From Ignavibacteria bacterium (GTDB taxonomy: Bacteria > Bacteroidota > Ignavibacteria > Tepidaquicellales > OLB5): a stretch of 38,238 nucleotides of DNA. The stretch spans positions 1 through 38,238 of the forward strand of contig JAUQWQ010000207.1 of the NCBI GenBank assembly GCA_030835085.1, given 5' to 3'. Below are positions 1 through 38,238 of the stretch, in pieces. The notes under the pieces are model-generated. The model was not told where the DNA came from. It was given only the letters and a program-made list of their open reading frames with translations, and made no database searches. Position 1 is the first letter of the stretch; each line of letters starts with the position of its first letter. Both the position numbers and the translations under genes were made by a program.

Positions 1-600
1 CACTTTATCGCCTTCAACAACAATACCGTCGAAACCGTATTCATAGCCAAGCAATTTATTCGCTTCTTCAATGTTACCATCAGCCAGCGCATGCCTTATG
101 CGGGTTGAGCTTACCGGTTTGCCTTCAACATCAATTTCATCAACACGGTGAATTTCGAATCCGAACTCACGTGAGAGTGATTTTAATGTTTCAATGCTTC
201 CTTCACGGTTCCTCCCGAAGAGGTGATCATAACCAATTACAAGATCACTTAAACCTATACTGCCAACAACGTATCTTTCGTAAAACTCCCTGGCATCAGT
301 TTTTGAAAAACCCTCGGTAAATTTAATTATCAAGACGTTTTCAATACCAGCAGCTTCAAACAGCCTCAGCTTTTCGTCAATTGCTGTAAGCAGTTTTATA
401 TCCGGTGTCTTGTTCTTCAAAACTTCCTGCGGATGGGGCTCGAATGTTACTATAAAAGAACGAAGCCCTTTTTCCTTTGCCAGTGATGTTACTTTGTTCA
501 CTATCTGCCTGTGTGCAAGATGCAGCCCGTCATATGTACCGATAGTTACCGCGGTTTTTTCATTATATGGTACTTCTTTTATATCCCTGTATATGTTCAT
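1..600 (-). CDS. ribF: Bifunctional riboflavin kinase/FAD synthetase RibF (3' end outside window)
   Basis: RibF phosphorylates riboflavin to FMN and adenylylates FMN to FAD in the cytoplasm. The 200 codons visible form the N-terminal FAD synthetase (nucleotidyltransferase) half. They show the GTYDGLHLAHRQ nucleotide-binding loop near residue 21, the YDHLFGRNREG motif and the SSTRIRHAL motif before the linker to the kinase domain. The C-terminal riboflavin kinase half lies beyond base 1. The ATG (598-600) directly follows the truB TAG (601-603) with no spacer, so translation is probably coupled. It is the last visible gene of the nusA-infB-rbfA-truB-ribF operon; rbfA-truB-ribF is a widely conserved order. 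Confidence 0.95.
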   Translation of the reverse strand, partial: MNIYRDIKEVPYNEKTAVTIGTYDGLHLAHRQIVNKVTSLAKEKGLRSFIVTFEPHPQEVLKNKTPDIKLLTAIDEKLRLFEAAGIENVLIIKFTEGFSKTDAREFYERYVVGSIGLSDLVIGYDHLFGRNREGSIETLKSLSREFGFEIHRVDEIDVEGKPVSSTRIRHALADGNIEEANKLLGYEYGFDGIVVEGDKV

Positions 601-1344
601 CTATTTTCTGTTCCTGTTGATAAAATCTTCCGCTCCAAGCGCGTTCTTTATATCCAAATCGCCTATTTTTGTTCTTCTTAGTTCTTTTAAATGCGCACCG
701 ACTCCAAGTTTATCGCCCAGATCACTTACCAGTGATCTTATATATGTTCCTTTAGTACAATGCACCCTGAATGTTATTTCATTTCCGTTTAATTGACTTA
801 CTTCAAATACTTTTACATTTACCTGCCTGGGCGCTATTTCCATTACCTGGCCTTTACGCGCCATTTTATAGAGCGGCTTACCTTTATGTTTCACCGCTGA
901 AAACATGGGGGGCACCTGGCTTATTTCGCCGGTAAGTTCCTTAACGGCTTCGGCAATCTGTTCATTGGTAATGTGCGATATATCAGCTTTTTCAAAAACT
1001 TCGGTTTCGGTATCGTAGCTCTTGGTTCTTTCGCCAAGCACTAATACACCTTCATACTCTTTATCGCATCCAAGCAGCTCGTTAAGTGATTTTGTTTTTT
1101 TGCCTGTGCATACAACCATCAGGCCTGTAGCCTTGGGGTCAAGTGTACCTGAGTGACCCGCTTTATTCACATCAAGGAATTTTTTAACAATGTTAACGAT
1201 CCTTGCACTTGTATATTCCTTCGGTTTATCAAAGAGCAGCGTGATACCTTCTTTATTCGCGGCGTTGTGCCTTTCATCCCAGCTAAGCTGCCAGAATTCA
1301 TCGCCAATAACTTCAATACTCATAATTTCTGCCCCGGGTATCAT
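601..1344 (-). CDS. truB: tRNA pseudouridine(55) synthase TruB
   Basis: TruB makes pseudouridine 55 in the T-loop of tRNAs. The motif GHSGTLDPKATG carries the catalytic Asp, and KGTYIRSLVSDLG is the second family signature. At about 247 residues it is shorter than the roughly 314-residue E. coli enzyme and seems to lack a full C-terminal PUA domain, as in many Bacteroidota. Two starts are possible: ATG at 1344, three bases past the rbfA stop, or ATG at 1323 (MSIEVIGDEF). Neither has a strong ribosome binding site. The gene is sandwiched between rbfA and ribF with almost no spacing, so it is surely co-transcribed with them. Confidence 0.95.
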   Translation of the reverse strand: MIPGAEIMSIEVIGDEFWQLSWDERHNAANKEGITLLFDKPKEYTSARIVNIVKKFLDVNKAGHSGTLDPKATGLMVVCTGKKTKSLNELLGCDKEYEGVLVLGERTKSYDTETEVFEKADISHITNEQIAEAVKELTGEISQVPPMFSAVKHKGKPLYKMARKGQVMEIAPRQVNVKVFEVSQLNGNEITFRVHCTKGTYIRSLVSDLGDKLGVGAHLKELRRTKIGDLDIKNALGAEDFINRNRK

Positions 1345-1347
1345 TAA

Positions 1348-1749
1348 CTATTTATCTTTGCTTTCTTCACCGGCATCCGTTACCCCGGCAGAATCAGCTT
1401 CCCCGGTTTCATCTTTGTGAATTTCTTTGATTATCTCATCAATCCTGCTGGCGTATTCCATATTATCATCAAAATAAAAATCAAGTTCAGGCACATACCT
1501 TAAATGCATATTTGCACCAAGGTGCATCCTTATTTGTTTTTTCCTGTTGTTAACTTTTTCCAGACATACTTCTGTAGAATCTTTATTGCCTATAAAACTA
1601 ACATATACTTTGGCGTTCTTCAGGTCTTTGCTGATGCGCACCCGTGTGACTGTTACCAGTCCAAGGCGCAGCTCAGCCTGATCCCGGCTCAATATTCCCG
1701 CAAGCTGATGTTTAATTTCTTCCGCTACTTTATCTGTTCTTATTGACAT
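1348..1749 (-). CDS. rbfA: 30S ribosome-binding factor RbfA
   Basis: RbfA is a small KH-fold protein that binds the 30S subunit during late 16S rRNA maturation and cold adaptation. The N-terminus (MSIRTDKVAEEIKHQLAGIL) and the middle segment (VTVTRVRISKDLKNAKVYVS) are typical. The C-terminus has family-like LRYVPELDFYFDD followed by an acidic tail rich in Asp and Glu. I place the start at ATG 1749 because family members begin just before R-x-x-K/R-V; an in-frame TTG at 1761 would add four residues. The DUF4160/DUF2442 pair lies directly upstream, where infB would normally be adjacent. An AGGAGG overlapping the DUF2442 stop lies about 30 bases upstream, too far to serve this ATG. Confidence 0.93.
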   Translation of the reverse strand: MSIRTDKVAEEIKHQLAGILSRDQAELRLGLVTVTRVRISKDLKNAKVYVSFIGNKDSTEVCLEKVNNRKKQIRMHLGANMHLRYVPELDFYFDDNMEYASRIDEIIKEIHKDETGEADSAGVTDAGEESKDK

Positions 1750-1783
1750 ATTATAATCCAAACTTACTCAAATTAACTGCCTC

Positions 1784-2044
1784 CTACGAAATCTTACCCT
1801 CATATAGATCCCAAATAGGGAAACACATTTCGTAATCACCCCAAACCAAGTCACCATATTTAATTGTGTAATCCTGAAATAAAGATTTTTTTAAGAACTT
1901 TTTTATCATGGGATTATGAGAGTTCTTCAAAAAATCACCAAAATCAACAGTTCTGCTTTTACCATCATTAAACGACAATCTTATCTGGTAATCTTTTAGA
2001 TAAATTGCAGATTTTATTTCTATTATTTCTTCTTTTACGGCCAT
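1784..2044 (-). CDS. DUF2442 domain protein
   Basis: This 86-residue protein matches the small DUF2442 family: an N-terminal strand region with LSFNDGKSRTVDFGDFL and a C-terminal WGDYEMCFPIWDLYEG, where other members have a W-x-x-G-x-D-l-x-P-x-x-L pattern. The function is not established. It starts three bases after the DUF4160 stop, so the two are translationally coupled. DUF4160 and DUF2442 genes are commonly found as an adjacent pair and have been suggested to behave like a toxin-antitoxin unit, which I treat as unproven. It is an intruder in a housekeeping operon. Confidence 0.85.
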   Translation of the reverse strand: MAVKEEIIEIKSAIYLKDYQIRLSFNDGKSRTVDFGDFLKNSHNPMIKKFLKKSLFQDYTIKYGDLVWGDYEMCFPIWDLYEGKIS

Positions 2045-2047
2045 TGC

Positions 2048-2350
2048 TTAAATTACTTTGGTAATTCTTTTGAGTTTAATTGGTTTATTATAAACAAAAT
2101 AATCCACCCACTTTTTAACAATATCTTCGGAATATTTATTGACCAGTTTCTTAAATGCCGATAACTTTGAAGCCGGTAATTGTTTTTTTCCTTTTACTCT
2201 TTTGAAAATTATTTTAACGATTCTGCCATCTACTACAATTATTTCTGCTCTGCATTCAGAACCCTGATAATTTCCATGAACATGTATTGGCGTATGCTCG
2301 TTTGAATAGAACAAAACAACAATTCCCAAATATTCATATAGCTTTGGCAA
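2048..2350 (-). CDS. DUF4160 domain protein
   Basis: This 100-residue protein belongs to DUF4160. The N-terminus has the family signature, MPKLYEYLGIVVLFYSNEH then TPIHVHG, with a conserved His pair (HVH) at about residues 22-24. The rest is basic, with RVKGKKQLPASKL and a C-terminal helix containing a conserved Trp (VKKWVDYF). The start is TTG at 2350, preceded by an AGG about nine bases upstream; there is no ATG nearby. It lies eight bases after the infB stop and three bases before DUF2442, so the pair is embedded in the infB-rbfA junction and expressed from the operon promoter. Its biochemical role is unknown. Confidence 0.85.
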   Translation of the reverse strand: MPKLYEYLGIVVLFYSNEHTPIHVHGNYQGSECRAEIIVVDGRIVKIIFKRVKGKKQLPASKLSAFKKLVNKYSEDIVKKWVDYFVYNKPIKLKRITKVI

Positions 2351-2358
2351 TTATTAAC

Positions 2359-5355
2359 CTACTTCTGCTCCAGCTTACGTTTTGTTTCTACAATTGTGTA
2401 TGATTCAATGATATCCTTAACCTTAATATCGTTATAATTTTCAAGGCTGATACCGCACTCAAATCCCTGTTCAACTTCCCTAACGTCATCCTTAAATCTC
2501 TTCAGAGCGTTTATATGACCATCAAACACAACAAATCCATCGCGCAGCAGCCTTACTTTATTATTCCTTACAACCTTGCCATCCAGCACGTAACATCCTG
2601 CAACTGTGCCGATCTTAGGTACCTTGAATGTTTCGCGTACTTCAACCGTAGCCAGTACCTCTTCGGTTTTTTCAGGCTCTAAAAGACCCTCAAGCGCTAG
2701 TTTCATCTCGTTGATAACATCATAGATGATATTATGCAGCCTGATATCAACTTTTTCGCTCTCAGCAAGTTTTCTTGCCTTTAAGTTCGGTCTTACATTA
2801 AAGCCCACTATAATAGCGCTTGATGCTGCTGCAAGCAGCACATCGTACTCGGTAATTTCACCGATAGCTTTATGTATAATGCTTACTTTTACTTCGCTTG
2901 TACCAAGTTTCAACAGTGAGTCCGATAGCGCTTCAACCGAGCCGTCAACATCACCTTTGATGATAACGTTAAGATCAACCTGTTTACCTTCTTTGATCTG
3001 TTTGGATATATCGTCAAGCGTAATGAATCTAACCTGGCGGAAATCCTGCTCGCGTTTGAGCTGCTGTCTCTTAAGCGCAATTTCCCTTGCTTCTCTTTCG
3101 CTATCCATAGAGACCAGTACATCACCTGCCTGCGGCATACCGTCGAATCCAAGTACCTGCACAGGCGTTGCCGGTAACGCTTTTGCTACTTTATGTCCGC
3201 GTTCATCATACATTGCCTTCACCCTGCCGTTAAAATTACCGGCCACAAATGAATCACCTGTATGCAGCGTACCTTTTTGAACAAGCACTGTTGCGGTGAT
3301 ACCTTTTCCTTTATCAAGCTTGGCTTCTACTATCGCTCCACGCGCATTTCTATCCGGGTTAGCCTTCAGGTCAAGCACTTCTGCTTCAACCAGAATTTTT
3401 TCAAGAAGCTTCTCAACATTGGTTCCTGCTTTTGCTGAAATTTCAACTGACTGGTATTTACCGCCGTATTCCTCAACAAGCACGCCTTTTTCAGATAGCT
3501 GAGTTTTTATTTTCGTGGGGTCAGCACCCGGTTTATCTATTTTATTTATCGCAACTACTATAGGTACATTGGCCGCAAGCGCGTGATTGATAGCTTCAAT
3601 TGTCTGCGGCATTACGCTGTCATCAGCGGCAACAACAAGCACAACAATATCCGTTATCTGCGCACCGCGCGCTCTCATAGCGGTAAACGCTTCATGACCC
3701 GGCGTATCAAGAAATGATATCAGCCTTCCGTCATCAAGTTTTACCTGGTAAGCGCCAATATGCTGGGTAATTCCGCCCGCTTCACCGGCAACAACGCTGG
3801 CTTTACGGATATAATCAAGCAGTGATGTTTTACCGTGATCAACATGACCCATGATAGTAACAACCGGGGGTCTTGGCTGGAGTTTTCCTTCATCATCAAT
3901 TGTATCTGCAAGCGCATCAACTTCATATTCCTTCTGGAACTCGATCTTAAACCCGAACTCATCCGCAAGAAGAGTAATGAGATCTTTATCAAGCCTCTGG
4001 TTTATGGTGATCATCATGCCAAGCTCAAAACATTTCTGTATAAGCTCGCTTACTTCTATATTCATTAAAACAGCAAGCTCTGAAGTGGAAACATATTCAG
4101 TTACCTGGATAATATTCGCACGTGCCAGCGTCTCTTCGGCTTCTTTGAGCTCCTGCTCTAAACGTTCTTTCTTCTTTCTTCTTCTTAACTGCTGGCGTGC
4201 TGTAGATGATCCTGATTCATCCATCTTCGCCATTGTTTCGCGGATCGCTTCTTCAATTTCCGCTGTAACCTCTTCATCCGCTAATTTTTTCTTTTTCTTA
4301 GCTTCTGCGCCATCCTGGTATTTCTGTTTCTTCGATTTTAAATTCTTATCAAAATCACGTTTCTTTGCCAGTGAATCTGCGCTTTCGGCTGCCGGTTTTA
4401 CAACTCCTTTATCATCCTTCTTCTTTTCATCTTCACGTGAAGTGAACGGCTTCTTGAATCCGGGTTTTTGCCCCGGAGCCGGTTTTTTATTCTTACGGAA
4501 ATCATCCTTTATGGTAACGCGTTCAAATGTACCGCCGGTTTTTCTGCCCTGGTAGCCGCCTGGTTTTTTACCACCTGCTGTTTGAGTACCCTGGCCTGTA
4601 CCGGTTCCGGTTGTAGTTGTTCCTGTATTCGGATTTTTTCCTTTATACCCGCCGCCCGGTTTCTTGCCAAACCTGTCATCATGTCTTTTGCCTTTGTAAT
4701 CACCGCCCTGTTTGGAAAATATACCCGTCTTAGTTATAAGCGGTTTAGTATCAATGGGTTTTACGTCTGGTTTTTTTACTTCGAGCGCCTTTGTTTCAGC
4801 TGCCAACGGTGTTTTAGTTTCCGGAGCTTTTGTTTCGGGAGCCTTAACTTCGGTTTCCTCTGTCTTTGCTTTCGGTTTTAAAGCCTCCTGCTCAGCTCTT
4901 TTCCTGTCTTCTTCTTCTTTTTGTTTCTGTCTTTCAAGCTCTTCTTCTTTTTCTTTTATCAGCCTGCGCTTTTCTTCAAGGTCCTTATGTAACTGGGACT
5001 CTCTATCGACCTTTACTTTATCTTCTTCGTCTTTTTTTCTTTGCTTTTCTTCTTCTTCCTTAAGCTTCTTTTCTTTCTCGCGCTTTACTTCTTCTTCAAT
5101 TTCGGCTATTTCAATGCCTTTATGCTTTTTCTTAAACTCAACAAGCTTCTGTTTATGCTTTTCCGCTTCTTCAAGATCGCTCTTAAAATGCCCTAACACT
5201 TTATTATATGCACTTTCATCAACTTTAGACATAACGCCGCCGACCTCTACACCTATGCGCTTCAGGTATTCAAGTATTTCGCCGGATTGCCGGTTGACTT
5301 CTTTGGCAATCTTTGATATCTGTATTCCTTTTGAACCTTTGTTTGTTTCGGGCAT
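2359..5355 (-). CDS. infB: Translation initiation factor IF-2
   Basis: IF-2 is the GTPase that places initiator fMet-tRNA on the 30S subunit and promotes subunit joining. The 998 residues begin with an IF2_N-type module ([20 protein letters not shown]). A long charged, Lys/Glu-rich coiled-coil region and a Gly/Lys-rich linker follow. The G domain then shows GHVDHGKT (about residues 502-509), DTPGHEAF and NKID. Domains II to IV end in the C-terminal fMet-tRNA binding module. The low-complexity N-terminal half is long but within the family range. The ATG at 5355 has an AAGG about 13 bases upstream. Its usual partner rbfA is separated from it here by two small DUF genes. Confidence 0.98.
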
Positions 5356-5446
5356 TAAATTTATTTTACCTTCTTTATTAAATTTGCTTCTATGTTGTGT
5401 TTAATTAAAATGCAGCCCGCTAATATATTTCCGGCGGGGCGGGAGC

Positions 5447-6739
5447 TTATTTCTTTTCCTCTTCTGCTTTTACTTTCTCTTCTTCATCACTTTCTTCCCC
5501 CTCATCGTCTTCGTCATCCTCTTCATCTTCTTCGGTTTCTTCATCGTCGTCTTTATCATCAGTATCCTTCATATCCTTTGGAAGTTCAGGAACGTTATCA
5601 TTTTCTTCCCCGGTTGAATTCACTTCTTCATCAAGTTCCTCATTTTCAGCTTCTTCAGCCTGCAATTCAAGCTCGCGCTCAAGCGCTTCTTCAATATCTT
5701 TAGGTCTTCCGCTGTTGCGCTCTACATCAATTTCATAATCGGTAAGCTTGCTTGCAAGCTTTATGTTCTGACCGTTCTTGCCGATAACCAGCGATATCTG
5801 GTCCTCATCTGCAACAATTTTTGCTACCTTATTAGCCTTATCAAGATAAATATCTTTAAGCTTTGCGGGAGCTAATGCTCTGGCGATATACAGACCAATA
5901 TCATCACTGTAATTTATTACGTCAATGTTCTCATTGGCAAGCTCGCGTACTATGGAGTGTATCCTGATACCCTTCATGCCTACGCATGCGCCAACGGCAT
6001 CGATCCTGTCATCGTATGAATAAACGGCGACCTTGGCCCTTTCGCCGGGCTCGCGGGCAACGCCTTTTATTTCGATAACACCGTCATAAATTTCAGGTAT
6101 TTCAAGCTCAAACAATTTCTTTAAGAAATCATCTGCGGAGCGCGATACTATTATTGAGGGCGGACCTGAAGATTTTTTTGAAACTTCTTTCACGTAAACT
6201 CTGATCGATTCACCCTTTTTATAACGCTCGCGCTGTATCTGCTCTCCCTTGGGGAACTGTATTTCATGTCCGTTATGAATAAGCAGTATGCTGTGCGGCT
6301 TTATCTGGTAAATTTCACCAACAATAATTTCGCCGACGAGATCTTTATAATCGTTATAGATAATTTCTTTTTCAACTTCGCGAATCTTCTGGTTCAGGTT
6401 CTGTTTCAGGTTCACAATGTGCCTTCTGCCGAATGTAACGTAATCAAGTACCTCTGTGTAATCATCGCCAACTTCAAGCTCTTCACCTGAGCGCTCATTA
6501 GCTTCTTCAACTGTAATTTCAGTTTCGGGATCGGCTACTGTTTCTACAACAGCCTTTGATAGATACATCTCAATATCGCCCTTATCCATATTCACTATCA
6601 CATCGTAGTTTGCATTCTGGCCGTATTTTTTCTTTATCATCATGCCGAACACTTCTTTGATAATACTTTCAAGAAGGTCCCTATCGATTTTTTTATCCTT
6701 CACCATTTGTGAAAAGGAATCAACTATCTCAGATTTCAT
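5447..6739 (-). CDS. nusA: Transcription termination/antitermination factor NusA
   Basis: NusA binds RNA polymerase and nascent RNA and modulates pausing, termination and antitermination. The 430 residues contain the N-terminal polymerase-binding domain, with VTFGRRHIVNLKQNLNQKI at its end. An S1 domain (around IVGEIYQIKPHSILLIHNG) and tandem KH domains follow, including GACVGMKGIRIHSIVREL and LVIGKNGQNIKLASKL. It ends in a very acidic tail of roughly 80 residues of Glu and Asp rather than the two acidic repeats of E. coli. The ATG at 6739 has a GAGG eight bases upstream. It is the first gene of the operon in this window; rimP, which usually precedes nusA, is absent. Confidence 0.97.
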   Translation of the reverse strand: MKSEIVDSFSQMVKDKKIDRDLLESIIKEVFGMMIKKKYGQNANYDVIVNMDKGDIEMYLSKAVVETVADPETEITVEEANERSGEELEVGDDYTEVLDYVTFGRRHIVNLKQNLNQKIREVEKEIIYNDYKDLVGEIIVGEIYQIKPHSILLIHNGHEIQFPKGEQIQRERYKKGESIRVYVKEVSKKSSGPPSIIVSRSADDFLKKLFELEIPEIYDGVIEIKGVAREPGERAKVAVYSYDDRIDAVGACVGMKGIRIHSIVRELANENIDVINYSDDIGLYIARALAPAKLKDIYLDKANKVAKIVADEDQISLVIGKNGQNIKLASKLTDYEIDVERNSGRPKDIEEALERELELQAEEAENEELDEEVNSTGEENDNVPELPKDMKDTDDKDDDEETEEDEEDDEDDEGEESDEEEKVKAEEEKK

Positions 6740-6810
6740 TTGTTAAGCCTCATTTGTATATATTTTTTATTTATTTGATCATGAACAAATCCCAAGCAGC
6801 GGGATAATAA

Positions 6811-6833
6811 AAGGATTCAATTAAGGAATCCTT
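6811..6833. other. Inverted repeat in the nusA leader
   Basis: AAGGATTC and GAATCCTT form a perfect 8-bp stem with a 7-base loop, about 70 bases upstream of the nusA start codon. There is no T-run after it. It could be an RNA structure in the nusA leader or a protein-binding site; I cannot tell which. Confidence 0.5.
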
Positions 6834-6887
6834 GAATAACTATATGTTTCCGGTTTATTTTCCCGCCAAAGGTGGGGTGTATAGAAC

Positions 6888-6912
6888 AAAAATGACGCTT
6901 TTAGGAGCGCCA
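6888..6912 (-). terminator. Terminator-like hairpin in the nusA leader (possible attenuator)
   Basis: On the minus strand TGGCGCT and AGCGTCA pair over 7 bp (one G-U) around a 6-base loop, followed directly by TTTTT. It lies about 35 bases past the -7 element at 6943-6950 and about 150 bases before the nusA start. It would therefore terminate within the nusA leader rather than at the end of the upstream gene, which has its own terminator near 7056. Confidence 0.55.
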
Positions 6913-6942
6913 GTTTTCAAAGCATAAACATTAATTATCACA

Positions 6943-6973
6943 CAAATATAGCGGTTTTATTGATTGGAAGCAA
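6943..6973 (-). promoter_or_regulatory. Bacteroidota-type promoter of the nusA operon
   Basis: On the minus strand a TTG (6971-6973) is separated by 20 bases from TATATTTG (6943-6950). This fits the Bacteroidota primary sigma consensus of TTG or TTTG at -33 and TAnnTTTG at -7. Predicted transcription would start near 6936 and give a leader of roughly 200 bases before nusA. Confidence 0.6.
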
Positions 6974-7055
6974 GGTATTGGTTTTTGATTAACTCTATAT
7001 AATAGTTCTTTTACTAGTTCAAGTTAAAGTATTGATAAATAAGATATTGTGATAG

Positions 7056-7075
7056 AAAAAGCCCGTTTTGAGGGC
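7056..7075 (-). terminator. Intrinsic terminator after the GH74-like gene
   Basis: On the minus strand GCCC and GGGC form a short GC stem around TCAAAAC, followed by TTTTT. It lies about 30 bases past the stop of the GH74-like gene at 7106. The stem is only 4 bp, so strength is uncertain, but the position fits. Confidence 0.55.
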
Positions 7076-7105
7076 GGACTTTATCCTCATCGTACAAATA
7101 TAACC

Positions 7106-9508
7106 TTATTTAACAACTACAAGCTTTTTAAGACCCGCAAAATCATCGGCTTCAAGCCTGTATAAATAAACACCTGATGCGAGGTTAGATGCGTCAAGCT
7201 CAGCATTATATGATCCCGCTGTTAAAATTCCGTTTACCAAAACCATCACCTCTTTGCCCGTAATATCATATACTGCAAGTTTTATTTTGCCGGATTTTGC
7301 AATACTGAACTTTATATTGGTAACGGGGTTGAACGGATTCGGGTAATTCTGTTCAAGCGAAAATGCTTCAGGTATTTCTGTAGAAATTGATGTTATCCCA
7401 ATTGTCAACCCTTCAAATATGAATGTACCGTTTCCGGTTGTACCGATCCACAATTGGTTTGTGTTATGCGGATTTATGACCAGGCTTGTTGTATTGGGCA
7501 GTTTAAATGCTCCCGTATTGATAACATCCCACGAGCTTCCGTTGTTTGTTGATTTATAAATTTTATCATAAGTATCGCCTGTACGCATTCCAAAAGCTGT
7601 AATAATATTTCCCCGTGTATCAACCTGCCATGCGCTTTCCCAGCCGCTCATGTTAGCCCAGGTACTGCCGCCATCAGTGGTTTTTAAAAGTCCGGAGTAC
7701 GATATAGCAAGATAAAAAAGATTCTGATTTGACGGGTGAACTGCAAGTGTACCGGATGGTTTATAGCCTGCAAATATATTACTTTTCAAGCTCCAGTTCT
7801 TTCCTTCATCAATGCTTTCATAAAATCCGCCGCCATCGCCTTCAAAATATCCGTATCGTTTTGATGAGCTAAAAGGATCCTTAGCCAAACCGTAATTTGA
7901 ATAGAATACACCCGGCGCCATGATATTCTGCGCAATACCGTTTGATTTTGTAAAATTCTGCCCGCCGTTAGAGCTCCAGTATATTCCCCCAACCGTACCT
8001 GCATTGGAATAATCTCCGCCAACAAAAACGATAAGCTGGTTTTCGTTAACATCTGAGGCAACTCCGTTTATTATGGGTCTGTTTGTACCTGCGGGAAGTC
8101 CGCTGGTTATTACCTTTGAATAATTCGCCCCGTTATTTGATGTAACGAATACTCCCGAAATTTCACCGGAATAAATATTACCGCCAACAATATAATTTTT
8201 GTTTGGGTTTGCAGCAGTTGTTAATACAGCTGTAGCGTTAGAAAAATCCTGCAGTGCGGCAAATGAATAAAATGCATAATCAGTAATTTCGCCTGTATTT
8301 CCGCCATCGGTTATTCTTCCCATTGTCAGATCACCCATTGGCAGGTATACAAAATTGGGATTTGTTAAATGAAAATGCGTTCTGTACATCACCGGAATAT
8401 TTATTCCGTCGGTTTTGTAACGCCAGTTCTGGCCTGCATCAGTTGATTTAAGGCATCCAAATCCGCCGGACATATACCATTCGTTTGTATTTACGGGATT
8501 CTGCTGAAAGTGGTTTCTTGCCCAGTCCACCACTGTCCAGTTGTATGAATGTTTTGGCAGCGGACCCTGCATTGTCATAGGCAGTACCTGAGGAAAATTC
8601 TGACCGCCATCAGTTGAAAGCCTTGTATAGTTCATACGGCTTGCAATAATTTTATTTTCGGTTCCCATAAAGAAAACTGCCGCAAGACTTCCGGCTCCGC
8701 TGAAGCCTGTTATATTTGTCCATGTACCGTTATATCTTACAAGACTTTCGTTATAAGCAACAAATGCAGTACCGTCAGTTTTTACTGCTATTCTGAAAAC
8801 AACACCCTCTACTTCGCCGGATGTCCTTAACTGAGTCCAGCTTGTGCCGCCGTTTTGCGATCTCCACACACCTGCAGTACCCTGCGAGCCGACCCATATC
8901 TCTGCTGTATTCCCGGAAGTACCCGGTCTGATAGTTATTGTTGAAATATTTCCGGTAATTACATTTGATCCCGCGACAACAACCCATGTGCTGCCGCCGT
9001 TTGTGGATCGGTACAGACCGCTTTCCCTTCCGCCGGTATATATAATTTCCGGGTTACCGGGATCAATAGTAATACACTCCCCGCCCCACCTTATATCATC
9101 ATTGCCGCTGAAGTTCACGTTCTGTAAAACATGTGTCCATGTATTTCCGCCGTCAGTAGTTTTCCATACCCCTCTGCCTTCATCTGAAGGTCTGTATGAA
9201 GTGCCGCAGGCAATATATATAATGTTATTGTTTGCCGGATGAACTGCAAGTCCCTGTATATAAAGCCCTGAAAATGTTGTTGCATAGTTTGAAATGAACT
9301 GCCAGTTTTCTCCGCCGTTATCACTTTTGAATACACCGCCAACATCGGTACGGGCATAAAGCCTTGCTCCGTTTGATGTGTATTTTACGGCCGTCACCCA
9401 TCCTGCGCCCTGGAAATTAACTGCTTTCAATGATTGACCGAAAGATAACGCTGTGAGAACAAGTACGAAAAATGCCGATAAAACTTTCAGGCGGTATATT
9501 GTTTTCAT
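7106..9508 (-). CDS. GH74-like beta-propeller protein with T9SS sorting domain
   Basis: This is probably a secreted glycoside hydrolase 74-like protein (the family acts on xyloglucan and related beta-glucans). I place the start at ATG 9508, giving 800 residues with a clear signal peptide (MKTIYRLKVLSAFFVLVLTALSFG); an in-frame upstream start adds 18 residues and hides it. GH74-like features are the LYARTDVGGVFK motif near the N-terminus, a GNDDIRWGGE segment matching the family GGNxPGRxxGER region, and LPMGDLTMG in the second half. The two Asp residues known as catalytic in GH74 would be D55 and D393. Many BNR motifs (STNGGSTW type) mark propeller blades. The C-terminus has QNYPNPFNP and ends KLVVVK, a type A sorting domain. 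It follows another propeller gene by about 100 bases. Confidence 0.8.
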   Translation of the reverse strand: MKTIYRLKVLSAFFVLVLTALSFGQSLKAVNFQGAGWVTAVKYTSNGARLYARTDVGGVFKSDNGGENWQFISNYATTFSGLYIQGLAVHPANNNIIYIACGTSYRPSDEGRGVWKTTDGGNTWTHVLQNVNFSGNDDIRWGGECITIDPGNPEIIYTGGRESGLYRSTNGGSTWVVVAGSNVITGNISTITIRPGTSGNTAEIWVGSQGTAGVWRSQNGGTSWTQLRTSGEVEGVVFRIAVKTDGTAFVAYNESLVRYNGTWTNITGFSGAGSLAAVFFMGTENKIIASRMNYTRLSTDGGQNFPQVLPMTMQGPLPKHSYNWTVVDWARNHFQQNPVNTNEWYMSGGFGCLKSTDAGQNWRYKTDGINIPVMYRTHFHLTNPNFVYLPMGDLTMGRITDGGNTGEITDYAFYSFAALQDFSNATAVLTTAANPNKNYIVGGNIYSGEISGVFVTSNNGANYSKVITSGLPAGTNRPIINGVASDVNENQLIVFVGGDYSNAGTVGGIYWSSNGGQNFTKSNGIAQNIMAPGVFYSNYGLAKDPFSSSKRYGYFEGDGGGFYESIDEGKNWSLKSNIFAGYKPSGTLAVHPSNQNLFYLAISYSGLLKTTDGGSTWANMSGWESAWQVDTRGNIITAFGMRTGDTYDKIYKSTNNGSSWDVINTGAFKLPNTTSLVINPHNTNQLWIGTTGNGTFIFEGLTIGITSISTEIPEAFSLEQNYPNPFNPVTNIKFSIAKSGKIKLAVYDITGKEVMVLVNGILTAGSYNAELDASNLASGVYLYRLEADDFAGLKKLVVVK

Positions 9509-9536
9509 ATATATATGGTTAATTGTATATTTTAAG

Positions 9537-9570
9537 AAAAGTATTCGGAAAATTAAACCCAAATACTTTT
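9537..9570. promoter_or_regulatory. Inverted repeat upstream of the GH74-like gene
   Basis: AAAAGTATT and AATACTTTT are perfect 9-bp inverted repeats separated by 16 bases, centred about 45 bases upstream of the preferred ATG at 9508. The form fits a dimeric repressor or activator site, but no regulator is known and AT-rich chance matches are possible. Confidence 0.3.
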
Positions 9571-9614
9571 CAACATTAAATAATTATCGGATAAAGCAGA
9601 AATAGTAATGTAAA

Positions 9615-10805
9615 TTATTTTACCAAAATCATTTTTTTTATATTTTGGTAGTTCCCTGCACTAAGTTTGTAAAAATAAACACCTGAAGGAAGTCCTGATG
9701 CGTCAAAATCTGCATTGTAAGTTCCTGCTGAATATTTGGAATTGATCAAAACCGCAGTTTCCATTCCTAAAGCATTGTAGACAACTAATTTTACATTTCC
9801 CGCTTCCGGTATGCTGAATTTAATATTGGTAACAGGATTAAAAGGATTCGGGTAATTCTGCAACAACGAGTAATCTGACGGTATTTCTGCGGATATCTGT
9901 TCGACACTGTTTAGTTCACTTATCCCTCTTCTGTATTCGCTGTAATCAGTGGCAGCAAAGATATAATTGTTGAGTACACATAGTCCGTATACTTTCGGAC
10001 CTCCTGTAAAACCTTCGTTCTTCTGAATCCAGTTTGACCCATTATCGCTTGAAATATACACTCCAAAGCCATCTGTACCGGCAATTATTGTACTTCCGGT
10101 CATTGCAAATGAATAAATACTGCGGTTTGATAAAGTGGTTTGAGCCCAGGTAACGCCGCTGTTTGTTGATTTATATATACCAGCTCCGTAATATGTACCG
10201 GCATAAATATCATTTCCGTTTACAAACAATGACTGTATGGTCTGATTATTCAAAGCTGTTTGTGTCCATGTACTTCCGTTGTTTGAGGATATATAAACAC
10301 CGTTTAAATATTTCCCTGCAATGATATTGCTTCCGCTTACAGCAAGTGAATATACATCACCGCTGTTTAAAGCAGTTTGGGTCCACGTTGAGCCGTTATT
10401 GGATGACACATAAACTCCGTTATAAAAAACTCCGGCAAAAATATAGCTCCCGCTTACTGCAATCGAAACTACAAACTGGCCTGTAAGTGCTGTTGGAGCC
10501 CATGTTGATCCGCTGTTTGTTGATAGATATATTCCGTTACCGTAAGTACCTGCATAAACATTGGTGCCGCTTGCAGCAAGCGAGAACACGAATTGATTAT
10601 TCAATGATGTTTGGGTCCAGTTATTGCCGTTATTTGTTGACTTATATACCCCGGCATTAAAAGTACCTGTGAATAAATTATTTCCGCTGGCAATCAATGA
10701 GCGCTCAGATAAAAAGCCTATGCCGTTTGTATCGGGCTGCCATTGAGAAATTGATATGTGTATATAAATAAATAAAACAATAACTGCAATCAGAATTTTC
10801 TTCAA
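9615..10805 (-). CDS. T9SS-secreted protein with six BNR/propeller repeats
   Basis: This is a secreted repeat protein of unknown ligand. I choose the TTG at 10805 as the start because a GAGGAT lies eight bases upstream and a signal peptide (LKKILIAVIVLFIYIHISIS) follows immediately. The longer ATG version at 10907 has a non-secretory N-terminus made from leader hairpins. Six repeats of about 40 residues follow, each of the form 'G-x-x-I-x-A-G-T-x-x-x-G-V-Y-x-S-T-N-x-G-x-x-W', typical of a beta-propeller. The C-terminus carries QNYPNPFNP and ends KKMILVK, a T9SS type A sorting domain. It has its own promoter and structured leader and is probably co-transcribed with the GH74-like gene downstream. 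Confidence 0.85.
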   Translation of the reverse strand: MKKILIAVIVLFIYIHISISQWQPDTNGIGFLSERSLIASGNNLFTGTFNAGVYKSTNNGNNWTQTSLNNQFVFSLAASGTNVYAGTYGNGIYLSTNSGSTWAPTALTGQFVVSIAVSGSYIFAGVFYNGVYVSSNNGSTWTQTALNSGDVYSLAVSGSNIIAGKYLNGVYISSNNGSTWTQTALNNQTIQSLFVNGNDIYAGTYYGAGIYKSTNSGVTWAQTTLSNRSIYSFAMTGSTIIAGTDGFGVYISSDNGSNWIQKNEGFTGGPKVYGLCVLNNYIFAATDYSEYRRGISELNSVEQISAEIPSDYSLLQNYPNPFNPVTNIKFSIPEAGNVKLVVYNALGMETAVLINSKYSAGTYNADFDASGLPSGVYFYKLSAGNYQNIKKMILVK

Positions 10806-10820
10806 ATTAATATCCTCTAT

Positions 10821-10879
10821 GGGGCAAAAACATCCCCGGTTTTTATAAAACCAAATAATAAGCGGCATACCGGTATGCC
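10821..10879 (-). promoter_or_regulatory. Structured 5' leader: three consecutive hairpins before the TTG start at 10805
   Basis: In transcription order the leader holds GGCATACCGGTATGCC (10864-10879, a perfect 16-bp palindrome), then GGTTTT/AAAACC (10838-10852, three-base loop), then GGGG/CCCC (10821-10837, nine-base loop). The last hairpin ends just before the GAGG ribosome binding site. It may affect stability or translation. The first palindrome may be a dispersed repeat rather than a gene-specific element. Confidence 0.5.
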
Positions 10880-10937
10880 TTTTAACCACAAGAACGCTTC
10901 GAATCATCCCGTGGACTTATTATTCAGCAGTTTTTCA

Positions 10938-10969
10938 TCAAATATACATGATATGATACTGCCTGACAA
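10938..10969 (-). promoter_or_regulatory. Bacteroidota-type promoter of the propeller gene pair
   Basis: On the minus strand TTTG (10966-10969) and TATATTTG (10938-10945) are exactly 20 bases apart, a full match to the Bacteroidota -33/-7 consensus. Transcription would begin near 10931, about 125 bases before the TTG start at 10805, so the three-hairpin leader would be transcribed. Confidence 0.65.
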
Positions 10970-11080
10970 AGAAAGTTTTCACCAGTTTTCATTGGTACTT
11001 TAGCTGAAAATACTGCGATTATGCTTCTTTATTGATATTAATTTGCATTATCTTTCAGCAGTAAACCAACATATTTTAAT

Positions 11081-12517
11081 TTGATAAACAGTACATTACT
11101 TGAAATATTAAAAACATTTACAAAAGAAGAATTAAAAGAATTTGACCAAATGGTAAGCTCCGGTTACTTTAACAGGAAATCAGCGGTATCAAAGCTATGG
11201 AAAATAGTATTTGAACTCTCCCCTGAGTTTAACCCTAAGGAGTTATTCCGAGAAAAGGTCTACGGAAGGATCTTCCCCGGCAAGCCTTTTAATTACGGAA
11301 CAATGAAAAATCTTGTGTTTGATCTTACAAAACTTGCCGAAAAATTCATTGAGCTGAAAGTTTACAATGAAAAACCTTCCAAGATATCTGAAAATCTGCT
11401 GGAAGCTTTTCTGGAAAGAGGTTTAGGAGATCTGTTTGAAAAAAATATCCGCTCGATTGAAAAAATGCACTCTGCGAAAAGTGATGATACAAATTATCAT
11501 GAAACAAAATATATTCTGGAAGTTTTAAAACAAAATCACCTGATAACACAGGATAAATTCTATCAAACGGGTGAAAACATAAAAGCAGTCAATGAATATT
11601 TAACGATGCGTTATTTTATTGATGTTTTTGTCAACAATTATAATTCATTATATATGCAGAATGAGATCAGCGGTAACTATAAGAATGATTTCGTAAGGAA
11701 AGTTCTGGAGTTTTTGAAAAGCGAGCCTGCCGAAATGGATTACAGGGTTAATATATATTATAACGCATTTATGCTTGTGTACGATGGAGGGATTCAGTTC
11801 TTTTATGCACTCAGAAAATTGCTTGAGGAAAATACTGATAATCTGGGAAGTGAGCTGAAATATAACTTTTTTATTGCCCTGGCAAATTATTGCGTTAAAA
11901 AAGCAGACGAAGGATTAAGTGAATTCACGAAAACTGAATATGAAATTTACCGCTTTATGATTGATAACAATATTTACAGCATTGACCGTGTAAAAAATAT
12001 TGACGGGGCTTTTTATAAAAATGTTTCAGGTGTTGCCGTAAATTCGGGTGAGTTTGAATGGGCAAAATATTTCATAGAAAAATATAAAGAAATGCTTGAA
12101 CCGGAAGCAAGGGAGAATTATTACTTTCATGCTTTAATTGAATATAATATAAAACTGAAAAACTTTGGTGAAGTACTGGGGTATCTTTCTAAGATAAAGC
12201 ACACCAACCATTCAAGCAAGCTTAACATTAAAGGATGGGAAATTATTACCGCTTACGAACTGGGGCATCTTGAAGAAATGAGATATTTGATCGATTCATC
12301 TAAACATTTTCTCCAAAATGATACGAAAATCTCCCATCAGAAAAAGAACAAGTTTTTAAATTTTCTGAATTTTATACTTAGATTGCTTTCAATGAAAGAT
12401 ATGAAGGCGGGTAAAAGCGAAGTTATTTATTCTGCGGAAGAGTTGAATGCTGAAATAAAAAATACCGATACACCTCACAAGACCTGGCTGCTGGAAAAAG
12501 CAATTGAATTCACATAA
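11081..12517 (+). CDS. Uncharacterised SPYFN-family helical protein, paralogue A
   Basis: This 478-residue soluble protein is predicted to be almost entirely helical, with no signal peptide or membrane segment. The N-terminus (LLEILKTFTKEELKEFDQMV, then SSGYFN) and a following PEFNPKELF...VYGRIFPGKPFN...MKNLVFDLTKLAEKF are shared with the genes at 18030 and 22347. Near the C-terminus all three share a 'D-S-x-x-H-F' motif (DSSKHFL here). The repeated helices look TPR-like, but I cannot assign a function. The start is TTG at 11081, supported by alignment with the other two copies; no ATG occurs before residue 20. It is divergent from the propeller gene at 10805 and convergent with the small membrane protein at 12522. 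Confidence 0.8.
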   Translation: MINSTLLEILKTFTKEELKEFDQMVSSGYFNRKSAVSKLWKIVFELSPEFNPKELFREKVYGRIFPGKPFNYGTMKNLVFDLTKLAEKFIELKVYNEKPSKISENLLEAFLERGLGDLFEKNIRSIEKMHSAKSDDTNYHETKYILEVLKQNHLITQDKFYQTGENIKAVNEYLTMRYFIDVFVNNYNSLYMQNEISGNYKNDFVRKVLEFLKSEPAEMDYRVNIYYNAFMLVYDGGIQFFYALRKLLEENTDNLGSELKYNFFIALANYCVKKADEGLSEFTKTEYEIYRFMIDNNIYSIDRVKNIDGAFYKNVSGVAVNSGEFEWAKYFIEKYKEMLEPEARENYYFHALIEYNIKLKNFGEVLGYLSKIKHTNHSSKLNIKGWEIITAYELGHLEEMRYLIDSSKHFLQNDTKISHQKKNKFLNFLNFILRLLSMKDMKAGKSEVIYSAEELNAEIKNTDTPHKTWLLEKAIEFT

Positions 12518-12521
12518 AAAA

Positions 12522-12881
12522 TCAAACCAATGCTGCTTTTTTATTTTCCGGGGCTATTTTCTTTAACTGTTTCATGCGCCTGTTATTGCAATGACAAAAA
12601 GACCTTGTTCTTTTTTTAACAAAGTAAGCTGATATCAACCCTGTGGCTGCTGAAAACAGTAAAAGAATAAGAACATTTACTGCATACTGATTTAAGCCCG
12701 CCTTCTTAAGGTCCCGTTCGCTTTTAAGTATTTCAATTTCATGTTTTAGATCTGCAATTTCACTGTCTTTTGCAGCAAGATCGTCATTCTGGGCTGTCAT
12801 GCTTTGGATGCTCATTGCAAGCAAACACAAAAAGAACAAGGCTGTTAATACTGCGATACTTATAGATCTGATCTGGCTCAT
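12522..12881 (-). CDS. Small two-TM membrane protein with coiled coil
   Basis: This 119-residue protein is not recognised. It has an N-terminal hydrophobic segment (ISIAVLTALFFLCLLAMSI), a short heptad-like stretch (AAKDSEIADLKHEIEILKSE), a second membrane segment (VNVLILLLFSAATGLISAYF) and a basic tail containing two nearby Cys (SFCHCNNRR). The layout suggests a hairpin in the inner membrane with the coiled coil on the outer face. It ends four bases from the end of the SPYFN paralogue at 11081. The ATG is at 12881. It is possibly a lineage-specific protein; nothing indicates its role. Confidence 0.6.
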   Translation of the reverse strand: MSQIRSISIAVLTALFFLCLLAMSIQSMTAQNDDLAAKDSEIADLKHEIEILKSERDLKKAGLNQYAVNVLILLLFSAATGLISAYFVKKRTRSFCHCNNRRMKQLKKIAPENKKAALV

Positions 12882-12938
12882 GTTTCAATACTAACTTTTT
12901 AAAACCTGTGGTTTAATGACTAAAACGTTAAAGAGAAA

Positions 12939-13703
12939 TCATTTTATCAGAAGCATTTTTTTTGTTTCAGAATAACTGATACCGGGAGCCTGTACAACTA
13001 TTGTGTAAAAGTAAACGCCGCTGGCCAGGCTGTTTCCGTCAAACTTTATACTGTAGTAACCAGGTTCCAGATTTTGATTTACAAGTTCTTTTACTTTGCT
13101 TCCTTTTACGTCATACAAATTCAAACTCACTTTAGAAACCTCCGGGATCTGGTATTCAATTGTTGAGACCGGATTGGACGGATTTGGATAGTTCTGTGAT
13201 ATATTAAACAGTCCCGGTGAATTTATCCGGATAGTTTCATTTACCTGGAAATACTCAAAGTTTCCGTTGTAATCAATTTGTTTCAGCCTGTAATAGTAGG
13301 TTCCAATATCAAGTTTTTTATCAATATAACTGTAAACTGATTGATTGGTAACATTGCCATTTCCTGTAATCCAGCCAACCTTTTTCCACTCAGTGCCGTT
13401 AAGATTTCTTTCTACTTCAAAACCTTTGTTGTTAATTTCCAAAGCGGTTACCCAGCCTATTCTCACATCACGGAAGTTTTCAACGGACGCATTCAGCGAG
13501 ATCATAAGAACGGGAAGAACCCCTCCGCATTGCGTACCCGATCCTGTTACATTACCTGATATGTTTCCCCATGCTGTTGCGCAAATATCAGTCCCTGAGC
13601 TGACAATGATCTCTGCGCCTTCATCAATAATTATGCTCTGTGAATAGGTGAAACAGAATAAAGTTAAAGTAATGTATACCGAAAGTACATTTAGAAGTTT
13701 CAT
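12939..13703 (-). CDS. Short T9SS-sorted protein downstream of an S74 gene (copy 1)
   Basis: This 254-residue secreted protein has a signal peptide (MKLLNVLSVYITLTLFCFTYS). A conserved block follows, of the form G-T-D-I-C-A ... G-x-G-T-x-C-G-G-x-L-P-V, with two Cys. Then comes a fibronectin-like domain (WVTALEINNKGFEVERN ... YYYRLKQIDYNGNFEYF) and a T9SS domain with QNYPNPSNP instead of PNPFNP, ending KKMLLIK. The same architecture occurs in the gene at 36452. It starts ten bases after the S74 gene at 13714, so the two are an operon. It may be a surface-fibre or wall component partnered with the S74 protein; that is inference. Confidence 0.8.
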   Translation of the reverse strand: MKLLNVLSVYITLTLFCFTYSQSIIIDEGAEIIVSSGTDICATAWGNISGNVTGSGTQCGGVLPVLMISLNASVENFRDVRIGWVTALEINNKGFEVERNLNGTEWKKVGWITGNGNVTNQSVYSYIDKKLDIGTYYYRLKQIDYNGNFEYFQVNETIRINSPGLFNISQNYPNPSNPVSTIEYQIPEVSKVSLNLYDVKGSKVKELVNQNLEPGYYSIKFDGNSLASGVYFYTIVVQAPGISYSETKKMLLIK

Positions 13704-13713
13704 GTTTTCTATA

Positions 13714-14781
13714 TTAATTAACTTCTGTTCGCTTTTTTCTTTTTACTGTCAGTGTAATAATGATACCTGCTGCCAATGCAAGCAAAATGTGGTAGATGTT
13801 TTCTCTGCTATAACTGCCAACAGATGATTCCTGTGGTTTGTTAATTTCCTTCAGCATTCTGATATCGTCATTCATTCTGTTTATTTCACTCTGCTGTTCC
13901 TTAATAGCATTAACAAGCACCGGAACCATGTTGCCATAACTTATTCCCATGCTGCCTTCTTCTCCTGAAACCACTTCCGGGATAATGTTCTTCAATTCCT
14001 GTGCAATAAAACCGATTTCAAGTTTATTAGTAGAATCATTTTTATAATAGTACGATACCGGGCGGATCTTCATAAGCTCTGCCAGCCCGTATTTGTTTAA
14101 AGTTTCGATATTACGTTTAAGAGTGCTATCCGATGAGTTAGACCATGATGAGCCGTTACTATATGCGCCGCCGCTTAGGGTAAGAAGCTGGGAAGGATTA
14201 TTTACACCTATGCCTATTTTTCCGTTCGATTTTATCCGGAGTCTTTCATTTGACTGCATTGTACCGCCAGACATAAAAATAATATCTTTGGTTGAATTAC
14301 TGTTCGCGATCAAAAGGTCATTTCCGTGACCCAGCAGATAACAGTCGTTGGGTTTGCCTAGCTCAACCGGGTTCCAGGGTTCCCACACATACCCGGAACC
14401 ATTTATACCCATATTGACATAATTGGTGGTTTCTGTTCCGTTATCAGCGGTAGCTACTATATCTGAGGATGCCTGTGAGCCGTTTGAAAGGTTCCGGATA
14501 TTAAACTGAAAATAGTTATTGATGGTGCCTTTAGTATATATGGCGTTAACAGAGCTTGTTGTGCCGCAATCAACAAGGAATTTTTCCGGGTTTGCCGCAT
14601 CAAATACACTGGTGCCAATAGCTACATTGCCCGTAGTTTTATTTACTATAAAATACCTTGGTGTACCGGTAGCATCGGTAATAATATAGTTTCCGTTGGT
14701 ACCTAGCTTGTTTGTAATATTTTGTGAGTATAATGATGTATAAACAGTTACTGCCAAAAATATAATGAAAAGAGTTTTCAT
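13714..14781 (-). CDS. Secreted protein with peptidase S74 chaperone domain and C-terminal TM
   Basis: The 355 residues start with a signal peptide (MKTLFIIFLAVTVYTSLYS). Beta-rich sequence follows, with tail-fibre style GNVAIGT and KIGIGVNNPSQLLTLSG motifs. A peptidase S74 (intramolecular chaperone of endosialidase) domain begins at SDSTLKRNI. In this family, Ser and Lys five positions apart form the self-cleavage dyad; here they are S217 and K222, both present. GFIAQELKNIIPEVV is also typical. A short coiled coil (QQSEINRMNDDIRMLKE) comes next, then an unusual C-terminal membrane segment (LLALAAGIIITLTV) followed by KRKKR. S74 domains aid trimerisation and then cut themselves off. The gene is followed at ten bases by a T9SS-sorted protein. 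Confidence 0.85.
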   Translation of the reverse strand: MKTLFIIFLAVTVYTSLYSQNITNKLGTNGNYIITDATGTPRYFIVNKTTGNVAIGTSVFDAANPEKFLVDCGTTSSVNAIYTKGTINNYFQFNIRNLSNGSQASSDIVATADNGTETTNYVNMGINGSGYVWEPWNPVELGKPNDCYLLGHGNDLLIANSNSTKDIIFMSGGTMQSNERLRIKSNGKIGIGVNNPSQLLTLSGGAYSNGSSWSNSSDSTLKRNIETLNKYGLAELMKIRPVSYYYKNDSTNKLEIGFIAQELKNIIPEVVSGEEGSMGISYGNMVPVLVNAIKEQQSEINRMNDDIRMLKEINKPQESSVGSYSRENIYHILLALAAGIIITLTVKRKKRTEVN

Positions 14782-15122
14782 ATGAAGACGTAGTTTATTT
14801 GAAAAAATTAGCCTGTCTAAATTTATAATAAAGGCTGGTTTGAGATGTACTTTCCTGCGGTGATTTGGACTGGATGATAGTGGCTTTAAGACCGATTCAC
14901 GGGGGAGTAATTTTTAATCGCACGCAAATCTTAGAAACATTCCCGAAACTGACCACAGGATATCATTGCATGCAAAATAATCTTAAGCAATTACAAACGG
15001 CAAAAAAGAATAAAGCAACGATATCACACCTCAAAAATAAGCCTGGAATGAACATATTGCTATAGTTATAATAAGGAAGCTCATGTAGTTGTTTTAATTA
15101 CAAACTCCGTTCCGGAAATAGC
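14782..15122. other. Intergenic region without a recognised gene
   Basis: This stretch of about 340 bases lies between the S74 gene and the DMT transporter. An open frame at 14865-15065 (+) encodes a Lys-rich peptide with no signal, motif or start context and looks like chance. I found no RNA gene, strong hairpin or clear promoter. It must contain the S74 promoter, but no good TAnnTTTG is visible. Confidence 0.5.
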
Positions 15123-16055
15123 CTAATGCCAGCTGTGCTGCAACTCTTTTTTGCCTTCTTCATGTTTAAGTATGGCAATAATTCCGCCAATGCTTACCAC
15201 TGCTATACCAATAATAGTAAGTGTATCGGGCACGTTCCCAAAAAGCCACCAATCCATTAAGCCTATATATATAACTACAAAATAATTGAACGGGCTTAAC
15301 TTTGAGGCTTCAGTGTGTCTGTATGAATACTGCTGCATATTCAGATATGCGACAAGCAGAACACCGCCAGCCAGAGAATACAGCCAGCCTTCAATCGGCG
15401 GATTTGACCAGTATATTATTCCAAGCGGTAAAGAAAGTATCATTGCAGAAAGGGAAAAATAGAACAGTATGGTTTTGAATCCGTCTGACTTTGTGATTAT
15501 TCTCATTGCAACATAACTTATTGCCAGTAAGATTCCCGATGCCAGCCCTATAAGATCACCCACCTTAAAAACATTACCATCCGGCTTTATTATAAGGACT
15601 ATCCCGATAAACCCGATCAATATGCCAAGCCATATTCTTTTTTCAACAACATCCTTAAGCCACACTAGACCAATTATCGGAATAAAAATGGGAGCCGTAT
15701 TCTGAAGCAGTGATGCATCCACCATCGGTATCTCGGTCATTGCCGCAGCAAATAACAGGAATGAAATAACACCTGCAGAACCTCTCAATATCTCGAGGGG
15801 ATAATTAGCCGGCCTGATGTTTCGGAATTTTTCTTTAAAGCTAAGCAGCAGCGAAAGAACGAAAGCAGCAGTGTACTGCATAAATACAATCCAGCCAAGC
15901 TGCGCACCTGTTTTACCGGCAAGTTTAACACATACTGCAATGAGCGAGAGGAAAAAGAGTCCAACCAGCGCTGAAATTATTCCTTTCGCTAAAGATTGTT
16001 GTGATGCAGGCGTGCTGCCGCCTGCCGGTGATACTCCCGCAGATCTATCTTGCAT
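15123..16055 (-). CDS. EamA/DMT-family transporter with REP-encoded N-terminus
   Basis: This is a drug/metabolite transporter superfamily membrane protein of 310 residues with ten predicted membrane helices in two EamA halves. It shows the PxxxxLLQNTAPIFIPIIG...EKRIWLGILIGFIGIVLI pattern in the first half and KLSPFNYFVVIYIGLMDWWLFG in the second. The substrate cannot be deduced; relatives export amino acids or other metabolites. The first 21 residues (AGVSPAGGSTPASQQ) are encoded by a GC-rich palindrome resembling a REP element and are not part of the transporter fold, which begins near LAKGIISALVGLFFLS. The gene stands alone, downstream of the terminator at 16104 and so with its own promoter. 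Confidence 0.85.
   Translation of the reverse strand: MQDRSAGVSPAGGSTPASQQSLAKGIISALVGLFFLSLIAVCVKLAGKTGAQLGWIVFMQYTAAFVLSLLLSFKEKFRNIRPANYPLEILRGSAGVISFLLFAAAMTEIPMVDASLLQNTAPIFIPIIGLVWLKDVVEKRIWLGILIGFIGIVLIIKPDGNVFKVGDLIGLASGILLAISYVAMRIITKSDGFKTILFYFSLSAMILSLPLGIIYWSNPPIEGWLYSLAGGVLLVAYLNMQQYSYRHTEASKLSPFNYFVVIYIGLMDWWLFGNVPDTLTIIGIAVVSIGGIIAILKHEEGKKELQHSWH
16006..16025. repeat. REP-like GC-rich palindrome inside the 5' end of the DMT gene
   Basis: GCAGGCG (16006-16012) and CGCCTGC (16019-16025) form a perfect 7-bp stem around TGCTGC. The GC-rich sequence contrasts with its AT-rich surroundings. Its translation in the minus frame gives SAGVSPAGGSTPA, a peptide I associate with translated REP elements in many genomes. 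Only one copy is seen here, so repeat status rests on recognition. Confidence 0.55.
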
Positions 16056-16098
16056 AAATAGTATTAATTACACGCAAGATAAATCATTAGGGGTAAAT

Positions 16099-16124
16099 AA
16101 AAAAGTCCGTGTATAACACGGACT
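16099..16124 (-). terminator. Strong intrinsic terminator after the 60-residue membrane protein gene
   Basis: On the minus strand AGTCCGTGT and ACACGGACT form a perfect 9-bp stem with a three-base loop, followed by TTTTT. It ends the transcript from the T9SS gene at 16438 and the small gene at 16236, and isolates the DMT gene downstream. Confidence 0.85.
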
Positions 16125-16235
16125 CTTACTCCTCCCCTTCTTCTGTGGCATCAGGCTGAAAGTCTTCAGATATTCACCTGACGAATGTCGGGTACACGTC
16201 AACACATTCATTGGTATACAATAATAGCGCGATCT

Positions 16236-16418
16236 TTACCCGAATACAGATTGTATACCGGCAATAATTACTATTACAACGATCAGCAAAAAAACAACTC
16301 CAAGAATAATTGCCGTTGAGATAAAAGTGTTAGTAGCCTGTTTTTCAAATCTTTTTTTATCTTTTTCTGCCTGATCTGATTTATAATATTCAGATAATTT
16401 ATCAAAGTATGAGCTCAT
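16236..16418 (-). CDS. Small single-TM membrane protein
   Basis: This 60-residue protein has a charged amphipathic N-terminal half (YFDKLSEYYKSDQAEKDKKRFEKQ) and one membrane helix (STAIILGVVFLLIVVIVIIAGI). No family is recognised. It starts about 20 bases after the T9SS propeller gene stop and is followed by a strong terminator, so it is the last gene of that transcript. The short size makes it less certain, but clear topology and position favour a real gene. Confidence 0.6.
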   Translation of the reverse strand: MSSYFDKLSEYYKSDQAEKDKKRFEKQATNTFISTAIILGVVFLLIVVIVIIAGIQSVFG

Positions 16419-16437
16419 ATTTAATATTAATTTATGT

Positions 16438-17637
16438 TTATTTTACCAATATCATTTTTTTTGTATCTTTAAAACCGCCTGTATTCAGAGAGTAAAAGTA
16501 AATACCCGAAGGGAGATCTGCCGCATTAAAATCAACATTATATATCCCCGCTTTAAGTACTTCATTGATCAGTATTGCTGCCTGCCTGCCTGCTGCATCA
16601 AATACAACAAGTGATACAAACCCGGGTTCCTTTATCTTCAAGCCGATATTTGTAACGGGATTGAACGGGTTCGGATAATTTTGCGAAAGTGAAAAATTTT
16701 CCGGTACTTCATTGGAAACTGGAACAATTGACATGACCTCGGTTAAAGGTCTTCTGCAAATGCCTCCACCCAGCGTTCCTGCATATATGTAGTTATTATC
16801 GCAGTACAGTTCTGTTACATTTGTTGAGGTAAGGCCCTGATTGCTGAATGACCAGGTACTGCCGTTATCATAAGAAAAATAAACTCCATTAGTTGATGTC
16901 CCGGCAGCAAGAATGCTGCCTGTTTTATAAAGAGCGTAAACTGTCAGGTTTCCCATACCTGTATTGGAAACGCTCCAGTTATTACCAGAGTTTGTTGATC
17001 TGTATACTCCTCCGTATAAGGTACCTGCAAAAATATCACCCGATAATTCCGCAAGCGAGTAAACATTCCCGGCATTTAAACCTGAATTTGAGTTAACCCA
17101 ATTATCCCCGTTATTAGTAGACTTAAAAACACCGGATGCGCCTCCAACATATAAGATACCGTTTGCTGAAATTATCGGCCAAAAACCACCTCCTGAAATG
17201 CCTGAATTAACCGAAATCCATGTATTTCCTGAATTCGTAGATCTGTAAACTCCGCTGCTCCAGTCAACTGCGTAGATATAATTGTTGTGGGAAATAAAAT
17301 TTCTTATACTGCTTAAACCTAAATTTGTCCAGTTATCCCCGTTATTTGATGAACGGGAAACTGAATTTGGCGAAAACGATCCCGCAAATAAGATCCCCGA
17401 TATTTCCCGAAGCGCCCAGAGACTGTTATTGGTTATCCCCGAATTTACCATTACCCAGTTATTTCCCTGGTTTGTTGATCGATACACTCCATAGCCGTCA
17501 GATGCAGCAAATAAATACTGACCGTTTGAAGTTATCCCTCTGACTACAGTTCCGGATATTCCGCTGTTTATTTGTTGCCACTGAGAAATGGAAGAAGAAA
17601 TTATCAGAAATTCCAGAATAATTATTAATGATTTCAT
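16438..17637 (-). CDS. T9SS-secreted BNR/propeller repeat protein
   Basis: This 399-residue secreted protein has a signal peptide (MKSLIIILEFLIISSSIS). About six repeats of roughly 42 residues follow, of the form G-x-x-Y-R-S-T-N-x-G-N-N-W-x-x-x-N-S-G, and a T9SS type A domain (QNYPNPFNP ... KKMILVK). The repeats should close into a beta-propeller; ligand and enzyme activity are unknown. It closely resembles the genes at 9615 and 19462. It is divergent from the SPYFN-family gene at 18030 and is followed by a small membrane protein gene in the same transcript. A promoter at 17790-17822 fits, giving a leader of about 145 bases. Confidence 0.87.
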   Translation of the reverse strand: MKSLIIILEFLIISSSISQWQQINSGISGTVVRGITSNGQYLFAASDGYGVYRSTNQGNNWVMVNSGITNNSLWALREISGILFAGSFSPNSVSRSSNNGDNWTNLGLSSIRNFISHNNYIYAVDWSSGVYRSTNSGNTWISVNSGISGGGFWPIISANGILYVGGASGVFKSTNNGDNWVNSNSGLNAGNVYSLAELSGDIFAGTLYGGVYRSTNSGNNWSVSNTGMGNLTVYALYKTGSILAAGTSTNGVYFSYDNGSTWSFSNQGLTSTNVTELYCDNNYIYAGTLGGGICRRPLTEVMSIVPVSNEVPENFSLSQNYPNPFNPVTNIGLKIKEPGFVSLVVFDAAGRQAAILINEVLKAGIYNVDFNAADLPSGIYFYSLNTGGFKDTKKMILVK

Positions 17638-18029
17638 TTTTCTGTATTATTAAGTTTTCATTCTTTATGATTAATTCAGCTATTTAAGATCAATTCAGCT
17701 TATTTGAATAGTAAAAATTTTAATTGTTCGCATCTCTTGGACTTATCATGATATATAAATTTATGTTTTTAAAATTTTTTTTATTGCTTCAAAATTACAT
17801 CAACATGCGGTGTTAAATCAAAGAAATTAAATGAAATTTGTTACAGAAAACTTTGGATAAAAATTACATGGATTGTTCATTAATCTATATTTTTTATTAT
17901 ATTTACGTAAACAAAGATGTTTGAAATGTTAGTGATTTCGGGGAAGTGGAATATAATATGAAAATGTTTTTGGAAACAGAATAACAAAAATAGTCAAAAC
18001 ACAGCTAACGCTAATATTATATAGGGGTT
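17638..18029. other. AT-rich divergent intergenic region
   Basis: About 390 bases of very AT-rich DNA lie between the T9SS gene (minus) and the SPYFN gene (plus). It contains an imperfect direct repeat (AATTCAGCTATTTAA and AATTCAGCTTATTTGAA, about 17680-17715) and the minus-strand promoter listed separately. For the plus strand, a TATATTTA with a TTG 22 bases upstream is a weak promoter candidate. No gene or RNA is seen. Confidence 0.5.
17790..17822 (-). promoter_or_regulatory. Bacteroidota-type promoter of the T9SS gene ending at 16438
   Basis: On the minus strand TTTG (17819-17822) lies 21 bases before TAATTTTG (17790-17797), fitting the -33/-7 consensus. The resulting leader to the ATG at 17637 would be about 145 bases. 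Confidence 0.45.
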
Positions 18030-19469
18030 ATGAACAGCAGCAGCCTGATTTTATTACTAAAAAATTTCGATAAGCAGCAGCTTAAAGAGCTCAGCAGCTT
18101 TGTTAAATCACCATATTTCAACACAAACAAAGCCCTTGTATCACTATTTGAGTATATCCGGAAGCAGCATCCGGATTTTGCTGCAGAAAAACTTGAAAAG
18201 AAATATGTCTATAAGAAGATTTTTGGTAAAACAGAATTCAATGATGGTTTTTTCAGGGTTCTGATGTCAAACCTTCAGCAATTGGCCGAAGAATATCTTT
18301 CGTTTAAAGGCTACCAAAAAGATACACTGCTAAAGAAAAAATTCCTGCTCGATCAGCTGATGATGCTTCCTGATAATAAAAAACTTGCGGAAAAAATACT
18401 TAAGGAAGGATTAAAAGAAGCCGATAATATTAAACCAGATGGTCCCGATGATTACCTGGGAAAGTATTACATGTCTTTTTACAGAAAATATATCTACAGC
18501 ACCAGTTTTTCCGCAAGTAAAGATAAGATGCCCTCTGAGCACCTGTACGATGAACAGAAGTATCTGACATATTACTTTTTATTAAGAATGCTTGCAGATC
18601 ATTTCTACCATCTCAATCAGAGCCAGATAATTAATTATACGCCTAAACTTATCTTTGTGGATGAGATAATTTCGTTCCTCGAAAAAAACCCTGAATACCT
18701 GGAATTTCCGACTCTTAATATGACATACCTGAGAGTACTTTTACTGAAAAATAATAACATTGAAGATCTTTACAAATTGAAGATTGCGTTTTATGAATCA
18801 TACAAAGAGCTGGGACATAAAGACTGTTTTAATATTATTTCCATAATAATAAACTTCTGCCATAAAAATTATTATTTGACTGAAGATGAAAAATTCCTTG
18901 AAGAAAAACTTGAAATTCTTTTGTTCGGGCTGGGTAACGGGATAACCTCTTTTGATGAAGATGATTATTTTGATAACAACAGGTATAATAATCTCTTCAG
19001 CACTTATATTGAGTTTGGCAGAATTGACGATGCGGAGAAGTTCATTAAAGAATACGGCCCGAAGATTGGCCCCGAAGAACAGAATTTCTGGATAAATTAT
19101 TCTATGGCCGAGCTATTGAGCAAACGCGGCAAATACGATGATGCGCTTGATCATTTATCAAAAATAAGGAATGTAAAAACAGTTTCATACAAATTACATC
19201 TTAGATCCCTTCAGCTCAGGCTTTACTACGATGCGGGATTAATTGAGCAGGCAATTTCTGCGGCTGATTCATTCAGGCATTTTATACAGAAAGAAAGCCT
19301 GATGAACCCGATGTTCAATGAACAGTACAGGAACTTCTATTCGTTTTATCTAAAGTTACCTGGTTTAAGCACAGGCAAGAACTCAAATGCTGCCGATGAA
19401 TTAAAGGAAAGTTTACTGCAAGTAAAAAACGTAATTCACAAAAAATGGCTGATGGAAAGGATTACTTGA
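18030..19469 (+). CDS. Uncharacterised SPYFN-family helical protein, paralogue B
   Basis: This 479-residue, mostly helical soluble protein belongs to the same family as 11081 and 22347. The N-terminus reads LLLKNFDKQQLKELSSFV, then KSPYFN, followed by HPDFAAEKLEKKYVYKKIFG and LMSNLQQLAEEYL, all aligning with the other two. The C-terminal DSFRHFI matches their DSSKHF motif, and DALDHLSKIRN matches LSKIKH in 11081. No catalytic signature is visible. The ATG at 18030 gives the conserved N-terminus. It is divergent from one T9SS propeller gene and overlaps the tail of another (19462) by 8 bases in convergent orientation. Confidence 0.82.
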   Translation: MNSSSLILLLKNFDKQQLKELSSFVKSPYFNTNKALVSLFEYIRKQHPDFAAEKLEKKYVYKKIFGKTEFNDGFFRVLMSNLQQLAEEYLSFKGYQKDTLLKKKFLLDQLMMLPDNKKLAEKILKEGLKEADNIKPDGPDDYLGKYYMSFYRKYIYSTSFSASKDKMPSEHLYDEQKYLTYYFLLRMLADHFYHLNQSQIINYTPKLIFVDEIISFLEKNPEYLEFPTLNMTYLRVLLLKNNNIEDLYKLKIAFYESYKELGHKDCFNIISIIINFCHKNYYLTEDEKFLEEKLEILLFGLGNGITSFDEDDYFDNNRYNNLFSTYIEFGRIDDAEKFIKEYGPKIGPEEQNFWINYSMAELLSKRGKYDDALDHLSKIRNVKTVSYKLHLRSLQLRLYYDAGLIEQAISAADSFRHFIQKESLMNPMFNEQYRNFYSFYLKLPGLSTGKNSNAADELKESLLQVKNVIHKKWLMERIT

Positions 19470-21495
19470 TCAAAATCATTTTCTTTGAAGCCCTGAAATC
19501 ACCAACTTCTAAAGTGTAAAAATAAACACCGCTTGAAAGATTGCTGCCGTCGAAACCAACAGCATATTTACCAGGGACCATTTTTTGATTAATTATTGTA
19601 TGAACTAACCTCCCTGATGCATCATAAACCTGCAGCAAAACTGTTTCATCAAATGATTTGCTCTTAGGAATATCAAAATTAATTTTAGTAAGCGGATTAA
19701 ACGGGTTAGGATAGTTTTGATCAAGCTTATAAATAAGGGGAATTTCGGTGTTAATAGGATTTATGCCTATTATTTGCGAAACATCCAGTTTCCATACTGC
19801 ATTAGCTTCGGTACCTGCAAACAGATAATTTCCAGAGATCATTAATGAATATACTCTCTGGCTATCCAAACCATTGTTTAGATATATCCAGTCATTGCCT
19901 GAATTACTGGAATAATAAACTCCTCTTCCTGTACCGCAAATTAGATAATTGTTTATATCAATAATACAATTAATATCCGTATTATTCAGATTAACCTGTA
20001 TCCAGTTAACGCCGCTATTTGTTGATCTGAATATTCCTGAGCTGTCTGTCCCTGCAAAAACTGAATTATTAAAGTACAAAAGTGATAATATGGTATGACC
20101 TGAAAGATCTGTATTTCTCCAACTTCTCCCAAAATTTGTAGAAATTACAAGTCCCCGGGTGCCTAAGTTATTGTTTGCGTATCCTGCATATATATTTTCG
20201 TTTTTAACAAGTAAAGAATTTATTTTGCAGTTATTCAAACCTATCCTGACCCAGTTGTTTCCAGTATTGGTTGATCTGTATATACCTGAGCTTTCTGTCC
20301 CGGCATATAATACACTATTTTCCAAAGCAATGCTGTAAACATCATTCGATGGAGAACCAATTCTAATCCAGTTAAATCCTGAATTTGCAGTGTAGTAAAT
20401 TCCACCCCCAACAGTAGCCGCAAATGTAATGTTATCATTATTCAAAAATGAGTGTACACTATAATAAGAAGAATCCCTGTAAATCCAGTCTGTTCCGTTA
20501 TTGGTTGAAATATAAATACCATTATCATAATTGCCGGCACAAAGATTATTCCCTGATTTGCCAAGTGAAAGTGTTTTTAGATTGTGCATTTCGGTCTGTA
20601 TCCATGTATCACCATTATTTGCAGAGTATAGAACTCCCATTCCGGAAAATCCAGCAAATATAGTATCATTTTTAACTGCAAAAGCATAAGGTGTTCCATT
20701 ACGTACAGTCGTTTGCTGGTATGATGCTCCGTAGTTTGTAGAACGGTAAACTCCGAAACCGCCCGTCCCCACAAATGCATAATTGTTCTTTCCTATTATT
20801 GAAGGAAAGACGGTAAAATTTAAGCCAGAATAACTCCAGTTAATTCCATAATTTGTTGAACGGTAAACTCCACCCTGGCTTCCAATATATATATAATTAT
20901 CTTTCACATCTATTGCTTCGATTGCTGGTACAGTTAAACTTGTATGTATCCATGTTTGGCCATTGTTTCCTGAAAAATATAATCCTGTATTTCTGCTTGC
21001 AAAAACATTATTCGTTCCATCTGCTCTTAAATACCTTGCTATGAATGTTGAATCATAACTCCATGTTATTCCGTTATCATCAGAAGTATATAGCCCCGTC
21101 TGCGAAGATGCCAGCAGCCTGTTGCCGCTTGAAGCAATAGTCCATATAGACTTATCAGTCAGATTGGTTTGCTGCCAGTTAATGCCATTGTTTGATGAAT
21201 AATAAACTCCGTTATAATCTGTTCCGGCAAATATCAACTGATCCTTCTGTGTCAAACATTTAATGCTGATCCCTTTCAAATTGGAGCATTTCCATGTATT
21301 TCCGTTATCAGAGCTGGTATATATGTTTCCCATTCCACTTGATATTGAAACGCAACCAGCAATCAAGTAATTATCTTTTATTATTAAGGAAAATACACTG
21401 CCGAATTTCATTCCGGTGGAGCTCTGTTCCCATTGTGCAAAACAATTTAATGAAAGTAATATCAGGGCGTAAATTACAATAATAATTCTATTCAT
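19462..21495 (-). CDS. Large T9SS-secreted BNR/propeller protein
   Basis: This 677-residue secreted protein has a signal peptide (MNRIIIVIYALILLSLNCFA). Roughly fourteen repeats of about 40 residues follow (pattern F-A-G-T-x-x-x-G-V-Y-x-S-x-N-x-G-x-x-W), enough for two seven-bladed propellers, and then a T9SS domain (QNYPNPFNP ... KKMILIK). The ligand is unknown. The sorting domain has a longer loop (KSKSFDETVLL) than the other minus-strand copies. The stop codon lies inside the tail of the SPYFN gene at 18030. A TATATTTG (21525-21532) lies about 30 bases upstream of the ATG but without a matching -33 TTG, so it may be read through from DUF1287. Confidence 0.87.
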   Translation of the reverse strand: MNRIIIVIYALILLSLNCFAQWEQSSTGMKFGSVFSLIIKDNYLIAGCVSISSGMGNIYTSSDNGNTWKCSNLKGISIKCLTQKDQLIFAGTDYNGVYYSSNNGINWQQTNLTDKSIWTIASSGNRLLASSQTGLYTSDDNGITWSYDSTFIARYLRADGTNNVFASRNTGLYFSGNNGQTWIHTSLTVPAIEAIDVKDNYIYIGSQGGVYRSTNYGINWSYSGLNFTVFPSIIGKNNYAFVGTGGFGVYRSTNYGASYQQTTVRNGTPYAFAVKNDTIFAGFSGMGVLYSANNGDTWIQTEMHNLKTLSLGKSGNNLCAGNYDNGIYISTNNGTDWIYRDSSYYSVHSFLNNDNITFAATVGGGIYYTANSGFNWIRIGSPSNDVYSIALENSVLYAGTESSGIYRSTNTGNNWVRIGLNNCKINSLLVKNENIYAGYANNNLGTRGLVISTNFGRSWRNTDLSGHTILSLLYFNNSVFAGTDSSGIFRSTNSGVNWIQVNLNNTDINCIIDINNYLICGTGRGVYYSSNSGNDWIYLNNGLDSQRVYSLMISGNYLFAGTEANAVWKLDVSQIIGINPINTEIPLIYKLDQNYPNPFNPLTKINFDIPKSKSFDETVLLQVYDASGRLVHTIINQKMVPGKYAVGFDGSNLSSGVYFYTLEVGDFRASKKMILIK

Positions 21496-21559
21496 AGGAT
21501 TTTATGAATAATTTTCAGTTATTACAAATATAATATATATTTTAAAGGTTTTTTGTTCA

Positions 21560-21600
21560 TTTCGCTATCTCACTAACTCACTATCCCGCTATTTCACTCT
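21560..21600. repeat. 8-base periodic repeat at the 3' end of the DUF1287 gene
   Basis: Read on the minus strand, the stretch consists of degenerate 8-base units: AATAGCGG, GATAGTGA, GTTAGTGA, GATAGCGA. The first unit contains the TAG stop of the DUF1287 gene. A similar array follows the DoxX stop (31691-31731). The period is not a multiple of three, so it is not coding. Confidence 0.6.
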
Positions 21601-22308
21601 ATAATGTCCAATAATAGTCCACTCATGTAGCACATCTTCTTCTGCTACATAACCGGGGTCAGGAAAGTTATGTATGAGGTAAGGGGCTCCACTTACTGAT
21701 TTGTCTGAGACTATTCCGATATGATCACCCCAGCCATCACCATTCATATCCCACGCAACAACATCACCCGGTTGAAAGTCGTTTTCAATTGATAACTCCT
21801 GCCAATACTTTGCAAACCAAATCATTAAAACAGGTACGCGTCTTTGATCAATGTTCGGGTCGGGTTTTTTAGCTGACCATCTCGACATCGGGTAATCGCT
21901 CCAGTTTGCCTTCAGGTCGTTGTAAACCTCTTCCTGCAGGTCACACACCCCGCCCCAGCGCAAAGCGCGGACTATAACATCGGTGCATACGCCCATATCA
22001 GGGGCAACATCACCACCGGGGAAAACTTTCGAGCCTGTATTTTCACCATCTTTATATGTACATACATAGTAGCCCATCGTCATATCATAGCTGAACTTCG
22101 CCTCAAGGCACTTCTTTGCACCATCAAGTACTTTTTTCTGGCTCTCCGTTAAAGTAACTTTGTTTGAAAGGGTCGAATCAGTTTTATTTATTGTTCTGTT
22201 TGTGTTATCAGATTTAACATCCTGCTTGGAGCAGGAAATAAAAAAGAATATTGCAAAAATTACTCCTGCGATTTTGTAAATTTTTTTATTTAATAATAAA
22301 TTATCCAA
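21589..22308 (-). CDS. DUF1287 family lipoprotein (YijF-like, NlpC/P60-type fold)
   Basis: This 239-residue protein has a lipoprotein signal ending in FFFISC, with Cys26 as the likely acylation site. The DUF1287 core follows: GVCTDVIVRALR (Cys108), NIDQRRVPVLMIWF, PGDVVAWDM, GDHIGIVS (His196), IHNFPDPG and IIGHYR. The Cys-His arrangement resembles the NlpC/P60 amidase fold, so peptidoglycan hydrolysis is plausible but unproven. The start appears to be TTG at 22308; no ATG fits a signal peptide. It follows the SPYFN gene at 22347 by 38 bases on the same strand, so they are probably co-transcribed. The final residues and stop merge into an 8-base repeat. Confidence 0.83.
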   Translation of the reverse strand: MDNLLLNKKIYKIAGVIFAIFFFISCSKQDVKSDNTNRTINKTDSTLSNKVTLTESQKKVLDGAKKCLEAKFSYDMTMGYYVCTYKDGENTGSKVFPGGDVAPDMGVCTDVIVRALRWGGVCDLQEEVYNDLKANWSDYPMSRWSAKKPDPNIDQRRVPVLMIWFAKYWQELSIENDFQPGDVVAWDMNGDGWGDHIGIVSDKSVSGAPYLIHNFPDPGYVAEEDVLHEWTIIGHYRVK

Positions 22309-22346
22309 GTTTTCGTGCTCTATTTATTGAAAGATTTTTTGCTTTT

Positions 22347-23828
22347 TTATTTTTCCTTTTTTACTGCTGTCTCCAGCTCTTCTATTTTTTCGCCAAACCA
22401 GCTTCCGTGTCTTAATCTTAAAGCTTTATCTTCACCAATATTTTCTTTCAATTTCTCTAAGGTATTGCTCTCGTTACTTTCGCTGCAGTGTACCAGTCTT
22501 TCTAAATATTTAAAGAATTTCAGATACGCTTCCCGTGTTTCTTCTTCAATAGCTTCGTTTCCGCTGATAAAATGCTTTGATGAATCTATGTAATGCAGCA
22601 GCAATTCGGTTTCTCTAAGCTCATAATATGATTTCGCTGAAAGTATCCTTGTATGAAGCTTATCACGTATATCAATAAATTCAACCCTGTTGATATGATA
22701 TAAAGTTTTCCTGTAATCCTTTTTAACAAAATTTAGATAGCCAAGCGCCAGCGCTTCCATGGGTTTGCGGAACTCCGGATTTAGTTTTGGAGTATATTCC
22801 TTTATAAAATCCTCACCCCATTTTATTTCATTCACTGCAAGCGCATTCCTTAGCACCTGGTGATACAGAGCCTTGTTTATTCTCCCGTTCAGGAATGTAT
22901 CGGTTCTTTTTTCAAGACGCATTTTATTTATTTCAAAAAGCTCTTTAAAGTAGAACTCATTGCCCAGCCGCATTTTATTTGCGCAGTAATTGGCAAGGGT
23001 TATCAAAATATTCTTCTGCTCCATAATATCAAACAGATCGCTGTTTGCTTCAAAGAATTTCTTCATTTCAAAGAAATACATCTCATTATCCTCATCAACA
23101 GCAGACATAATTTTATTATAATAAAACCTTAACACCGGCGCGAACGAAAAATTGTTTTCCTCGGCATGAATTACGATCTTTTCAAGATCAAGCTTTGTGA
23201 AAAACCCGTATGCTGTTTTGGAGCCGGGGCTTGAATTGTACATCCTGCCAAAAACATGAAGGTCCCACACCTGTACCGCAATATCAGCGAACATTTTCTG
23301 GATGAAATACTCAACACCTTTAACAATATTTATAAGGGCAATATCCTGCCTGCCTTTTATTGTGATCCAGTATTCTGTTTTACTTTCTTCAATAACCCAG
23401 CCAGAGTAAAAATGATCCGGTCCCGTTTTTTTGGCATCCAGCAGTTTTTCAGCAGTTTCAATTTCCTTCAGGTTCTGTTTATCAAGCTTCCGCTTAAGAA
23501 GCTCCCCGAAAAGTATCCTGAATCTCTCAAGCTTGTTTTCCTTCAGGCCAAGCTGAAGCATAAATTCTTTTGAAAGCTTCTCAAGCTCAGATGCAAGATT
23601 CCACATCATCTGCTTATTGAATTTCTTCCCCGGGTACAGTTTTTTGTGAATGTATTCGTAAGTTAACTTATCATTATCAAATTCCGGGTAAAATTTCTGA
23701 AGCTGTTTTATAAAGGGAATGTAATTTCTGCCGTTATTAAAAAAGGGGGAGGCAGCAAATTTTTCGAACTGCTTCCACTCGCTTTTGCTGAACGTTTTCA
23801 GGGTCTCAATGAGCCTTATTTCCTTCAT
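22347..23828 (-). CDS. Uncharacterised SPYFN-family helical protein, paralogue C
   Basis: The 493 residues form the third copy of this family in the window. The N-terminus LIETLKTFSKSEWKQFEKFA, then ASPFFN, YPEFDNDKLTYEYIHKKLYPGKKFN and LASELEKLSKEFM align with the copies at 11081 and 18030. The C-terminal part has DSSKHFI and INRVEFIDIRDKLHTR. All three are divergent from each other, so the duplications are old or the proteins evolve fast. No signal peptide or membrane segment is seen; it is probably a cytoplasmic helical-repeat protein. It is followed by the DUF1287 lipoprotein and a T9SS propeller gene on the same strand, and is divergent from the RHH-like gene. Confidence 0.82.
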   Translation of the reverse strand: MKEIRLIETLKTFSKSEWKQFEKFAASPFFNNGRNYIPFIKQLQKFYPEFDNDKLTYEYIHKKLYPGKKFNKQMMWNLASELEKLSKEFMLQLGLKENKLERFRILFGELLKRKLDKQNLKEIETAEKLLDAKKTGPDHFYSGWVIEESKTEYWITIKGRQDIALINIVKGVEYFIQKMFADIAVQVWDLHVFGRMYNSSPGSKTAYGFFTKLDLEKIVIHAEENNFSFAPVLRFYYNKIMSAVDEDNEMYFFEMKKFFEANSDLFDIMEQKNILITLANYCANKMRLGNEFYFKELFEINKMRLEKRTDTFLNGRINKALYHQVLRNALAVNEIKWGEDFIKEYTPKLNPEFRKPMEALALGYLNFVKKDYRKTLYHINRVEFIDIRDKLHTRILSAKSYYELRETELLLHYIDSSKHFISGNEAIEEETREAYLKFFKYLERLVHCSESNESNTLEKLKENIGEDKALRLRHGSWFGEKIEELETAVKKEK

Positions 23829-23980
23829 TTTCCTGCTTAGTCCTTTTACTGAAAATCATCAATTTAATCAACAAAATCAACACAAATTCACCTCTTAGAA
23901 ATACGGATTTTGCTTAGTTGGAAGATAATTTCTCTTTGTATTCACGCTCCTTTGGGAGATATGTTTGTACAGAGTTTTAT

Positions 23981-24190
23981 ATGGATGTGCACAAAAAAGT
24001 GCACAAATCATTTCCGGGAAAAAATAATATGAGAACAGGGAAGATCACCAATTCAACGGTTTCCAAAGGGTACAGACTTAAACCATCAACGCATAATATG
24101 ATCAAAAAAATACAGCTGCATTTAAACGGCACACAGGATAAAGTCATAAGGGCGGCAATAAAGCTGTATTCAGTACATATAAAAAAGTAA
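23981..24190 (+). CDS. Small ribbon-helix-helix-like DNA-binding protein
   Basis: A short basic protein whose C-terminal part (KGYRLKPSTHNMIKKIQLHL, then NGTQDKVIRAAIKLY) fits the strand-helix-helix layout of ribbon-helix-helix regulators: an extended YRL strand, a first helix, a turn with Gly, and a second helix. The start is uncertain: TTG 23918 gives 90 residues, ATG 23981 gives 69, and ATG 24029 gives 53 and still keeps the whole fold. It lies 32 bases upstream of the outer-membrane barrel gene and may regulate the operon that follows or itself. Family assignment is by pattern only. Confidence 0.55.
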   Translation: MDVHKKVHKSFPGKNNMRTGKITNSTVSKGYRLKPSTHNMIKKIQLHLNGTQDKVIRAAIKLYSVHIKK

Positions 24191-24222
24191 TATAAAATTT
24201 AATTAAAAAGAGGAGCAGCCAA

Positions 24223-25017
24223 ATGTATAACAAAAACAAATTGTTTAACGGCGGGATTTTTACAAACTGTTTTATAATTGTGCTTATGCTGTTTGCTGTT
24301 AACGCAGAACAGCTTCATGCGCAAAATGACAGCCTGCACAAAAGTTACAGCGATACAGTAAACTACACAAAAATGCGCGATAGCCTTATGAAGGTTTATT
24401 TCCAACAGTCAAAAGACTATGAGAAAATGATGAACAAGCAGCAAAGCAAACAGCGCGGGCTTGGCAGCAGCCTATTTGGGTTAACCCTTGATGTCATTTT
24501 TGGTATCGGAATATCAAACACACAGTTTGATGTTAACGGTGATACTACCGGGCTCAGCAATGCAAATTCAAAAACTGGTCCTATGATCGGCGTAAACGTA
24601 AATTTTAACCTGTTAGGTATTGCGCTCGGAACAGGATTTAATTATTCATCAAAAGGATTTTCAACCGGTGGCTCTCAGCAGGAAAGCGCGAATTACATCA
24701 ACATTCCGCTTATGTTCGCATTCAATTTTGATGTGGGAAAAAAAATACAGGTTGATCTTGCAGCAGGTCCTTATGTTGGCATACTTCTCTCGCAGGAAAA
24801 GAACCAGTATTACCAGCTGAGCAATATCGATCTTGGCATAGTGGCAACGGTACAGGGCAATTATTTTTTCAACAGGTTTTTGGGTGCCCTGCTGGGAGTT
24901 AAGTATGAACATGGCGGCCTGAACGATATGATAGAGAAAAGTTCCGCGAACAGTTATGTAAGCTCTGTAAAGGCACGCAACTGGTTTATATATTCAGGTA
25001 TCAAATTTATTCTGTAA
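24223..25017 (+). CDS. Outer-membrane beta-barrel protein (PorT-family fold)
   Basis: This 264-residue protein has a signal peptide (about residues 1-34, ending AEQLHAQ). A helical, possibly coiled-coil segment (YTKMRDSLMKVYFQQSKDYE) follows, then an eight-strand-type barrel with GVNVNFNLLGIALGTGFNYSSKGF and the NYINIPLMFAF motif typical of outer-membrane barrels grouped as PorT-like (OMP_b-brl_2). It ends in the aromatic/hydrophobic strand FIYSGIKFIL. PorT-like here means the fold class, not proof of a T9SS machine component. GAGGAG lies 8 bases before the ATG, one of the clearest ribosome binding sites here. It is the first gene of a tight run with three T9SS cargo genes and a FecR-like gene. 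Confidence 0.8.
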   Translation: MYNKNKLFNGGIFTNCFIIVLMLFAVNAEQLHAQNDSLHKSYSDTVNYTKMRDSLMKVYFQQSKDYEKMMNKQQSKQRGLGSSLFGLTLDVIFGIGISNTQFDVNGDTTGLSNANSKTGPMIGVNVNFNLLGIALGTGFNYSSKGFSTGGSQQESANYINIPLMFAFNFDVGKKIQVDLAAGPYVGILLSQEKNQYYQLSNIDLGIVATVQGNYFFNRFLGALLGVKYEHGGLNDMIEKSSANSYVSSVKARNWFIYSGIKFIL

Positions 25018-25038
25018 AAAATTATAAAGATAAAGAAA

Positions 25039-26088
25039 ATGAAAACCATAATTACTTTTTTAATAATATTATCAGCACAAATCTCTTTTTCGCAGCTTAC
25101 GCTGACAAACCAGTATAATCCGGTACCGGGCGATATTGATTCATACGCTATCTGCGATACAACAAATATTTCACAGGGTCCGGCAGGAGCAAACCAGGTG
25201 TGGAGCTTTCTGAACTTAACAAAGATAGATACCAGCGATATTCATTTTGTAACATCGTCTTCCACACCGTACTCTGCGCAGTTCACATCATCAAACACGG
25301 CATCAACAAACGATAATTCATCATACACATATTTCACCACATCAGCTGCAAACATACTGTTTAACGGCAGCGGCGGACCCGGGCTGGTTGTGCCATATAC
25401 AGATCCGCAGTTATTCATGCAGTACCCGTTTTCTTTTAACTCAACTTTCACCGATAACTTCGGGTGCAGTTATGTTGCCAACGGGACGCCAACAGTAAGA
25501 ACGGGCTCAACTACTGTAACAGCAGACGCATGGGGAACCATCAATCTGCCTGTTGGCTCATTTGCAAATGCTCTAAGGGTGAAATATATTATTACCACTA
25601 AAGATTCTTCCAACCCCGGTACACCGGTTGTGACAATTACAACCAATACCTCGTATGTATGGTTCGTCCCCGGGAAAAAATATCCTGTGTTTGAAATAGT
25701 TTATTCAACTCTTTCTTTCAACGGAACACTTTTTGCAAGCTCAAAAACCATTAACTATAATTCCCGCAGCACGCCAATCGGTATTCAGCAAATTTCCTCT
25801 GAAATACCACAGGGTTTCAGCCTCGGACAAAATTATCCTAATCCATTCAATCCGTCAACAAAGATCAAATTCCAAATTCCCGCAGGGTCCAATATCCGAA
25901 CGGATATGGTATCGTTAATTATTTACGATATTCTGGGAAAACAAATTAAAACACTTGTTTGTCAGCAGCTCCAGCCCGGAACTTATGAAGTGGATTTAGA
26001 AGGTAACGGACTGCCCAGCGGAACTTTTTATTACAGATTAACCGCAGGCGGCTTTTCTGAAACAAAGAAGCTAACACTTGTTAAATAG
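25039..26088 (+). CDS. T9SS-secreted protein of unknown function
   Basis: This 349-residue secreted protein has a signal peptide (MKTIITFLIILSAQISFS). A beta-rich body of a type common in Bacteroidota follows (PVPGDIDSYAICDTT near the start; TADAWGTINLPVGSFANALRVKY, and YVWFVPGKKYPVFEI later). The T9SS domain has QNYPNPFNPSTKIKFQI and ends KKLTLVK. The sorting domain has an extra loop (GSNIRTDMVSL) encoded by a palindrome at 25892-25907. It starts 21 bases after the barrel gene and ends about 20 bases before the next T9SS gene. I do not recognise an enzymatic function. Confidence 0.82.
   Translation: MKTIITFLIILSAQISFSQLTLTNQYNPVPGDIDSYAICDTTNISQGPAGANQVWSFLNLTKIDTSDIHFVTSSSTPYSAQFTSSNTASTNDNSSYTYFTTSAANILFNGSGGPGLVVPYTDPQLFMQYPFSFNSTFTDNFGCSYVANGTPTVRTGSTTVTADAWGTINLPVGSFANALRVKYIITTKDSSNPGTPVVTITTNTSYVWFVPGKKYPVFEIVYSTLSFNGTLFASSKTINYNSRSTPIGIQQISSEIPQGFSLGQNYPNPFNPSTKIKFQIPAGSNIRTDMVSLIIYDILGKQIKTLVCQQLQPGTYEVDLEGNGLPSGTFYYRLTAGGFSETKKLTLVK
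25892..25907. repeat. Palindrome inside a T9SS sorting-domain coding region (1 of 3)
   Basis: ATATCCG and CGGATAT are separated by AA. It encodes part of the loop NIRTDMV between the first and second strands of the sorting domain. The genes at 26108 and 27590 have different palindromes at the same protein position. Confidence 0.6.
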
Positions 26089-26107
26089 TAAACTAAAGGA
26101 TAATAAG

Positions 26108-27565
26108 ATGAAATTCATAACAATTTTTGTGTTAACCATATTTCTCTGTTGTTTTGAAATTCCCTCCCAATGGCAGACTGATGTACGGCTGACAAATAAC
26201 TCAGCCTATTCATCAACATATTACAACAACTCACTAAGCGTAGCCGCAGATGGCAATTCAGTGCACGTTGTATGGACCGATCTTCGTGACGGCAACAATG
26301 AGATCTATTACAAACGCTCAACCAATAGCGGCACAAACTGGGGCGCAGATATGCGGCTTACAAGCAATTCGTCAGCTTCATGGAATACCTCGCTGTCTGT
26401 TTCCGGTTAAATGTTACATGTGATCTGGATAGATGACCGTGACGGCAATTGGGAAATATATTACAAACGCTCAACTGATGGTGGTTCTTCCTGGGGAGCT
26501 GATACAAGGCTCAGCAATAACTCTTCTTATTCGGAATTTCCCTCAGTCTCCGTATCAGCGTCTGCGGTTCATGTTGTATGGACAGATAACCGCGAAGGAA
26601 ATTACGAGATATATTACATGCGTTCATCTGATGGAGGGACAACCTGGGGACCTGAAACAAGACTGACGACAAACGCATCGTTTTCACTTACGCCTTCAGT
26701 TAAAACAATTGGTTCGGCAGTTCACGTTGTATGGAGGGATAACCGTGACGGCAACTATGAAATATATTACAAACGCTCAACTGATGGCGGATTGACCTGG
26801 GGAGCGGATACAAGACTTGTGAATAACATCTTTGATTCCGGTGATCCTTCAATCTCAGCTGACGGTTCTGTTTTAATAACCGTATGGATGGACAACAGGG
26901 ACGGGAACTGGAGGGTTTACTCAAAACGCTCAACCGATGGCGGCACAACATGGGGTGCAGAGACACCCATTACGGCAAATCCCGCTGACCCTGCATACCC
27001 GTTGATATTTATTTCATCTCAGAGTGCTCATTTTGTATGGCAGGACTATCGTGACGGCAATTATGAAATATACTATAAGCGTTCCACCGATGCGGGCTTA
27101 ACATGGGGTGCAGATACCAGACTTACCAATAACACCGCTGTATCAGAAATTCCGTCAATATATGTAAGCGGCTCCGCCGTTCATACTATCTGGACAGATG
27201 AACGAGACGGCAACCGGGAAATATATTACAAACGCGATCCATCAGGAAATACGGTTGGATTGATCAATCTCTATTCCGGAATTCCGGAAAAATTTTCATT
27301 ATCACAAAACTACCCGAATCCGTTTAACCCAACTACAAAGATAAAGTTCAGCATACCTCAGGCATCCGTTCGCCTGACGGATATAGTGTTGTTAACTATT
27401 TTTGATAACCTTGGCAGAGAAGTTGCCGTACTTGTAAATCAACAACTCTCGCCCGGAATATATGAAGCAGATTTTGAAGGAAGTAAACTTTCAACGGGGA
27501 TATATTATTACAGATTAACGGCCGGGGATTTTTCTGAAACAAAGAAAATGATATTGATTAAATAA
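26108..27565 (+). pseudogene. T9SS-secreted repeat protein interrupted by an in-frame TAA
   Basis: The reading frame runs from ATG 26108 (AAGGA eight bases upstream, signal peptide MKFITIFVLTIFLCCFEIPS) to 27565, broken only by TAA at 26408-26410. Both sides carry the same sialidase-like repeat, 'V-W-x-D-x-R-D-G-N-x-E-I-Y-Y-K-R-S-T-D-G-G-x-x-W-G-A-D-x-R-L', about seven copies in all. The C-terminus has QNYPNPFNPTTKIKFSI and ends KKMILIK. At the break other repeats have Ser (SGSAVH, IGSAVH); here the codons read GGT TAA ATG TTA CAT, so one C-to-A change (TCA to TAA) explains the stop. As it stands, the first part is a secreted stub of 100 residues, and the second (ATG 26411) lacks a signal peptide. 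A sequencing error is the main alternative. Confidence 0.8.
27364..27382. repeat. Palindrome inside a T9SS sorting-domain coding region (2 of 3)
   Basis: ATCCGT and ACGGAT form a 6-bp stem around TCGCCTG. It encodes the loop ASVRLTDIV of the sorting domain, at the same position as the elements at 25892 and 29536. Confidence 0.6.
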
Positions 27566-27589
27566 CCAGAAAAGTTAAATTTATCAAAC

Positions 27590-29737
27590 ATGAAAAATAA
27601 ACTGCTTTCAGGAAAATATTATTGTTTAATTGTACTTTTAGTCCTTATATTTTTTAACAGTACACGCTCTCAGCCGGTATGGGTAACACAAAATCCCGTG
27701 CCTCAATGCAATACTTTAAATGATGTTAAGTTCTCAGGTGGTATTGGATACAGTGTTGGAAATTACGGTACAATTTTAAGATCTACAAACGGCGGGGTAA
27801 ACTGGGTAAGCCAGGGCTCACCAACAACCATAGACCTGAGATCCGTTTCATTCATAAATGCAGGCACTGGTTTTATATGCGGCGGATCTAACCGCTGGGT
27901 AATACTAAAGACCATAAACGGGGGCGTCAACTGGAATATTTCAGACTCCGCAACCGGCGGCACAGTTAACGCAATTTTTTCATTTGATGCAAACAATGTA
28001 TTTGTTTGCGGAAGTGTTGGATTATTCATGCGGACAACTAACGGAGGCTTAAACTGGAATACAATGAACCTTGGAACAATTGCTAATTTGAATGGAATAT
28101 ACTTTACATCCGCTTTAACGGGCTATATTTCAGCAGGCTCGGGGGATGTTTACAAAACCACTAACTCTGGGGTGAACTGGATCGTACAGCCTACCGGACT
28201 TGCTACTCCGCTAAATTCAATATGCTTTACGGATATCAATAACGGCTTTGCAGGCGGATTTCAGGGTAAAATAGTGAAGACAACAAATGCCGGAGTAAAC
28301 TGGAGTATTTTAACAACCGGAATTACTCAATCAATTAATAAAGTCCACGCAGTTGACCAGCAAAACGTGTATGCGGTATCAGATAACTCAAGATTCATTT
28401 CAACTTCAAACGGCGGGTTAAACTGGAGTGTAAGCATACTTTCTGAAGCAAATAACAACAGCTTAAAATCTGTATTCTTCACTGATATAAATACCGGTTT
28501 TATTAACGGTGCTTACGGCACTCAGTTAAAAACAACTAACGGAGGAGTAAACTGGTCACCTCAGTTTGCCGGAACAAATACAACAGGTTTTACCATAAGT
28601 TTTCCTTCAGCTAATACAGGTTATGTGGGTCTATATCTCGGCAAACTTTTAAAAACAACCAACGCTGGCGCAAATTGGGAATTATTAACACCGCCCGTTT
28701 CAGCAAACATCGGCTGTCTTCAGTTCACAGATAACAACACCGGGTATCTTTCAATTTCGAATAATATTATTCATAAAACAACCGATGGCGGCGCGAACTG
28801 GAATCCGCTTACCACAGGTGTTGCGGGACAAATTCCAAGTTTTGTTTTTGTGAATCCAAACACCGGATTTGGCGCCTCTCAAACGGGAGGGTTAATAATT
28901 AAAACAACCAATGCAGGCGCTAACTGGCAGGCTTTCAATACGGGATTTGCGGCAGAAACATTCGGTAAGATATACTTTAAAGATGCGAACTCCGGTTACA
29001 TACTTACAAATTCACTGAACATACTTACTACAACAAATTCAGGGTTGAACTGGGTTCAGCAAATCACTGGTGCCACCCAGGGCATTAGTGATATTTTTTT
29101 CACCGATCTGAATACCGGATATTTATCCAGCAGCCAGGGTAACCTTTTGAAGACAACCAATGGCGGCGCAAACTGGTTTCTTGTAAATACACTAGCGGGC
29201 AGCTTCAGGTCTATCTTTTTCGTAAATTCAAATACCGGTTATGGCGCGGGACTTTGGGATGGAGAGGCAATTTGTAAAAGAACCACCAACGGCGGGGTGA
29301 ACTGGACAAATATGGATGCGGGGACAAACAATGCGGCATATGGCATAACTTTTACCGATATAAATACAGGATACATAATAGGTGCCGGCGCTATGATTTT
29401 AAAAACAACTAACGGCGGTGCAATTACAAATGTTCAGCCTATATATAATAATAACCCCTCTGAGTTTTCTCTTTGGCAAAATTATCCAAACCATTTTAAT
29501 CCCTCAACAAAAATAAAATTCAGCATTCCCGTAGCGTCCGTTAGCAGAACGGACATGGTATTGTTAACTATTTACGATAACCTCGGCAGGCAAATTGCCG
29601 TACTTGTGAACCAGCAGCTCTCGCCCGGTACATATGAGGTTAACTGGAATGCATCAGATCATTCATCCGGGGTCTATTATTACAGGCTATCCTCCAGCAG
29701 TTACTCCGAAACAAAAAAATTAATTTTATTAAAATAA
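27590..29737 (+). CDS. Large T9SS-secreted YCF48/BNR-type propeller protein
   Basis: This 715-residue secreted protein has a signal peptide (about residues 1-27, ending STRSQ). About fourteen repeats of roughly 42 residues follow, of the form 'F-x-D-x-N-T-G-Y-x-x-x-x-x-G-x-L-L-K-T-T-N-G-G-x-N-W', the pattern of the photosystem II assembly factor YCF48-like family, usually a seven-bladed propeller; two propellers are likely. The sorting domain reads QNYPNHFNPSTKIKFSI, with His in place of the usual Pro of PNPFNP, and ends KKLILLK. Whether that change affects export is unknown. It starts 24 bases after the interrupted repeat gene and is followed at 12 bases by the FecR-like gene. Confidence 0.87.
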   Translation: MKNKLLSGKYYCLIVLLVLIFFNSTRSQPVWVTQNPVPQCNTLNDVKFSGGIGYSVGNYGTILRSTNGGVNWVSQGSPTTIDLRSVSFINAGTGFICGGSNRWVILKTINGGVNWNISDSATGGTVNAIFSFDANNVFVCGSVGLFMRTTNGGLNWNTMNLGTIANLNGIYFTSALTGYISAGSGDVYKTTNSGVNWIVQPTGLATPLNSICFTDINNGFAGGFQGKIVKTTNAGVNWSILTTGITQSINKVHAVDQQNVYAVSDNSRFISTSNGGLNWSVSILSEANNNSLKSVFFTDINTGFINGAYGTQLKTTNGGVNWSPQFAGTNTTGFTISFPSANTGYVGLYLGKLLKTTNAGANWELLTPPVSANIGCLQFTDNNTGYLSISNNIIHKTTDGGANWNPLTTGVAGQIPSFVFVNPNTGFGASQTGGLIIKTTNAGANWQAFNTGFAAETFGKIYFKDANSGYILTNSLNILTTTNSGLNWVQQITGATQGISDIFFTDLNTGYLSSSQGNLLKTTNGGANWFLVNTLAGSFRSIFFVNSNTGYGAGLWDGEAICKRTTNGGVNWTNMDAGTNNAAYGITFTDINTGYIIGAGAMILKTTNGGAITNVQPIYNNNPSEFSLWQNYPNHFNPSTKIKFSIPVASVSRTDMVLLTIYDNLGRQIAVLVNQQLSPGTYEVNWNASDHSSGVYYYRLSSSSYSETKKLILLK
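29536..29554. repeat. Palindrome inside a T9SS sorting-domain coding region (3 of 3)
   Basis: GTCCGTT and AACGGAC form a perfect 7-bp stem around AGCAG. It encodes the loop ASVSRTDMV of the sorting domain. Confidence 0.6.
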
Positions 29738-29749
29738 TTTTGATTAAAT

Positions 29750-30634
29750 ATGAAAACAACTACGTTTCTATTTATTTTGTTTTTGGTTCCTGTATGTATT
29801 TATTCCCAGCCAAATAAACAATTAAAATATTCTGCAAGCGCGCATGATTCGTTGTTATTTGACGGGGTTAATGAAAACAATTTCAGCTTTAAGAGTTCCG
29901 AAAATCCATGCCTGATGAAAGTAAAGCTGGTAAACGGCAATGTGACGGGCACTGTTGCTAAAAAAGAAACTATTAATACTTGCGGTAAAATTGAAACAAT
30001 TACCACTTATGAAAAAAGGTTTCTTAAAGAGGGCGATACGGTTTTAGTAGGAGTACCCTTGACCACGGAAACAGGAAATGACTTTATTCTTGCACAGTTG
30101 GCTGACGGAGAAAATATGTTCTTTGGAGGAGAACGGGGACACGTTGAGGTCCAGGATTACTGCAAAGCTCCTCCAAATATAAATATGACATTAAAAGCAG
30201 GTAAGCTTGGTATTGATTGGAATCCTACATTTCCAAAGACCATTACTGTTTGTACTGATGGAGCCTGCATTAGAATAAAAGGGACGATTTTCTCTTTTGA
30301 AATACTGAAAGAGGGCGATGCAATTATAAATGTACTTAAAGTTTTTAAAGGTTCCGTTTCTTTCAGCAGAAACCCGGGAAATGAGGATAACAAAAAGAAT
30401 ATCCGGGATAAAAGCGAGGAGATGAAAAAACTTTCAGATGACTATCAAAGCGGTAAAATAAGCATTGAAGAATTTACCAAAAAAATGAAGGATTTACAGA
30501 CGGAACTTCCGGAATCTCTTTCAGAAAATGAAATAACTGTCAGCGCCGGCTATGAAAGCAGGATTACCGGAACGGATAAACCAAGTGATCCTGTGCCTAT
30601 GAATGCAAATGAAAAACCGTGGTGGGAAGAATAA
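29750..30634 (+). CDS. Exported FecR-domain-like protein
   Basis: This 294-residue protein has a signal peptide (MKTTTFLFILFLVPVCIYS). A FecR-like core follows: FLKEGDTVLVGVPLTTETGNDF, then VCTDGACIRIKGTIFSFEI and INVLKVFKGSVSF, matching the 'T-d-g-x-x-v-x-v-x-G-T-x-F-x-v-e ... v-x-v-l-x-G-x-V' FecR pattern. A helical charged segment (DKSEEMKKLSDDYQSGKISI) and an ending PWWEE come after. Classical FecR proteins are inner-membrane anti-sigma partners; this one has no membrane helix after the signal, so it looks like a secreted relative of unknown role. It is the last gene of the run starting with the barrel at 24223. Confidence 0.6.
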   Translation: MKTTTFLFILFLVPVCIYSQPNKQLKYSASAHDSLLFDGVNENNFSFKSSENPCLMKVKLVNGNVTGTVAKKETINTCGKIETITTYEKRFLKEGDTVLVGVPLTTETGNDFILAQLADGENMFFGGERGHVEVQDYCKAPPNINMTLKAGKLGIDWNPTFPKTITVCTDGACIRIKGTIFSFEILKEGDAIINVLKVFKGSVSFSRNPGNEDNKKNIRDKSEEMKKLSDDYQSGKISIEEFTKKMKDLQTELPESLSENEITVSAGYESRITGTDKPSDPVPMNANEKPWWEE

Positions 30635-30639
30635 CCGGC

Positions 30640-31518
30640 TCAAAAATTATACGATAGCGCCACGCCAATGGTGAATTTTCTTTTAAGTCCGTCAAAATTA
30701 TAATCGCGTTTTAAAAATGGCAATGCGGCCTGAACAGTGCCTGTTAATTCATCGGAGAACTTATAGCCCGCTGTTGCAAGCAGGTTTACCTGCGCTTCGT
30801 TGCTGTTTGATACATCAACAAATGTCTCGGGGTTAATTGTGCTCAGCACATTTGATTCCTGCAATCTGAGTATTGTCAGTATTTCTGCTTTTATGCTCAC
30901 CTTTTTGAATTCTTCAAAAAATCCCGCGCGGAAAAACACATCATCGCCGCGTTTAAGCCGCGTGATGTAATTGGCGCTTCTGCCAAAGGGTTTTTGGTAA
31001 CCAACGCCAAAGAAATAATTAACGCCTGTGTAAACAGCGCCGGCGATTATATCGTTGGTGCCAAGTCCGGGCATGTACCGCTGCGGCAGAGAGTCATCTG
31101 AATTCACGCTGCCGGTTGCGAATTTTCCGCCTGCAAAAAATGTCAGCAGGTGTTTCTTTTTTATCCTGAACATCTTTGAAAACACCACCTGCAGGTCACC
31201 CTGGCCGTACTTCTCGCCAAGAGGACCTGAAACAAATGAGTACGGAAGAGACGCGTTAACCCTGAAATTATTTTTCAGATCAAGATCTGCTTCAAGCCTG
31301 AAGGAAGGGATAATAAGATCGTTTGCATTTCCGTTAATATCGGGTTCTATTCCGCTTGCTCCGTAAACAAAACCAATGTATATATGATTGCTTTTTATAA
31401 CCGATTCATTTACCTGGTGTCTGCCAATTGTACATACTCCGGCATCGGAGCACTGCGAAAAACTGATCTGGTGAACATATGTAGCAAGGAAAAGAATAAG
31501 CACTGTGGTTTTTATCAT
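30640..31518 (-). CDS. Outer-membrane beta-barrel protein (transporter-like)
   Basis: This 292-residue protein has a signal peptide (about residues 1-21, ending ISFS) and a short N-terminal QCSDAGVCTIG segment with two Cys. A barrel of alternating hydrophobic strands follows (RLEADLDLKNNFRVNASLPYSF, LLTFFAGGKFATGS) and ends with KFTIGVALSYNF, a classic outer-membrane C-terminal strand with terminal Phe. It resembles uncharacterised MetA-pathway/transporter-type barrels; no substrate can be named. It converges with the FecR-like gene, five bases apart. A TTG-N20-TAAACTTG upstream on the minus strand is a possible promoter. Confidence 0.7.
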   Translation of the reverse strand: MIKTTVLILFLATYVHQISFSQCSDAGVCTIGRHQVNESVIKSNHIYIGFVYGASGIEPDINGNANDLIIPSFRLEADLDLKNNFRVNASLPYSFVSGPLGEKYGQGDLQVVFSKMFRIKKKHLLTFFAGGKFATGSVNSDDSLPQRYMPGLGTNDIIAGAVYTGVNYFFGVGYQKPFGRSANYITRLKRGDDVFFRAGFFEEFKKVSIKAEILTILRLQESNVLSTINPETFVDVSNSNEAQVNLLATAGYKFSDELTGTVQAALPFLKRDYNFDGLKRKFTIGVALSYNF

Positions 31519-31690
31519 TGTATAAACTTTGGTTATACAAGTTTAACAATTTAAGCAGAGTGTTTCAATTCTATAAAGGAATATAAAAATCCCGGGCAGC
31601 AAAATAATTCTGTTAAGAAGGCATAATTATGCAAACCTATTTAGAACATCATAAAACAGATATGAAAGTAAGCACACTTTTTTCAGTGTG

Positions 31691-31731
31691 ACTATTTCGC
31701 AATCTCACTTTCCTGCTATATCGCTGTTTGC
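31691..31731. repeat. 8-base periodic repeat directly after the DoxX stop
   Basis: Read on the minus strand, units AACAGCGA, TATAGCAG, GAAAGTGA, GATTGCGA and AATAGTCA follow the DoxX TAA. They match the array after the DUF1287 gene in period and sequence. A CACAC/GTGTG hairpin (about 31674-31691) adjoins it. Confidence 0.55.
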
Positions 31732-32166
31732 TTATTCGTCATGTGTTTTCAGGTAGTTATCCAGTGAATAATGTCCAGAACCCTCGAACAGGAAAAGTAT
31801 AACGAGCGCAAAAACTATCAGCGTCAACTCCGCTTCGGATTTAATTGACATGAACCCGTTTGGAATAACGATAAAAATAATGTTACAGAGCAAGACAGGA
31901 AGCTGAATAGCGGATGCAAATCTGGTGAGCAGGCCAAAGAAAATGAGTAATCCTCCCACTAAGTGGATCCCGATTATTGCATGCGCAGCGGTCATGGTAT
32001 AAAAACCAAAACCGTACTGGTCAACTATCTGAACAATTGCGCTTTTGTTAACAATAAAGTAAAGTGCCTGCCATACAAGAACTGTACCCAGCAGCACGCG
32101 GAAGAAATCAAGCCAGAGCGGATGATGTTTTTCTGACCATACATCAATTTTATGAAGAAGGTACAT
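31732..32166 (-). CDS. DoxX family membrane protein
   Basis: This is a four-helix inner-membrane protein of the DoxX family (RVLLGTVLVWQALYFI, AHAIIGIHLVGGLLIFFGLLTRFASAIQLPVLLCNIIFIV, LTLIVFALVILFLFEG). Members are linked to respiratory oxidoreductases and redox stress, but the function of most is unknown. I place the start at ATG 32166 (144 residues) because AGGAGG lies ten bases upstream; an ATG at 32187 overlaps that site. A TATTTTTG (32190-32197) upstream could be a -7 element, but no TTG is at -33. It is divergent from the NnrS-like gene, sharing the region with the FNR-type box. Confidence 0.85.
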   Translation of the reverse strand: MYLLHKIDVWSEKHHPLWLDFFRVLLGTVLVWQALYFIVNKSAIVQIVDQYGFGFYTMTAAHAIIGIHLVGGLLIFFGLLTRFASAIQLPVLLCNIIFIVIPNGFMSIKSEAELTLIVFALVILFLFEGSGHYSLDNYLKTHDE

Positions 32167-32284
32167 GGTTTTAAGCCCTCCTTTCATTTCAAAAATAACG
32201 CAGTAATTCCCGTGGAAAAATGATAAATGCTTAAAAAGTTTATGATTTATATCCCTAAATTGCCGTTTTGGAGCTGTTTTTCAC

Positions 32285-32298
32285 TTGATATAAGTCAA
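32285..32298 (+). promoter_or_regulatory. FNR/DNR-type binding site upstream of the NnrS-like gene
   Basis: TTGAT-ATAA-GTCAA matches the FNR/DNR/NnrR half-site arrangement (TTGAT-N4-ATCAA, or TTGAY-N4-GTCAA). Its centre is about 41 bases upstream of where transcription would start if TATTATTG (32321-32328) is the -7 element, the classical class II activator position. The box is 54 bases before the ATG at 32352. Confidence 0.55.
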
Positions 32299-32351
32299 TT
32301 GAACTGATATGAATATTTTATATTATTGTACAGAAGAAAAGTATTGAAACA

Positions 32352-33446
32352 ATGAAAAACAAACATTTATTTATACTTCCGCTGGTTCTGTTAAGTTTGC
32401 TTACGGGAATCTTTTCCGGATGGTTCCGCATAGGGTGGAACCTGCCTGTGACTCTGCCATCAGGCGAGCACGGTGCGTTGATGGTTGGCTCATTTTTAGG
32501 AACACTCATTTGTATAGAGCGAAGCGTAAGTTACCCGAACAGAATTGCATTATTGGTTCCAGCTTTAAATTCAGCCAGTATTATTTTCTTTCTGCTGGCA
32601 ATGCCAAAGACTGCATATGTTTTCCTGATACTCGGAGCCGCAGGATTAACAGGTATCTATTATATGGTTTACGTTAAGCACAAAGGAATACATATATTGA
32701 TCATGATGGCAGGCGCTTTATGTTATCTTATAGGCAATGCTGTTCTTTTTAACACTTCCTTTTATCCTTCGGTTGTAATGTGGTGGATAGCATTTTTGTT
32801 TTTGACCATAACGGGCGAGCGCCTCGAACTTTCCCGTTTTGTTCTGTTGAAGAGAACAGTTATTAAGCAGTCTGCACTGATAATTTTAATATCAGTATTT
32901 TTTGCAGGCATCTTACTCCCGTTTCATTCAGCACTTGGCAGTTCGCTTTCTGCATTATCTATGATAGGCTCAGCAATATGGCTGTTTAAATATGATATGG
33001 CAAAACACTCGCTTAAAAAACCGGGCCAGAGTTTCTATTCGGGCCTGCTGCTGATAACAGGTTATGTATGGCTTGCATTTACCGGCCTGTTTTTTGTTTT
33101 AGGCGCATACTTTGGTTCATTTTATGATGCATCGCTTCATGCTTTCTTTCTTGGTTTCGTCTTTATGATGATATTCGCACATGCGCCTGTAATTCTGCCT
33201 GCCGTACTGAAGCTTGGAATGAGCCCTTTCGGGAGATCGTTATACCTGTGGTACATTTTGCTGAATATTACACTGCTCTTCCGTGTAATTACCGTTTTCC
33301 CTGGAATTGCGCCATACAAAATGTGGGCGGGTATGTTTAACGGAATTGCAATTATCGGGTTCTTTGTAAATATGATAACATTGGCTATATTTGCAAAGAA
33401 AAAGTCACTGCGCGATCAGGCTGCACCCGGATGCTGCAGGGTGTAA
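32352..33446 (+). CDS. NnrS-like polytopic membrane protein
   Basis: This 364-residue inner-membrane protein has about ten to twelve membrane helices. Conserved features include His40 in GEHGALMVGSFLGTLICIERSV, the GERLELSR motif (155-162), and DASLHAFFLGFVFMMIFAHAP with His263 and His277. These His-containing helices resemble NnrS and haem-copper-oxidase-like proteins tied to nitric oxide or nitrite metabolism; some relatives are annotated only as hypothetical. Haem binding or an NO-related role is inference, supported by the FNR/DNR-type box upstream. It is followed 48 bases on by crcB. Confidence 0.65.
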   Translation: MKNKHLFILPLVLLSLLTGIFSGWFRIGWNLPVTLPSGEHGALMVGSFLGTLICIERSVSYPNRIALLVPALNSASIIFFLLAMPKTAYVFLILGAAGLTGIYYMVYVKHKGIHILIMMAGALCYLIGNAVLFNTSFYPSVVMWWIAFLFLTITGERLELSRFVLLKRTVIKQSALIILISVFFAGILLPFHSALGSSLSALSMIGSAIWLFKYDMAKHSLKKPGQSFYSGLLLITGYVWLAFTGLFFVLGAYFGSFYDASLHAFFLGFVFMMIFAHAPVILPAVLKLGMSPFGRSLYLWYILLNITLLFRVITVFPGIAPYKMWAGMFNGIAIIGFFVNMITLAIFAKKKSLRDQAAPGCCRV

Positions 33447-33494
33447 TCAATTAAGACCCTTTAATATTCTCACATATATTCATATTTTTGAACA

Positions 33495-33872
33495 ATGCTG
33501 AATATACTATATATAGGTGTCGGCGGATTCATAGGGGCTGTATCCCGGTACCTCCTATCGCGCTATATAAATAACCTGCTGCCTTCATTTCCTTTCGGCA
33601 CTCTGGCTGTTAATATACTTGGCAGTTTTATTTTGGGATTCATAATTTATTCCGTTTCGCTTGGCAGGAATATTTCTCCTGAAATGCGGGATTTTATAAT
33701 TATTGGTATGCTCGGCGGATTCACGACAATGTCAGCCTTTGCATATGAATCTTTCAGGCTGATGGAGCTAAGTCAAATGATGCTCTTCGCTCTTAACATA
33801 GCGCTGAATGTTATTCTGTGTATTGCCGCGGTTTATGCGGGTAAAGAGCTGGCTGTACTGATTACGAAGTAA
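33495..33872 (+). CDS. crcB: Fluoride ion channel CrcB/Fluc
   Basis: CrcB/Fluc dimers export fluoride across the inner membrane. The 125 residues have four membrane helices and the family motifs GGFIGAVSRYLLSRY, PFGTLAVNILGSF and GGFTTMSAFAYES (family: GfTTfSTFs). It lies 48 bases after the NnrS-like gene and 140 before the DUF190 gene. CrcB next to DUF190 is a recurring arrangement in bacteria. I looked for a fluoride riboswitch in the short upstream gap and before DUF190 and saw none. The ATG at 33495 has no clear ribosome binding site. Confidence 0.93.
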   Translation: MLNILYIGVGGFIGAVSRYLLSRYINNLLPSFPFGTLAVNILGSFILGFIIYSVSLGRNISPEMRDFIIIGMLGGFTTMSAFAYESFRLMELSQMMLFALNIALNVILCIAAVYAGKELAVLITK

Positions 33873-34012
33873 TATACCGCGCAACAAATAAAAACGAATA
33901 TCTGTTATTATTTATAGTGGTACTGTAATAACAAAATGATTTTTAATTCCTGGCGCAAAACTTACTTTAACGCTAAAATTAATGGGTTCCTGCATATGCG
34001 GGAATAAAGATC

Positions 34013-34351
34013 ATGCAAAAAGAATCCACGGGAACACTGCTTAGGATATTTATCGGTGAAAGCGATAAGTATGAAGGCAAAAATCTTTACAAATATTTAA
34101 CAAATTACCTCAGGGAGCATCAATATGCCGGCATTACCGTTCTGCGCGGCATAACCGGTTTCGGGAAGGCAAGCCTTATTCATACCAGTGACCTGCTCGA
34201 GCTTTCAAGCGATCTGCCTATAGTCATTGAAATTGCCGATACCGAAGACAATATCAACCGGCTTAAGGATGTTTTTGAAGATACCGGAATGATAGGAAGC
34301 TCGCTAATAACCGAGGAAAAAGTTAAGATCATTAAGTACGGTGTTAATTAA
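34013..34351 (+). CDS. DUF190 family PII-like protein
   Basis: This 112-residue protein belongs to DUF190, a compact ferredoxin-like fold related to PII proteins. It shows TLLRIFIGESDKYEGKNLY, GITVLRGITGFGKASLIHT, LPIVIEIADTEDNINRL and KVKIIKYG. DUF190 genes often accompany crcB, so a regulatory or accessory role in ion homeostasis is likely but unproven. GGGA lies about ten bases before the ATG. It is the last gene of a probable NnrS-like-crcB-DUF190 cluster, with an inverted repeat at 34422-34450 after it. Confidence 0.85.
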   Translation: MQKESTGTLLRIFIGESDKYEGKNLYKYLTNYLREHQYAGITVLRGITGFGKASLIHTSDLLELSSDLPIVIEIADTEDNINRLKDVFEDTGMIGSSLITEEKVKIIKYGVN

Positions 34352-34421
34352 ACACCGGCAGGTACCGGCAGCTGCAATTCAGAAGTCAGTGGCGGCATTA
34401 CAAAAACCACGGGAGAAGAAA

Positions 34422-34450
34422 TTAACAGGCTTTCATTCAGTGCCTGTTAA
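34422..34450 (+). terminator. Hairpin downstream of the DUF190 gene (weak terminator)
   Basis: TTAACAGGC and GCCTGTTAA are perfect 9-bp inverted repeats with an 11-base loop, about 70 bases past the DUF190 stop. The following GATTATTTCT is only moderately T-rich, so terminator function is plausible but not certain. Confidence 0.5.
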
Positions 34451-34522
34451 GATTATTTCTATCGCGTGAAGCACTATACACTAATCTAACACAAATCCAA
34501 CCCTTAACTAAGGTTCAGCTAA

Positions 34523-34552
34523 TTGTTTCCTAACTGTTCACGGTTATTTTTG
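34523..34552 (+). promoter_or_regulatory. Bacteroidota-type promoter of the PhoX-like gene
   Basis: TTG (34523-34525), then 19 bases, then TATTTTTG (34545-34552) fits the -33/-7 consensus. Transcription would start about 50 bases before the ATG at 34613. Confidence 0.55.
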
Positions 34553-34612
34553 TTACTCATCAATTGAATTTCATTAACAAAAAATAATAATAACTAAACC
34601 GTGAATAATTTT

Positions 34613-36355
34613 ATGAAAAAATTCATTCTTTCTTTGCTGCTGGTATTTATGGCAGCGGGTTCTTCTGTGGCCCAGGACTACCCGTTTACACCCATTGATA
34701 CTGCTTTTGCTTCCACAAACTATCTACTGCTTCCTCCGGGTTTTCAGTTCTCTATTGTATTTCAACAGGGACAGCCTGTAGTATTAAGTAACGGTACCAC
34801 CAAACCTTCCAGGGGTGTAAATGATTTCATTATGTATGTCCCGAACAACGGCTCAAGCACCAACGGCTGGTTATTTATTAACCATGAAACCGCTGATACT
34901 AATACATTTTTAGGCGATGGCGGCGGAGCAACCACAATGACAGTTTCAAAAGTCGGAAACTCATGGTATCCCACCGGACCTTTTAAACATATGAATTTCG
35001 CGCACATTGGTCTAACCAGGACCAACTGCGCAGGCGGCAACGGTATACTTGCAAACGGAAATATTCTGACAACGGAAGAATTTCCGCCAAACAGCAACCT
35101 GGAATTATATAATAATGGAGCCGGAATACGCGATACAACAGATTTTGGCGGATATAAGAGGTACCTGAATTTCGGGTGGATGGTTGAGTGTAATGTACAG
35201 GGTGATACCGCTTTAAGAAAGATGTTCCAGATGGGAAGATTTTCTCATGAAGCGGCCCAGGTAATGCCTGACGGCAGAACAGTATACCTGACAGATGATT
35301 TTTCGGGGGGATGTTTTTTTAAATTTGTTGCCAACACTTTTGGCGACTACACCGCGGGACAATTATATGCATATAAACAGGTTGGCAATTCAGGTACATG
35401 GCTTCCGCTGCCTATGAACAGAGATTCATTGAACAATGCGCGCACAGTTGCACAAAGGTTAGGAGCTACTTTGTTTATCAGGCTCGAAGATATTGATATG
35501 GACGCTTCGGGTAACATATACATTGCAGAAACCGGTGCTGATTCAGTTGATCTTTCATCGTATATAACGCTTGGAGGAGTTGTTGCAAACCACCTCGTTC
35601 CAAAACATGTTGGTTCCAACAGGTACGATGATCCGTACGGCAGAGTATTAAAACTCGATCCCGTTACACTTGGATTAAGCGTTCTGGTTGAAGGCGGCAC
35701 GGCATCAGACGGAAAAACAAATTTCGCATCGGTAGATAATATCCAGATAGACCGCGCGAGGAACATTATATATTTGCAGGAAGATCTCATCAGCGGCACA
35801 AGAGGCAGACAGCCATCATATATAACCTCGTCATCAAACTGGATATGCGAAGTATATGCTCTGAGTCTCAGCACGCCAAACGCCACGGTAAATGATCTTA
35901 AAAGATTCGCTAACTTCCCAAAAGGTGCAGAAGCAACCGGCGGATACTTTACTCCTGATTATAATAACTTTTTCATCAACGTTCAGCATCCTGCAAGCAG
36001 CAACGGTGCGCCGTTCAATGTTTCAACCACAGTATGTATTACCGGTTTTCCTCCGCTTGTAGGCATAGAAGGTGAAGGCGGTTCTGTTCCGAAAAGATTT
36101 GAACTGAATCAAAACTATCCCAACCCGTTCAACCCTTCAACAACTATCAAATTCTCGGTTCCCAAAGATGGCAACACGGCGATCAGGGTTTATGACGTCA
36201 AAGGTCAGCTTGTTAAAACGCTTGTGAACCAGAGAATAATTGTTGGCAATTATTCGGTTGATTTTAATGCATCTGAGCTTTCAAGCGGAGTATATTTTTA
36301 CACACTCGAAGCACCTGATTACAAAGGAACCAAAAAAATGATACTTGTAAAATAA
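34613..36355 (+). CDS. phoX: T9SS-exported PhoX/DUF839-type phosphatase
   Basis: PhoX enzymes are Ca/Fe-dependent alkaline phosphatases that release phosphate from organic monoesters outside the cell. The 580 residues start with a signal peptide (MKKFILSLLLVFMAAGSSVA) from ATG 34613; a GTG at 34601 adds four residues. Family motifs are WLFINHE, TNCAGGNGILANGNILTTEE (family NCAGGxTPxGTxLTCEE, with the conserved Cys), GRFSHEAA, VYLTDD, EDIDMDASGNIYIAETG, GRVLKLD and VDNIQID. It ends with QNYPNPFNPSTTIKFSV and KKMILVK, so it is exported by T9SS rather than the Tat route of classical PhoX. The 'GRFSHEAA' and EDID Glu/Asp residues fit metal binding by family comparison only. It has its own promoter and ends at a strong terminator. 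Confidence 0.83.
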   Translation: MKKFILSLLLVFMAAGSSVAQDYPFTPIDTAFASTNYLLLPPGFQFSIVFQQGQPVVLSNGTTKPSRGVNDFIMYVPNNGSSTNGWLFINHETADTNTFLGDGGGATTMTVSKVGNSWYPTGPFKHMNFAHIGLTRTNCAGGNGILANGNILTTEEFPPNSNLELYNNGAGIRDTTDFGGYKRYLNFGWMVECNVQGDTALRKMFQMGRFSHEAAQVMPDGRTVYLTDDFSGGCFFKFVANTFGDYTAGQLYAYKQVGNSGTWLPLPMNRDSLNNARTVAQRLGATLFIRLEDIDMDASGNIYIAETGADSVDLSSYITLGGVVANHLVPKHVGSNRYDDPYGRVLKLDPVTLGLSVLVEGGTASDGKTNFASVDNIQIDRARNIIYLQEDLISGTRGRQPSYITSSSNWICEVYALSLSTPNATVNDLKRFANFPKGAEATGGYFTPDYNNFFINVQHPASSNGAPFNVSTTVCITGFPPLVGIEGEGGSVPKRFELNQNYPNPFNPSTTIKFSVPKDGNTAIRVYDVKGQLVKTLVNQRIIVGNYSVDFNASELSSGVYFYTLEAPDYKGTKKMILVK

Positions 36356-36387
36356 AGTGTAGTTTGTTATAAGATGTTAATTGAATG

Positions 36388-36420
36388 AAAAAGTCCCGCT
36401 GGGTTTATGCGGGACTTTTT
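36388..36420. terminator. Bidirectional intrinsic terminator between convergent genes
   Basis: AAAAAGTCCCGC and GCGGGACTTTTT form a perfect 12-bp stem with a nine-base loop, with A-run and T-run built into the arms. It sits between the PhoX gene (plus) and the short T9SS gene (minus) and serves both strands. Confidence 0.9.
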
Positions 36421-36451
36421 GTTAGTTGTAAACAATCGTTATACCTCATAT

Positions 36452-37234
36452 CTATTTCACTATGATCATTTTCATAGCCCTGGTGAATTTCTTTCCATCA
36501 CCTTCCGCAACGATACGGTAGAAATACACACCTGATGCAATGTTTGAACCATTGAACTCAACAGTGTAATAATCCGCTTCCCTGTTTTCGTTAAGCAGAA
36601 TTGCTACTTCTCTTCCCAGCAGGTCATACACCACAATGCTTACTTTTCCGTTTACCGGCATTTCAAAGTTTATTTTGGTATTCGGATTCCCGGGATTTGG
36701 ATAGTTTTGACCCATATCAAATTTTCCCGGCGGGGCTATAGTCACTTCATCCTGAAGTTCATAATATTCGTAGTTTCCGCTCAAATCAATTTGTTTCAGC
36801 CTGAACTTATATTTTCCGGTTTTTAGATTTTCATCTTTATATATATAGCCGTTTGCTGTATTGGTTGTGCCTTTACCGGGGATGAAAACAATCTTCTGCC
36901 ATTCTTCCTTTCCTCCTTCAGCTTTTATTGGGGTTCTTTCAACTTCAAACCCAGCGTTGTTAAGCTCCCACTCCGTAACCCACATAAGGGTTACCGTGCG
37001 TTTGTTTGTACTGTGTGTGAATGATGAAAGGCTTACCGGAAGCGCGCCGGTGCATATAGAGCCTCCCCCCGACCAGACGCCGTTTATATATATATTATTG
37101 GCGCATACATCTGCGCCGGTCTGAACTTCCAAAGAAGTCTCTGTACTATATGTTATATCGCTGTGAGTCTGCGCTTTGGTTATTATGCCTGTCATCCATA
37201 TAAAGAAAAATATTGTTACTATTTTTGTTTTCAT
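36452..37234 (-). CDS. Short T9SS-sorted protein downstream of an S74 gene (copy 2)
   Basis: This 260-residue secreted protein has the same layout as the gene at 12939. It has a signal peptide (MKTKIVTIFFFIWMTGIITK), the block G-A-D-V-C-A ... G-x-G-S-I-C-T-G-A-L-P-V with two Cys, and a fibronectin-like domain (WVTEWELNNAGFEVERTP ... KFRLKQIDLSGNYEYYE). The T9SS domain has QNYPNPGNPNTKINFEM (Gly replacing Phe) and ends KMIIVK. I use ATG 37234, which gives the signal peptide; an earlier frame start at 37288 adds 18 residues and hides it. It lies 59 bases downstream of the S74 gene. Confidence 0.82.
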   Translation of the reverse strand: MKTKIVTIFFFIWMTGIITKAQTHSDITYSTETSLEVQTGADVCANNIYINGVWSGGGSICTGALPVSLSSFTHSTNKRTVTLMWVTEWELNNAGFEVERTPIKAEGGKEEWQKIVFIPGKGTTNTANGYIYKDENLKTGKYKFRLKQIDLSGNYEYYELQDEVTIAPPGKFDMGQNYPNPGNPNTKINFEMPVNGKVSIVVYDLLGREVAILLNENREADYYTVEFNGSNIASGVYFYRIVAEGDGKKFTRAMKMIIVK

Positions 37235-37293
37235 AATAGATTTGTTAAACTTTTCCTGTATTATTTCCCGGTGACAAAAAGGCTTCACTTCGG

Positions 37294-38238
37294 TTATTGG
37301 GTTATATCTGAATTAATTTCTGAGTTTATTTCTTTGATATGGTTTTGTTCAATAACATATTTTTCAAGGGTTGCCAGGCGTTCTTTAACGGATTCCAATA
37401 ATTCGACCTTCTTCTTAAGTTCATCATTCTCGGCTTTGAGTTCCTGTATTGATTTGATCATTGGAGCAATAAGGTCGTTGTAGCGCAGCTGGTACTCGCC
37501 TTCATCAGTAATTGTAAGCATTCCGGAGTTTTCTGCACCTTCCTCCTTTAATGATTCTTCAACTTCCTGGGCTATCAGGCCGTACTCGGTTTTTCCTGAT
37601 TCATCATTCCTGCGTGTGTAAGAAACCGGGCGCAGCCTGTTTATAAATCCAAGCCCTAAATCTGAGTTCAAAATATTTGATTTCAAATTCCTGTCGCTTG
37701 TGATGGTCCATGCAACCTGTATGCCTGCGTAATTAATAAGCGTATTTCCAATTCTAACCTGATTATCCCCCGATCCGTTAGGAACATATGAATTTGAGCC
37801 TATTGCAATATTACTGCTGCCGGTAGTTATGTTAATACCTGAATTATAACCAAAGCATGTATTTGATGAACCTGTGGTGCAATAACCAAGTGAGTAATAT
37901 CCAGAGGCAGTATTAAAATTTCCTGTTCTGTTTGATATAAGCGATTCAAATCCGATAGCTGTATTCAATGCGCCTGATACACTTGAATCAAGTGAATAAG
38001 TGCCTATGGAAGTATTGCCGTAGCCTGATATATTGTTTGAAAGAGCAAAGTTTCCGATAGCCAAATTAAGATTGCCGGTAGTGTTGGAAAACAGAGAACC
38101 TTCACCAAAAGCAATATTATTGCTGCCGGTTGTGTTGTTATAAAGCGATTGATATCCGAACGATGAAATACTGCTGCCGGTTGTATTGTTTATAACTGAT
38201 TGATAGCCAAATGCGGAGTTATAACTGCCGGTAGTGTT
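37294..38238 (-). CDS. YadA-head-like repeat protein with S74 chaperone domain (5' end outside window)
   Basis: The frame is open to the window edge, so at least 314 residues are visible. From the edge inward run about nine repeats of 17 residues, pattern N-T-T-G-x-x-N-x-A-F-G-x-x-S-L-x-N, like the left-handed beta-roll of YadA-type adhesin heads. GNTLINYAGIQ follows, then the S74 self-cleaving chaperone domain starting SDRNLKSNI, with the Ser-Lys pair five apart intact. EYGLIAQEVEESL and a coiled coil (IKSIQELKAENDELKKKVEL) follow. It ends without a membrane segment, unlike the S74 protein at 13714. It is probably a trimeric surface fibre. The short T9SS gene follows. Confidence 0.88.
   Translation of the reverse strand, partial: NTTGSYNSAFGYQSVINNTTGSSISSFGYQSLYNNTTGSNNIAFGEGSLFSNTTGNLNLAIGNFALSNNISGYGNTSIGTYSLDSSVSGALNTAIGFESLISNRTGNFNTASGYYSLGYCTTGSSNTCFGYNSGINITTGSSNIAIGSNSYVPNGSGDNQVRIGNTLINYAGIQVAWTITSDRNLKSNILNSDLGLGFINRLRPVSYTRRNDESGKTEYGLIAQEVEESLKEEGAENSGMLTITDEGEYQLRYNDLIAPMIKSIQELKAENDELKKKVELLESVKERLATLEKYVIEQNHIKEINSEINSDITQ
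37765..38238. repeat. 51-bp tandem coding repeats of the YadA-head-like region
   Basis: About nine units of 51 bases (17 codons) encode N-x-T-G-x-x-N-x-A-x-G-x-x-S-L-x-x. Units nearest the window edge are most alike (AACACTACCGGCAG and variants); those nearer the S74 domain have diverged. The array continues beyond the window. Confidence 0.75.

Follow-up and report, generated by a model that had tools for sequence, protein, structure and literature searches.

The RRNPP regulators of the Bacillota (Rap, NprR, PlcR, PrgX, Rgg/ComR and AimR) are one-component proteins of the cytoplasm whose C-terminal part forms a TPR superhelix. In P. gingivalis, the genes of the type IX secretion system (T9SS) apparatus are controlled by PorXY-SigP, which combines a two-component system with an ECF sigma factor (PMC4800418, PMC8265659). 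For local, divergently encoded regulators of the LysR, LacI, GntR and IclR families, the co-evolution of factor and DNA motif has been described (PMC4494728, PMC8222616, PMC2329647). In this study a stretch of 38,238 nucleotides from an Ignavibacteria bacterium (assembly GCA_030835085.1, contig JAUQWQ010000207.1), called the window, was analyzed. It contains three members of a protein family (Table 1), and the sequence comparisons suggest that this family is likely to represent a new class of one-component transcription regulators with private operators.

A multicopy helical protein family and its divergent neighbors

The three open reading frames of the initial annotation, at 11081, 18030 and 22347, are present at these coordinates, and an alignment revealed 26-28% identity among the encoded proteins over their full length. 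The three genes do have common motifs, albeit looser ones than had been written. The variants are SGYFN, SPYFN and SPFFN for the N-terminal motif, IFPGKPFN, IFGKTEFN and LYPGKKFN for the central block, and DSSKHF, DSFRHF and DSSKHF for the C-terminal motif. A profile that was built from the three genes identified 57 places in the host genome of 4.05 Mb, most of them full length, showing that the similarity among the three is not due to chance and that the "three copies" noticed at first had been a large undercount. Four relatives have 39, 45, 49 and 58 copies, and several to dozens of copies occur in many further genomes of this order. Most of the phylum is devoid of the family, with scattered members elsewhere; in a pattern-limited scan of genome contigs it was seen in Ignavibacteria, Saprospiraceae and Chitinophagales. 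At two loci of relatives (L031, 13085-14530, and L049, 2484-3725) the family gene appears to be in two pieces, and these may be pseudogenes or assembly errors.

Attempts to name the family using Pfam, NCBIfam, PADLOC and PDB sequences yielded just weak matches to TPR, ANAPC3 or PPR, all located in the C-terminal part, and the weak Pfam TPR matches were confined to a few members. The literature searched did not contain a description of the family. The structure of member 3 was predicted with AlphaFold2 from an alignment of 36 sequences. The model (pLDDT 91.5) is all helical, with five helices in residues 1-97 followed by a superhelix. Foldseek matched the model to TPR proteins including LGN, Rap and NprR, none of them below an E-value of 0.001; the C-terminal TPR superhelix that characterizes RRNPP regulators is thus found in the predicted model and reflected in its matches. 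The predicted architecture is a protein of about 480 aa with an all-helical N-domain of about 100 residues and a C-terminal TPR-like superhelix. The N-domain, which reached a pLDDT of 89.4 when modeled alone, had no match in Pfam, PDB sequences, PDB folds or viral models, and an N-terminal HTH or Rap 3-helix bundle of known type was not found in the searches of Pfam, PDB sequences and PDB folds. A Pfam search revealed no Por_Secre_tail match in the family, and inspection of the N-termini (e.g., MKEIRLIETLKTF) revealed no signal peptide.

A home-made, codon-based gene caller was applied to 764 kb of sequence surrounding family copies and to 16 control contigs. A T9SS-tail gene (Por_Secre-type) was found within two genes of 33 of the 43 family copies with full context (77%), compared with 8 of 39 genes on control contigs and with 52 of 224 genes located farther away (21-23%; Fisher p = 6e-7 and p = 4e-11, respectively). 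The co-location with T9SS genes is thus real. The original phrase "beside T9SS propeller genes" holds as far as T9SS genes are indeed near, but these neighbors are not always propellers. At least 150 genes of the host genome have a Por_Secre_tail domain above the cut-off (395 candidates).

The strongest regularity of the neighborhood had been absent from the initial annotation. The upstream non-family neighbor is divergently oriented in 49 of 50 copies of the host genome, compared with 81 of 435 other genes (19%), and the same orientation was found at 28 of 30 loci of other Ignavibacteria, Saprospiraceae and Chitinophagales. The divergent partners vary and include T9SS cargo, small RHH-like proteins, proteins with FN3 domains, DUF1059, cupin and chitinase-like proteins and small exported proteins, whereby the labels RHH-like and chitinase-like denote sequence patterns judged by eye. 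One group of members is divergent to small exported proteins of 60-90 aa with a C-terminus of the type W.VYVY..DG..V...ED (C129, C184, C141, C103 and C66 of the host genome, G000, and L125), which are possible signals or surface peptides. Another subset, which includes orthologues of member 2, is divergent to stand-alone FN3-domain proteins of about 100 aa (L034, L038, L041, L173 and L192, and C102, C179 and C112 of G000). In the window, the DUF1287 lipoprotein-like gene is perhaps co-transcribed with member 3. A propeller-type T9SS gene at 26078-27565 appears to be split into two frames (26108-26410 and 26411-27565), perhaps by a frameshift or an assembly error.

The exported partners raise the alternative of RRNPP-like peptide quorum sensing, in which divergently encoded small exported peptides would be the signals for a TPR receptor. 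It would fit to the presence of NprR and Rap among the fold matches and to the several divergent genes for 60-90-aa proteins with signal peptides. However, just 8 of 46 small divergent proteins passed a crude signal-peptide test, and most loci have other partners. In addition, the N-domain is not an RRNPP-type HTH by sequence or fold search, and the fold similarity is at the general TPR level, with E-values above 0.004. This alternative is considered improbable, and it was set aside because the divergent partners are too varied. The preferred reading is transcription regulation by the family itself.

Table 1. Features of the window around the three family members, with coordinates in the window.
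Feature	Coordinates	Strand	Remarks
T9SS-tailed propeller, divergent partner of member 1	9615..10907	-	true start probably TTG at 10805 (LKKILIAVIVLFIYIHISIS signal peptide)
-33-type box TCTTTG, divergent promoter of member 1	10967..10972	-	
Proposed operator copy B, member 1	10977..10986	-	ACTGGTGAAA on - strand; 76 bp from copy A
Proposed operator copy A, member 1	11053..11062	-	reads ACTGCTGAAA on - strand; just upstream of start codon
Family member 1	11081..12517	+	478 aa, TTG start; residues 71-77 NYGTMKN
T9SS-tailed propeller, divergent partner of member 2	16438..17637	-	
TCTTTG box, member 2 intergenic region	17912..17917	-	
Family member 2	18030..19469	+	479 aa; residues 71-77 NDGFFRV; weak TPR match at 351-380
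T9SS-tailed sortilin-like propeller between members 2 and 3	19462..21495	-	
DUF1287 lipoprotein-like gene	21589..22308	-	38 nt downstream of member 3
Family member 3	22347..23828	-	493 aa; residues 71-77 NKQMMWN
Proposed operator copy A, member 3	23834..23841	+	TGCTTAGT; 5 nt upstream of start codon
Proposed operator copy B, member 3	23911..23918	+	TGCTTAGT; 77 bp from copy A, 14 nt before -33 box
-33-type box TCTTTG, divergent promoter of member 3	23933..23938	+	
-7-type box (TAnnTTTG), divergent promoter of member 3	23960..23967	+	TATGTTTG
Small RHH-like protein, divergent partner of member 3	23981..24190	+	start more probably ATG at 24029
Two GTGCAC palindromes	23987-23992, 23999-24004	+	proposed sites of the RHH-like protein
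Outer-membrane beta-barrel protein (PF13568)	24223..25017	+	next gene of the divergent transcript of member 3
T9SS-tailed protein (PF18962)	25039..26088	+	same transcript direction as the divergent genes of member 3

Back-to-back promoters and locus-specific direct repeats

The divergent promoters have an extended -33 box in common. The sequence TCTTTG, a -33-type box, was present in 29 of 50 promoters divergent to the family (58%), compared with 21 of 238 other promoters (9%; p = 1e-13) and 4 of 41 other T9SS promoters (10%). It is mostly found 90-130 nt ahead of the start codon of the family gene, and about 21 nt after it the divergent promoters have the motif TAnnTTTG, the Bacteroidota form of the -7 box. 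On the opposite strand, the promoter element of the family, TTGATTTT, is concentrated at 50-60 nt before the family start. The set distances of both elements from the family start indicate that two promoters lie back to back in a fixed geometry.

Between the two promoters, about half of the loci have two direct repeats, 7-12 bp long, whose sequence differs from locus to locus (e.g., CCTCTACAAAT twice, TAAAAACGACAA twice and, in the window, TGCTTAGT twice). The commonest spacing is 75-78 bp, and the two copies at a locus resemble each other more closely than do copies exchanged between loci (p = 5e-5, the floor of the permutation test). For the repeat analysis 80 further loci from relatives were added. 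A repeat score of at least 9 was reached at 23 loci compared with 4.5 expected (81 clusters less than 50% identical), again with a peak at 75-78 bp, while among 192 non-family promoters 11 reached this score compared with 10.4 expected, and none reached 11. Inverted repeats between the promoters were not above the swap control, and a search for one operator common to all members yielded just the promoter elements, the repeats being locus-specific. A strict helical phasing of the other spacings was just suggestive (p of about 0.1 without the main peak).

Copy A is located at the inferred transcription start of the family gene, and copy B is usually found 11-14 nt upstream of the -33 box of the neighbor. 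Both copies are kept in orthologues, while the surrounding bases vary. The repeats thus occur at both the own and the divergent promoter more often than in the swap and non-family controls, and it is proposed that they are operators. At member 1, copy B is 4 nt away from the -33 box instead of 11-14. Member 2 belongs to the approximately one half of the loci without a confident repeat pair (best score 7 in its intergenic region); the orthologous locus L034 contains TAACATTT twice, 83 bp apart.

A promoter segment that is flanked by direct repeats, and many family copies per genome, would also be expected for mobile or recombination cassettes, with the segment being lost or duplicated by recombination at the repeats. 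Library searches gave no recombinase family match, loci with a deleted segment were not seen, and the repeats have a fixed position relative to both promoters, which makes such cassettes extremely unlikely. Operators of a regulator thus stay the preferred explanation for the repeats.

At one subset of loci, including that of member 3, the divergent transcript begins with the gene of the RHH-like protein, which had no Pfam match. GTGCAC palindromes near the start of this gene were found at 16 of 16 loci with an RHH-like partner, compared with 10 of 111 other loci (p = 6.5e-14), and at least three of these ten have an RHH-like partner that had been missed by the search pattern. In the window, the probable start at ATG 24029 would place the palindromes in the leader of the RHH-like gene. 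The pattern suggests that the RHH-like protein probably acts on, and represses, the same divergent promoter via the GTGCAC palindromes. It is therefore proposed to be a second regulator, with an operator that is common across its loci.

Correspondence of repeats and N-domain residues

The similarity of the repeats between loci is correlated with the similarity of residues 31-105 of the protein (Mantel r = 0.29, p = 2e-4; partial 0.27), and after the N-domain had been accounted for, the rest of the protein added nothing (partial Mantel r = -0.004, p = 0.54). This correlation bears on the alternative that the family members act in the cytoplasm as TPR chaperones or adaptors for the neighboring secreted proteins, that the divergence results from the need for separate promoters, and that another factor binds the repeats. 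The predicted TPR-like superhelix and the T9SS genes close to 77% of the copies would be in accordance with such a function. However, the repeats track residues 31-105 of the family and not the rest, the partners are often not secreted, and a single common factor cannot bind repeats that are locus-specific. Chaperones or adaptors are therefore an unlikely explanation, and recognition of the repeats by the N-domain is favored.

The five single positions that best track the repeats are 73, 76, 72, 74 and 319; the first four form the start of helix 72-97, while position 319 is outside the N-domain. The residue-repeat pairings are KQxxWN with TTAGT, NYGxxKN with TGAAAA and YFKIKN with TCTAAAA. The motif TTAG[TG] was present at both sites for 19 of 26 QxxWN proteins compared with 2 of 101 others, and at hold-out loci, which had not been used to find the motif, for 8 of 14 compared with 2 of 66. 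TGAAAA was found for 8 of 16 YGxxKN proteins and none of 111 others, and TCTAAAA for all five YFKIKN proteins and none of 122 others. At hold-out loci the YGxxKN pairing held weakly when both sites were considered (1/7) and moderately for copy B (4/7 compared with 7/73).

In a tree of the C-terminal part, the QxxWN and the YFKIKN groups each form a single clade, and the single origin of the QxxWN proteins means that the strongest row of the code is one event inherited by many. Clade effects thus reduce the independence of the residue-repeat code. The single clades would also fit to the alternative that repeats and residue code result from common ancestry, i.e., from whole cassettes of gene and promoter that were duplicated and diverged together without a functional link. 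This is very unlikely, because common ancestry alone cannot make two copies match within a locus and yet differ between loci, and because the partial Mantel test removed the similarity of the rest of the protein. Furthermore, YGxxKN has two or three origins on the tree and occurs with TGAAA in at least two separate branches, and the sites are kept in orthologues in which the surrounding bases vary. A functional link between N-domain and repeats is thus preferred.

Proposed role and comparison with known systems

As roles for the family, the initial annotation had listed regulation of the propeller proteins, their assembly or their recognition. Regulation is in agreement with the divergent orientation, the promoters of fixed geometry, the repeats at both promoters and their correlation with the N-domain alone. 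Assembly and recognition were not supported, since the family lacks a signal peptide and its divergent partners are often neither propellers nor T9SS cargo. From the sequence data it is very likely that the N-domain binds DNA; it would read the repeats through the start of helix 72-97, with residues 72-76 being most important. Binding to copy A, at the transcription start of the family gene itself, would lead to autorepression, and autoregulation by family members appears fairly likely. Binding to copy B would control the divergent gene. The position just upstream of the -33 box suits activation, which is slightly favored, and repression would also be possible. The TPR-like part may sense a ligand or a partner and thereby switch DNA binding.

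Tens of copies per genome would thus form private, local switches without crosstalk for surface and secreted proteins. The more far-reaching view is held with some preference: a new transcription factor family with a new helical DNA-binding fold, with some 40-60 paralogues in each genome, every one of them coupled to an operator of its own via a code of residues 71-77, and together forming dozens of insulated switches. If this is true, a large part of the control over secreted and surface proteins in Ignavibacteria would lie with one uncharacterized family. The family would be a candidate answer to the question how bacteria whose T9SS cargo genes are very numerous select which of them to express, and it would add a DNA-binding domain without a counterpart found in Pfam or the PDB. 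The naturally diversified factor-operator pairs would make a protein-DNA recognition code readable and testable.

With the RRNPP regulators the family shares the cytoplasmic one-component design with a C-terminal TPR superhelix, the many paralogues and the location beside small genes. In contrast, its N-domain has no detectable HTH, it occurs in a different phylum, its divergent partner is usually no peptide, and there is no sequence homology beyond generic TPR. As to the adjacent propeptide genes of RRNPP systems, small exported proteins were found at just a minority of the family loci. By the tests made, the family is not an RRNPP member, although it may work similarly. PorXY-SigP likewise ties transcription control to type IX secretion, whereas the family would consist of many private regulators beside genes for cargo and surface proteins. 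The Arc/MetJ/CopG ribbon-helix-helix repressors resemble, by sequence pattern, the partner of 55-69 aa that one subset of loci has, and thus a partner and not the family itself. The local regulators of the LysR, LacI, GntR and IclR type have in common with the family the divergent gene order, an operator between the promoters and the correlation of recognition-helix residues with the motif. In contrast to these unrelated proteins, the repeats of the family are direct and not inverted, they are about 75-78 bp apart, and tens of copies of one family would each have a private site.
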